In this document: positions 1-64,000 of the stretch, in pieces | How positions within the stretch are numbered: position 1 is the first letter of the stretch | Layout: each line of letters opens with the position of its first letter | Assembly: GCA_964019135.1 (NCBI GenBank) | Contig: OZ025249.1 | Coordinates: 14,533,088-14,597,087, forward strand | From: Arenicola marina | Lineage: Eukaryota > Annelida > Polychaeta > Arenicolidae | DNA length: 64,000 nucleotides | Reading direction: 5' to 3' | Program-made: the position numbers and the translations under genes | Notes under the pieces: generated by a model | The model's input: the letters and a program-made list of their open reading frames with translations, nothing else | Databases searched by the model: none | Told to the model about the DNA's origin: nothing

Positions 1-612
1 AGTCGGCGATGTTAGTCGATGTGGCGGCCAGGGAGGATGGGGGGAGTAGGTAGCAGGGGTGGAAAAAGTGTTAAGCCGTTAACACCGGGAGAATCAGGAG
101 TATACATCAAAGTGGTGCGACATGTTATTAAGATTAAAGATAAAAGTTAAAAGTTTTATTTAACGTCGTTATGTAAATGACTTGGTATGGTCAAGGAGGT
201 ATGGTCTCCTTGATTCTGCTCTCGCATGTACATAACAGCATTTTCATTTTTAATTCGCAGCTATGATTACGGCAAATTATTTAGACAATTTGAGATGCCA
301 GCGACGATCTCATTAACTTTAAAAGAGGTGAGATCGCTGGGGGGGATGGTGGGGGGGGGGGGGGGGGTAGCACGTGACACCGTGAAGTCGGGAATGTATA
401 TATATGGTCGAATGGATATCCTGATAATTTGTTTATGGGTTGTTTCCCAGTTGCAATTAGTAGATAACACACGTACGCATATTGCGGCTTCCGTAGGTCG
501 GTACCAGTAGGCCAGTAGCGGATATTTTGGTATAAAACGGTCTGATCTTCCACATAGCCGGTCTCATTTTGATGCTGTTGGCCACCCGCGTAGATCGCCG
601 TATTTTGCGGAA
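1..612. other. 5' flank, no gene recognised
   Basis: No open frame with a recognisable domain on either strand. A run of 17 G lies at 351-367, and the short open frames that cross it are products of that run. The first supported coding exon starts at 613. Confidence 0.5.
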
Positions 613-3277
613 ATGAGTTCGGATTTGTGTATTGTGTGCCAGACTACGGTACGGCCACGGCAAGAGGCATTACAGTGTGACGGGTGTGAATTCTGGCAAC
701 ACAGAACATGCGGAACGGGTGAGTCTTATTCGTTTGTCAGCGGGGCTTTCCTGTACGGTGATAATATATGATTTAGTCTATTGCGTAATATTGACACAGT
801 TAGACAATGTAATTGATAAATTTAACATTGTCATTTTTTATTTGGTCTGATCGTGAATAAATCACTGTGCGTCATCTTTCAGGGATCACCAGAGACGAGT
901 ACCGCAAACTGGTGCGGGAGGAGAGAACCATCGAGTGGCAATGCCATAATTGTACTCTGATTGTCAGCGAAAGATCGGTAAGTACCTTTACCTCTCAAAC
1001 ATTAATCATTCCAAATTAGTAGAACTTACATTTTAAGGATCGTGTGTAATATTATAATGAGTAATACTATCGATAAAGTACGATATCATCATGGTCAAAC
1101 TCATGGTTAACTTTTTATTCAGATAGCGGCCATAGATCCAGTGGCAAACAGCACATGCCACTTAATTTTGACTCCGGAACAGGCGGCTTCTGGTCACTTT
1201 GAACTTGACCATTCGTTTTCATTCGACATCATTATGGACATCATTATGGACACCATCACATTTAATTCAATGCATCTTTTGTCCCATATGTCACTCTTTA
1301 GAATTTCACGGAAGTAGACGTGACGCTGCCCGCCTTTGTGGAGCGGGAGGTTGTCCAGGAGGACACCCTGCTGGAAACCCCGGAGGCCACCGGAGATGTA
1401 TATGAGGACAAGCAATTTGAGCTTGTGGTCGAATCGTCTCAGCGAGGCCGATGCAAGCTGTACGAAAGGGCCGGCTACAGTTACAACATCAGCAGAAAAA
1501 ATGGTAAATTTCGTATCATCACCCGATTTTCATTATTGTCAGTATTTCCTTTGCAAAGTGACTAGATAACTTTTTCGTTAACGTGTCATCATTTGATTTC
1601 AAATTGACTTGAGTGATTGATTGCAGTATTATAATCGATTGATTGCAGTATTTTAATTAGTTGATTGCAGTATTATAATTAGTTGATTGCAGTATTATAA
1701 TTAATGTATATTTCAGATAAATGCACAATGTGGCGCTGCAGCGTGCGCAACGCCAATGTGAAGTGTAAAGCGACTGTGAAGCAAGTGGAGGGTGCCTTCA
1801 CCCCAGGGCCCCAGGTCCATACCCATTCGCCGCTATTGGGAGGTGCAGTAGCTGCCCGGATATCGAAGGATGTAAAGGAACAAGCGACGCGAGACCTGTT
1901 CAGGTATAACTAAAAAACTTGTCTGAAAGATAAAAATACTCCGCTTATTCTAGTTTTAGATTAACTATTATCTATTTATATAATTAACATTTTATTCCAA
2001 AGAGGTCAATACTGTATAATTGATAACAGATTGGGCTAATATACATACAATGCATATAATTTCCATTTCTGCTTTTTTTCGCATCAGTTCGGCATCTAAA
2101 CTGACGGAGGCCGCTCTAGACACGCATTTGGGTCCTGAGCCATGTCCTGCGCTGTCAACACTCCCATCGCTTCAACGGAAGACAAATTATGCCCGCCAGA
2201 AGAGCCGGCCTGTGGAACCACAGGACATGGACTTCGTCCTGCAGGACCAGCATATCCCGGAAGACTTCTTACAGACAGACGTAAAGGTCGACGGAAAGCG
2301 ACACATCATCCTGGCGACGTCCCGGCAACTCGATCTGCTGCTCCATGCCAAGGGTTGGTACGCCGACGGCACGTTCCGAGTCGTCCGCCAACCGTTCATG
2401 CAGCTCTGGTCTCTGCACGCCTTCGTCAGGGACGGCGATAAGTCCAAGCAAGTCCCGCTGGTCTTCTGTTTGATGACAAGTCGCAGGAGGGCCGATTATA
2501 AGGCCGTGGTGAGAGCCGTGCTCGACCTGCTGCCCAGGGATCCGGCGGTGCAGGAGGTCGTTCTGGACTTTGAGAAGGCAGCGTGGCGGGCGTTCGCGTC
2601 CGTTTTGCCCCAACTGCATATACGCGGATGTTCCTTCCACTGGGGCCAGGCCGTGTATAGGAAAACACAGGAGCTTGGCCTCAGTGGCGCGTACATGCAG
2701 AACAGGGGGACACACAAGCTAGTGAGACGACTGCTAGGTTTGAACCTCCTTCCGGCTGAACACATCGCTCCTGTCTTCGAAAAGTTGGCCGTGAAGGCGG
2801 ATGAAGGCGCCACGAAGGACCTACTGGAGTACGTCCGGAAGAACTGGATTCAAAGCACCGTCTGGCCGCCAACGCACTGGTCAGGCTTCGGCCTCGGCAT
2901 CAGGACGAACAATGACGTAGAGGGATGGCATACTCGTCTCCGTTCCCGAGGGAAGGCGAATATTCTACCTTCTGGTGGAAGTGCTCCACAAGGAGGCCGA
3001 ATCCATCCTCGTCACTTTGCGTCTATTGTTCGAGGGGAAACTGTGCCGGATGCAGCGACAGCGGTGGTGTGGCGAGTTCACCACGAGATGTGGCGAGATA
3101 TGGCGAGTTCACCAGAAAATGTGGCGAGTTCACCGGTCCGTTTGTGGCGAGTTCTCTTGTGGCGAGTTCGTTTTGTGGCGAGTTATCTGTAAACCCCCAC
3201 ACACACACATTGGCAATCACGGGCGACTGGCTCTGCACGTTCACTTCAACCAGTACTGCATTCTAACTCCAGTTTAG
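613..3277 (+). CDS. PHD finger-FLYWCH-MULE transposase-domain protein (multi-exon, frame broken near 3' end)
   Basis: Proposed exons: 613-718, 883-977, 1302-1503, 1717-1903 and 2088 to about 3277, joined in phases 1, 0, 1 and 2 by GT-AG introns. Exons 1-2 give a PHD-type zinc finger (CIVC, CDGC, FWQHRTC, CHNC). Exons 3-4 give a FLYWCH-like finger (MWRCSV, then Cys, then HTHSP). The last exon carries a MULE transposase domain with DGTF, LDFEKAAW, FHWGQAVY and NDVEGWH, so plausible D, D and E residues are all present. After DVEGWH (about 2935-2965) the homologous reading moves to another frame (FYLLVEVLHKEAESIL, 2963 onward), so this copy carries a frameshift, a sequence error or an unseen intron. 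The 3' end then runs into short repeats. I see no terminal inverted repeats next to it, so it is either a host gene derived from a MULE or a decayed transposase. The start at 613 is the first Met before the PHD finger; upstream exons are possible. Confidence 0.7.
1615..1702 (+). repeat. 22-bp tandem repeat next to a 3' splice site
   Basis: Four copies of a 22-bp unit containing TTGATTGCAGTATT lie 14 bp before the acceptor of the second FLYWCH exon (1717). Each unit has a CAG, but with a poor pyrimidine tract. Confidence 0.85.
3065..3185 (+). repeat. Short degenerate repeat GTGGCGAGTTCACC
   Basis: Seven or more imperfect copies of a GGCGAGTT-containing unit sit at the end of the MULE-domain exon. 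They make the C-terminal protein sequence here unreliable. Confidence 0.7.
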
Positions 3278-3368
3278 CACTTCACATGGTCGAGGTAAAC
3301 GTTCTGCGGAGAACACACTCAGATATATGTTGTCTTCTGGGAGAGGTAATTCACCGTGTACAAGGAAC

Positions 3369-3447
3369 ATGGCGTCCGGTGGAGGGAGGTGCCACTTCCT
3401 GGTAGCCGCCATCACCTGTATGGTCATAGCCAGATATAACGTCTCAG
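3369..3447 (+). CDS. Receptor exon 1: signal peptide
   Basis: Encodes a short polar start, then the hydrophobic stretch FLVAAITCMVIA, and ends at CAG|GTGGGT in phase 1. It is separated from exon 2 by a 4.6-kb intron that is mostly minisatellite, so the link rests on phase and leader character. Confidence 0.6.
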
Positions 3448-6400
3448 GTGGGTGACAGAATCACTATCAGACAGTCATATCAACTCTTCCAATACCAATA
3501 TATGTATGTACATAAGTTTCTATATCGTGATGTATAATATATATATCTTGGATATAGATATCACATATATACACCATAGGATGACGTCTGGCTGTCTAAG
3601 TCGTATTAATCAATCGGTCATGTGGAAGAGCAATATACCTATATCAGGTATTGTTCACGTATTGCTCCAACCTCAAACCAAACACTGAGGCTCGATACGC
3701 TTTGAATTTAGCTATGGTTGGTTGGTTAAGTAGCACGCTTTGACCGAGGTATGGCATATCGTGACGATGTGAACGGTATAGAGAACCCCTGTCTCCCTGA
3801 GTCTTGCGAAATGTATGGGTTATTTAGCGTGCACAAACATATGTATTTGCATAGATGGGGTTCGAACCACGCACCAACGCTTGGGCTATTAGAACAAAAA
3901 TAGTCGATAGCCAAAGATACACCACGTCGACACGACACCACGTCGACAGCCAGTCACCTGACACCACATCGACAGCCAGTGACACGACACCACGTCGACA
4001 GCCAGTGACACGACACCATGTCGACAGCCAGTGACACAACGCCACGTCGAAAGCCAGTGACACGACACCACGCAGTGACACGAGACCACGTCAACAGCCA
4101 GTGACACGACACCACGTCGACATCCAGTGACACACCACCTCGACAGTCAGTGACATGACCCCACGTCGACAGCCAGTGACACGACACCACGTCGACAGCC
4201 AGTGACATGACACCACGTCGACAGCCAGTGACACGAGACCACGTCGACAGCCAGTGACATGACACCACGTCGACAGCCATTGACACGACACAACGTCGAC
4301 AGGCATTGACACGACACAACGTCGACAGCCATTGACACAACACCACGTCGAACGCCTGTGACACCGACGCCACGTCGAACGCCAGTGACACCGACGCCAC
4401 GTCGAACGCCAGTGACACCGACTCCACGTCGACAGCCAGTGACACGACACCACGTCGACAGCCATTGACACAACACCACGTGAACAGCCATTGACACGAC
4501 ACAACGTCGACAGTCACTGACACGACACCACGTTGACAGTCAGTGACACGACACCACGTCGATAGTCAGTGACACACCACGTCGACAGTCAGTGACACGA
4601 CACCACGTCGACATCCAGTGACACGACACCACTTCGAACGCCAGTGACACCGACGCCACGTCGAACGCCAGTGACACCGACGCCACGTCGAACGCCAGTG
4701 ACACCGACGCCACGTCGACAGCCAGTGACACGACACCACGTCGACAGTCAGTGACACACCACGTCGACAGCCATTGACACGACACCACGTCGAACGCCAG
4801 TGACACCGACGCCACGTCGAACGCGAGTGACACCGACGCCACGTTGACAGCCAGTGACACGACACCACGTCGACAGCCAGTGACACGACACCACGTCGAC
4901 AGCCAGTGACACGACACCACGTCGACAGCCAGTGCCACGACACCACGTCGACAGCCAGTGACAAAACACCATGTCGACAGTCAGTGACACACCACGTGGA
5001 CAGCCATTGACACGAAACCACGTCGACCGCCAGTGACACCGACGCCACGTCGAACGCCAGTGACACCGACGTCAGGTCGAACGCCAGTGACACCGACGCC
5101 ACGACGACAGCCAGTGACAAGACTCCACCTCGACAGCCATTGACACGACACAACGTCGACAGTCAGTGACACGACACCATATTGACAACCAGTGACACGA
5201 CACCACGTCCACAGCCAGTGACACGACTCTACGTCGACAGTTAGTGACACACCACGTGGACAGCCATTGACACGACACCACGTCGAACGCCAGTGACACC
5301 GACGCCTCGTCGAAAGCCAGTGACTCCGACACCACGTCGAACGCCAGTGACACCGACGCCACGTCGAACGCCAGTGACACCGACGCCACGTCGACACCCA
5401 GTGACACGACACCACGTCGAAGGCCAGTGACACGACACCACGTCGGCAGCCGATGACACGACACCACGTCGACAGCTAGTGACACGAGACCCCGTCGACA
5501 GTCAGTGATACACCACGTCGACAGCCACTTACACGACACCACGTCGAAACCCAGTGACACGACACCACGTCGACAGCCAGTGACACGACACCACGTCGAC
5601 AATCAGTGACACGACACCACGTCGACAGCCATTGGCATGACACCACGTTGACAGCCAGTGACACAACACCACGTCGACAATGATTGACACACCACGTCGA
5701 CAGCCATTGACACGACACAACGTCGACAGTCAGTGACACGACACCACGTCGACAGCCAGTGACACGACACCACGTCGACAGCCATTGGCATGACACCACG
5801 TTGACAGCCAGTGACACAACACCACGTCGACAATGATTGACACACCACGTCGACAGCCATTGACACGACACAACGTCGACAGTCAGTGACACGACACCAC
5901 GTCGACAGCCAGTGACACGACACCACGTCGACAGTCAGTGACACGACACCACGTCGACAGCCATTGACACGACAACACGTCGACAGCCATTGACACGACA
6001 ACACGTCGACAGCCAGTGACACGACACCACGTCGAACGCCAGTGACACCGACGCCACGTCGACAGCCAGTGACACGACACCACGTCGACAGTCAGTGACA
6101 CAACACCACCTGAACAGCCATTGACACGACACAACGTCGACAGCCATTGACACGACACCACGTCGAACGTCAGTGACACCGACGCCACGTCGAACGCCAG
6201 TGACCCCGACGCCACGTCGAACGCCAGTGACACCGACGCCACGTCGGACGCCAGTGACACGACACAACGTCGATAGTCAGTGACATGACACCACGTTGAC
6301 AACCAGTGACATGACACCACGTCGACAGCCAGTGACACGACACCACGTCGACAGTCAGTGACACGACACCACGTCGAACGCCAGTAACACCGACACCTCG

Positions 6401-9400
6401 TCGAAAGCCAGTGACACCGACACCACGTCGAACGCCAGTGACACCGACGCCACGTCGAACGCCAGTGACACCGACGCCACGTCGAACGCCAGTGACACCG
6501 ACGCCACGTCGACACCCAGTGACACGACACCACGTCGATAGCCAGTGACACGACACCACGTCGGCAGCCGATGACACGACACCACGTCGACAGCTAGTGA
6601 CACGAGACCCCGTCGACAGTCAGTGATACACCACGTCGACAGCCATTCACACGACACCACGTCGAAACCCAGTGACACGACACCACGTCGACAGCCAGTG
6701 ACACGACACCACGTCGACAGTCAGTGACACGACACCACGTCGACAGCCATTGGCATGACACCACGTTGACAGCCAGTGACACAACACCACGTCGACAATG
6801 ATTGACACACCACGTCGACAGCCATTGACACGACACAACGTCGACAGTCAGTGACACGACACCACGTCGACAGCCAGTGACACGACACCACGTCGACAGC
6901 CATTGGCATGACACCACGTTGACAGCCAGTGACACAACACCACGTCGACAATGATTGACACAACACGTCGACAGCCATTGACACGACACAACGTCGACAG
7001 TCAGTGACACGACACCACGTCGACAGCCAGTGACACGACACCACGTCGACAGTCAGTGACACGACACCACGTCGACAGCCATTGACACGACAACACGTCG
7101 ACAGCCATTGACACGACAACACGTCGACAGCCAGTGACACGACACCACGTCGAACGCCAGTGACACCGACGCCACGTCGACAGCCAGTGACACGACACCA
7201 CGTCGACAGTCAGTGACACAACACCACCTGAACAGCCATTGACACGACACAACGTCGACAGCCATTGACACGACACCACGTCGAACGTCAGTGACACCGA
7301 CGCCACGTCGAACGCCAGTGACACCGACGCCACGTCGAACGCCAGTGACACCGACGCCACGTCGGACGCCAGTGACACGACACAACGTCGATAGTCAGTG
7401 ACATGACACCACGTTGACAACCAGTGACATGACACCACGTCGACAGCCAGTGACACGACACCACGTCGACAGTCAGTGACACGACACCACGTCGAATGCC
7501 AGTAACACCGACACCTCGTCGAAAGCCAGTGACACCGACACCACGTCGAACGCCAGTGACACCGACGCCACGTCGAACGCCAGTGACACCGACGCCACGT
7601 CGACAGCCAGTGACACGACACCACGTCGAACGCCAGTGACACCGACGCCACGTCGAACGCCAGTGACACGGACACCACGTCGAACGCCAGTGACACCGAC
7701 GCCACGTCGAACGCCAGTGACACGGACACCACGTCGAACGCTAGTGACACCGACACCATGTCGACAGCCAGTGACACGACACCACGTCGGCAGCCAGTGA
7801 CACCACGTGTACAGCAGGAGACGTACCAATGTGAAGTACAAGTATTTTGTATATATCCCCTTGACCAATATCTATGGATCATTATATTATTTGTTCTATG
7901 AATGCAAAGACTGACAATGTCATTCAATATAAAGTTTCACCTTGTTAAATTGTACACTTGATTCACGAGTAGGCTTGAAAGGTTTCTACGCATGTAAATT
8001 TTGAATCCTTTCCATGTTTCGTAGGCGCCTGTCTGTTCGGGAAGACTTCGGACTGTGAATTCACGTGTCACTGTGCCGGTGGCGACGCCTGTGATCCGGA
8101 CACGGGAGTCTGTCAGGACGAGTGTGCTGAGGACAGTCCTGGTCTGTTCACCTGGAGCGGAGAGGCCTGTCAGATAGGTAAACATTTATCCATCGATTAT
8201 ACTGTTCATAATCCGAAACGGAACTCACCAGGGCACCAATCATTTTTTTTAAATAGCTCACGTAATTCCCGCGTGCCCTATATTGGCGGTGAGGCGATAA
8301 ACGAGAAATACTAACTGCTCAATTGAACCCCTTTATACTTAGGGTTTGCCTAATGTAAGTATGTATACATAATTATTTCAAGGAAAATATTATATTCTGC
8401 AAAACATATAATTGGACGCTGTGTCAGACAGTCTCAGTGTACAAATCCACGTACAGTAACTTGCACATAATTGAGAGAGTGATTGAAGACAACACCAACG
8501 GTCGGTTGTCAATAGGATCAGTCAGTATAATATTGTGCTGTGCACCTTCTAGATATGTAAATCTTAATAGTTCGATGGAATAAGAAATAGATGTGTGTGC
8601 ATGTTTTCAGATATACCAGGATTTACAATATCCTGCGTTTTCCAAAAAATTATCAACTTTACTAGTCTTTATATAGAACCGGGATATGTGGTTTGGTTTC
8701 GCTTTGGACTGGACGAGGGGTGGCCTACAGTTGTTATATTCTCTGTGGACGGGACGTGGACGGCCTACAGTTGTCATATTCCCCATGGACGGGACGTGGG
8801 ACGGCCTACAGTTGTTATATTCCCTATGGACGGGGCGACGGGCGGCTTACAGTTGTTATATTCCCTGTGGACGGGGCGACGGGCGGCCTACAGTTGTTAT
8901 ATTCCCTGTGGACGGGACAATGGGCTGCCTACAGTTGTTATATTTCCATGTGGACGGGACGAGGGGCGGCCTACAGTTGTTATATTCTCTGTGGACGGGA
9001 CGATAGGCGGCCTACAGTTGTTATATTCTCTGTGGGCGGGACGAGGGGCGGCCTACAGTTGTTGTATTCCGTGTGGACGGGACGAGGGGCTGCCTACAGT
9101 TGTTAAATTCCCAGTGGGCGGGACATGGGCGGCCTACAGTTGGTATATTCCCTGTAGACGGGACGAGGGGCGGCCTACATTTGTTATATTCACTGTGGAC
9201 GGGACGAGGGGGGGGGGCTACAGTTGTTATATTTACTGTGGACGGGACGAGGGGCGGCCTACAGTTGTTATATTCACTGTGGACGGGACGAGGGGCGGCC
9301 TACAGTTGTTATAATCCCTGTGGACGGGGCGAGGGGCGGCCTACAGTTGTTATAATCCGTGTGGTCGGGACGAGGAGCGGCCTACAGTTGTTATATTCCC

Positions 9401-12400
9401 TGTGGACGGGATGAGGGGCGGCCTACAGTAATATCATATGTTTGTATCAGGTAACGTGGCACGTGATAAGGACACCAACCAGACAAGGGCGTACGTTAAG
9501 TTGATCAGTGCGTACGCCGTTGATGGAACAGTCGTTGACAGCATTCACACCAGCCAATATAACATCTGCGCTCACCCTGACGCGTCAGGGAATAACCACG
9601 CTATGTGGACCGTGGACCTCGGCGGCGACTACGTCATCCACAACGTCACGGTCTTCAACACCAACGAATTCGGCGGTGAGTTATTTTGTACTGAAGGATT
9701 AGTGATAATGTCAGTAATCGAATCAAATTTCTTTTCGTAACTTTCTATTGTTCAGCACGTCGGTCAGTTTGCGATCGCCCTTCTGACCAAACAGGCACAT
9801 TTTAAGACTGACATTCCAAAAATATCGACCCACCCGGAATGGTTCACTGCGATGAACTTTCAGGCACGTATTTATACCAAAAATATTTGAACCATTGCCA
9901 AATGCTTTGTATCTAAACTGTTATTGTATAATCCACTCAGCAAACAAACAGCAACAAAAGCGTGGATCCTCCCCTCGATATCAGAGTTCTTGAGAATGAC
10001 ACTTAAAGTGTCAGCAGCTTTGTGTTAATATCCAAATAAAGGCTTATTATTGACTAAAAGTTTCTAGCAATTGGCTTCATATGCGTCACGTGACGCCTAG
10101 AAGGCGTCAACATAACGAAAGTGACCAAATTGATATAGCTTTGAATTATATGAATTTGGCGGTTGAAACAGAGTTCAAAGACGCTACAATTGAGCGTTCA
10201 GTCCAGCTTTCATCCACTATATATCTCCGCCACATCTGCAAATGCAGTGACATGGCGTTTCGCACGTTAAATGCTCATAAAATAAAAGGAAAAAGTATGT
10301 CTAGTTTCCAAGGTCGAATCCGAACCCGCTAACACAAGACGTGCCCAAGACGGCCACAGACAACAGTGTGATAGATTTATTTATGAAACGGATAAACTAT
10401 ACAAGTATATATACAACTATACCGTGTGATAGCGATGACGGTGATGGACGGTGGTGGACGCTTATCCCGTAGCCCTTAATTGGCTCCGCAAGGCGATGAA
10501 TTTCCTAATTCCGTCTCCAATTACTCCGCAACAACGTTCTCTTCTCTTTCTCTCCCGCTTTCCCAACTCACATAGACACCAACCAAAACTCTATGCGCCC
10601 GAAAACGGACCCGAATTTTATTTTGTCTTACCGTCTAGTGATGTTTAAATGATGTATTGTCTCTGTATTGTCTCTGCCTGATTGTCAATTCAAATAAAAC
10701 ACAAAACAAAAAACGCCTGGAAATAACCGAAATTTCCGAAATCACGTCATAATCTATAGCACAGATGTATATATTTGTGTGACTGTATAGACCAAATAAA
10801 ACGGCAGAATGTTTTGTATTTTGTGTGTTACTAGTTGTCACTGCACAAGTCTTATGCATTGTCCAGTAATATCCAAATCGGTTGCTAAATAGACAGCCCC
10901 TTTGCTTCCTCGTGTTTTAGTTCAAGTATTATTATACGTAATCCCTGGTTGTACGTACTCCTCGTCCAATTATAATATTGATACCAATTGACAACGTTCA
11001 TGTTTGCATATGGACATAAAACTGGAATTCAGTCAACGGGTTGGTGTCGAAACGTTATTGTAAATGACCTACCACATTTCCACCAGGTCGGATGTTTTTG
11101 GCTGACTTTGATGTGGTTGTGACGGGAGGACCATCCGGGTACCACTCATGTGGTCACTACGACGGAACCGTACCTCAGGCCTCCACTAGTGACGCCTGGA
11201 GAGGTACAGCCAACATCAGCTGTGACGCACATCCGATCGGCAGATACGTCATCATTGAGAAGACTGACGGCAACAGACCTGATCTAATGACGCTGTGTGA
11301 GGTTGTAGTCACCGGACATAAGTACCACAGTAAGTATCCTACCGTTGTACCTTCCTTTTAATCGGCCTAACTAAGTCACGCCTTGATTTCTTTGACGTAT
11401 ATTCTCATTCAGTAAATATAAGGTTTTATAAACAATTTTCATATTAGTGATACACACGAAGCAGAAAGCTGACCACACACACTTACGCGTGCATTTGGAT
11501 ATTTTGTTTGGTGCACAGTCAAAGTATTACCATAACGTTCCACAGATTGTGATGGATGTCAGGACTGTTTTCTGGTCCTTGTGTTCCACAGGTTGTGATG
11601 AGTGTCCCCAGGGCTGTGCTCTTGTTCTTGTGTTCCACAGGTTGTGGTGAGTGTCAGGACTATTTTCTTGTCCTTATGTTCCACAGGTTGCGGTCAGTGT
11701 CAGGACTATTTTCTTGTCCTTATGTTCCACAGGTTGTGGTGAGTGTCAGGACTATTTTCTTGTCCTTATGTTCCACAGGTTGCGGCCAGTGTCGGAACTG
11801 TTCGCAAGTCATTGGATGTCGTTCGTGTTCTGCTTACGGATTAAAGAGGCCGCAGTGCAAGGAAGGTAAGTCTCATTCCGCTACGTAACAAATGGTAATA
11901 TTACTTTGCAACACAATCTTCCCTCACCAACAATTCTTCCACTGGGCTAGTTAATAGCTTTGTCAATGAGAATGATAAATGCCGGTATTACTGTGTAAAT
12001 ACAAAGTACAAAGTGTTACTGTACAATTATCATTAATTAATATATACGGCCATGTTCAAACATTTTTTTTTGTATGACTGGTTAGCGGAAAAGTGTGGCT
12101 TTCTAGTGTGCTACGTCATCACAATTCAGACATCGTTACCACATTGACCGTTTGCCATGATACCGCTTACATTTATTAAAGAGTTCGTATTAGCAAGATC
12201 AGACCGTATGTCAAATAACCATGACTTCCCTTGTGGTAGGCTTTCTCTACATTTGGTTTACGTTTCAGCGTGTGACGTCGGGACGTACGGCCTGAACTGT
12301 GCCGAGAGCTGCACCGGACGTTGTGTGAGCGGCGACCCCAACAGCTGTTCACCCAGTGACGGGTCGTGTCCCGGCGGGTGTCAGGAGTGGTACACGGGAA

Positions 12401-15400
12401 CCATCTGCGGCGTCTTCATAGGTAAGTATGGCTGTGGCGATCCTTCCACAGTACCACCACACTAAAATGTTCATGGCTAACCCGGTAACCAATCTTAGAC
12501 CAATCATCTTACAATCTTGTACAAAAGTATTCTCTGACATATCCCTCCGGTAGGCTTCGTGGAATGGTCACTAATACGATAAAGTCTGATCTACCCCCCA
12601 CTCCCTCCATCCCCTCCACTTAATATGTACTAACGTTGACAGTAGTACAATAATTGTGTCCCATACAAAAGAAATACTTGCTCTCTGCTAATAATCACTC
12701 ATATTACAACATGATGTGGCTTAATACATACAGCCTGTCATGAAGGACCTTTGTAGATGAATAGATTCTGATTGTTCTCGATTTGGTTAAGATTGTCTCA
12801 CATGTTGCACACCTGATTCCCCATGTGTGTATCTTGACCGGGAAAAGCGCAGTTATGAACAAAGGGCCGGTCTACAAACCATGGTGCACGACTGCGTCTC
12901 AATCGCGAACTTATTTTTTGGTGGCTCCTGTGCTAGCGACCTTCTTGGTCTTCATGGGAGTTCCCAGAGTGAGAATTTATCTTGGTTTGCATTTCGTGTT
13001 TGTATTGGTTCTTGCTCAAATAAATTATATTGAATCTGAATCTTTTGATGAAACTATTGCATTTGGACATAAAGATATGAACAGGATTTTGCTTCTTGGC
13101 ATGGTTAAGGTCAACTTAACCCCATCAGTGGTCGATATATTGAGCATTGAGTTAATATTGGGAGCTTTGTGATGGTTTTTTGACCATAGTGCTACATGAT
13201 TCATGGTGCTCTAAAACATCTGTATCCCATACTCTATAGGGCTGTTAAATAACCTTGATCGTTATTACTTGGCGTGCATGTGTTGTTATTTTGAAACGTA
13301 ACTAAGCCGTATCGTTTATACGTTATAGGTTGGCGTTCTTGCACGAAGTAGATACGTAAATCCGCAGCGCTGTTTGACATATGCTTGCTCGCTTATCACG
13401 TTACTCCCGTGAGTCTGCAGCTCGTTTTCCCCCGATAATAATACAAGGAACACCGTAGGTGGAGATACTTGGCCAATTTATTTGACGTGCGGTCAAGGCT
13501 TAAACATCCGCCTTGACCGCCTAAAACTCTACCATGGCGTAAGGTGGGGCTACAACCGGCCAACTCAAGATGGATTAACAGAATACGATAAAAGCAGTTT
13601 GCAAACAAATACACATTACAAGATACTTAACAAGTACAACTGTCTTACAAAGGGATGGTGGGTGGGCTTCGCAGGAAAAAATCCGCTCTTCTTAAAGTTT
13701 ACTGCCTGAATGACGCTATCCGCTATCCAAACAATTAACGCGCGCGGCTTGCCGTATGCTTCGAAAGAGACGCCCCCCACCACCCTCCCCCGCGCAGACA
13801 CGAACCTCATACATGCACATACCTTGCAGTACAAATCTATAGGCTATATTAATGGCATTGAGGGGCAAGACGGTATAAATGTCCTTACGTGTTTAACCCG
13901 TAAGTATCGATTTAGACTAGCGAAGTACAGAAAAGTTCATTCTCGCTAAAATAATTAAATACAAATTTATTGGATAGGCTACAATACCAGCAAAATGTGT
14001 AATAGTTGAATAATAACAGTGGTCGGTAGTCAAGACTAAATAATGTACATTTGTGCCACGCTTGGCGAAACTTTACATTTTCCAGCTTTCCCTCGTAATA
14101 ACGGCGAGAACGTGACTCGCGGGAGTGTGGGGAGTTCGTCCGTGGGGGTCGTCTGGGAGCAGAACAAGAACCTACCTGAGGGAGCGGAGACTCACTACGG
14201 CTACCGGATCAGCTACAGTACTAGTGGCTCCGGCGACAGTAACGGTCCGGACGTCCCGCATAGCAGTGGCGACACCTGGCGAATGGAAACCATCTCCGGT
14301 CTGACACCCAACACCATCTATGACTTTAAAGTGGAGCAGTACAGGACCTGGGGCGGTGTGAGAGAGAACGGAGACACTTTGGACGGACCATCAGTCACGA
14401 CCCTGTCACAACCCAGTGAGTTTAACACCTGGATATAATGAAGAGTTATCTTTTCGTATACAGCCATTAGTGTTACCGCCCCATGTTATTGTTCACCGGT
14501 GAATCTCGATAACCGAGTACAGTTCCTCTTGCAATGTTTGCTATAATATCCCAGCTTACTTGCTTATGGACGATATGAATGATCGTTATAAGACGGCATT
14601 AAAACCTGTAGACGTACCATGGTGGCAAGGCATCAGTTGGAACCTGCTATGTAGTTAACGAACGAGCTGAATTAAAGTACGGGACTCGACAACGTCGCTT
14701 TTGATTGTGAATAGCCTTTCACACACTTGTGTGTTGAAGCAATTAATGCTGTTAAACCATCAATGCATTTTGCGCACTGAATCTTCTGATGGTGTCGGTC
14801 CAACATTTCTAACTATGATCATGATTGTTTGTACAACAACAAGTTTCTTTTCATATTTCTTGATGCTCCAAATTGTAGGTGCGTCCCCGACGACAAAACT
14901 CCCACCACTCACGGAAGGTGAGTGACGCCCCTAACCAAGTTAGTTATCTAAATGTTATACTGTCTGTAGTTATGATTGTCGCTATGTGGTGTAGATTTGT
15001 TTATCCTTCTTGACATGCACAACTTATTGTTTTAGAGTGTACCCCAATTCCGACCTTCTAATTTTGTCTCTCGTATTTCTGCCCTGATCAGCAACTGTCC
15101 ACCGGCAGCTTGTGATGTGACGGATCGAAAATATGAAACTCAATGCCGAAATGTAAATAGACGCATAAGGACAGCGTTTGGGGGTGTAACGCCAATTGTT
15201 ATCACTGTCTTCAAAATTCAATGTGGAACCATGCCAGAATTAAACGTAACTCACCACTGAGAAGATAATCTTGACAGTTGATCGAAATCGCGATTTTTGG
15301 CGGTGGTGTCGTTGTGTTTACCTTGAGCGATCAATAGCGAACTACCAACAAACAAAAATGCCTCACATTTCTGTGTGCACCAATTAGCTGTTGTAGATAC

Positions 15401-16305
15401 GTCCCCTGTGACAACGCCCTTACGTCTCACGAAAGGTAAGCGAAGCTGCTAACCAATTTCGTACTTTGAACGATAGATAATTTTTCGTTCCTTAATTATG
15501 ATATATTATTGTAAATGATAACAAATAAGGTATAACTGCGCGTACCGTTTGGCAAGCTTCTCTTGACTAAAATAGATCCCTTTGATTGAACACGTGTATC
15601 TTTTCTCTCCATAGCCATCAATATTGATTTGCTATCGATATTTATATTTGTTATATCCGTCATGACATTGGTACCGCTACTACATGTCTCTACTTTTCGC
15701 GTTACTCAGAAGATACCACAGTCTTTCCCTTCGCCTTGCTGGGCTGTGCTGTGGTCGTCATGGTGATCCTGGGTACGGCGCTGGTCGTGGCCGTCGTCAG
15801 GCACCGTGGATGTCGCGGGGTCTTCAACCCGTCTCCAAACAAACAACGATCAACGTCGGTGGAGATCCCGTCAGCTGAGGACACAAGGCGATCCACAGCG
15901 CCACCTAGCGAGCCGGCCGGGGTACCAAGCGAATTTATTCGCCACGGGAACATGGAGGGTGGCTACGAAACCCTAGGGGAAAGGGTTCGTATATATTTTA
16001 ACTTCAAATAGGAGAAGTATCATGCAACTTATTATGAATGACCGCAGAAGGAGTGGCGTTATGGGGTTGTATTAAAGCGATGAGTCGACATGCATGGCCT
16101 GTACATATATTATAAATATTCATGAATTCCGACTATATCACAAAAGAAACCTGTTTTTCTCGCCACCTGCCCTTTCGACGCTATGGGGCTTGTAAGTGCA
16201 TAATTATTCACTCGCACATTTTATCACATCTTTTCAATTATACAGGATCCCGAGTACGTCAATCCGGGAACAATATACGCTGACATCAGGGATCCCAGTA
16301 CCTGA
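3369..16305 (+). CDS. Type I receptor: EGF-like / F-type-lectin-like / EGF / FN3 / TM / tyrosine-motif tail (11 exons, 560 aa)
   Basis: Exons: 3369-3447, 8025-8177, 9451-9675, 11087-11329, 11779-11865, 12269-12421, 14086-14415, 14879-14917, 15397-15435, 15710-15984, 16246-16305. They total 1683 nt, giving one open frame of 560 codons plus stop. All sites are GT-AG; introns 1-9 are phase 1 and intron 10 is phase 0 with a weak GTTCGT donor. Residues: 1-26 signal peptide, 27-77 EGF-like, 78-233 F-type-lectin/F5-8-like, 234-262 Cys-rich, 263-313 EGF-like, 314-423 FN3, 424-449 Thr/Pro stalk, 455-479 transmembrane, 480-560 cytoplasmic. The tail has Y535 (YETL), Y545 (YVNP, a pYxN Grb2-type site) and Y552 (TIYADI, ITIM-like). 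No kinase or phosphatase domain follows. Family knowledge suggests a surface recognition receptor signalling through SH2 proteins; the ligand is unknown. Exon 1 is chosen because its Met follows a good context (AACATGG), it encodes a hydrophobic leader, and its phase matches exon 2. Three broken relatives lie downstream. Confidence 0.78.
3905..7805. repeat. 3.9-kb minisatellite in receptor intron 1 with 1118-bp higher-order repeat
   Basis: Roughly 150 units of 23-27 bp. The main types are a 26-bp unit (ACCACGTCGACAGCCAGTG core) and a 27-bp unit (GCCACGTCGAACGCCAGTG core). From about 5282 the pattern of variants repeats at an offset of 1118 bp (5282-6399, 6400-7517, then a partial copy). The long minus-strand open frames across it arise because the units lack stop codons there. 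Confidence 0.95.
8025..8177 (+). CDS. Receptor exon 2: EGF-like module
   Basis: 51 codons, phase 1-1, with eight cysteines in the order ACLFG, SDCEFTCHC, DACDPDTGVC, ECAED, EACQIG. The pattern resembles laminin-type/MEGF EGF modules. Close copies occur at 31404-31556 (+) and 35830-35982 (-). Confidence 0.8.
   Translation, partial: APVCSGRLRTVNSRVTVPVATPVIRTRESVRTSVLRTVLVCSPGAERPVR
8707..9430 (+). repeat. 41-bp tandem array in receptor intron 2
   Basis: About 18 copies of a unit containing GACGGGACGAGGGGCGGCC and TACAGTTGTTATATTC. It stops about 20 bp before the exon 3 acceptor. The G-tracts are dense enough to form G-quadruplexes on the plus strand. Confidence 0.92.
9451..9675 (+). CDS. Receptor exon 3: F-type-lectin/F5-8-like domain, N-terminal half
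   Basis: 75 codons, phase 1-1: GNVARDKDTNQTR, YAVDGTVVDS, CAHPDAS, then MWTVDLGGDYVIHNVTVFN. The WxVDL strand followed by VTVFN is the core of fucolectin/galactose-binding folds. Copies at 32544-32768 (+) and 34448-34672 (-) have the same length and boundaries. Confidence 0.8.
11087..11329 (+). CDS. Receptor exon 4: F-type-lectin-like domain, C-terminal half
   Basis: 81 codons, phase 1-1. It continues exon 3 with FLADFDVVVTGG, ISCDAHPIGRYVIIEKT and the closing strand LMTLCEVVVTG typical of fucolectin-related domains. I do not see the canonical fucose-binding Arg-Gly-Asp-Cys-Cys segment, so sugar binding cannot be assumed. No counterpart of this exon was found in the downstream copies. Confidence 0.78.
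11538..11778 (+). repeat. 46-bp tandem array of 3' splice sites before exon 5
   Basis: TTCCACAG recurs with its AG ending at 11545, 11591, 11640, 11686, 11732 and 11778 (spacings 46, 49, 46, 46, 46). Each unit holds a pyrimidine-rich stretch, the acceptor and a copy of the first ~20 nt of exon 5. The last acceptor is the one used in the gene model. Confidence 0.9.
11779..11865 (+). CDS. Receptor exon 5: short Cys-rich module
   Basis: 29 codons, phase 1-1, with six cysteines (CGQCRNC, GCRSCSAYG, PQCKE). Its 5' end is the template of the upstream 46-bp splice-site array. Confidence 0.72.
12269..12421 (+). CDS. Receptor exon 6: MEGF-type EGF-like module
   Basis: 51 codons, phase 1-1: CDVGTYGLNCAESCTGRC, CSPSDGSCPGGCQEWYTG, ICGVF. 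This is the classic MEGF/scavenger-receptor EGF spacing. Confidence 0.82.
12905..13045 (+). mobile_element. LINE 3'-end fragment in intron 6
   Basis: Matches 62080-62243: both share GGCTCCT-TGCTAGCGACC, a GTCTTCAT/GTCTTAAT segment, and an end reading CTCAAATAAAT(T/G)ATATTGAAT. Such an end is typical of a 5'-truncated non-LTR retrotransposon whose tail is a short repeat rather than poly(A). Confidence 0.65.
14086..14415 (+). CDS. Receptor exon 7: fibronectin type III domain
   Basis: 110 codons, phase 1-1, a complete FN3 in one exon. The B-strand Trp lies in VGVVWEQ, the C-strand in YGYRISYS, and the F-strand signature is ISGLTPNTIYDFKV. Confidence 0.85.
14879..14917 (+). CDS. Receptor exon 8: Thr/Pro stalk mini-exon
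   Basis: 13 codons, phase 1-1, encoding SPTTKLPPLTE. Likely an O-glycosylated juxtamembrane stalk. It is a duplicate of exon 9. Confidence 0.68.
15397..15435 (+). CDS. Receptor exon 9: second stalk mini-exon
   Basis: 13 codons, phase 1-1, encoding TSPVTTPLRLTK. Same length as exon 8, with related sequence at both splice sites (TTGTAG before, CTAACCAA after the donor), so the two arose by local duplication. Confidence 0.68.
15710..15984 (+). CDS. Receptor exon 10: transmembrane segment and proximal tail
   Basis: Starts phase 1 and ends phase 0. A hydrophobic helix of about 25 residues (FPFALLG through LVVAVV) is followed by the stop-transfer RHRGCR. A Ser/Pro-rich tail then ends in GGYETLGER. 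If the weak donor were not used, translation would run nine codons further to a stop at 16009-16011, giving a tail without the last two tyrosines. Confidence 0.8.
16246..16305 (+). CDS. Receptor exon 11: terminal tyrosine-motif exon
   Basis: Acceptor TATACAG, then 19 codons DPEYVNPGTIYADIRDPST and a TGA at 16303-16305. It supplies YVNP and TIYADI. The alternative phase would give no tyrosine motif and a quick stop, which supports the chosen donor. Confidence 0.68.
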   Translation, partial: DPEYVNPGTIYADIRDPST

Positions 16306-16600
16306 ACCAGGGATCGGTGTACGCTGACATCATTGATCCCAGTGCCTGAACCAGGGATCAGTGTACGCTGACATCATTGATCCCAGTGCCTGAACCAGGG
16401 ATCAGTGTACGCTGACATCAGGAATCCCAGCACCTGAACCACGGATCAGTGTACGATGACATCAGGTTTCCCAGTGCCTAAACCAGGGATCAGTGTACGC
16501 CGACATCAGGGATCCCAATACCTGAACCAGGGATCAGTGTACGCTGACATGAGGAATCCCAGTACCTGAACCAGGGATCAATGTACGACATCATGGATCT
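16246..16600 (+). repeat. 44-bp minisatellite growing out of the last coding exon
   Basis: The GCTGACAT landmark recurs at 16279, 16323, 16367, 16411, 16455, 16499, 16543 and 16587: eight units of exactly 44 bp. The first overlaps the coding end of the receptor. Most later units still spell SVYADI followed by DPS and a stop in one frame. Confidence 0.9.
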
Positions 16601-16605
16601 CATTT

Positions 16606-18116
16606 AATTCGCATATTGGTCGCCACTGATACCAGTTGAAGAAACCTCGGTCGATCAGTGTGGTACAGAATGTGATGCAACCACAATATATGGTATACAA
16701 TATGTCATAACTTTGATGCACAGGTTTAAAACACATTCTTTTGATGGCATCGCTAAATAATATCAAAGATTTGACAATGTATGGTATATACAATTGCGTC
16801 AGAATTATTAAACAGCGATATATTTATTAAAAACGTTTGGGTTGGTTCACAATCTTGTCTATAAGGCTTACCTGAATTTAATTGAGGAGAGAGACAGCAA
16901 CAGTCGAATATTTTATAAGCATCAACATTATAGTTGGCCTGTCTGATATCTGGTTTATAGTTGTTTACGTTGACGTGAGTCCGTTACAAGATATCAAATG
17001 ATTCATGCTTAAAATATAAGGTATGCCAATCGTCTAATTGAATAGACTTTAACATTCACAATTACCATTGTCTGAATGCGTGAATTACATAGCTTCACTT
17101 TGATATGTGTAAAATGTTATTAAATACTTGGACCGGCATGGAAGTTTACATTAGATGAAAAATGTGGAGTGCCGTACTTTTCCATGGATTCCGCATTCCA
17201 ATAACTCTTCTTGGTTGTTCTTGGTTGGGTTGAGGCTGTCTGTTACAGGGCTATTATTTTATTGTTTCATGTTCTGTCGACATTAATCCAAAACTGTTTT
17301 TGTTAATTTCCGCCAAATGTATACCGAAATGAACTGTTTTACATTAAACTAAAACGATATAAACATTTATTTGACATATCTTTGAATGGGTCTGAATTGT
17401 TGTGTCTATCCGGTTCGTGCCTTAGCTACTCCCGTACTGCTAGAGGGTCCTGTTGCCTTTCACTCACTTCAGACAGCCTGTCAGCTAGCGCGATGCGACA
17501 GAAACCACTGTGTGTAATATCTACGCTCGGAATATGACCCTTGCGGTTCATCCTCCGTGCTAGAGAATCACTAGGCTTCTGGCATTCCTGGTCTGATATC
17601 CGGGGCGCAGGGACTTGAGCAACTGTACGTACCTGCTGCAGATGAAATAAAAAAACAGGATTGAAAATGAATGCAAATTGTCTGGGTCTCTTGGCAACAA
17701 AGGCGTCCATCGCACTATTGGCATCACCTTCAAAGTCTTGGTATCCATGCAGAATGGCGAAAGTTATATAAACTGAGAAGTAGTGCGAATGCTGACCATC
17801 AGGGCCGGTTTTCCACGCATTGTACGCTCAGCGCATGTTTTAAAGTTTCGATTAACTTCACGGATTGTCAACCACTCAGCGTCGAGAATTTCAGCCAATC
17901 AGCGTTGAGATGATCACGTTGACTTTATTGTTTGCATTATGACAATGAAGAATGTATGTGTGGCTTGTATGCATGACGTTATGAATGATTGTCTGTTCGC
18001 TAGGTGACGGTAGTGATAATGGAGAACTCGAGAAAGGGCCTTTTTCGCATTCGCTTGGTGGCGCCACTGCGCTGGCGGTCCCAGCAGCGGTTCTCTGTAT
18101 GCTGCCTGCAGATATT
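16606..18116. other. Receptor 3' flank without gene
   Basis: No open frame with recognisable content. 16771-17035 is a conserved flank also present at 53800-54090 (see separate entry). 17400-17900 shows nothing I can identify. Confidence 0.5.
16771..17035 (+). repeat. Receptor-family 3'-flank segment (copy 1)
   Basis: Closely matches the reverse complement of 53800-54090, including AACAGCGATATATTTAT, GAGAGACAGCAACAGTCGA and TCTGATATCTGGTTT. It lies about 0.5 kb after the receptor stop codon, so it may be 3' UTR or a lost downstream exon. In this copy the frame is interrupted. Confidence 0.7.
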
Positions 18117-18325
18117 CAATGTCTGAAGTGGACATCATTTGCGGCCAACGGTCTGCTTCTTCCAGTTCGAACTCACGAAATAGATTATTGTAGTAAATGG
18201 TAGGCGTGAATCATACGCGAGTCATGCTGAAACAATTAGTTTTTATCTGCCTTGTTTTGCTCTTTCACCGGAGCAGACGCCTGTTTTATCTATCTATGTG
18301 CTACACCAACTCAAAAGTGACCGAA
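18117..18325 (+). promoter_or_regulatory. Conserved family 5'-flank segment (orphan copy)
   Basis: Matches 24276-24395 (+) and the reverse complement of about 58520-58720. Shared blocks are CAATGTCTGAAGTGGACATC, CTTCTTCCAGTTCGAA and TAGGCGTGAATCATACG. In the other two places it lies upstream of a receptor signal exon. Here no such exon follows, so this looks like the remnant of another family member. A regulatory role is inferred only from position and conservation. Confidence 0.45.
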
Positions 18326-18469
18326 TTTGAATTGTTTATCCGTTTAGTTCACGAGTGTTTTGATATCGTATTCGAGGTGATCAGTCACATGTGTATTCGT
18401 TGTTGAAAACCTCGTAAAACAAATAATGCTCATACCAACATAAATCATTATTTTGATTGGAACCTATAG

Positions 18470-18525
18470 GGCCGCGGTCCGAACCCCAAGCTCTGAGTGC
18501 TAACGACTGAGCTATGGGGAACCAC
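18470..18525 (-). mobile_element. tRNA-like SINE head (remnant)
   Basis: On the minus strand CCCCATAGCTCAGTCGTTAG (box A) precedes GGGGTTCGGACC (box B), at tRNA-like spacing. The cloverleaf is incomplete, so this is a SINE-type relic rather than a tRNA gene. Confidence 0.5.
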
Positions 18526-20499
18526 TGCAGCGTAGTAGGTAAACATGTTGAATTGCAGATCTATAGGCCATCTGGTCTATCTTCCATGGTTGAGCGTACG
18601 GAATGGCCTACGTGATCGACGCTGCTGAAACAATGGTTCACCCTAACAAGGAAGAACGACCAGCCGGGATAGTCACGACCTGGCACACACACACTGCCCT
18701 TGATGCCTGAGGGAGCGAATGAAAATGGGGATCCTCCACGCCCACAGCAATGCATTGAGTACCCCTCCCTCAGGGTTTATTCTCAACATGTTGAAAGTTG
18801 TTGAACAATCTTAGACGTAAATCTGTTGAGGATAAAGAAACGCGTTTGTATTTTGTTTTTGTTGAATACGTTGACGTCATGTAAATCATGTAAACCAAGG
18901 TGTCAGCCAGATTGAACATGTTGAAGAATTTGACATAAACTTGTTGATGTTTCCCATTTGTTGAGTATAAGAAAATGCGCTGTTAATAGGAGGTTTACGT
19001 TTAAGGTTTATATAAACTGAAACATGTTGAGAATAAATAAAAGCGCTCGTTGTTCTTACGATCTGGCTGGGTAGATGGAAGTACGTATCATCAGTTAGCT
19101 ACGAAGAGGCTCACTAGAGGGCGTTGCTATCTTTTTAATGTACCTTTATCGAAGCCACGCGGTCAACCTCTCATCGGTGAATGAGTGATATACTCTGGGG
19201 AAGGGCACAGGTTGTAACGTGTTTAAGCATTTTGAGGACACGCGACCATATTCTGAGCTGCTTGTGAGGGGTGCGGATGCCCAGGGTGGTGTGGTCGGCT
19301 GGATGGGTGCCGTCCTCTAGATACACCCCCCCCCCCTCCTCCTTTCTCACCCTCTCCAAATCCTTCATTTGGGCTCTGCATGGAAGTCTACCATGGTCCT
19401 CGAGCGTACACGGACAGGATATGGCGGTGGGGCCAGCTAGGGGTTGCAGAGGCGGGAAGGGGGTGGCTGAGGGTTGGCGGAGGGGCGGCGGAAGAGGGTT
19501 GGGGTCGGACCCTAACTAATATACTAAAGACGAGAGGGAATGAAATGGCCATTGGATGCCATTCCGGAAGCCACCTGGCGGTGATGTGGATGACCACGAC
19601 ACATAGAGATAGATCGCAATAACCAGTGTGAATGAGTGCGTAATACAAGACAAAGTACACCGTAGTCCCAGCGACATTGGTATTTTACACCTGCTAATGC
19701 AGCACGGCTTCCCCGAGGAAACATTGATAAAAATTTAAATGGAAATTATTTGCTCACCTATGATTATTTGATATATGCAAATATATAGTGTTCAATAAAC
19801 GAAAAGGCATGTTATTGAGGACAAAAATTTACCAGATCCGTGTATCTCAAGTGTGGATTACGTGTGTACTACGTCATCACATTGCGGACGTCATGGCTGT
19901 GTTGTGCCTTTTAAGATGAATATTGGTTTGATAGCACATTGATAGCATACAGAGTTGGCACAATCAAGCTCAGTCCAGTAGAGCTGAGACCTTTATGTAA
20001 TAGTATAGTTGTATTTCGTTGTATCTTAATTTTGCATACTGTGTCACTCCAATTAGGAGGTGGAGTTTATTCACTTCAATCACATATCTTTTATTCACGA
20101 ATACGGTTATAATATGGCGATGCTTAGAACCGCACTGAAGTTCATAGCACCTATAAAAGCCGAGAATTATTTAGAATAATTAAATAGATATCGGCGGGGT
20201 GGATGCCATTGTCTAATTCTTGTAATTGCATATTGGCCTAATCCACCGCAGGTTTGCGTTTATCCTTGGCATCAAACTAATTTTGTTTCCTAAAAGGGAA
20301 TTGCCGGGTCTCCTTTACATGTGAACCACTGAAACAGTTTTCTTTAAAAAGACGAGGAATTCGGATTTCCCCATGAAATTCATGCTTGGCCCCCACCCAA
20401 CCCCTACGCCCCCCCCCCCCCCGCGCCCCTCCCGATACCTTTCTCACAACCCTCAATCCACAGTTTCCCAACGTACGCCCTTAACCTCGACACGCCCGT
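18526..20499. other. Intergenic stretch, nothing recognised
   Basis: Short open frames only, several crossing C- or G-runs (19325-19335, 20408-20423). No repeats with clear periodicity and no homology to the receptor exons seen. Confidence 0.4.
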
Positions 20500-20605
20500 G
20501 GTAAAACGGAATGTGGGTTGGCAGGGATCCTCTACAGCATATGTCATGTCTGTGTGGTCCCAGGATAACGATCCCATGTCCTTCTTCGCAAAGAGCAAAG
20601 ATTTG
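20500..20605 (+). mobile_element. SINE tail fragment
   Basis: Shares ATGTCTGTG, CAGGATAACGATC and ATGTCCTTCTTCGCAAAGAG with the tails of the tRNA-headed SINEs at 25787 and 56430. Confidence 0.5.
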
Positions 20606-20835
20606 GTGACGGGGATCTAGGAAGTAGGAATCATGCACATCACGACCTATATATGTCTCCAACATGTATATTATGGCAGGATACCGTTGCAATGCCTACA
20701 ATGTCACACATCGCCGAGCGACGCGTGTCATTTCCGCGATGTAACTAATATACAAGTTAAACTATCCTGCCAAGCGAACTAAACCTTTCCAGCAAGTAAG
20801 AAGTGATGTCGTCCGATCACGACACATGACGCAAC

Positions 20836-21264
20836 TTGATCTATGGTCGCACGCCTGGTCGCCTACAGTCCTCTTCGGATAGTGTACGCTTAAACGACAT
20901 ACGGACAGTGATTTGCTCTAAACGCCAACGATACACGACTTCGCACCTATATGTATACACCCCCGGGGGAAGGGGGGGGGGGGATCTCAAGTTAATGGAC
21001 TGCTGGGGACGTGCCGCTGGAATGGGTTACTTTTTCGTGCATTTTGATACACCAATGGGTCCTAAATTATGCACTTTTGGTACCTGCCTGGGTCCACTTT
21101 GGGGAGCGGTTGGGGGGCAAATGGGTCCCCTCAATTTTCGAACTGGAGTAGGGCCGATCCAACAGATTTTCGTCACAGTAGATTTTGCCAATTTCGTGCA
21201 ACTTTCTCAGCTGGTACGTGGATGGGCCCTAATTGTACATAGTTTTTGGTACTTGGATGGGTAA
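20836..21264 (+). repeat. Left-arm terminal segment with a shared open frame
   Basis: About 430 bp matched by the reverse complement of 61169-61495. Both keep an open frame with MDCWGRAAG, GGQMGPLNFRTGVGPIQQIF and TPMGP. No domain is recognised; conservation may simply reflect recent duplication. Confidence 0.5.
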
Positions 21265-23231
21265 GACTTTGGAGCTCCCAGCGGCACCTCCTTTTTGTAT
21301 CTAATTACATTTTTGTATCTCCTTACCCCCCGGGACATACACGCCATCTTGGACAAAGCCTGACTGGCGCTAGGAGATCGGGGTAATATTTTGGTGTTAT
21401 TGTCTCAATATTTCATAGGCTACTAGCAGCCTCAAATTCATACGCCGAGTGTATTTCCTGTAATTAGCATAAAAGGATTCCCGGATGTAGCACCAAAATG
21501 CGTTATTTGTTGTTGTTTCGTTTAAACTTGACCGAACGATCAATTTCATACATATACAAGGAATATATATATTGAAACAGTTATATTTAAAGTCTCCATA
21601 CTGAGGTAATTACAATATTTTCGGGGTAATGGCATGTGAGATATAACAGTAAAGAGATTTTTTAAATTACAGCCAGAAGAAATAGACGTTCCTTTACATA
21701 GATATCGATAACGGATATTCAATTACTTACGGAATATATGTTATCATGCGCTTGCATTATACAATAACATATTAGTTATAATACAATCATTCATGGCGCT
21801 ACAATAATGCCAACAAATAATACCCAGTATGCATTTCACATGCCCTGGCTCCTCACGGTGGAACCATCTGAACTATGATTTTCAAAGTCGTCTGTTGGAC
21901 AGTAAAAGGTGGCCGTTAGTCTAATATTCGAGCACGCCTATATGAAAGAGCGTCAGCGTATCAAAAAAATAACATGAAAGAGTGGCTTTCATGTGGACTA
22001 TTTGTCCGGTTATAGGACATCATTTCAACCGGATTGGTCCTATTCCCGACTCGCCGCATCCGTTATTAGGCTGTCGACGGGTTACTCCGTGTTTCCATAG
22101 GGACATGAAAAGTATGGTCGGTTATGGCGCCCTCTAGAGATAGCGTCGAAACTATAAGCGTCCGCTAAAACGGAATACGGGCTCCCTACGAAAGTTTCCC
22201 CGTCCTTTGCCGCCGGCCAAAACTCCCTGGCAAACTGGCAGTGGAGAGCCCCTATTCCAAACGCTCTAGCTCTAGGGTCCCACGTTAAATCTGACCTTAA
22301 TGACCAGTTCACATGGCATTTTACTCCTAATGGAGGCTCCATAGCTGAAAGATTAAGCGCCCATTCAAATTGAAAAACGTGCGGTAACTACGGGTCTCAC
22401 GCCTGTTTGGCTGAGACCTCTACCCATGTTTCTGAGTATCGCGCGTCTTCCGGTTCCATTTATAATTAAACTAAAAATTAGAGCTGAAATTAATTTGTAT
22501 GTTGAAGCCAAGAACTATTGTTAAGACGCAATATTAATGTTGCTATTATTTTTTTACCTTGATGTCACAGGAAGTCATTGACGATTTTTTTTATGAAACA
22601 GCAGCATGGCTTCTCTTTTTTCAAATTTTACCTACTTATGGACTCTGGTGATGGCAGCTTTTGCCTAAGGTAAAATTAAGCAAATTCACATTCCTCTGAT
22701 CACGTTAAGTATGACGTCATATTGACGCACACATTTCGGAAGATGCGATTCTCCAGATGTTATATTAATGGCTCTATGATTTATTTTCGTGTTATGTGGT
22801 ACGACATCAACGTGACGTTATATGGCGTCATCGATGGTTACGAAAATTAACTACATGCTTTTATTTTACCTACTTATGAACTCGGAGGACAGCTGTTGCC
22901 TTATTAGTAGGCGACAATGAAACGATCAACGATTTAGTCGTTTCATGTCAGTTGTGACGTCATTTTTTATGCAAAACTTCTATTACCACCACAATGTTTT
23001 TACTGACGTCAAATTATCCCTTTATGCAACGTATAACCACGTCAAACAAACCGGAAGTCTCTATGACGTATAATAACTGAATAATGGCCGTATGTGAAAC
23101 TGTAACATCTCTGATACTTTGAAGTTGCAATACGATCGATAGTGCGGAAGGAAGAAACCATGTGCGTTCCTTAACACACCGACAAAAAGAAATTGTGACG
23201 TCATTGAGCTAGATTTTTGTATATTTAGGAC

Positions 23232-23320
23232 GCTTTAACCATCGATCCACGTGCCGTTAGGCTCTTGGTGGCCAGCACCCAAGGCGAGCGCTCTGACCCA
23301 CTGAGCTACCGAGCCGGCTC
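23232..23320 (-). mobile_element. tRNA-derived SINE head
   Basis: Minus strand: CGGTAGCTCAGTGGGTCAGA (box A) and CACGTGGATCGATGGTT (box B). The same insertion is present in the right arm at 59281-59365, so it predates that duplication. Confidence 0.7.
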
Positions 23321-23565
23321 CCACTGTGCCAGAGGACGTGACAAAGATGCTACATGATAAAGCGGTGTCCCCTAATGAGTGGAACACGACAGAAATCCCC
23401 CTCACAACAAATATTAAACAAAGGGCAAGACTAGTGGTTCAGCCAAACAAAATCTCTGCAACTTCCACAATGTTACACGATGCGGTTATTATATGCAGAG
23501 GGTTGAACAGTAGCTATGATGGAAAACATGGAAATACAGTCATACAAACATTGGGTCTAAACTAA

Positions 23566-23900
23566 TGGAAATTGCAAACATACAAACATTGGAATAAACT
23601 AATTGAAATTACAAACATAGAAACACTGGAATAAACTAATGGAAATTACAAACATACAAACGTTGGGTATAAACTAATGGAAATTACAAACATAGAAACA
23701 CTGGGATAAACTAATGGAAATTACAAACATACAAACATTGGGTATAAACTAATGGAAATTACAAACATAGAAACACTGGGATAAACTAATGGAAATTACA
23801 AACATACAAACATTGGGTATAAACTAATGGAAATTACAAACATAGAAACACTGGGATAAACTAATGGAAATTACAAACATACAAACATTGGGACAAACAA
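23566..23900 (+). repeat. 37-38-bp tandem repeat (two alternating unit types)
   Basis: Units contain AATGGAAATTACAAACATA and alternate between AGAAACACTGGG and CAAACATTGGGTA endings, giving a dimeric period of about 75 bp. The right arm has only about two related units (59010-59080), so the array expanded after duplication. Confidence 0.85.
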
Positions 23901-24275
23901 ACTTTGTAACTGAATCGAGAGACACAATTAGTGAACGACTAACAGGCTAACGAGAACGTGTCTCTCGAGTATCCAATTCGGTGGGTGGCCGAGAGGGAAC
24001 TGTTGCACAATATAAGGCGCATGTAACGACTAACGAAGTGCTTACAGCGAGGCTGCCTGACGCTCCAACAGCACCCAGGGCAGTATCTCCCCCCCACCAT
24101 TTCATGCTCTGTGTCCTGTAATGGCGCAGATTGAGACTGATAACCTTCTTCATGAGACCGACACTGGATTATGAAGTGCATAGTTTTGGGTTATTTTCTG
24201 TTTGATGGGGACATTATTTTATTTATGCCCACCTGAACCACATACCAGCATGAACTGAGACACGGGGCGATGACG

Positions 24276-24395
24276 CGATCCGCTTCAATGTCTGAAGTGG
24301 ACATCATTTGCGGCCAATAGTTTGCTTCTTCCAGTTCGAAGTTACGAAATGGATCGTCGTAGTAAATGATAGGCGTGAGTCATACGTGAATGAGG
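24276..24395 (+). promoter_or_regulatory. Conserved family 5'-flank segment (copy 2)
   Basis: Same segment as 18117-18325, here ending about 180 bp before the signal exon at 24573. Its repeated position upstream of signal exons makes it a promoter or 5' UTR candidate. Confidence 0.45.
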
Positions 24396-25489
24396 TAAAA
24401 AAACCTTGAATGGGCGCGTATAACAGAAGCACTTCGTGACTCGCACACACGCAGGTGATTCTTCACTTCTGCCGAAACTCCCACCTATTAGTTGGTTGGG
24501 TGTGCTATATGTAACGCAGTAACCGACGCGAGGACAACGAGATCGGAGTCTTACACACTGGTATTACCGACCATGGCTTGGATAGGATATTCTTCTCTAT
24601 CGGTCATTGCTTAATTGCACAAGCGTCCACACGAACTGTTGACGGTGAGTGTTATAAACCTGGGCCTTTCTTATAGTGTAAGGGATAGTGCAAGTCCTGG
24701 GCATCTAAGTTTAGGACACGTTTCATCCACTCGTCCCGGGAGATTCATTGGCACAGCTTAGTCCTTGCATGCACAACAGCGGCCTAAACATCAATTCCTT
24801 TCATTTCATGCCATGTATGCCATGCATACATTTATCATACCTTATACACATTGTATGGAAATATCACGCGTCACGGGCGGTCCGAGTCTTTTCTCCACAA
24901 GGAGAGTTAAGATGCCCTGACCTTTCTGTTAATCTACAGATTGATTTCTTAGCAACTATTTCTCGATATGTTTGATCAGACCTTTTCGATATCTTGTCAA
25001 TGTAGATTAAACCTATCTTCGTCCCAGAGATGTTTAAACTGAAATGTCTGAAAAAGGGTGCACAACTATGGCGTCATTACATACAAATCAACAGATTCGA
25101 ATATGCAGTAGATTCGTAAATATCAGCAGTTTCTAATGCTCAGTAGATACGTTATCTGAATCAGTCTTGTGAACCTTGTTCGTCAATACATTTCATTGCT
25201 GAATTTGCCCTGCCGTTAGGCCAGTAAGGGTTGGACTATATTGATTCCCCGGGGGGAGGGGTGTAGGGGTGACGAGGGGTAATTATTACAATAACAATAA
25301 GTCCTGATTTCCCCATACATGTCTGGTAAGTGCTGGGTGAGTGGGCTGAGGGTCGCTTTCAAAGTTGAAGGGTTGCTAGCCAGCATACGAGCATAAGTGG
25401 CTGGCATACATGCGTAACTGGCTGGGGGACATGGTTAATTGGCTGGCATACATAAGTAGCTGGGTTACTTGTGTGACCCAGCCACTTAC

Positions 25490-25610
25490 GCGTTCGATAT
25501 TACACGCGTTCGATGTTAAACGCGTTCAAAGTCGAACGCGCAAGCTACGCTACGCGCGTAGCCAAACCAACGCGTTTAATATTGAACGCGCGTAAGCTAT
25601 ACCCGACTTA
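25490..25610 (+). repeat. GCGTTCGA/TCGAACGCG-rich palindromic stretch
   Basis: Multiple interleaved copies of ACGCGTTCGA and its complement, beside CAGCCACTTACG repeats. The same stretch occurs at 41310-41345 and 57150-57235 in the other arms. Confidence 0.6.
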
Positions 25611-25786
25611 CGCCTGTAAACGTTTCGCTCATCAACATCTTCCATACATCGCGACATGTTGGTAATTCGATATTAATTAAACAAATAGACAGGGAAAATT
25701 CAGAATTTTATCTCAATCATCAAACGTCGTGGATTCGGCGGATGACAAATTTGGCAGTGGATAAGTCTGCTTTCCAATTAAAGTGG

Positions 25787-26041
25787 GGGCCCTGCGCGAT
25801 AGCTCAGTGGGCTAGAGCGCTCGCATTGAGTGTTCTGGCCACCTGAGAGTCCAACGGCACGTGGATCGGTGGTTCTAGCTCTGCTATGGCCATGTCTGTT
25901 TTTCTTCGCAGGATAAAGATCCCAGTCTTTCTTCGCAAACGGTACGGGGTTAACCCCGAGGACATGCCTCCACTCTCCCATCCTTCTCTCATCGAAGCGA
26001 TATGACCAAAAGTGGTTAAAGCCTCCTGAATAACCAACCAA
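25787..26041 (+). mobile_element. tRNA-derived SINE with perfect 13-bp target duplication
   Basis: 255 bp flanked by CCAATTAAAGTGG at 25774-25786 and 26042-26054. Box A GATAGCTCAGTGGGCTAGAG, box B GGATCGGTGGTTCTAGC, then a body with CGCAGGATAAAGATC and a CAACCAACC end. Both homologous arms (about 41265 and 56985) have the empty site, so it inserted after the duplications. Confidence 0.88.
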
Positions 26042-26554
26042 CCAATTAAAGTGGAAATAGGCAAGAAGAAGCAAGGCGGTTGACTCATGTTTAACGAAAG
26101 CTCCACCAGCGTACAATGACACACGACTGATGGGAGGGTTGACCTGGCTTACTGAAGTACCGACCCTCTTCAACTATTGGTATATATAATATATCAGTTT
26201 AAAAAGGCCATACTACGATATTCTTATAGTTGGATGACGCTAGCAACCCCAATTGGATTTTGGAGTATCCCGAACCTGGTGTTTTGGGTTTTTTTTGCTT
26301 TGGAAATTGATGGTTGACGAATATCAGCTATTCATTTGTACGGCAGTCTATTAGGGCCATAGCACCAAACTTTCCGAAGTCAAAAGTCAAAATTTATATT
26401 TCGTGATCGGAAGTCAAAATTTTGCGTTGGTGAAGGCAAAATTTCGTGATCAGAAGTCCATATTTGGTGATCGGAAGTGCACATTTCGTGACCGGAAGTC
26501 GAAAGTTTGCGTTCATGAAGTCCCCGGGATAATCCCCTACTCTTTGCGATCTTT

Positions 26555-26672
26555 ATCCTGCGACAAACACAGACACAGACATGACCACAGTGGGGCTCGA
26601 ACTACTTACCAATGAGCCGTTGGTCTCTTATGATACACTCTAACCCACTGAGATATCGGGGCGGACCTACAG
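26555..26672 (-). mobile_element. tRNA-derived SINE head
   Basis: Minus strand GATATCTCAGTGGGTTAGAG and AGTAGTTCGAGCCCCACTG. Orthologous to the heads at 39358 and 56430 in the other arms. Confidence 0.7.
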
Positions 26673-26684
26673 AGAAATAGTTTT

Positions 26685-26930
26685 CTCCGCCCCTCAGGTC
26701 TCCAAAAATAAGTGATACATTTTGCAACAGCTTACCATGGCACTGGCTGAAGTAATTTGTTATTTTCCATAGTGGCTGAAAAAATGCCAAACTATTGCCA
26801 AAAGAATTGCCCGGGGAGGAAATAGCCCCTTCCCGCACACAAAAAAACCTTCAAGTGGATTTTGACGGTAAAACGCCGCGACCGAGCGGATTTTGGCGGT
26901 GAAAAAGGGTGGGGCCCGTAAGAAAAAATC
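26685..26930 (-). repeat. CCGCTCGGTCG...GGCGTTTTACC repeat family member
   Basis: Contains AAAATCCGCTCGGTCGCGGCG on the minus strand and TAGCCACTATGGAAAATAAC. Related blocks lie at 38966-39255, 50285-50560, 56176-56400 and 62246-62600. An unclassified dispersed element, often next to the SINE head. Confidence 0.55.
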
Positions 26931-26984
26931 ATATAGAAATTCTATAAAAAAAATTCTAAAGGTTTCTATCGATTTTTCTTTTCA

Positions 26985-27515
26985 AATTATAAACGTTTTC
27001 CTTTAGAGTCTTCATAGAATTTCCATAGAAGTTCCATAGAGTTTTCATAGAATTTCCATAGAAGTTCCATAGAGTTTTCATAGAATTTCCATAGAGTTTT
27101 CATAGAATTTACACAGAATTTCCAGAGTTTTTATAGAATTTCCATATTCTTCATAGAATTTCTATATTCTTCATAGAATTTCCATAGAGTTTTCATAGAA
27201 TTTCCATAGTGTTTTCATACAATTGCCATAGAATTTCCATAGTCTGCATAGAATTTCCATAAAATTTCCATAGAGTTTTCATAGAATTTCCATAGAGTTT
27301 TCATAGAATTTCCATAGAATTTTCATAGAATATCCATAGAATGTCCACAGAGTCTTCATAAAATTTCCATAGTCTTCCTAGAATTTCCATAGCATTTCCA
27401 TAGAGTTTTCATAGAAGTTCCATAGAGTTTTAATAGAATTTCCATAGAATTTACATAGAATTTCCATAGAGTTTTCATAGAATTTCCATAGAATTTCCAT
27501 AGAGTCTTCATAGAG
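26985..27515 (+). repeat. ~22-bp AT-rich tandem repeat
   Basis: About 25 imperfect copies of a CATAGAATTTCCATAGAGTT-like unit. Absent from the homologous right arm. Confidence 0.9.
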
Positions 27516-27529
27516 CTACCTGGGGCCTC

Positions 27530-27605
27530 CCTATTGTAGTGATTAGCGTACTCGACCGCAGATCAATAAGTCCTGGGTTCAAATCCGGGCACATAATCTG
27601 GGGCA
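27530..27605 (+). mobile_element. tRNA-like SINE head
   Basis: TAGTGATTAGCGTACTCGAC followed by TCCTGGGTTCAAATCCGGG gives box A and box B; TGTTTCATTCC follows. Related to the minus-strand head at 57695-57765. Confidence 0.55.
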
Positions 27606-27714
27606 TGTTTCATTCCTTCATCCTTCATCATCCTGAAGGTTCCTGGGCCCTATTTAGCCTTCATGAGCACAAAAGTGGCCTAAAGCACCAATATCTTATA
27701 GAATTAGGTGAGGG

Positions 27715-28130
27715 AAGACACCCTAGTTTGGTGTGGTTCCTCAAGTTTGGGAAGGGGAGATACCAACAGTTTGAGGAGGGGAGAGGCCTCAAGTTTGGGG
27801 AGGGGAGAGGCCTCAAGTCATAGGAGGGGATACACCCCAAGTTGGACCACTCGAACTTGGAGTGGTACCCCAAGTTCGGGAGGTATCCTCAAGTAAGGGT
27901 AGAATAGACACCCTAAGTTAGAGCAGGGGAGACACCCAGAGTTAGAAGAGGGTAGACACCATAAATTAGAAGCGGGGGGACACCACAATTTAGGGGAGGG
28001 GCGACACTCAAAGCTACAGTGATTCCCATTACGGCAAGGTAGACACCCCAAGTTAGGGGTGAGGAGACTCCCTAGTTAGGGGAGGGGAAAAACCCCAAGA
28101 TGGGGTGGTAGCCCAAGTTAGGGGAGGGAG
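27715..28130 (+). repeat. Degenerate GGGGAGACACCCCAAGTTAG tandem repeat
   Basis: About 15 irregular units of 20-30 bp. Open frames across it on both strands are repeat artefacts. Confidence 0.8.
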
Positions 28131-28589
28131 ACACACCATGTTGGTGGTTAGGCACCCTTGATTTGCATAGACGTTTCACTTATTAAAAGTTAAACGTTGC
28201 AGATAGAGATGAATCACACCGGTATTTGTGACGGTGAAACTGCAAATGATGATCGATCGATTGAGGCCCCCCCCCCATCCCCCCTCAATTATAGCTTTTT
28301 AAGAAACGAAAATTTATCATGCCTATCTAGACCGGTATGGCGGTAAATCTACCCAAATATAAGACACATATATAGTCGATTAAATTGTGGAAATCGGACA
28401 ATTTATTGAAAAGTTACAGATTGTCACACTTGAGCCCCATCCGGCACGCTGTGCAAAAACAAAGTGTCTTTCGACAGTCGGAACCGGGAGTCCCTCGGCC
28501 AAAAAACTCGTAGAAACTTTAATATTAAATATATTTTATTTTTGTTTCCTTTATTTAGTATTTGGGGTCTCAATAATTACAACGCTTCT

Positions 28590-28880
28590 CTGCCACTTCG
28601 TGTTCGGACAAATACGTAATCCATTCTGGTGTTACGGGGGTAGGGTAAACTACCCGCGTAAAAGTTCCAATGAATAAATTTTGGTAGATTTTGAAAATGA
28701 TATTCACAAATAAGGAAAAGAGAGGAAGGAAGTTCTCATGAGGAATGAGAACAACTAGATTTGATTACTATTGCAATTTGTTTCGGGTTGACCCCTGATT
28801 CCGCACAGGCTGTCCAGGCTATAAAGAGTACTTCTACAAACCTGCAGACGGACCTATCATGATCGGCTACGAGAGGAAAA
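28590..28880 (+). other. Duplicated segment ending in an EGF-like pseudo-exon
   Basis: 28600-28812 is a direct repeat of 33299-33497. Both end in a conserved acceptor (TTTCGGGTTGACCCC, then ACAG). In this copy the acceptor opens a frame GCPGYKEYFYKPADGPIM in the family's phase 1. The second copy stops after a few codons. It may be a fragment of a lost receptor exon. Confidence 0.4.
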
Positions 28881-29274
28881 AAATGGCTCTGTCGAAATAT
28901 TATCTCTATATATATTCCATAGCAACCAATTGATCTATAGAAGTATCCCTACATCTTCTATAGAAATAATGTTAGAAATATCTGTTTACGTTCTATAGAA
29001 AATAATTGTCCCCCCCCCCCCTGGGACGGACCACATGATAAGTAAGCATACAGCTTCAGTGTGTAGTCTTAGTTTATCCCTTCTGTCAGCAGTTCTTCAA
29101 CAGTTTTTGCCTCTAGGGGAAAACATCCTGGCGCGAACTGAACGAAGCGCATGTTAAATGTGGCAGTGGCATATTCACCATTTCGTTTTTCTCTATTAGT
29201 CATGGTTATCATAAAGGCGTCCAGAAGACCGGTTGATGGTTGGTGTTATTTCGACGAAACTTCTTATGATAAAA

Positions 29275-29948
29275 AGTATGATCTATTCAAAACATTTTGT
29301 ATGTCTGCCTATGGTAGTCAGCTATGGGACTTCTCAAACGCGGCGTGTCGTTGTTACTACACTGCCTGGGGGAAAACAGTGCGTATGCTGTTCAATCTTC
29401 CGTATCGAACTCATTCCCTGCTACTACCTGTTATATGTTTTGATCATTCGGTAGAACTACAACTACACTTAGGGCTCATGACGTTTGTTCGTAGTATCTT
29501 GACCAGTGAAAATGTGTGTACAAAGACCTGTGCCAGACTCGCTTTTAACGGAAGTAAGTCGAATATCAGTAAAAGTATTAACTACATATGTGATCAATAG
29601 AAAAAACTGTAAATATAACATTAAGACGTTTACCATCTCGGAAATTAAGTCATTCATGATTAATCACACCGCCTCTGTCTCTATTGAATACGAAATGCGC
29701 GCTGGTGCGATACTAGACTTCCTGCAATTTAAGATGAATTCCACTGACTCAGTTGAAGTACATAATTTGAACGAGATTATCGAATATTTATGCATAACAT
29801 ATAGACCCCCAATGCAACGTTGACATTTAATTCAGTTGATTGTTATTTTACTCTTAGTTTATCTCGTTTAATTCCCATTCTTTGTGTTATATTCATTCTG
29901 TGTGTTTATGTATGGTGAACTTCGAGTTCGAATAAAGATATATATATA
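29275..29948 (+). mobile_element. 5'-truncated LINE (C-terminal ORF2 fragment)
   Basis: Encodes AYGSQLWDFSN and LFNLPYRTHSLLLPV, then in another frame (from about 29540) a C-terminal continuation that ends at 29821, so one frameshift is present. The 3' end is AATAAAGATATATATATA. It interrupts left-arm sequence that is continuous at 55320 in the right arm, with AAAGT on both sides. A post-RT region of this kind is typical of APE-type LINEs. Confidence 0.75.
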
Positions 29949-30649
29949 AAGTCTCGATACGCAAACTCACTGACAGCGCGGTGACGTTTCAGCTCATATC
30001 TTGATCGACATTGCATGTAGACCATCGCAGTCGGTCTACTTCGCTTTGCTGATCACAGTTCAATACTGGTAAAGCATAGCAATGGGTTTCGTCAAGCCAC
30101 AATTGCAATACTAGTGTCTCTTCCGGCTAGCTATTGACCATAGAAAACGTTCGCATTTTGCTCAACGCTAAATATGGCCTACACTGGGCAATCCCATAAC
30201 AGCGATTTTCGTCTGTCTCGTTTGTTACTTAGTATGTTTACTGTGGCAATATTGTTGTCACATGAGCTGGCTCTCTCTCACAGCTGACTCTTCTTGTGTG
30301 ATGTCAGCTGCGTTCCTTTGACGCCCAGCACATGTCCCGTGACTTGTAAACATTCTCTGTAACCATACCTTAAAGTACATTATGTCACTTATTTTGAGGG
30401 CACTAATTAATAGTGAGTTATATACATATACCGTTCGACACGGCGATATTCCAGTGCGAACGAATCTTATAGTTTATTATGTTCAATTAGATAAGATTGG
30501 TTTATTACAATAAGTTCTACTTCCAAAATGACGGGCCCCTACCTCTCCGCCGGCTTGCCACTCTCAGAGCACACGCGTGCGACATACATGTCAAGTGGAC
30601 TGAAATATTGCAGTCAAGTGTTTCCCATTGTTTAGCACGGCTATATTAA

Positions 30650-31080
30650 GGGCGTGTTCGATTTACCTGAAACCGACAGGAAACCGAAGCAGTTTTTAAA
30701 ACCGGTTTCAGCGGTTTGCCCACCTAAAGGCGAACGCATAGTTTCATTGGTTAGGCAATAGCGATGTGCTTATGAATTTGTACCAGCATACATATGCCGT
30801 CTGTTTAATTTCCTACAGCGATTGGACTGTTCGTGAATAAATTATTGTCAAACTTTTGTCCCGAAGTCGCGATTCATTATAATTATGATTATGATTATGA
30901 TTCAATTATGATTAACTACGGTGTATGTATGGACTGAACTGACCGTTCCGCGGAACAGAAACCGTTAAACCAGCTCTATCGATAGTTTCACGGTTTCGAG
31001 CAAAACGGTTCCGGTTCTTCTCTTGTCGCACAGTCAATTCGGCAAACCGGTTTTGGTTTCATGCAAATCGAACACACCCT
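30650..31080 (+). mobile_element. ~430-bp MITE with GGGCGTGTTCGATTT ends (left arm copy)
   Basis: Starts GGGCGTGTTCGATTTACCTG and ends GCAAATCGAACACACCCT, an inverted pair. The middle is rich in AAACCGGTTT-type inverted motifs. Other copies are at 54098-54531 and, partial, at 36282-36432. Class unknown. Confidence 0.6.
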
Positions 31081-31403
31081 AGTAAAGTCTCACACCCGAC
31101 CACATTCATCGCCGTCAGATGTGTGACACAGCCACAATGTCCATATTAACAACCCAGAACATGATGTTTGCTGCAATAGCTTTGATGTTGATGCAGTAGC
31201 GTTGATGCAGCTTTTGTAATGCAACTGTCAGGCACATGAACCAGCCCCGCCCCAGCCCAACGCGGTATGCCGGGTTGATCGTAATTATTTATGCAGTTTG
31301 AAATCGAAATGTTCTGTTTTTAACGGAAGGCAAATCAGTGCCGGTGACATTCACACCTTCTCATTTAAGCATGCTTACACTATAGTTTACTTTCCCCAAT
31401 TAG

Positions 31404-31556
31404 CCGCGTGTCTGTTCGGGACGGCTTCGGACTGTGAGTTCCAGTGTCACTGTGCCGGTGGCGCCACCTGTGATCCGGACACGGGAGTCTGTCCGGGAGA
31501 GTGTGCTCAGGACAATCCTGGTCTGTTCACCTGGAGCGGCGAGGCCTGTCAGATAG
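31404..31556 (+). CDS. Copy 2 exon 2: EGF-like module, open
   Basis: Acceptor CAATTAG, donor ATAG|GTAAGG, 51 codons, phase 1-1. Nearly identical in protein to receptor exon 2, with all eight cysteines kept. Confidence 0.7.
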   Translation, partial: PRVCSGRLRTVSSSVTVPVAPPVIRTRESVRESVLRTILVCSPGAARPVR

Positions 31557-32009
31557 GTAAGGTGTGGTCGACACCACCTGTCTATGGTATCAATTGGATG
31601 ACATATATATATATCGGTTGAAGTTCGCAGTCGAACGTGTATTTGTGTTGGCAAGGTGTCCATGGCCTACAGCACGATGGCCGGCCATGCAGACATTAAA
31701 ATCGCTAGTAATTATCATAACATGGATCATAGCGTGGAACACGTACGATAGGCAAGTTAAAGTCCATACTTCAAAATCATGTGTTAAAGATGCACCGTGG
31801 AAATGTTTGATGACCCCATTCTGAACTCCCATAGGCCGCTGAGACGCTGTAACTAGATCTAACTGGCACTTGCAAATCATATCGAATGAACCATAGTGAT
31901 CAACAGTCAGAGGCATGGTGGACCTATATTCGTTTGTATACTTTAGGTGTCGACCCCATACATGTGTATATAAAACATAAACCAAGATGAGAGTACAGAT
32001 GATCTCTCC

Positions 32010-32075
32010 GTAAGTGTAGCTTAATTGGTAAGCAGGCTGAGCTACATATCATCGTGGGTTCCAACGTAGCTACCT
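32010..32075 (+). mobile_element. tRNA-like element
   Basis: GTAGCTTAATTGGTAAGCAG (box A) then CGTGGGTTCCAACG (box B). The reverse-complement partner in the middle arm is at 35250-35392. Acceptor stem pairing is poor, so it is treated as a SINE. Confidence 0.5.
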
Positions 32076-32543
32076 TCATTTTGGCGTGATGCTCTTTCAA
32101 ATTGCTCTTATCATCCCACCGAGCCGAGGCCGAGACCATACACGTGACAAAATATGTATTCTGATAAAGCAGCCTATATTTCGAACTAATACCGCTCAAC
32201 ATATATGAATACAGAAATATAATGATCGAACCGATCTATCATCAAGTGCAATAAATGACATTTTTAAGAAAAGGCATCCTCATTTGATGGTAAACAGATG
32301 AAATCAACAATAATAGTGTCGTAAATGGGAAAGTAAATCGATAAATAATGTGGCTATAAAGCCGTGATGCACGTAACTAATACATTCATAGTGATATTTC
32401 TACCGACCAGACTGGGTTGTTAAATACAGTGTACAGTGCTGAGACCTTTAAAGGGAAGGTCATTGACGGTGTGTCTTCCTTCATCTTGACGCGGACACAG
32501 CTCCATGTTTAGTAATACCGCTACATATCAACTGTTTTATCAG

Positions 32544-32768
32544 GTAACGTGGCCCGTGGTAAGTCCACCAACCAGACGGGAGCGTACGACATATTGTACA
32601 GTGATCAGGCTGTCGATGGGGAGGTCATTGACGGTACACACAGCGATCAGCGGTATGTTTGCGCTCACACTGACGCGGGGGACGGAAATCACGCCAAGTG
32701 GACTGTGGACCTCGCCGGCGACTACGTCATCCACAATGTCACGGTCTTCAACTCCAACAATGCCGGAG
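32544..32768 (+). CDS. Copy 2 exon 3: F-type-lectin-like half-domain, open
   Basis: Acceptor TTTATCAG, donor GAG|GTGAGT, 75 codons, phase 1-1, keeping WTVDLAGDYVIHNVTVFN. Confidence 0.7.
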
Positions 32769-33074
32769 GTGAGTTACTTTAAACTATTTAATTAACTCAG
32801 GAAGATTTGATACCAACGGATGAACTACTGTTCCAGTACAATGTTATAATCTTCACCACAATGCCTACTTAGTAACGCCTGTCCTACACATTTCATGTTC
32901 TTGGCCTGCATGTTTTGAAAGATGCACTGACTCGTGTTGTCATATCATTTCACCAATCACAATCAATGCGTCAGACAGTTCAGTGAAGATGTGAAAAATG
33001 CTGATGCATATGGGTTTGTCACGTTCGCTTCATTGGTCGCCTGTCAAACTCAAAGCTTTTATTAAGGACGTTGT

Positions 33075-34120
33075 TACGTTGCAAAATGTCCGCCCGTTGC
33101 AAAATGTCCGCCAGGCAAATATCGTTGCATTATGTCCGCCCAAAACTCAATTCGTCGTTGCAAAATGTCCGCCCGGCAAATATCGTTGCATTATGTCCGC
33201 CCAAAACTCAATTCGTCGTTGCAAAATGTCCGCCCGGCAAATATCGTTGCATTATGTCCGCCCAAAACTCAATTCGTCGTTGCATTATGTCCGCTCACTT
33301 CGTGTAAGGTCAATACGTAATCCATGCTGGTCCTTTCGTGGGTAGGGTAAACTACGCCCGTAAAAAATATGTTCTCATGAATAGATTTTGGTAGATTTTG
33401 GAAATGATATTACCAGATACATAAGGAATGAGAAAAACGGGTTTGATTACTATTGCAATTTGTTTCGGGTTGACCCCTTATTCTGTACAGGCTGCCCGGA
33501 CTAGTAGGCGCTATGTAGTCCAAATGGGTATTGTAGGCGGTAAATGGGTTATTGTAGGCGCTATAAGGATAATCGTCCAATTTCGACCAACGTGCTCATT
33601 AAAGCCGCATTGCATGCCTACAGGTCTCATGACCGGCCCCGTTAACGTGTTGAAGATAGTTATCGCTAAACCTAGTATTGATGGAACTGCAGGAACCGTG
33701 GTTTTGGCCCCCGTGACGTCACGATGACGAAACTTTCGCTCGCCAATTTAATAACGAAGTATAACTTAAATTCACATGCACTTTGAAGCCAAGAGCGATT
33801 GTCTCATAGTTAATGGGGCTATGCATTTTCTCTTTTTTATTTCTTATGACAGGATATATCGCATAATAACTGAGTAATAGATCTAATAATCCGTTCGCTG
33901 TACAGAGCGATCACGACTGTTTTATTGTTCCTCACTGTACGTTAAATGTCCATTTCGCGAAGATTACGTCAGCAAATCTAACAGTACTAATACTGACAAA
34001 GCGTCAGGAGAAAGTCACATCAGCGAAGGGTACAAATACCTTCAACGAGGTGTATATATAACATGTTATACAGATGTTTCCATCTCAACTTCCCGAAATC
34101 AAATCGTAATGAGATCTCCA
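33075..34120. other. Spacer at the palindrome centre
   Basis: Unpaired sequence of about 1 kb between the inverted arms. It contains a 61-bp tandem repeat (about 33070-33300, three copies with TTGCAAAATGTCCGCCC) and a direct repeat of 28600-28812. No gene. Confidence 0.65.
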
Positions 34121-34447
34121 TATCGACGTCCTTAAGACGTTGGAGTTTGACATGCGATCAAAGAGCGAAAGTCGCAAACCCATATGCATCAACTTTTGAC
34201 ACCGTAGATTTTCCTCATTAACAGAAGACTTCACTGAACCGACTGACGTAATGATTGTGATTGGTGAAATGATGGCAACACGAGTCAGAGCATCTTTTAA
34301 AACATGCCGGCCGAGAACATGAAAAGGCGTAGAACAGGCGTTAGTAAGTAGGCATTGTGGTGAAGACTATAACATTAAACTGGAACAGTAGTTCATCCGT
34401 TGGTATCAAATCTTCCTGGGTTGAATAAATGGTTTAAAGTAACTCAC

Positions 34448-34672
34448 CTCCGCCATCGTATGTGTTGAAGACCGTGACGTTGTGGATGACGTAGTCGCCG
34501 CCGAGGTCCACGGTCCACTTGGAGTGGTTTCCCCAACTCGCTTCAGGGTAAGCGCAGTCATACACCTGGTGGTTGGGTCTATCGTCAATGATCTCCCCAT
34601 CGACAGCCTTATAACTGAACCGTATGTCGTCCCTTCCCGTCTGGTTGGTTGGCTTATCACGAGCCACATTAC
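34448..34672 (-). CDS. Copy 3 exon 3: F-type-lectin-like half-domain, open
   Basis: Acceptor TTCCACCAG, donor GAG|GTGAGT, 75 codons, phase 1-1, with WTVDLGGDYVIHNVTVFN. Confidence 0.7.
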
Positions 34673-35198
34673 CTGGTGGAACAGTTTATATACATGGTAT
34701 TATTCCCATAGCGCTGTGTCCGCGTCAAGGTGAAAGCAGACACACCCATGAGCGATCAACGACTGTCAATGACCTTCCCATCGAAGGTCCCATCACTGTA
34801 CACTGTATTTAACAACCCGGTCTGATCGGTGGGCTTACCACGGCCCTAGACATCTAGATAGTTATCACTATGAATGTATTATTTTTGTGCATCTTCGCTT
34901 TATACCTACATTATTTACCCATTTATTTTCAGATTTGTGACATTATTATTGTTGAATCCATATGTTTACCAACAAATGAAGATGAATTTTCTTGATGGTT
35001 AAAAATGTCATTTATTGCACTTGATGATAGATCGATTCGATCTATTCGAACTTATCGCTCTCAACATATATGTATACAGAAATATATTTCTGTATTCATA
35101 AATTTTGAGAGGTAATAGTTCGAAATATAGGCCGCTTTATCAAAATACATATTTGGTCGTGTTTATCGTCTCGGCCGCGAATCGGTGGGATGAAAAGA

Positions 35199-35392
35199 CT
35201 AATTTAAAAGAGCCTCACGCCAAAATGAAGGTAGCTGGCTTGGAACCCAAGACCTGATGATATGTAGCTCAGCCTGCTTACCAACTAAGCTACACGACTA
35301 ATTTAAAAGAGCCTCACGCCAAAATGAAGGGAGCTGGCTTGGAACCCACGACCTGATGATATGTAGCTCAGCCTGCTTACCAACCAAGCTAC
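35199..35392 (-). repeat. ~98-bp tandem duplication of a tRNA-like unit
   Basis: Two adjacent copies of the same unit. Minus strand: GTAGCTTAGTTGGTAAGCAG, then TCGTGGGTTCCAAGCC. The left-arm partner at 32010 is single, so the duplication is later. Confidence 0.8.
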
Positions 35393-35829
35393 ACGTACGG
35401 AGAGATCATTTGCACTCTCATCTTGGTTTATGATTAATTATATTTTAGGTCTACACCTAAAGTATACACACGAATACGGGTCCATCATGCCTCTTACCGT
35501 TGATCACTATGGTTCATTCGATATGATCTGTAAGTGGCAGTTAGATGTAGATACAGCGTCTCGGCGTCATCAAACACTTCCACGGTGCCTCTTTGACACA
35601 TAACTCATATGTTAGGTACGGACTTTAATGTGCCTATCCTATATGTTCCACTCTATGTTCAACGTTATGATATCATTAGCAATATGTCTGTATGGGCGGC
35701 CATCGTGTTGTAGTACATGGACTACTTGCCAAAACAAACGCATACACGCTTCACCGCAAACTTAATTCGACGGATATATGTGTGTCATCCAATTGATACC
35801 ATAGACAGGCGGTGTCGATCACCCCTTAC

Positions 35830-35982
35830 CTATTTGACAGGCCTCTCCGCTCCAGGGGAACATACCAGGACTGTCCTGAGCACACTCTCCCGGACAGACT
35901 CCCGTGTCCGGATCACAGGTGGCGCCACCGACACAGTGACACTTGAACTCACAGTCCGAATCCCACCCGAACAGACATGCGG
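35830..35982 (-). CDS. Copy 3 exon 2: EGF-like module, open
   Basis: Acceptor CAATTAG, donor ATAG|GTAAGG, 51 codons, phase 1-1, eight cysteines conserved. Confidence 0.7.
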   Translation of the reverse strand, partial: PHVCSGGIRTVSSSVTVSVAPPVIRTRESVRESVLRTVLVCSPGAERPVK

Positions 35983-36281
35983 CTAATTGAGGAAAATAAA
36001 CTATAGTGTAAGACAAAAACAAGCATCCTTAAATAAGAAGGTGTGAATGTCACCGACATACCTATTTGCCTTCGGTTAATAACAGAACATTTCGATTTTA
36101 AACTATATAAATAATTACGAGTAACCCGGCATGCCGCGTTGGGCTGGGGTGGGGCTGGTTCATGTGCCTGTAAGTTGCATTACAATAGCTACATCAGGTT
36201 CGGGGTTGTTAATATGGACATTGTGGCTGTGTCATGCATATGACGGCGATGAAAGTGGTCGGGTGTGAGTCTTTACTTAGA

Positions 36282-36432
36282 GCGTGTTCGATTTGCATGA
36301 AACCAAAACGGGTTTGCCAACAGGAGAAGAACGGAAACCGTTTTGCTGGAAGCCGTGAAACTATCGAGAGAGCTGGTTTGACGGTTTCCGCTCCACGGAT
36401 CGATCAGTTCAGTCGACACACAGACCGTAGTT
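36282..36432 (-). mobile_element. GTGTTCGATTT MITE, partial (middle arm)
   Basis: Has one MITE end (GCGTGTTCGATTTGCATG) and then joins arm sequence early, so the far half is deleted relative to 30650-31080. Confidence 0.5.
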
Positions 36433-37639
36433 AATCATAATTGTAATGAATCGAGACTTTTGGAGAAAGAGTATGACAATAATTTAATCGCGGTAGAAAA
36501 TTACACAGACGGCATATGTATGCTGACATGTATGTCGCTCGCGTGTGCGTTGGGAGCGGCAAGCCGGCGGAGAGGCAGGGGCCGTCATTTTGGAAGAAGA
36601 ATTTAATCTAATAAACTAAACGGATCTAATTGAACATAATAAACCATGAGATTTGTTTGCACTGGAATATCGACGTGTCGAAAATTCTGAACAATCATAT
36701 CAAAAGGTATATATATATATATAACTCATAATTGATTCATAACGTCAAAATGAAATAAGTGACATAATGTGCTTTAAGGTGTGTGCACATGCAAGTCAAG
36801 GGACATGGCGTCAAATGAAAACCAGCTGACACCACAAGCAAAGAGTCGGCTTTAAGAGAGCGATAGGCCATGTAACAATCATATTGCCACAGTGAGCGCA
36901 TTTCTTTGGTAACCCGGGTGTATCCCTGCGGTGGACCGAATACGCACATTACGCATCGGTAAACCGCCCGACACTTCTTTCACCCGGGCATAGGTGCGCA
37001 CGCATCCATTCGGTATGCCGATGTGCCCCGTTCAAAACAGCACGGGTCATTCGGGAGAAGACGGCGGCTGATTGAAGGAATACCGAACGTGGCCCAAAGA
37101 AATGCACCTAGTAAACATACTAAGTAACGAACGAGACGGAATGAAGCATAGCGTGAGACGGAGGACGAAAATCGAGGTTATGGGATTGCCCGGTGTAGGC
37201 CATATTTAGCGTTGAGCAAAATGCGAACGTGTTCTAGGGTCAATAGCTAGGCGATAGAGACATTTGTCCTTCAGTTATGGTTTGACGAAACCACCAACAA
37301 TTTGCTATACTTCGCCATTATTGCACGTTTATTAGTGAAGTGAAGTAGATAGGTCTAAGTTGAACATTATAAGAACGACCGCGGTGGTCTACATGCCATA
37401 TCGACCAAGTTATAGGCCTAAGCCGAAACGTCACCGCGCTGTCAGTCAGTTTGCGTATCGAGGCTTTATAATGGGATTGACCATGCTTTTATTATTGTTT
37501 CGCGTTCAAACTATCGATTTCGATGCCGTTTGGCACTAATATTTGTACATATTCCACGACGTATGGGTCCTCGACCTTCATTCATGTAGTAACAGCGATT
37601 TCCCAAAAAAAAATGGAACCATCCTAATATCGTGATTTA

Positions 37640-38600
37640 AATCCTAAGTTCCGGATTGACCCGTAAGATTCAGATTGTCCCCTAAGATCCGGATTGACCC
37701 CTCAGATCCCCGATTTTGCCTTTCAGATCCGGATTAGGCCCATCAGATCGGGATTGACGCCCCTAGGATTGGGATTGAACCCCTCAAATCCGAATTGAAA
37801 CCTAACATCCAGATTCAACCCCTAGTCACCCGATTTGACTCTTCAGATCCAGTTTGACCCTTAGTATCCGGATACGACCCCTCAGATCCCGATTTGACCT
37901 TTCAGATGCGGAATGAACCCCTAGGATCCCAAATGACCCCTCAGATCCCGATTTGACCCCTTATATCCGGATGGGCACCCAAGATCCAGATTGACCCCTC
38001 AGATCCCGATTAGACCATAAGATCCCGATTTGACCTTCAGATTCAAACTTGACTCTTAAAATTTACACCCAGATTTACCCATATGATCCGGATTGACTCA
38101 TACGATCCCGATTTGACCTTTGAAATCCTGATTTTACCCCTAGGATCCGGATTAAACAATACTCGATTTGGTCCAGATCGAAGGCTTTAACCCTTCAGTC
38201 TAGATTTGAGCCGTAGGATCCGGATTGACCCCTACGATCCCGATTTGACCCTTGAGATCGTGCTTTGACCCCTAGGATCCGGATTACCCTGTAGGATCCC
38301 GGTTTGACCCTTCAGATCACTAATTGACCACAAAGATCCCCATTTGACCCCAAAGATCCCAATTTGACCCAAATAATCCCGATTTGACCCCAAGGATCCT
38401 ACATTGACCTTTCAGATTCCGATTAAACCCCTAGGATTCGGAGGATCAAGGTAGACCCCTTAGATCCCGAATTACCTCTCAAGTCCCGATTTGATCCTTC
38501 AGATCTAGATGTGACCCCTCTAATCCCGATTTGACCCTAGCTATTTGAGCCATCAAAACCCGGATTCGACGATTAGCTTCTGGATTCGACCCCTAGGATA
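37640..38600 (+). repeat. ~20-bp degenerate array (GATCCGGATTGACCCCT)
   Basis: About 45 imperfect units of the type AGATCCCGATTTGACCCCT, full of GATC sites. It interrupts arm sequence that is continuous in the right arm near 55310. Confidence 0.85.
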
Positions 38601-38783
38601 CACACACACATAACCATACAGAAACAGGCAAATCGAACATACCGACATAAGACGGATTTTCGTCTTAATAGCACTCATCAACTGGTCTTCTGGACGTCTG
38701 TGTGATAACCATGACTAATAGAGAAAAGCGAAATGGTAAATATGCCACTTTCGATAACCTGACTCTCTTGTCGCTTTAACTCG

Positions 38784-38929
38784 ACGCCGTTAAATCAACA
38801 CAGCAAACCGACGAAGTGGGTGAGAGCAACCTCGTAGCATTGAAGATGCGAATCGGTAATTTCGCACCAGGAAGTTTTACCCTGGAGGCCAAAACAGTTC
38901 AAGAGCTGCTGACAGAGTGGATGTACTAA
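38784..38929 (+). other. Conserved short open frame ending LEAKTVQELLTEWMY
   Basis: 48 open codons ending in TAA, including MRIGNFAPGSFT and LEAKTVQELLTEWMY. The same end occurs at 56081-56132 (LEAKTVEELLTEWVY) and on the minus strand at about 29128-29070 (LEAKTVEELLTEGIN). It could be a terminal exon of an unknown gene carried in the duplicated unit. Confidence 0.4.
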
Positions 38930-38965
38930 GACTGTCAACACACTGACGCTGTATGCTTATTTATC

Positions 38966-39255
38966 ATGTGGCCCGTCGTGGTGGGGGGGGGGGCGGGGTA
39001 ATTAATACATTACTGTGGGCGGGGGCGTTCCGCGGTAAAGCCCCCCCCCCTTTTCCACCGCCAAAATCCGCTATGTGGGGGCGTTTTACAGCAAAAATCC
39101 GCAAAATCCGGTTTTCTATCGCGGCAACCCGCTCTATTAACGCACGAGAGGGGGATATTTCCCCCAGGGCAAATATTTGTTTGGCAATCCGTTGGGATTT
39201 TTTTAGCCACTGTGGAAAATAACAAATTGCTTCAGCCAGTGCCATGGTAAGCAAA
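38966..39255 (+). repeat. CCGCT/GGGGCGTTTTACC repeat family member
   Basis: G-run, TTAATACATTACTGTGGGCG, CGGTAAAGCCCCCCCC, AAAATCCGC and GGGGGCGTTTTAC in the family order. Continues to TAGCCACTGTGG. Confidence 0.55.
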
Positions 39256-39357
39256 ATGTATCACGTATTTTTGTCGAGGCCTTAGGGGCGGAGAAAACTT
39301 TTGTTCTGAAAAAGGCTAGCATCCCCCACTACGATATTGAAGAGTAGGTCTTGGTAG

Positions 39358-39500
39358 GCCCGCCCCAATAGCTCAGTGAGTTAGAGTGGCCACATGAGAG
39401 CCTAACGGCTCATTGGTGGGTGGTTCGAGCCCCGCTGTGGCCATGGCTGTGCTTGTCGCAGGATAAAGATCGCATGTCCTTCGCAAAGAGTAGGGGGTCA
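39358..39500 (+). mobile_element. tRNA-derived SINE
   Basis: CAATAGCTCAGTGAGTTAGA (box A), GTGGTTCGAGCCCCGC (box B), then TCGCAGGATAAAGATCGC. Orthologous to the elements at 26555 and 56430. Confidence 0.7.
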
Positions 39501-40177
39501 GCTACAAAATACATTATTTGATCAGGAACGTTCCCTTTTCTTTTCCAGAGTTCATTTACAAAACCACATTTATATGCACGTTCCACAGGTGAATTCATCA
39601 CAAAGTTAGAAATCTCTCAGTATCTGCTGGCCTGTATTTACATGCACATGTAAGCCATCACCCGCTCCCGTGACGTAGGGACTCGCGTAGTGTCCTTCAT
39701 CCTGATTGGTTAATAGGAGGCCAGGGTGAATTAAATGTCTGCGCCCACCGAAAGTACACTTATGGGCGACAATAGGGTTTTTAAGCCTACCTTTTTTCTC
39801 TCCCAATTCGTAACTATATTTTTTTTTCTCTTAGGAAAGGTATCTTTAGATTATATTATCTTGTTGGCACTTCCCTTACGGTCGTAATTGGTTTCCCCTT
39901 TAAAGTACTATATTCTGTTGTTGTTTTTTTTGGATTACCAACCTGTTTTTCATGTCAAATAAGTATATTCCGTCTTGAATTTAAATCCTAAAAGCCTCTG
40001 GGCTATCCGGAGAGAAACAAATTTGTTCTCCGGAACTGAGGTTTATGGCCAGCTGTATATCCCTGCGCGCCTGTTCTCTGTTCGGTGTTCTGTGTGATGC
40101 CGACCGGGCTAGGACGTCCGCGCGCAATATAAATAAACCGCGCAGCTTCATGTTAAAATTGTTGCTTAACAGACTCA

Positions 40178-41059
40178 CAGGCACAGTAAATCAGTTGAGG
40201 GGGGAGGCCGGGGGGGGGGGGGGGGGTAGGCGGCCCCACAACGCATACTAAACACACAAGGTGTCCAACTCCCGCTGGAACTGAGCGACAGGCACCAGCT
40301 TCAACCCCCAATATCGCACCTTTACCGCGCTTGACAGGCCCCGTAATTGCCTAAGTCCGATTTCCAAGTAATTTATTTACTTCATCAATAAGTAAACGAG
40401 ACCTGTACTGCCGTGTAGTCGCGACAAATAAAGAATTATGCAATGACAACAACCAACAGATTGAGCAAACATGGCTGACATCGCGAGAATTCGCCTGCGA
40501 GATCTCAGGCACAGTGCGCGAGATGACGATTGGTCAGCTTTCACATGACGCTCATGTGGGGAGGTACTCTTCAAATCTGTCAGTGTGATTAATCACATCA
40601 TAGGGAGATGCTATGCAAATGTTCGTCCCGATTCGATATATTTTGAAGTTGCATCCCCTGTGTCACGTGACACATTTTTCGACTGCTGACCAATCAGATT
40701 CATCTCGCTGACTGTGTCTGAAATCTCGCAGGCGAATTCTCGCAGGCGAATTCTCGCGATGTCAGCCATTTTTGCTCAATCTGTTCCGGAGTTGGTTGTT
40801 GTCGTTGCATAATTCTTTATTTGTCGCGACTACACGGCAGTACATGTCTCGTTTACTTATTGACGATATAAAAAAATTACTTAGAAAGCGGACTTAGGCA
40901 TTTACGGCATTTATAAGGCCCGTCAAGCGCGGTAAAAGTGCGATATTGGGGGTCGAAGCGGGTGCCTGTCGCTCAGTTCCAGCGGGAGTTGGACACCTTG
41001 TGTGTTTGGTATACGTTGTGCCCCCTCCCCCGGCCTCCCACCTCCACTGATTTACTGTG
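40178..41059. mobile_element. 882-bp foldback DNA element with 10-bp target duplication
   Basis: Arms of about 360 bp (40178-40545 and 40690-41059) are near-perfect inverted copies. Outer ends are CAGGCACAGTAAATCAG and CTGATTTACTGTG. AACAGACTCA flanks it at 40168-40177 and 41060-41069. Very long TIRs with a 9-11-bp duplication fit Mutator-like MITEs. One more end of this family lies at about 48160-48182. Confidence 0.8.
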
Positions 41060-41339
41060 AACAGACTCAACTAGATCCAAAACATATGCATTTTAATCTT
41101 GAGATAATTTTAGTCTTGATTCCAAAATGGAAAAAATATAGGATGGCGCATGTAAGTAGGCTGCTTTAAGCCAGGCCAGCACTCCCATCAGTCGAGCTCG
41201 TGTACGCTGGTGGAGCTTCCGGTAAACATGTGTCAAACGCCATTTTTCTTCATGGCTATTTCCACTTTAATTGGCAAGCAGACTTGTAAACGGCCGAATT
41301 TGTTATCGGCCGCGTTCGACTTTAAACGCGTTTAATATC

Positions 41340-41490
41340 GAATGCGTAAGTGGTTGAGTCACACAAGTAACCCAGCCACTTACGTATCCCAGCCACTTAA
41401 ACACGTTGGCCAGCCACTTACGCATGTATGCCAGCCACTTAACCACGTTGGCCAGCCACTTACGCATGTATGCCAGCCACTTACGCTCGC
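41340..41490 (+). repeat. CAGCCACTTACGCATGTATGC repeats
   Basis: Six or so copies of CAGCCACTTA alternating with CACGTTGGC and CATGTATGC. Related single stretches at 25400-25480 and 57240-57300. Confidence 0.75.
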
Positions 41491-42334
41491 ATGCTGGCTC
41501 GTACGCTGTGCACTCTTTTTCAGAATCTCTGTGACATCTGACGATAGGTTTAATCTACATTGACAAGATATCGACAAGGTCTGATCAAAAATATGAAAAA
41601 ATAGTTGTTGAGAATTCAATCGGTAGATTAACAGAAAGGTCATAGCATCTTAACTGTCCTTGTGGAGTAAAGACTTGGCCCGCGCGTAACCCGTGATATG
41701 TCCATACAATGTGTATAAGGTATGGTACATGTATGCATGGCATACATGACATGACATGAAAGGAATTGATGTTTAGGCCGCTTTTGTGCACGCAAGGGCT
41801 GAGCTGTGCCAATGAATCTCCCGGGACGCTGCAGGACGAGTGGGGGAAACGTGTCCTAAACTTAGATACCCAGGACCTGCACTACCTCTTACACTACAAG
41901 AAAGGCCCAGGTTTATAACACTCACCGTCAACAGTTCGTGTGGACGCTTGTGCAATTAAGCAATGACCGATAGAGAAGAATATCCTATCCAAGCCATGGT
42001 CGGTAATACCAGTGTGTAAGACTCGATTTCGTTGTCTTCGTGTGGGTTACTGCGTTACATATAGCACGCCGAACCAACCAACGGCTGGGAGTTTGGGCAG
42101 AAGTGAAGAATCACCTGCGTGGATGCGCGTCACGAAGTGCTTTTGTTATACGCGCCTATTCAAGTGTCTTTTAATACACTACGTAAACCTCTCAAATAAC
42201 ATATGTACTGGGGCCCGGGAGGCGGGGGGGAGGGGTGGGGGGGGGGGTAGGGAGAATGGTGGAGAAAGTGGAGGGCCCCACTAATCCACTTGTTAGAGTG
42301 GTGTTATATCTGCCGCCCATGCCATACAGACATT

Positions 42335-42347
42335 ATTATTATTATCA

Positions 42348-42390
<43 letters not shown>

Positions 42391-42400
42391 CTTTATTCGT
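42335..42400. repeat. (ATT)n microsatellite at LINE 3' end
   Basis: About 22 trinucleotide units with one CATC interruption. AAT-type tails are used by some LINE clades. Confidence 0.85.
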
Positions 42401-42461
42401 ACGTAGCATAAAAGCATGTACACAGTGAGTTGATACGTATAAGTGTCAAAAAGTGACGTAT

Positions 42462-44118
42462 TCAAGTAGTACAAATAAAATTAAGTATACAGTTTAGGTC
42501 GTCAGTTGACATAGCGCCTTGGCAAAAGTCCCGCTCGTATAAAATAGTTTGGGCAAAAACCCCGTAAGACATGTCGTCGTGGCTAAGAGAGGCCCTAAAA
42601 CGCGTATAACATGTTCTCGTCACAGGGTTGGCGTCAGACACGATATGATTAGGAGACAACTTATAAGTTGCTAAAATATGCCTTATGTTAGATGAAAAAA
42701 TTGACGCGCCACCACTAGCAGCCATTTTGAAAAGAAATCGTAGGGTGCTATTATTACTGTTGTGTGCTGAGTGGACGAACTTTACAGTGCGGATGGCAAT
42801 CTGGTCGTCGATTGGGAGACACTCGGCTACGACAGGAATTAATTTACCGTGAGTGCGTGCTGGTAACTTCAACATTTTCCTCATGCACACCCTCCATGTG
42901 GTAAAAAAATGAGATATTTCTCTGGCATCTAGATCCCATAAGTGGCATCCGTAGAAAGTATTACAGTATGACTTAAAAAGTTGATAAACCACAAATGAAT
43001 TGCACACCCTGTACTTAGCTAATACATAATTCGTACGGCGCGTTAGGTCGTAAGACGCCTGACGTATGACGTCGCCAGAGACGTTTGGGCCAATAGTGTG
43101 ACCGAGATGCATATCACTTTTCACCGTTTTGACAAGCTCATTGTTGAAGTAAAATTTTACGTTATTGACACTAAAATTGATAAGTTTGCATTTCAAAGGG
43201 TTAAACGTAATCTAAAATTCTTTTGCAAACTCTGTACACACGTTACACATTTGTTTAAGAGCATACAGTGTAGGCGCGAGAACACTTACGTCGTCTGCAT
43301 AACCAAACGCACCGCAGTACATATGACCAATAGTGCAGCCGTATCCAGACCTCTTTAACCGTTGCAGCAACTCGTCTATATAAACACCGAACAATATAGG
43401 CGACAATACTGCCCCTTGCTTTACTCCATTTGTGGTGTGGAAATACGGACTGGTATTAAAATTCCACCCAACGTTCAACTGCTGCCTTGTATACATATTC
43501 AATAGGCATCTGATGTGAAGCGGGTTGACGTTTCTTTTTATCAACAGGTCGAATAATTTTATATAATTTACCTTATCGAAGGCCTTGGATGCGTCAAGCA
43601 GTAGCACATATGGAGGGGAATTGTTTTTCACAAAATAACTAACAGTTTCTAACAGTGCAAAATTACACTGACCAGTAGAGCTCTTTGGCTTAAAGCCGAA
43701 CTGCAAATCACCTGTGCTTAGACTTTCACTGTTTTTCTCTAATAAGATCAAGTCGAAAAGTTTCGCCAGAGGGCTACTTAAGGCGATCGCTCTATAATTG
43801 TCGGATTTGTTCAGAGATTGCTTTCCGTCTTTGACTAGAGGTTTGATCGTGGCAATGTTAAAACCGTGTGGGGTAAAACCGTGGTAAATCATCGAATTAC
43901 AAAGCATGGTTATGTGCACGTAAAGCTTGTTAGTACCATTAATCAAATGGTCGGAATACAAAATAGCACTACCATCTCTTTTGTTACGTTTCACACGCGA
44001 CATGGCACACTTCACATCTTGCACTGTCACCGCCTTACAACAGCAATGTGCGGTATCGACTTCCTCTACCAGCTTACTGAGTTTATATTTTAACGTGTCC
44101 ATATCTTTCGCGTTGTAT
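42462..44118 (-). pseudogene. LINE ORF2, reverse transcriptase and C-terminal part
   Basis: RT motifs in order: SDNYRAIALSSPLAKLFD, QFGFKPKSSTGQC, DASKAFDKVNY, NGVKQGAVLSPILFGVYIDE, FGYADDVSVLAP. One in-frame stop at 43212-43214 falls within AKEF-stop-ITFNPLK. After it the same frame runs to 42462 with HLWDLDAREISHF and MLKLPARTHGKLIPV. N-terminally it is continuous with the endonuclease part across the inserted element. Confidence 0.88.
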
Positions 44119-44247
44119 CCCAGTGGGCACACTCTGGTCGGTAAGACGTCCCAAAGACGTCAATTCTAGTCGTCGGGAACCTTCAGCTGGTCCCAGGTGG
44201 AAGTCTGCACGACGTCTTTTTTTGGACGTCGTGATGACTTGTTAAAG

Positions 44248-44400
44248 AAGACGTCTAAAATATGTCTTCAGTAACACGTCGAAGAGACGTGTCGAAAAAG
44301 ACGTCTAAAATACGTCTTCAGTAAAACGTCGAAGAGACGTGTCGAAGAAGACGTCTAAAAGACATCTTCAGTCGAAGAGACGTGTTCGGTAAGATGTCTT
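44248..44400 (+). repeat. 50-bp sub-terminal repeat of the TIR element
   Basis: Three units with AAGACGTCTAAAATACGTC and AGAGACGTGTCGAA, starting at 44248, 44298 and 44348. Confidence 0.85.
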
Positions 44401-44619
44401 CAGGACGTAGTCACAGAAACGAAAGTAATGGTAAAAGTTGGGTTCTCTGACGAATTACATAGCAAAGATACAGTTTGTAGCCCAGTGGAGGATCCAAGGG
44501 GCGGGGGAACGCTTTTGACTGGCAAAAAAACCCCGGCTAATACCCTGGCCCCTAGAGCCCTTGCATTCAATTCAATACAAGTAAAACAAAGAAATACATT
44601 CAGGATATAATAGGATAAT

Positions 44620-44965
44620 ACATGTATATGGTATTTTAACATGGTTACCGTGGTATACCATGGTGTTTTAACATGGTTACCATGGTATACCATGGTGTTT
44701 TGGCGAAGGTATTTTACCATGGTAATATTATATGGTATACCATGATAAATTACCATGGTCCCCGGTAATATTAAATGGTATACCATGGTAAATTACCATC
44801 GCCAAAACACCATGGTTTACCATGGTATAATGTACCATGGTAATTTACCATGGTATTAAGCCATGGTATTTACCATGGTATCATACCATGGTATGCTAAT
44901 GTAACATGGTATCTTACCAAGGTATGTATACCATGATACTTTACTACATGGATACCATGGTATAC
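44620..44965. repeat. ACCATGGTATACCATGGT palindromic array
   Basis: More than 15 copies of the self-complementary TACCATGGTA in both spacings. A second, shorter cluster is at 50555-50640, so the two clusters bracket about 5.6 kb inside the TIR element. Confidence 0.85.
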
Positions 44966-46365
44966 TAAGGCACTAATCGACATCAAGTCTGAAAAATACA
45001 AGAATAAAGAATACACAATCCGCTTTCATATATGTATTAATATAAAAAGGTGCAGTATGTGAACATGTGACATGCACATTATATACATACATTTAGCTCA
45101 TATAGATATATTAGCAAAATAAGCTACCATTATGTAAAGAAATGTACATTGCTTATATGCATATTGACATACAAAGTAAATCCACAAATAATATTATTAT
45201 ACACCATACAGCAGCATAATTTTTACGCACATTTTCCACACATTACATTTTAACTTTTACATAATTTATTTTTAAAGTGACAATGCTTGTTTAAATATTG
45301 AAATTCAATTGTGTTCAGTTTACAATGTATACATTTGAAGGAATTGAAAGAAAATGCCATTATGGAAAAAACAGCTGTATTGGATATCTACCCAAATAAT
45401 ATGTATACTCTAACTCATATGCAGGAATCTACTTCTAATCTAGTTATAATTGAATTGATAAAGTAATCTTTCTTATTCCTAACTGATACATACCAATTCC
45501 ACCTCAGAATGAGACGCACTACCATGCAGTACTTTGGAACTACTATATATAACTACTACTCAACTTTTAAATGACTACTACTCAATGCATATAACATATA
45601 TATAAACAATACTTTATATACAAATATATTCATTTCAATTGATAAAACAAGTAGATCCTTCAGTTCTTCTTTCCAGTCTGTACCACATTGCTGATCTTCT
45701 CTCGCATTAAAGTGCAAGGTGCTACTAATTAAAACCTTAATTCATCAGTGGACATTGATAGATTAATGCTTAATCTCCCCCATATATGTCCATCAAAAAA
45801 ATTATCAAAGCGGGGAAGTATTATTTTTTTCAATTCAAAACTGGCGTTTCGTGGGTTGTCCCGCTGCGCGGTGAAAACACGTGCTTTTGTTTACATTGCG
45901 AGTTTCAGTCCTTGTGACGTCAGTCGAGGCACCCCGCCCGCACGCTGCTCGCACATCGCGCGGTTTACCTACTAACGCATTGTTATGAACGGCTCGCTGG
46001 TGGTCATCAATTGTGGTGGGGGTTTAAATACTGGTCAATGGAAACTCTTACTTAACTGTACACACAGTGCATTTGTTCCCTAATCGGTCAATAAAAGAAA
46101 ATCACACATGCACAGGTCCAAGCCCTAGTTCTATGGCTGTAGGATGGACGGGCCCTGTCCGATTTTGGCCACGGTTTACCATAAGCCATAGAAGGGAGGG
46201 GTGGGGGGGGAGGGGGTATCTGTTCCTCGGCCATCGGCCGTGTCTGGATTCTGTAACGTCACTCAAGTCAACCTCTGGACACCGAGGCGGACGTTTCTTT
46301 AACCTTACATGCATGTTGACCAACATGCAACACAGGCTGCGTCTGTGGCATAAAAGCTTGTCAGA
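44966..46365. other. Interior of TIR element, no gene recognised
   Basis: AT-rich to about 45840, then GC-richer. No open frame with recognisable motifs. Confidence 0.45.
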
Positions 46366-46411
46366 ATGGTGAAGCGTTGTGTGGTGTATGGTTGTCGGAA
46401 TTCTTATTTAA
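46366..46411 (+). other. Possible THAP-type first exon
   Basis: ATG opens MVKRCVVYGCRNSYL and then meets a perfect GTAAGT donor (46412). The M-x-K-x-C-x4-C start resembles THAP zinc fingers, which are found in transposases of THAP/DDE elements. No following exon was identified, so this is suggestive only. Confidence 0.3.
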
Positions 46412-46504
46412 GTAAGTGTAAATTGTAAAAAAAAAAAGTTCGTTTGCAAAATTGCGGGGACAGAGATCCTGCGTGTGTAAATTTAATATTATCTTTGAAT
46501 TCAC

Positions 46505-46660
46505 GAAAAGCAAAAACTCAAATCGGCCTCCTCGGGGATCGAAACCCAGCCCGCGGCGTGCGAAACGAAAAGCAAAAACTCAAATCGGCCTCCTCGGGGA
46601 TCGAACCCCAGCCCGCGGCGTGCGAAGCGAGCATTGAACCAAAGCTGCCACAGAAACGTT
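46505..46660 (-). mobile_element. tRNA-like SINE with 62-bp duplicated end
   Basis: Minus strand: TGGCAGCTTTGGTTCAATGC, then CTGGGGTTCGATCCCCGAGG (box B). The block with AAAACTCAAATCGGCCTCC occurs twice in tandem (46507, 46569). Confidence 0.55.
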
Positions 46661-46888
46661 CTCGCACGTTGGCACTTCGGGTTTTGTTTTCCCCTCCGTG
46701 TTCTAGCTGGGCAGGGGAATATCTGTCCTACTAAACGGTCGTTCTTCTGCACATACATAGTCTGATTGTTATGCCGTATTGGGGTTTAGCGTTGAGGAGG
46801 GCTCAGTAGGTCAGTTTTTTTACCATATACAACAATTTTAATCAATGGATTGCCAAATAACAGATGGTTAATCAATGGAATCTATATA

Positions 46889-47191
46889 CTAACAATAACC
46901 TTTTTTAAATACAATTTTGGTAATACAGTAAATCTGTATTTGTATTCTGCTCTGCTGGCATATTACCTTCCAAGGAAGGTGGACACATCTAAGTCTATGT
47001 GATTGAGGGACAAAGTTTTTAACCTGTGAATCCCAACTCTGTAAATTCTGTAAATGTATAGGTTTACATATAAAACAATTTATGTGGCCTCCTAATGCCT
47101 CCACACCTGGATGTTGTGTTATGCAGATCACTTCAGAAGGTTTGCCTGTTTGCACTTGCAGTTCCTGCAGTTCTTTAACTTTTGCCCACAC
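46889..47191 (-). other. 100-codon open frame in TIR element, function unknown
   Basis: Contains WAKVKELQELQVQTGK and VICITQHPGVEALGGHINCF. The CITQHPG block resembles a motif of P2X7-intracellular-type zinc-binding proteins, but the following conserved positions do not match. I do not assign a function. Confidence 0.25.
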
Positions 47192-47914
47192 CTGTGGAAT
47201 CTCTTAGCAACATTTACATTCTGTTTCTGTAGCCATCTGTATACAATGAGTACAAGTGCACCTGATTTAGAAAAATACAAAAGGTTCAAATTCAGTCTCC
47301 CTGACACTTTTTAAATAATCAGTAATAATTTGAACGATCATGAGTAAACATGATATATATGACCTCAGGAATGAAGCCCCCCTCCCCCAATATAATATCA
47401 TAACTCTTTCATATCATTTTTGTATCAATAGAGAACAACAGTAATATTGAGCCATGAGTTGGTCTGTTATAAAGCAATTAAGCTATAATAAAATCTTGGC
47501 ATAAGGGTGTAGTAAGGCCTGCGAGAAGTGTGCTAGCTCTAATCAACCCCGAACCTTGTCTATATATGAACACATTACATAACCTATCAGCTGATCAGGG
47601 GTGAATCTAGGGGGGAGAGTTTGAAATATGAGCATACACTGTAAAAGTCAGGTTTTCCAACAAAATATAGAACAGTGACATTTTGTAGATGACCCCGCCC
47701 CCCTACCCCCAGTAAAAGCTCATTTGAGGTGTGGACCCGTCACTGATCATAAACAAATAGGTTGACACCCTCAGTCATTTTCACCCCTTGCCCACCCCCT
47801 CCTTACTGGTCGCAAGTCCTACTAGATCCTACACATGTGTCTCAACCTATTTCTAACCTTATAATTATATAAATCCTAAATGTATGTAGCAGTGAGTCAA
47901 ACCATTCCTACTAG

Positions 47915-47990
47915 CCTCGGCTAGGGGGATCACCCTTTTCTTGAGACCGGGAGATTGTGAGTTCGACTCCCGCTGGGGACGAAACCGGCC
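47915..47990 (+). mobile_element. tRNA-like SINE head
   Basis: CTAGCCTCGGCTAGGGGGAT and GTGAGTTCGACTCCCGC at tRNA-like spacing, followed by GGGGACGAAACCGGCCCCC. Confidence 0.5.
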
Positions 47991-48545
47991 CCCACCGTTA
48001 CATGTACATAGCCAATGCAAAAGTATTTCCTATATTAATAATAATAATCCTATCTATACATCCTCAGTTCTTGGCAAGGAATTTTTTTCAGGGAAGAATG
48101 CTATGTAAAATGTTCACACTCCCCCGTATACTAAACTTGCCCCCTATCCCCCCCCCCCTCCCTCTACTGATTTACTGTGCCTGTGCTTCCACTCCATGAA
48201 CCTAGCCCCCGTACACCGGCGGCCGTTTCGTCGCGCGGCTAACTTCCTAATTATCGCCCGCAAAGCGTCCCGCGATTTCAAAACAATGTCCATGTTCTAT
48301 CACATAATTTGACCTGTACAAGCAATATAAACTAATCCATGATGTTAACCAATTACAACATTTGCGGCCAGCGACAGTAATATACATATATTATGTGCAA
48401 AACACTTGTAGATTTAACCCACCATGCGATGTTCCCAACACGTTCTGGGCCAGGGCCCCGGGAATCTGCCACAGGCACAGCTGTTGCCAGCGTGTTTGGG
48501 CCGACATCTTCCTTCCCAGTCGCCGTCTTGTTTTGGCGAGGGGAC

Positions 48546-48669
48546 TCAAACATTAACGGTAACACCCCTGATACGTCGTTTTCATTAAATCATCGTCTGA
48601 GTGAGACTCACTGTCGTTATTCATTTCGAATGAATTTGAATCGTCGGAACTGATCCTTGCCGCAGCCAT
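48546..48669 (-). other. Acidic N-terminus-like open frame
   Basis: Minus strand ATG opens MAAARISSDDSNSFEMNND followed by a Ser/Asp-rich run, ending after about 38 codons. Acidic starts like this are common in transposon-encoded proteins; no domain follows. Confidence 0.25.
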
Positions 48670-48699
48670 GTTGACATGGCCTCTTAATAGGGCTTCCCC

Positions 48700-49700
48700 A
48701 GACGAGTGCCTCGACCCGCGTCACGCGGGAATCCCCGGAATTCCCTCACGTTTTGAGGCCGCGAAGCGGCAAAGTATTGAACATATTTTTTTTTCGCCTT
48801 TTATGATGGAGATAAAAATATAAAAATTTAAATATATTGAATAGTTACCAAAATGCTTCACAAATAGCCCCCCAATCCGCACCATGGACTTTAACTTGCA
48901 AATTTCTTTTACATCTTCGCCACAAAATTTCTCCTGACCTGATCTGTAACAAAGAATACACTTATCATCTTAGTAAATTATTATTCACTAGTGTTGTTTA
49001 GCATTATAAGACATGGATGGTAATATGTTGGAAAGATATCATACAAATGTTTGTACCACATTTATTAATACATCACGTAAGAAGCAAAATAAATACCAAA
49101 GATAATTTTATAAATGGTATAGCCTAAAATCAAGACCATACCGTGGCACATGGTTCCCACATGAAACACTAAAACAATTCCCTGGTTTTTCCCTGAGCCA
49201 TTGAAAGTTTCCCTGAGTAACAGAACGGCATGTGGCCTTCAACCTAAAGTAACTTATGTTAACGAGGGAAATAGGACTTATGGGTCCCAATCTCTGTACA
49301 CATTTTCATACACATAAGAACAGACGATGGTTTCACTGGGTGTGCTCTAGAAATTCATTTCAATTAGCCACTGTGGCTAAACACCTTCAATTTACTTTAG
49401 CCACACACAGATCCCATTAGCCACATATATGTTGTATTTTTCCCCTCCGTATCACGGCAGGCAATCAGTTTGGCTAAGTTGTGTTTTGATCGAACAAGCG
49501 GCGCGTGACTCCGCTTCAGCCATATTGGAAACAGACGGCGAACTGTCTGTTTCGTGCACGAATATTTGTTCCTTGTGATAATATAAGTGTTTGCTGTGTG
49601 GCTGCAAACCCCCGTGCGGGCGAGATTTATGGAAACTGCATTAAAAAAAAGTTAGTTTGGGCCCCGCAGTCCGAAGGACAAGCCAGGTGTGCGTCTCGAG
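48700..49700. other. Interior of TIR element, no gene recognised
   Basis: AT-rich with short open frames only. Confidence 0.4.
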
Positions 49701-49744
49701 CTGTATCTCCCCAGGATTTTTGCCTGCATTCTATCGTGCCTGTG

Positions 49745-49830
49745 TAACCCCCCGTGGTGGAATAGGCATTCGCGTCTAGGGGACACAGTATCTGAGTATC
49801 GAACCACAAGCTCCAGATCGACCTGGGGCG
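49745..49830 (+). mobile_element. tRNA-like SINE head
   Basis: CCGTGGTGGAATAGGCATTC (box A) and GAGTATCGAACCACAAGCTC (box B). Confidence 0.5.
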
Positions 49831-50284
49831 TTTGCCATGTCACCCGGCGCTTGGGGTTCCTGTACTGTAGTGTAGAGGGTTCCTGGTATGTCAGTGCCAG
49901 TGGCTGTACAGGCGACGTAAATCAACTGACACGGGCCGGTGGCGGGGTTCGGGGGGGGGGGAGGAGTGGTATGACCAGTCTGCCGTTGACAAGACTGTAA
50001 ACAAATTTCAATTTATAAAGGCTCGTTTTGTCCTTATGTTAAGGTGTTACGCTCAAACCTGCTATACAGTATAGTACTTATAAATACACACCTTTCATTC
50101 ATATACATAAGCAAATATTCGTGAACATAAGCTAATCGTATACACATGCCGCAGAACTCCTCTCGCCTTTCCGCAATATTTTTAAAACTTCGCGCATGCG
50201 CCGTGGGATCTCCGCTGCGCATCTCCGCCAGGCGGCAGCGTAATATGCCTCCTGGTGGCGCACTGCTCACTTCGCGCGCTGTGG

Positions 50285-50560
50285 CACAGGGTGGGGTGGG
50301 GGGACTCAGTACATTATTGGGTTTGCGGCTGGGGTGGGTGGGGTGGGGGGGGGCAGACGGGGTCCGCGGTATACCACTACTTGACCGCCAAAATACGCTT
50401 GTCAGGGGCGTTTCACCCCGAAAAGCGGCTCGAACGTTTGAACGCGAAAATATCCGCTCGGAAGGGGAATTTTTTTCCTTGGACCGAGCCCGCTCGGTTT
50501 ATTATATTCCCCGGAAAACTCGCTCTACAAACGCACATTATCAGAGTCCTCCACTGGAGG
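50285..50560 (+). repeat. CCGCTCGG/GGGGCGTTT repeat family member
   Basis: Shares TCAGTACATTATTGGG, ACCGCCAAAATACGCTTG, GGGGCGTTTCACC and AACGCACATTATCAGAG with members at 38966 and 62246. Confidence 0.5.
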
Positions 50561-51026
50561 TATACCATGGTAAGGTATACCATGCTATACCATGGTATAG
50601 CATGATTTACTATGGTAAACCATGGTATATTTTCATAACGGTAGGTCGCCATCCCCTCTTTATATTAAGTCCATTAATGTTGGTTCCATACAGTGAGCAC
50701 TTTGTTTCAAGCAAACATGTTTTCGTATATTGAATTCTCCTTGAATTATATAAATGATAAATCTGGCAAATATTGGAAATATATTATTCCGCGTAAGCTA
50801 GTACTCCGCTTAGACTGAGCGGGAATCGGTCAAGAGCTCAACGGATTTCGTAGCCCGCCCGAGCTCGACTTTCACACCTCGCTTACACATTGGAGTTAGC
50901 GTCAATCTGATCGATTTCATAATCGCAATCGAGATATTGGTAAACGTGAAAAAGGAGCATTTTGGATGAATGTAAGTATAGGCTTATATCCCATACCCGA
51001 GCCCGACCAAATTAGCTAGGACAGAC

Positions 51027-51120
51027 GTGGGACGTCTGAATTATGACGTACGTGGGACGTCTAAATTATGACGTACGTGGGACGTCTGAATTATGACGTA
51101 CGTGGGACGTCTGAGTTAAG
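51027..51120 (+). repeat. 25-bp sub-terminal repeat of the TIR element
   Basis: Four units of GTGGGACGTCTGAATTATGA plus CGTAC. Different unit from the left end, but the same GACGTC core. Confidence 0.85.
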
Positions 51121-51223
51121 ACCACATTGCGACCAGACTAAATTGGTCTTGACCTGGTCTTCAGGTGGTCTTCGACCGACCGACCAATATAAGACGTCTT
51201 TCCGACGTCGGGTGCCCACTGGG

Positions 51224-52605
51224 ATGATATAGAGTAATACAACTTTTCATATTTTTCAGCAAACAGTGTGGTGATACTTTCAGTTCCTACCGCGTCGTCA
51301 CTTGTATTTGGCACATTCTTATTGGGTTTGGTAACCTTTTTCGTTTCAGACCAGAAATCCCTATTATGATTACTTAATAGTGCCTCGGCCATTTTTTTCT
51401 ACGAATGTTGTCTTGGTGACGTTTAGCTGAGCGTATGGCTTGGTGGTACTTGGCTCTGGCTCTCCTCATGACACCAGCAATCGCCGCATCACGGGGAGAG
51501 CCACAGTCTCGCCAGATATTGTGCCAAACATGGAGGATTCTCTGTACGGTTGCACCAGCTCTTTCCACCCAGGTATGACTTTGGCTTTTGAGTTTGACAC
51601 CGTATGTGGTATCGATACCTTGCTAGCGCTAACACATGCGTCCACTATCTGGTCATGTAACAATTGAATCTGGTGTCGGTGGTCAGCAGTCTCTGGACAA
51701 TTTACGTCTTTACATGTCAACATATTTGATGGTAAATATGTTGAGAGAGACTCGAGGTTTCTGTCCAAGCAGGCACCATATTCTAGAATTGCTTCACGAC
51801 TTAAGTTTTCCCACATTGGTTTGCTATTGTAGGTTCTTGCTATATCTTTGTTATGGGGCACAGCGCAGTTAATCTTTAGTACAATTGGACAGTGCATTGA
51901 CAAATTATCACCGTCGTGGACACTGCGGTATTCCAAAATCGTGTCAAAAATGTTTTTGTGGATCAGAAAGTGATCAATCGTGTGGCGGCTATGATTTGTA
52001 GGGCTAATAAACGAGTAGTCCATACGTGCGGCGGGAAACGATAAGCAGTCCATAAGGCCCTCTTCATGTTTGACGCATTGCAGACGGCGCGTAAAAGCTG
52101 AGTCTGGGCGTTCAAAACTAGTATTGAGATCGCCGCCAATTACAACGTCGGCACCTTCGTATGCATTACAGGTGTCAATGACTTCGGATAACACTTCCCT
52201 GTACTCGTTAAAGTTAAGAAGAGAGTCACATGGCATGTAAATGCTAAATATTAGCAGTGTATTACTTTTTGTCTGTACCTTTACAGCACATATACGTCTA
52301 CATTTTAATTGTATTGGAGTCACTTGCCCGTCAATGGTATTTCTCCAAATGATCGAGCACCCCCCATAACCCCTTCCTACTGTCAGAACATCGTCAGTCA
52401 TTGGCGTGCCACTATGGGAAGCAACAGAGTAATTTGATGCATCAGAGACCATTATGTTCATAATTCTGTGGAACTGACATTCCCGCAACCAGTGCTCTTG
52501 TAGCAGAACAAAGTCGCTACTTCCAGTAATTTAGCGACATACTCAGGCTTACCATGCCCAAAGCCAGTGGAATTATATGTCGTAATCGTAAGTTTTAAAG
52601 CCATT
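51224..52605 (-). pseudogene. LINE ORF2, endonuclease part
   Basis: Starts at 52605 (MALKLTITTYNSTGFG). A frameshift precedes SSDFVLLQEHWL. Then GGDLNTSFERPDS, SRHTIDHFLIH and LSMHCPIVLKI give the APE catalytic set (E, D, D/H). Two more frameshifts lie at about 51530-51560 and 51390 before FAEKYEKLYYSIS, where the TIR element interrupts. Confidence 0.85.
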
Positions 52606-52647
52606 TTGTTTGGTGTTTTATCTTAGGAAACCAAAAAGTCATTGGCA

Positions 52648-53482
52648 TTACACATTATCTTGTCCAGGTTTCCTTTGCCGGAAACTACAGACACAAACAC
52701 CCTCTGGCCACAGTGCACAATCAAAGAGCCTCTGAAAATCTGATGGCTTCACATTTAGCTTAAAAGACTTATTCTTGGCGTCTTCATGTGAGACACAATC
52801 TAACGACAAAACTTCGATATCTCTGCTGGTGACGTATTCAAGAAGGTCTTCGGTCATTACACTGCTGTCCACTCTATATTGTGAGTCAGGCTTCCATGCC
52901 TGGGAAAGAGCCGTCGATTAACACTTCTAAAAGTTCCCCTGGTGCGCAACGCGGAAGGCGAACGATATCTTCCGCCTTCATAGTAAAGGTCGGGGGGTTA
53001 TCTAAGTTGAACAGCTTCTGGATGGCATTTAATATGTCGTCCATGTTGGCGTCCGCGGCGATCCTGGCTGCACATCTCACTGTAGGACACCCATAGCGTC
53101 TCCTTGGCATTCGAAATGTCAGTCCTTGAAAAGTGGGATGTAACTACAGTTTTTATTTGTTCCCTGGGGCGTTGGTGGAGGTGCCCTACGATATAGGACA
53201 GGACATGGTCGCATATCGTAAGAACGCGAGCCTCGTCTGGCCTGTCGCGTGTCTCAGCGGCCGTCGCGGAGTTATCCGTAGCGGTGGTTGGTGTGTCGTC
53301 TCCAGTGGGTTCCGATGACACCCTTGGTGTCCGACCCCCTGCTACGGCATCCAAGACATCGTGTGCGACTTCAGACATTCATCGTTGTATGCTGAACATT
53401 GGGAGCAAAGTCGGTCGTCGAAGGCTCTAATCATAACGTCTAACTTTATTTTCTTGCACCTGAAGCGCTTCTCTCGGGCCAT
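52648..53482 (-). pseudogene. LINE ORF1 (broken)
   Basis: From MAREKRFRCKKIKLD with CSQCSAYNDEC, shifting frame to SEVAHDVLDAVAGG and VVTSHFSRTDISNAKETLW, then NMDDILNAIQKLF, and finally IEVLSLDCVSHEDAKNKSFK with WPEGVCVCSF. Order and content fit ORF1 of a LINE of this type; at least three frameshifts. Confidence 0.65.
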
Positions 53483-53799
53483 CGTTGAGGGGCTGCGTGC
53501 GCTATGACAGGTCCAGTCAGGTGTGAAAGCCAATGAAGCGTGACCTGAACCTGTGTGTGTGCCTGTCAAGGTATGCTTGTCAATTGGCCAAACTGGGGCA
53601 AATATCGCTCACGAGCACCATAAAAAGTCATAAAAAATGTCTGTTTTCTCTCATGTACGGTCGTATTTCAATTTATCTGCTACACCAACGGAACGGCGAC
53701 ACTTACTTCTCCAGTGTATCACCGATGATTTAGCTTTGCCGACGTTATCACTCGATAAATGCAGGAGAGTCTGAGAGAGATTCAATCACCTGTGTTGTT

Positions 53800-54090
53800 A
53801 GGACCTTAACGCCCACATTCCACCAACTGGAGAGGATTGATATACCTGATATTTCTTATCATAAATCCTTTCATCTTGTGACGGACTCACTTCGATGTAC
53901 ACAGCTTCAAACCAGATATCAGATACTCCGCTATTGTTGATGCTTATAAAATAATCGACTGTTGCTGTCTCTCTTTCTTCAATGTGATTCAATATATACA
54001 AGATTGTGAACCAAGCCAAGTGTCTTTTATAAATATATCGCTGTTTAATAATTCTTTTGCAATTTGTATATAACATACAATACATGGTCA
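53800..54090 (-). repeat. Receptor-family 3'-flank segment (copy 4)
   Basis: Reverse-complement match to 16771-17035. Here the frame stays open: NNSGVSDIWFEAVYIEVSPS and QDERIYDKKYQ, then GTATAT. The two tyrosines and open frame could mark a tail exon that copy 1 has lost. Confidence 0.55.
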
Positions 54091-54097
54091 AATCTTT

Positions 54098-54531
54098 GGC
54101 GTGTTCGATTTGCATGAAACCAAAACCGGTTTGCCGAATTGACTGTTCGATAGGAGAAGAACCGAACCCGTTTTGCTCGAAACCGTGAAACTATCGATAG
54201 AGCTGGTTTAACGGTTTCCGTTCCGCGAAACGGTAAGTTCATTCGATACATACACCGCAGTAGATTATAATTGTAATGGATCGAGACTTCTGGACAAAAG
54301 TTTGACAATAATTTATTCACGGACAGTCCAATCGCGGTAAAAAATTAAACAGACGGCATATGTATGCCGGTACAACTACATAAGCACATCGCTATTGCAT
54401 AAATACTAAGTACATGCTGAAACTGTAAGCAACTGAAACTATGCGTTCGCCTTTAGGTGGGCAAACCGTTGAAACCGGTTTTTTAAAACGGCTTCGGTTT
54501 CATGTCGGTTTCAGGAAAACCGAACACGCCC
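54098..54531. mobile_element. ~430-bp MITE with GCGTGTTCGATTT ends (right arm)
   Basis: Ends GGCGTGTTCGATTTGCATG and AACCGAACACGCC. It sits exactly at the edge of arm homology. Confidence 0.6.
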
Positions 54532-55460
54532 TTGATATAGCCGTGCTAAACAATGGAAAACACTTGACTGGAAAGTATCAGTCCACTTGACATGTATGTC
54601 GCAGGCGTGTGCGATGGGAGCGGCGAGCCGGCGGAGAGGCAGGGGCCGTCATGTTGGAAGTATAATTTAATCTAATAAATTAATCTAATCTAATTGAACA
54701 TACTAAACCATGAAATTTGTTTGCACTGGAATATCACCGTGTCGAAGATTCTGACCAATCAATGGTATCAAAAGGAATATATATATATAACTCATAATTG
54801 ATTCATACCCCCAAAATAACATAAGTGACAACGTACTTTAAGGTCTGTGCACATGGTTACAGAGAATGTTTACAAGTCAAGGGGCATGTGCTCGGCGTCA
54901 AAGGAACCAGCTGACATCACAAAAGAAGAGTCAGCTTTGAGAGAGAGCCAGGTCATGTTACAATCATATCGCCACAACTTACATCCTAAGCAACAGACGA
55001 GACACAATCAAACATAACTCGCGGTTATGGGATTGCTCGTTGTAGGCCATATTTAGCGGTGAGCAAAATGCGAACGTTTTCTAGGGTCAATAACTATAGG
55101 GGGTAGAGACACTAGTACTTCAATTATGGCTTGACAAAACCACCAACAATTCGCTATACTTCATTATTATTGAACGCTGATTAGCGAAGCGAAGTAGAAA
55201 GGTTTACGTTGAACATTTTAAGACCGCCCGCGATGGTCTTCATGCAATATCGACTAAGTTATACGCCGAAACGTCACCGCACTGTCAGTCAGTTTGCGTA
55301 TCGAGGCTTTTTATCATCAGGCGAAATTTCGTCTTAATAACACTAACCATCAACTGGTCTCCTGTATGATAACCATGACTAATAGAGAAAAGCAAAATGG
55401 TAAATACTGAACATTGAACATGCGCTTCGGTGAGTTCGCACCAAGAGGTTTTACCCTCTA

Positions 55461-56080
55461 GGTAGTCTCATATGAGACAGTTGTTGCTCCGCACAACAGT
55501 CTCATATCCTCATGTGGAAAATGAGGATGTAAGATTTGTTTTTGTGGGCGACTAAGTGTTGTTAACCGCACGATCCATCAAACCCTTGTCATTTTGTACT
55601 CTGATACCTTAACTTCATATTTACCACAAAACCTACATGCATATGAACTAACAAAGTACCGCATTACTATCAAGTCGGTTGAAGTGAAACTTTCTTGTTG
55701 TTTATGGCACCATTTGGTATTTTGTAATTCTTCACCAGCGGCTTTCGCCAGGTGGCGCTTCGCTTATTGCGTGTCAATCGAATCGTGTGGTTTTAACGAC
55801 ATGCACGCATGCGCAATTTTTCCACTGGGTGGGCAAGGTGGCGGACAGAACTGAGTTGTCTGCTGCTTCGAAAAATGAAGAGAGGATATCGTCGTTATCA
55901 CGGAGACTTCAACCAAAATAACAAGATAAGTTGTAAGATACATACTTTTAAAAACTATTGCCATACCCCAAAAAGGTCTCGCCATCGGTACCGCTTCTCG
56001 ACACGCGTGTTTGTAAAATGCCATACAGGATTTGATGGTACGGACATGTGGCGTTGTTTCCCAACAACGTCACATGGGGC
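55461..56080. mobile_element. 620-bp insertion with 9-bp flanking duplication
   Basis: TACCCTCTA (55452-55460) and TACCCTCGA (56081-56089) bracket sequence that is absent from the homologous middle arm (38880). No clear TIRs; the left end carries TCTCATATGAGA. Unclassified. Confidence 0.55.
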
Positions 56081-56175
56081 TACCCTCGAGGCAAAAACAG
56101 TTGAAGAGCTGCTGACAGAGTGGGTGTACTAAGACTCTCAACACATTGACGCAGTATGCTTACTGATCAGTTGGC

Positions 56176-56400
56176 CCGTCCCAGGGGGGTGGGGGGGGGG
56201 GGGGGTACTTAATACATTGCTGTGGGCAGGGTATTTCCGCGGTAAAGCCCCTTAACCCGGCACTTCCAGCACGGGAAGGGGCGATTCGCTCCCCCGACCC
56301 CTCCCGGCAAATATTTTTATGTCAATCCGTTAGGATTTTTTTAGCCACTGTAAAATATAACAAATTGCTTTATACAATTGCCATGGTAAGCTGTTGCAAA
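56176..56400 (+). repeat. G-run/GGTAAAGCCCC repeat family member
   Basis: Orthologous to 38966-39255: TTAATACATTGCTGTGGGC, CGCGGTAAAGCCCC, TTTTTTAGCCACTG. Confidence 0.55.
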
Positions 56401-56429
56401 ATGCTATCGACGAGTAGACCTTGTTTGGT

Positions 56430-56575
56430 CCGCCCCGATAGCTCAATGGGTCACAGTGGCCACATGAGAGCCTAACGGCTCATTGGTGAGTGGTTCGAGC
56501 CCCGCTGTGGCCATGTCTGTATTTGTCGCAGGATAAAGGTCGGATATCCTTCTTTGCAAAGAGTAGGGGGTATCC
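56430..56575 (+). mobile_element. tRNA-derived SINE
   Basis: CCGATAGCTCAATGGGTCAC, GTGGTTCGAGCCCCGC, GTCGCAGGATAAAGGTC and TTCTTTGCAAAGAGTAGGGG. Confidence 0.7.
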
Positions 56576-57694
56576 CGGGGACTTCATGAATGCCAAATTG
56601 CGACTTCATGAACGCGAATTTTGACTTCCCGTCACGAAATGTGGACTTTGACTTGTGACTTCGGAAAGTGTGGTGCTATGGCCCTAATAGGCTGCCGTAC
56701 AAATGAATAGCTGATATACATCAACCATAACTTTCAAAAGGAAAACAAAAAACATTGTGTGGTGGTAGGGTTGCTAGCGCTAGCGCTATTCAAAAATAAG
56801 AATATCGTAGTATGTTTTTTTTAAATATATAGATAGATATTATATATAGCAATAGTTGAAGAGGGTAGGTACTTAAGTAGGCCAGGCCAACCCTCCCATC
56901 AGCCGAGTACCCGTGTACGCTGATGGAGCTTCCGATAAACATGTGTCACACGCCATTTTTCTTCAAACCAATTTCCACTTTAATTGGAAAACAGATTTAT
57001 CCACTGCCGAATTTGGCATTCGCCGAATCCACGACGTTCGATGCATTGAGATAAAATTATGAATTATCCCTGTCTATTTGTGTATTAAATATCGAATTGC
57101 CCAAATGTCGCGATGTAAGGAATATGTTGATTAGTCGGGTATAGTTTACGGACGTTCAATATTGAACGCGTTGTTAAGCTACGCGCGTTGCGTAGCTTGC
57201 GCGTTCGACTTTGAACGCGTTTAATATCGAACGCCTAAGTGGCTGGGTCACACAAGTAACCCAGCCACTTATGTATGCCAGCCACTTACGCTCGTAAGCT
57301 GGCTCGTACACGTTCAACATTGAAAGCGACCCACAACCCACTCACCCAGCACTTGCCAGACATGTATGGGGAAATCAGGACTTTTACGTATTGCATAATT
57401 ACCCGTCGGCACACCTACACAACTCCCCCGGGTAATAAAATAGTCCAACTCTTACTGGCCTGATGGCAGGGCAAAATCAGGAATGAAATGTATTGACGAA
57501 AAGGGTTCGCAAGACTGACTCACATAACCAATCTACTGGCACAGTTGGAATTGATTGGAATTGATGTTGAATTGGAATAGCATTGGAAATGATGTTTAGG
57601 CCGCTTTTGTGCACACAAGGGCTAAGCTGTGCCAATTAAGGGACCTCCAGGGACGCTGAAGGACGCGTGGATGAAACGTGTCTCAGACTTGCAC

Positions 57695-57765
57695 CGGACC
57701 GGATTCGAACCCAGGACCTGCGGTCTAGTGCACTATCCATTTGCACTATAAGGAAGGCCTATTAT
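57695..57765 (-). mobile_element. tRNA-like SINE head beside the signal exon
   Basis: Minus strand: TTATAGTGCAAATGGATAGT (box A) and TCCTGGGTTCGAATCCGG (box B). It lies 16 bp inside intron 1 of copy 4; degraded partners lie beside the signal exons of copies 2 and 3, so it predates all three. Confidence 0.6.
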
Positions 57766-58519
57766 GTTTATAACACTCACCGTCAACAGTCCGTATGGAC
57801 GCCTGTGCAATAGCAATGACCAGTAGAGAAGCATATCCTATCCAAGCCATGGTCGGTAATACCAGTGTGTAAGACTCCGATCTCGTTGTCTTCGCGTCGG
57901 TTACTGCATTACATATAGCACACCGAACCAACATATAGGTGGCAGTTTGGGCAGAAGCGAAGAATCACCTGCGTGGGTGCGCGTCACGAAGTGCTTCTGT
58001 TATACACGCCCATTCAAGGTTTTTTAATATATTACGTAAACCTTAAAATAACACATGTACTGGGTTCCGGGAGGGTGGGGGGGGGGTAGAGAGGATGGCG
58101 GAGGGCCGCACTAATTCACTTGTTACAGTGGTGAGGATCTGCCGCCCATGCCATACAGACATAAGTGAAGTGATCGAGAGATTTATGGTTACAAAGCATC
58201 CAAAGTAGACACTGACAGTCACGACAAAATATATATGGAGGAAAGCGCACGACACACTTGAGGCCAGCTGATTGGAGGAAGGAAATCACGCAAAGATATG
58301 GGAAATAAAGGGAGCATTTTCCTTCAATATCCTCAATTTCGTTTCAGGATATTATATATGATTGATTTAAGCATCACCTGTGTCATGCCTGACAACGGGA
58401 CCCTTCCAGTTTAAGGAAGACAGGAGCCATGTCCTCGGGAGTAACACCTACTTATTACAAAGACAGAAATGGTAATGTTGTCCTACACAATCATTTTGCA
58501 CACTGGAATTCGGCCACTT

Positions 58520-58720
58520 TTGAGCTAGCTTAGCACATAGATAGAGAATACAGACGTCTGATCCGGTGAGAGAGCTAAACAAAGCAGACAACAACGCATT
58601 ATTTCAGCATGACTCACGTATGACTCACGCCTATCAGTTACTACAATAATCCATTTCGTAACTTCGAACTGGAAGAAGCAGACCGTTGGCCGTGAATGAT
58701 GTCCACTTCAGACATTGAAG
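58520..58720 (-). promoter_or_regulatory. Conserved family 5'-flank segment (copy 4)
   Basis: Reverse complement of the 18117-18325 segment, about 0.7 kb upstream of the copy 4 signal exon. It keeps GGCGTGAGTCATACGTGAG and CACCGGATCAGACG. Confidence 0.45.
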
Positions 58721-59280
58721 GGGATCGCGTTATCGCCCCGTGTCCCAGTTCATGCTGGTATGTGGTTCAGGTGGGTATAAATAAAACGATGTCCCCATCA
58801 AACAGAAAATAACCAAAAACTATGCATTTCAATCCAGTATCGGACTCAGGAAGAAGGTTATCAGTCTCAATCTGCGCCATTACAGGACACAGAGCATGAA
58901 ATGGGGGGAGATACTGCAGCGATGTCAGAATTGGATACTCGAGAGGCACGTTCTCGTTAGCCCGTTAGTCGTTCACTAATTGTGTCTCGATTCAGTTACA
59001 AAGTTTGTTTGTCCCAATGTTTGTATGTTTGTAATTTCCATTGGTTTATTCCAATGTTTGTATGTTTGTAATTTCCATATTTTTCATCATAGCTACTGTT
59101 CAAACCTCTGCATATATATCGTGTAACATTGTGGAAGTTGCAGAAGTTTTGGTTGGCTGAAGCACAAGTCTTGCCCTTTGCTTAATATTTGTTGTGAGGG
59201 GGATTGCTGTCGTGTTCCACTCATTCGGGGACACAGCTTTATCATGTAGCATCTTTGTCACGTTTTCTAGCACAGTGGGG

Positions 59281-59365
59281 GCCGGCCCGGTAGCTCAGTG
59301 GGTTGGAACGCTCGCCTTGGTTGCTGGCCACCGAGAGCCTAACGGCACGTGGATCGATGGTTAAA
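59281..59365 (+). mobile_element. tRNA-derived SINE head
   Basis: CCGGTAGCTCAGTGGGTTGG (box A) and ACGTGGATCGATGGTTAAAG (box B). Ortholog of 23232-23320. Confidence 0.7.
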
Positions 59366-59399
59366 GCGTCCTAAATATACGACCATCTAGCTCAATGAC

Positions 59400-61160
59400 G
59401 TCACAATTTCTTCTTGTCGGTGTGTTAAGGAACGCACATGGTTTCTTCCTTCCGCATTATCGATCGTATTCCAACTTCAACGTATCCGAGTTGTTACAGT
59501 CTCACATCCGGTCATTACTTAATTATGACACGTCATAGTGACTTCCGGTTTATTTGACGTGGTTATACGTTGTATAAAGGGATAATTTGACGTCAGTAAA
59601 CACATTTTGGTGGTACCAGAAGGTTTGCATAAAAAATGACGTCACAACTAACGTGAAACGACTAAATCGTTGATCGGTTCATTGTCGCCTACTAATAAGG
59701 TACTAGCTGTCCTCCAAGTTCATAAGTAGGTAAAATAAAAGCATATCGTTCTTTTTCGTAACCATCGAGGACGTCATATAACGTCACGTTGACGTCATAC
59801 CACATAAAACGAAAACAAATCATAGAGCCATTAATATTACATCTGGAGAATCGCTTCTTCCGAACTGTGTGCGTCAATATGAGGTCATACTTAACGTGAT
59901 CAGAGAACTTGTGAATTTGCTTAATTTCACCTTAGGCAAAATCTGCCATCACCAGAGTAGGTAAAATGTAAACTGCTGTTTCGTAAACAAAAATCGTCAA
60001 TGACGCCCTGTGACATCAAGGTGATGTCATAATAATTAAAAGAGAAAAATAATAGCAACATTAATATTGCGTCTTAAGAATAGTTCTTGGCTTGAACATA
60101 CTAATTAATTTCAGCTCTAATTTTATGTTTATTTGACAAATGGAACCGAAAGACGCGCGATACTCAGAAACATGGGTAGAGGTCTCGGCCAAACAGGCGT
60201 GAGACCCGTAGTTACCGCACGTTTTTCACTTTGAATGGGCGCTTAATCTTTTAGCTATGAAGCCTCCATTTTGAGTAAAATGCCCTGTGGACTGGTCATG
60301 AAGGCCAGATTTAACGTGGGACCCTAGAGCTAGAGCGTTTGGAAGAGGGGCTTTCCACTGCCAGTTCGCCAGGGAGTTGTGACCGGCGGCAAAGGACGGG
60401 GAAACTTTCGTAGGGAGCCCGTATTCCGTTTTAGCGGACGCTTATAGTTTCGACGCTATCTCTAGAGGGCGCCATAACCGACCATATTTTCGATGTCCCT
60501 ATAGAAACACGGAGTAACCCGTCGGCGGCTTAATAACAGATGCGGCGAGTCGGGAATAGGACCAATCCGGTTGAAATGATCCTATAACCGGACAAATAGT
60601 CGACATGGAAACTGACGCTCTTTGATATAGGCGTACTCGTCAGCTAATATTGGAGTTACGGTCACCATTTACTGTCCAACAGACGACTTTGAAAATCAAA
60701 GTCATTGATGCATATGAAATGCATTCTGGGTATTATTTGTTGGCATTATTGTAGCGCCATGAATGATTGTATTACAACTAATATGTTATTGTATAATGCA
60801 AGCGCATGATAACATATATTCCGTAGGTAATTGAATATTCTTTATCCATATCTATGTAAAGGAACATTTATTTCTTCTGACTGTAATTTAGAAAAGCTCT
60901 TTAATGTTAGATCTCACATGCCATTACCCTGGAAATGTTGTATTGACCTCAATAGAGACTTTAAACATAACACCAAAATATTACCCCAAACTCTTAGCGC
61001 CAGTCAGGCTTTGTCCAAAATGGCCTGTATGTCCCAGGGAGTTGTATAAGGAGGTGCCGCTGGGAGCTCCAAAATCTTACCCATCCAAGTACCAAAAACC
61101 ATATAAAATTAGGGCTCATCCTTGCACGTAGGCTACCAGTTGACAAAGTTCCACGACTTT
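59400..61160. other. Right-arm noncoding segment
   Basis: Mirrors 21300-23200 of the left arm, including the blocks near 60190-60560. No coding potential recognised on either strand. Confidence 0.55.
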
Positions 61161-61579
61161 GGCAAAATCTACTGTGAGAAAATCTGTTGGATCGGCCCCA
61201 CTCCAGTTCGAAAATTGAGGGGACCCATTTGCCCCCCAACTGCTCCCCAAAGTAGACCCAGGCAGGTACCTAAACTGCATAAATTAGGACCCATTGGCGT
61301 ACCAAAATGCACGAAAACGTGACCCTTTCCAGCGGCACGTCCCCAGCAGTCCATTAACTTGAGATACCCCCTGCCCCCTTCCCATATGTGCGAAGTCGTG
61401 TATCGTTGGCGTTTAGAGCACATCACTGTCCGTATGTCGTTTAAACATACACTACCCGAAGAGGACTGTAGCCTACTTAGGCGACCAGGCGTCACTTCTT
61501 ACTTCCTGGAAAGGTTTAGTTCGCTTGGTGTTTTGTCGCATGATCAGCTCTATATACCTATCATTTCTTACTATATCAT

Positions 61580-61675
61580 GAGCCGCCCATTTAGCTCAGT
61601 ATCTTAAATAGCGCGCTTGACATGAGCTCCGCTCTGGAACTGAGAGCCTAACGGTACGCGAGTCGCGAGCCCTCG
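61580..61675 (+). mobile_element. tRNA-like SINE head
   Basis: CCCATTTAGCTCAGTATCTT (box A-like) and ACGCGAGTCGCGAGCCC (box B-like), just outside the right arm boundary. Confidence 0.45.
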
Positions 61676-62079
61676 GTAAGGGGGGGTGGATGGGGTAAGC
61701 CCTACCCGGGCGACTCTCAGCATAATGGCGGCATTGCGGCGACACCCCCCTCCACTTTCTCTTTCTCTCTCTCCATCCCCGTGTCCCCACATACCCCGCT
61801 CCCCACCTCCTTATTCTAAAAATTTCAACATTTGATGACTTTTGCAGTTTTCATCATTAAGTTATAATAGAGACTTCTGTTGGTTTGCTATTATTAAATT
61901 GTAATTTAATAATAGCAATAGTGAAGGAGGGACAGATGTGAACTTCAGCATAAAATATGCCGAAACCCGGTGGCGGGGGGGGGGGGGGGTGGGGGGGTAC
62001 ATACAAGTGTAATATAACCTTATTTAAGTTGCCCCATACTTGTTCCATTATGATTATGCGATGATTTTTGTTTCACTGT

Positions 62080-62243
62080 TTTTTTTGTGTTTTTTTGTGG
62101 CTCCTATGCTAGCGACCGTCGTGGTCTTAATAGTCTCCAGAGTAAGAATTGGTTAATTTATCACGTTTTAGTGTATTTGACGATTGCATGCATTCGATCT
62201 TTCTCAAATAAATGATATTGAATTGAATTGAATTGAATTGAAT
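62080..62243 (+). mobile_element. LINE 3'-end fragment with (GAATT)n tail
   Basis: Same family as 12905-13045; ends CTCAAATAAATGATATTGAA followed by five GAATT units. Confidence 0.7.
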
Positions 62244-62245
62244 AG

Positions 62246-62600
62246 CTTGGGGGTAGGGGGTCTGCGGTAAAGGCCCCCCCCCCTTTTCACCTCCTAAATC
62301 CGCTCGGTCGGGGCGTTTTACCACCAAAATCCGCTCTGTCGGGGCGTTTTACTACAAAATCCGCTCGGTCGGGGCGTTTTACCACCAAAATCCGCTCGAT
62401 CGGGGCGTTTTACCACCAACATCCGCTCTGTCGGGGCGCTTTACCGCTAAAGTCAGCTCGTACGGGGTATTTTTTCCCAACCCGCTCCATGAACGTACAT
62501 TTTCAGAGCCCCCCCCCCCTCCCTCCCGGTCGCAAGTTCCAATGGATCCTCCCCCCACCCTTTTTTTTCAAATTCCTGGAATCGCCCCTGCAGCATGTTA
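62246..62600 (+). repeat. 31-32-bp CCGCTCGGTCGGGGCGTTTTACC array and flanks
   Basis: About five units (62295-62460), then AACGTACATTTTCAGAGCCC and GGTCGCAAGTTCCAATGGAT. The best-preserved member of the family seen at 26685, 38966, 50285 and 56176. Confidence 0.7.
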
Positions 62601-63424
62601 CTTTCTTGTCAGTATCTGAAGTAAATACTCTCCAATTGTGCCTACCGTTAGCAAAGATTATCCATTTCATGCTCACGAATATCACCACGTGTAAGCGTCG
62701 CTTAGTGTATGGATCGATCTATTCAGCCGGCTCGATCAAAATAGGCCATCGTCAATTTCTCGATTCACCAATACTTATTGACTCTGTTATGCTGCCTAGG
62801 GCACCTACCCAAACAATCGACATAGACAATCATATATTGCTTTGTAGGCAATCACACGATGGCTGGACCGGGCCAAGAAGCCCCTCGATGCCATGAATAA
62901 TGGTTGAAACATGCCCAAGACTTAGTGTCGGGGTCGAGATATCACGATACATTGTCATAGTTTACAGATAGCATGTTTTACTAAATCTGACTTTTGCATA
63001 CGCTTTATGCTTGGAATGTGGGCCTAGTTCATTGCTCGATTACCCCTTAGTCGAAAGCAAGCGGCGACCCGCATAGATGTTGCCTTTGCACCCCTGCCTC
63101 CACTCCTCCCAATTGTCTACATTCCAAGTAAATGGAAGACGGGTGGGGGAAGGGCGACTCGGAGACAAACGGGGCACCCGTTTTATCATCTAATTACATT
63201 ACCCTGAACCGCCATTGGGTCCCACCCGGGGATCCCACGTGTGCCCTCATCCAATCTACGTATCTTCCTACACACACGAAATGTAATAGAATGGGCTTTC
63301 TGCGATTATATATTTGGGTTGCGTTGAAAATTCCTGTTCACGTTGACGTTGATACGAAAGCTTGTTAGGGCCCTTCAGATTGTTTTTTTATTAATCAACA
63401 TTTTTTCTGCTTGTCAACCAGCAG
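62601..63424. other. Nothing recognised
   Basis: Short open frames without motifs, and no periodic repeats. Confidence 0.4.
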
Positions 63425-63555
63425 TTAAATATTCAAACCCGGAGTAGATGCTTTTAACTGTAATAAATGATTTAAACTTGAATAAATTATTAAAACTGGG
63501 AATTAATTATTCAAACCAGGAATAAGTTATTCAAACCAGGAGTAAATGATTCAAA
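63425..63555 (+). repeat. ~27-bp AT-rich tandem repeat
   Basis: Four to five units of the type ATTATTCAAACCAGGAATAA. Confidence 0.75.
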
Positions 63556-64000
63556 CTCCGGATATGTGGTGTCAAATCTAGATCTGTCGGGTCAATCTGG
63601 ATCCCGAAATCACAAAAAAAGGCACACGTTTTTGGTTTTTAAAGCAACCTCTATTGTCCCATTTACATTTTGCATTTCATGGTATTATAGGTTCCCACGA
63701 GGTCCATGTGATCTTACGAGTGCTAGACAGGGGGTTTTCTCATTCCATTTCGGCATGTCAAATGGAGACAACGCTTAGCAAGGTTCGTAATAAACGTAAG
63801 AAATTCTTATTCTTGACAAATATCTCCTTGAAAATGTGCAATGCGCACGTTGTAGATTAAGATAATCCACAAGGAAGGCAACATATGCCGTGGAATTAAA
63901 CCTATAATCATGTTACAAGCCTTTTGATAGTGACAGGGCTATACAATTGGAAAGGTAATTCATGTATTGTGACACCTTGATTGGATGAAGGGCCATATTT
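63556..64000. other. 3' end of window, nothing recognised
   Basis: No coding signal or repeat identified. Confidence 0.35.

Follow-up and report, generated by a model that had tools for sequence, protein, structure and literature searches.

A gene of the lugworm Arenicola marina, carried on the 64,000-nucleotide stretch of DNA analyzed here (the window), probably belongs to a clustered and fast-diversifying family of single-pass receptors of the paired type that serve recognition. The preliminary description of this gene had set out its layout. New in the present analysis are the cluster to which the gene belongs, a variable exon within its lectin-like domain, and an exchange of sequence between members with different output ends.

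The receptor gene, its lectin domain, and its tail

Eleven exons were joined in a splice-model reading (Table 1) to give 1683 nt, or 560 codons plus a stop, from the ATG at 3369 to a TGA that ends at 16305. All introns have GT..AG borders, with junctions 1-9 in phase 1 and junction 10 in phase 0. In two more copies on the same contig (copies 2 and 3; the window gene is copy 1), exons 2-11 are open and bordered by AG/GT. Exon 1 of copy 2 differs from that of the window gene at 2 of 79 nt, and no exon 1 was found for copy 3 in the 1 kb of sequence searched. The single frame and agreeing splice phases described earlier are thus reproduced, and the 560-residue receptor gene is confirmed at the level of sequence. 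Intron 10 has a weak donor (GTTCGT). In 8 of 8 inspected tails, the window gene included, a GT is found at this position and the acceptor is retained. Exon 11 as an accident of the adjoining 44-nt array was also considered and rejected, because deep paralogs B and D carry a matching exon; no such array was seen beside that exon within the stretches read.

Table 1. Positions of features in the window
Feature	Positions	Strand	Content
Exon 1	3369..3447	+	Start codon and signal-peptide-like stretch (by eye), residues 1-26
Exon 2	8025..8177	+	Cys-rich module, residues 27-77
Exon 3	9451..9675	+	F-type-lectin-like domain, first half, residues 78-152; variable exon
Exon 4	11087..11329	+	Lectin-like domain, second half, residues 153-233
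Exon 5	11779..11865	+	Short Cys-rich module, residues 234-262
Exon 6	12269..12421	+	EGF-like Cys-rich module, residues 263-313; second variable exon; no Pfam EGF match
Exon 7	14086..14415	+	Fibronectin type III domain, residues 314-423
Exon 8	14879..14917	+	Pro/Thr stalk
Exon 9	15397..15435	+	Pro/Thr stalk
Exon 10	15710..15984	+	Transmembrane helix (by eye), juxtamembrane region, Y535 (YETL)
Exon 11	16246..16305	+	Y545 (YVNP), Y552 (TIYADI), stop
44-nt unit array, 3' of gene	16306..16587	+	Degenerate exon 11 copies, out of frame
Partial paralog	31382..32779	+	Matches only exon 2 (31382-31564) and exon 3 (32543-32779)
Partial paralog, facing the previous one	34437..36004	-	Matches only exon 2 (36004-35825) and exon 3 (34673-34437)

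A Pfam scan of the protein returned an F5/F8-type domain (PF22633, 4.6e-7) and FN3 (9.6e-6), both above cut-off, and no EGF, kinase, or Ig family up to E = 1. The ectodomain order proposed earlier holds in its layout, with the F-lectin and FN3 assignments supported, but the EGF labels have no Pfam counterpart; these and the "Cys-rich" labels reflect a cysteine pattern judged by eye. Kinship with Tie or MEGF proteins is not borne out, given that the scan contains neither a kinase, as expected of Tie, nor any EGF family, where MEGF would have many EGF repeats.

Residues 78-233 had been called F-type-lectin-like, and profile searching confirms from sequence that they form a diverged F-type lectin. 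A profile built from 13 paralogs matches Sm-hPAF (4e-7 and 6e-7), FBP32 (7.5e-7), and 1k12 "LECTIN" (7.5e-5), which we take to be AAA, with no matches other than F-lectins at E≤0.01. Cysteine is invariant in four alignment columns (A1 columns 40, 97, 121, and 146), which the alignment pairs with AAA C50, C108, C124, and C146. The fucose motif of F-lectins is HX24RXDX4(R/K) (PMC5712786, partial text). It is not retained here: His119 is invariant, but Thr occupies the place of the first Arg in 13 of 13 aligned members (A1 column 71), and the final basic position is taken by F, W, R, or A. At the cation motif h2DGx, AVDG is invariant, with T, L, E, or K standing at x in place of N, D, or S.

Among 11 near tails read, all contain Y[EL][ST]L and PxYVNP, and nine contain TIY[AT]DI. 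These nine retain all three tyrosines with unchanged spacing; the remaining two have PYLDI in place of TIYADI. Exon 11 of copy 2 differs from that of copies 1 and 3 at 3 of 60 nt. Of the four deep paralogs read, two (B and D) showed a terminal exon, and both have three tyrosines at the spacing of the near tails, provided that the same donor is used. TIYADI conforms to the ITSM pattern TxYxx(V/I), which is typical of SLAM-family and PD-1-type receptors with Ig ectodomains. A strict ITIM pattern appears in D only, whose tail ends in SLYEDV. In an ITAM reading (YETL-x13-YADI), the spacing is one residue beyond the limit for that motif. Exon 10 yields dN/dS values of 0.25-0.78 against six paralogs (two more were dropped for indels), and FN3 is loosely constrained (0.49-1.16 against five paralogs).

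A cluster with two kinds of output end

By its sequence matches, the window gene belongs to a cluster of some thirty related genes that spans 1.6 Mb. The counts that follow are lower bounds. The cluster contains at least 33 first-half and at least 28 second-half lectin exons, and tail loci number at least about 29. Every one of the DNA matches to the FN3 exon (at least 25) lies within C2:13.53-15.05 Mb, on both strands, and the matches to the tail exon (33 of 33) and terminal exon (36 of 36) all fall in the cluster stretch of C2. Some copies look broken: one exon 3 has a 29-nt deletion, one exon 4 has a stop, three tail-exon matches have internal stops, and exon 6 of copy 3 has lost two cysteines. 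Shortened exon 3 copies lie immediately 5' of two genes, and two partial exon 2-3 cassettes lie within the window. Elsewhere in the assembly, contig C762 is mitochondrial, with cox1 read in the invertebrate genetic code; a tRNA scan at bacterial settings reported none there.

Two cluster members, P1 and P2, have the ectodomain layout of the window gene followed by canonical tyrosine phosphatase (PTP) exons, which bears out the resemblance to receptor phosphatases noted earlier. Their PTP exons carry VVHC/SAGVGRTGTF. A reading of these sisters as catalytically dead, based on an apparent VVCSAGVG signature, was rejected because an intron splits the motif and the earlier exon ends in VVHC. The P1 and window ectodomains are not near-identical, with protein identities of 73% for exon 4 and 79% for FN3. 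As the preliminary description had implied, no catalytic domain was found after position 16305 within the window: the P1 phosphatase exons have no credible match there (best E 0.2), and so readthrough into such a domain within the window was also set aside.

Copy 3 joins sequence from both kinds of gene. Going into exon 3 it is identical to P1 at 300 of 300 nt, with 13 mismatches over the ~1.3 kb upstream; at about nt 236 it switches to the sequence of copy 1 and continues as a tyrosine-tail gene. Copy 3 and P1 are alike at about 99% in exons 2-3, with a sharp switch thereafter. The 25-26% difference of copy 3 in exon 3 reflects exchange with P1 rather than local change. On this sequence comparison, at least one tyrosine-tail gene is shown to have acquired, in a recent event, the exon 2-3 region that belonged to a phosphatase gene.

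Concentration of differences in the lectin loops

Between copies 1 and 2, exon 3 differs at 22 of 225 nt (9.8%). Introns 3-10 differ at only 21 of 5404 nt (p 3e-20 for the contrast with exon 3), and intron 2 at 9 of 1234 aligned positions. Exons 5 and 7-10 differ at 3 of 770 and, at 99.6% identity, are as alike as introns 3-10; exons 3, 4, and 6 are not, with the EGF-like exon 6 differing by 4.6%. In 13 other recent pairs, which are not independent of one another, exon 3 divergence exceeds that of the flanks every time (p<0.05 in 10). The 17 full-length exon 3 sequences encode 16 different proteins; the identical exon 3 of pair B/D counts against diversification.

The most variable residues of exon 3 are 85, 91-94, 104, 111, 114-115, 121, 123-124, and 150-152. 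CDR loops surround the pocket of F-lectins (PMC5712786, partial text). Differences between recent copies are shown by alignment to concentrate in loops corresponding to these putative binding loops, which were grouped after the variation was seen; their placement comes from alignment rather than from a structural model. For ten recent pairs, dN/dS is 1.36 in the loops and 0.47 in the framework. In pair h1/h2, the loop value is 0.51. Because synonymous change is also raised in the loops (dS 0.139 versus 0.052), selection alone does not account for the pattern. Hypermutation leaving an AID- or retroelement-type signature was also considered; directed changes are few.

Might this be an ordinary tandem expansion of receptor phosphatases, in which members without catalytic exons drift and the exon 3 differences go back to earlier divergence of the paralogs, since mixed by gene conversion, with no recognition repertoire? 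The rise of synonymous along with replacement change would fit this explanation, as would the loop dN/dS of 0.84 over all 120 pairs (framework 0.43), the failure of the four-gamete test by 147 of 861 site pairs, the many PTP exons across the genome (774 first-look candidates, 155 matches), and the broken-looking copies. We nevertheless judge it unlikely. Against it stand the tail tyrosines retained in near and two deep paralogs, the likeness of exons 5 and 7-10, which equals that of introns when exons 3, 4, and 6 fall short of it, and the dN/dS of recent pairs, which is above 1 in the loops and not in the framework.

A role in gamete recognition, with the variable loops serving sperm-egg binding and the tail being adhesive or minor, is likewise doubtful. 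Its appeal comes from oyster sperm bindin, an F-lectin whose binding-face residues diversify through selection and recombination (PMC5712786, partial text), much as do the residues placed by alignment here. However, bindin is an acrosomal gamete lectin of one to five F-lectin repeats (PMC5712786, partial text), whereas the window protein has a single lectin domain, an FN3 stem, a membrane helix, and a tail, the tail tyrosines are conserved, and phosphatase-bearing sister genes exist. Least probable is that copies 1-3 are falsely duplicated assembly haplotypes with allelic variability at fewer loci. Their introns 3-10, at 99.6-99.7% identity, might suggest this, as might their spacing, with offsets near 400 and 352 kb that stay constant over several exons. 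However, a single 61.5 Mb contig carries all of them, together with further copies on both strands at many distances, and copy 3 is chimeric with P1; exon 3 would even then be unusually variable between alleles.

Proposed function and comparison with known systems

For the recognition receptor family that we favor, the sequence shows a diverged F-type lectin with changing loops on an FN3 stem, and an output end of one of two kinds: a short tail with three tyrosines, at about 29 loci, or a canonical receptor tyrosine phosphatase, at the two loci found (P1, P2). The ligands of the loops may be variable glycans or glycoproteins carried by microbes or other cells. When phosphorylated, Y545 (YxN) could recruit a Grb2-type SH2 protein, and Y552 (TxYxxI, the ITSM pattern) could recruit either an SH2 adaptor or a phosphatase of the SHP type. 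Members with a phosphatase end would damp the pathway of tyrosine-tail members, making the two kinds paired receptors whose ligand ranges may be passed across by gene conversion or crossing-over. Loop diversification together with conserved tail tyrosines fits a recognition receptor, and the most likely use is self/non-self recognition, either immune or allogeneic. A more elaborate, anticipatory system seems improbable to us. In that case, exon 3 would act as a variable gene segment, its loops overwritten by short conversion tracts that come from sister genes and from partial exon 2-3 cassettes, in the germ line or even somatically; one and the same variable exon would then stand on activating-type tyrosine tails or on phosphatase tails.

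Several known systems share parts of this arrangement. Receptor-type PTPs have an FN3 stem in common with the window protein, whose FN3 weakly matches that of PTPRF in the PDB (6x39, E 0.018), and P1 and P2 have PTP exons; however, no catalytic exon was found for the window gene in the window, and its membrane helix and tail differ. SLAM-family and PD-1-type receptors share the TIYADI pattern but have Ig ectodomains. Hydractinia Alr also has an Ig-type ectodomain. The fester co-receptors (FcoR) of Botryllus, which are tied to allorecognition, are type I receptors 520-610 residues long, with YxxI/L/V tail motifs, and are encoded by a large multigene family at one polymorphic locus (PMC12065747, partial text). 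The window family resembles them as multigene type I receptors with tail tyrosine motifs, but FcoR proteins are chordate receptors with Ig and sushi ectodomains and ITIM/hemITAM tails (PMC12065747, partial text), rather than F-lectin/FN3 receptors with phosphatase sisters. The window protein has no Ig domain, in Pfam up to E = 1, of the kind present in FcoR and Alr.

A parallel to the copy 3/P1 exchange is Siglec-11/Siglec-16, an inhibitory and an activating receptor whose lectin exon is kept alike by repeated gene conversion (PMC5701461, partial text). Copy 3 and P1, whose outputs would be opposite, have exons 2-3 in common, and the rest of the P1 ectodomain, compared with that of the window gene, is less alike. 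The Siglecs are two genes for Ig-fold sialic-acid lectins (PMC5701461, partial text), in contrast to about thirty genes with an F-type lectin and a phosphatase output here.

No report of F-lectin receptor phosphatases or of such a cluster was found among titles and abstract starts in open-access PubMed Central, where several queries were poorly aimed. The proposed reading would fit an unrecognised system of self/non-self recognition. Known diversified recognition receptors are built on Ig, LRR, fibrinogen, and a small number of further folds. If our reading is true, an F-type lectin on a signaling receptor, its variable exons exchanged between phosphatase- and tyrosine-tailed sisters, would add another independent way of building a recognition repertoire, and the cluster would provide testable genes for invertebrate immune or allogeneic recognition.

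Gene model and tyrosine tail

The eleven exons of the window gene (copy 1, 3369-16305) join without a stop into the 560-codon frame of the preliminary description, with agreeing phases and GT..AG borders throughout. The module layout proposed there holds. A Pfam scan of the protein returns an F5/F8-type domain (PF22633) and FN3, each above its cut-off, but the EGF assignment finds no Pfam family up to E=1, and Ig and kinase families are absent over the same range. The F-type lectin reading is supported by a profile of 13 paralogs that matches only F-lectins in the PDB (E<=0.01).

Features of the window gene and its surroundings (window positions or protein residues unless a contig is named; C2, contig OZ025249.1)
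Feature	Location	Strand	Description
Signal-like	residues 1-26
Cys-rich module	residues 27-77
F-lectin-like domain	residues 78-233
Second Cys-rich module	residues 234-262
EGF-like module	residues 263-313
FN3	residues 314-423
Stalk	residues 424-449
Membrane helix and juxtamembrane	residues 450-541
Tail	residues up to 560		Y535 (YETL), Y545 (YVNP), Y552 (TIYADI)
P1	C2:14013700-14026200	minus	lectin, Cys-rich, EGF-like and FN3 exons, different membrane helix, PTP exons
P2	C2:15047800-15064300	plus	lectin, Cys-rich, EGF-like and FN3 exons, different membrane helix, PTP exons
Cys-rich start and open stretch	612-3000		by eye, PHD-like start, then long open stretch resembling MULE-type transposase-derived gene
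26-bp satellite	3929-7803		about 149 copies, most of intron 1
41-bp satellite	8698-9429		about 18 copies, intron 2
46-bp array	11537-11793		by eye, resembles copies of exon 5 acceptor and exon start
44-nt array	16245-16587		7.8 degenerate repeats of exon 11
Exon 2-3 fragments	31382-36004		two, exons 2-3 only, facing each other
Mitochondrial contig	C762		cox1 in invertebrate code; nad3-like stretch (by eye) upstream

All three claimed tail motifs are present. Among 11 near tails, window gene included, the first motif (YETL in nine, YESL and YLTL in one each) and PxYVNP occur in every one, and TIYADI or TIYTDI in nine, with YVNPYLDI in paralog tails L031 and L032. YxN is a Grb2-type consensus pattern and TxYxxI an ITSM consensus pattern. 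A terminal exon was seen in two of four deep paralogs examined (B and D), which carry YENV, YENP and then ALYEDI or SLYEDV, at spacings of 10 and 7 assuming an unchanged donor site. Exon 10, encoding the membrane helix and Y535, has a dN/dS of 0.25-0.78 against six paralogs. Other frames of the 44-nt array give GSVYADI, an ITIM pattern, and thus single-base slips could extend the tyrosine tail. In paralog tail L035, Trp replaces the first stop found elsewhere and the frame continues; a reverse-transcriptase-like open frame (by eye) lies immediately 3′ of this tail.

A receptor cluster with phosphatase-bearing members

The window lies at C2:14533088-14597087 in a genome of 867 Mb. Because our genome searches scored best candidates only, exon and locus counts are lower bounds. 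The FN3 exon has at least 25 matches, two covering just 116 nt, and every one falls within C2:13.53-15.05 Mb, on both strands, at 74-100% identity. The lectin exons have at least 71: 33 exon 3s, two truncated exon 3s and 28 exon 4s in the cluster, and eight elsewhere. At least 33 exon 10 matches, every one in C2:13.47-14.73 Mb, reduce to about 29 loci (two are exon 11, and two loci account for four fragmentary matches). The tail query has at least 36 matches at E<=1, all in C2:13.85-14.73 Mb, of which 15 are terminal exons by position and the remainder mostly array copies. Exons 2-11 were confirmed open in three genes, copies 1-3. The exon 3 pair of the facing fragments recurs at C2:14213115 and 14215003; these fragments are possibly donor cassettes or debris.

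The claimed likeness to receptor phosphatases is borne out by P1 and P2, predicted genes that join the same ectodomain modules to tyrosine phosphatase (PTP) exons on one strand. P1 shares 73% (exon 4) and 79% (FN3) protein identity with the window gene, its joined pieces match PF00102 at 3.4e-53, and the PTP signature, VVHC/SAGVGRTGTF, is interrupted by an intron. A genome search for PTP exons gave 774 first-look candidates, the best 150 of which were scored, yielding at least 155 matches; inside the cluster, the only two PTP exons among the matches listed are those of P1 and P2. F-lectin matches also lie close to PTP matches at C2:24.2-24.7, C2:45.0 Mb and C17:16.1-16.2 Mb, and this proximity outside the cluster suggests that a lectin-bearing receptor phosphatase may be the older form. 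Large PTP-exon arrays occur at C1:43, C2:10-11, 24 and 40, C7 and C8.

Variable exons and exchange with a phosphatase-type gene

Copies 2 and 3 (C2:14.14 and 14.19 Mb) both match copy 1 from intron 3 onward, and among the three, introns 3-10 are 99.6-99.7% identical, as are exons 5 and 7-10 pooled at 99.5-99.9%. Copies 1 and 2 are the cleanest case of a variable exon 3 between near-identical flanks: 22 of 225 nt differ in exon 3, compared with 9 of 1234 aligned positions in intron 2 (625 gapped columns) and 6 of 1411 in intron 3. The intron 2 alignment of copy 1 is heavily gapped with both copies. Exons 4 and 6 (6, 5 and 5 differences of 243, and 7, 10 and 5 of 153, in the three pairs) each diverge more than introns 3-10 do, with p values between 4e-3 and 3e-10; summed over these non-independent pairs, replacements outnumber silent changes 14 to 2 in exon 4 and 20 to 2 in exon 6.

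In all 13 pairs from two more groups of recent copies, exon 3 is more diverged than its flanks, and 10 of these pairs reach p<0.05; member 14420, whose flanks gave no alignment, is excluded. Group a-f varies in exon 3, while its exon 4 proteins are identical apart from the first residues and one site. Of 21 extracted exon 3s, we excluded two that are truncated, one that is 222 nt long and one carrying a 29-nt deletion, and the remaining 17 encode 16 distinct proteins; as a counter-case, exon 3 copies B and D are identical. Regions L039 (copy 2) and L062 (13.66 Mb gene) hold a truncated extra exon 3 with acceptor, 185 and 169 bp 5′ of the full exon.

Five CDR loops of the F-lectin surround the fucose pocket, according to the description in PMC5712786. 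In our alignment to eel lectin AAA, shifted by two residues by hand to place Cys117-Ala-His119 onto C50-T-H52 (an Sm-hPAF alignment supports the His), residues 91-94, 111-115, 121-124 and 150-152 align to CDR1, CDR2, the post-His loop and CDR4. For loops set at residues 89-96, 109-116, 120-128 and 148-152 (30 of 75 codons, chosen after the variation was seen), dN/dS is 1.36 versus 0.47 for framework in 10 recent pairs, and 0.84 versus 0.43 in all 120 pairs of 16 sequences. Loop dS is also raised in the recent pairs (0.139 versus 0.052), which points to conversion from diverged sister genes, or local mutation, in addition to selection. The four-gamete test is failed by 147 of 861 pairs of two-state sites.

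In exon 3, copy 3 departs from copy 1 at 59 of 225 positions and from copy 2 at 56, and its exon 2-3 region is foreign. Copy 3 equals P1 across the 200 nt preceding exon 3 and the initial 100 nt of the exon. The two have 13 mismatches in about 1.3 kb 5′ of exon 3 (gapped columns excluded; 140 in the whole alignment) and six within it, of which two fall in CDR4 and the other four in CDR3 or next to it. Copy 3 tracks copies 1 and 2 from about nt 236 on. Judged from these alignments, which cover P1 up to 14026200, the breakpoint falls close to where exon 3 ends, and the exon 2-3 region of copy 3 derives from another gene by either crossing-over or conversion.

Proposed role of the receptor family

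The gene, its cluster, the variable exon, two kinds of tail and one exchange are demonstrated by sequence. In the mechanism we propose, the variable lectin loops would bind ligand, the tail would signal through SH2 proteins, and the phosphatase-type sisters would give the opposite output. Published accounts describe related systems: in Siglec-11/16, lectin-exon conversion can hold paired receptors matched (PMC5701461); the Botryllus FcoRs are a comparable clustered family linked to allorecognition (PMC12065747); and oyster bindin has the same lectin fold, diversified toward a different end (PMC5712786). There is a good case that the cluster represents a diversifying recognition-receptor family of an invertebrate, which would serve self/non-self recognition.
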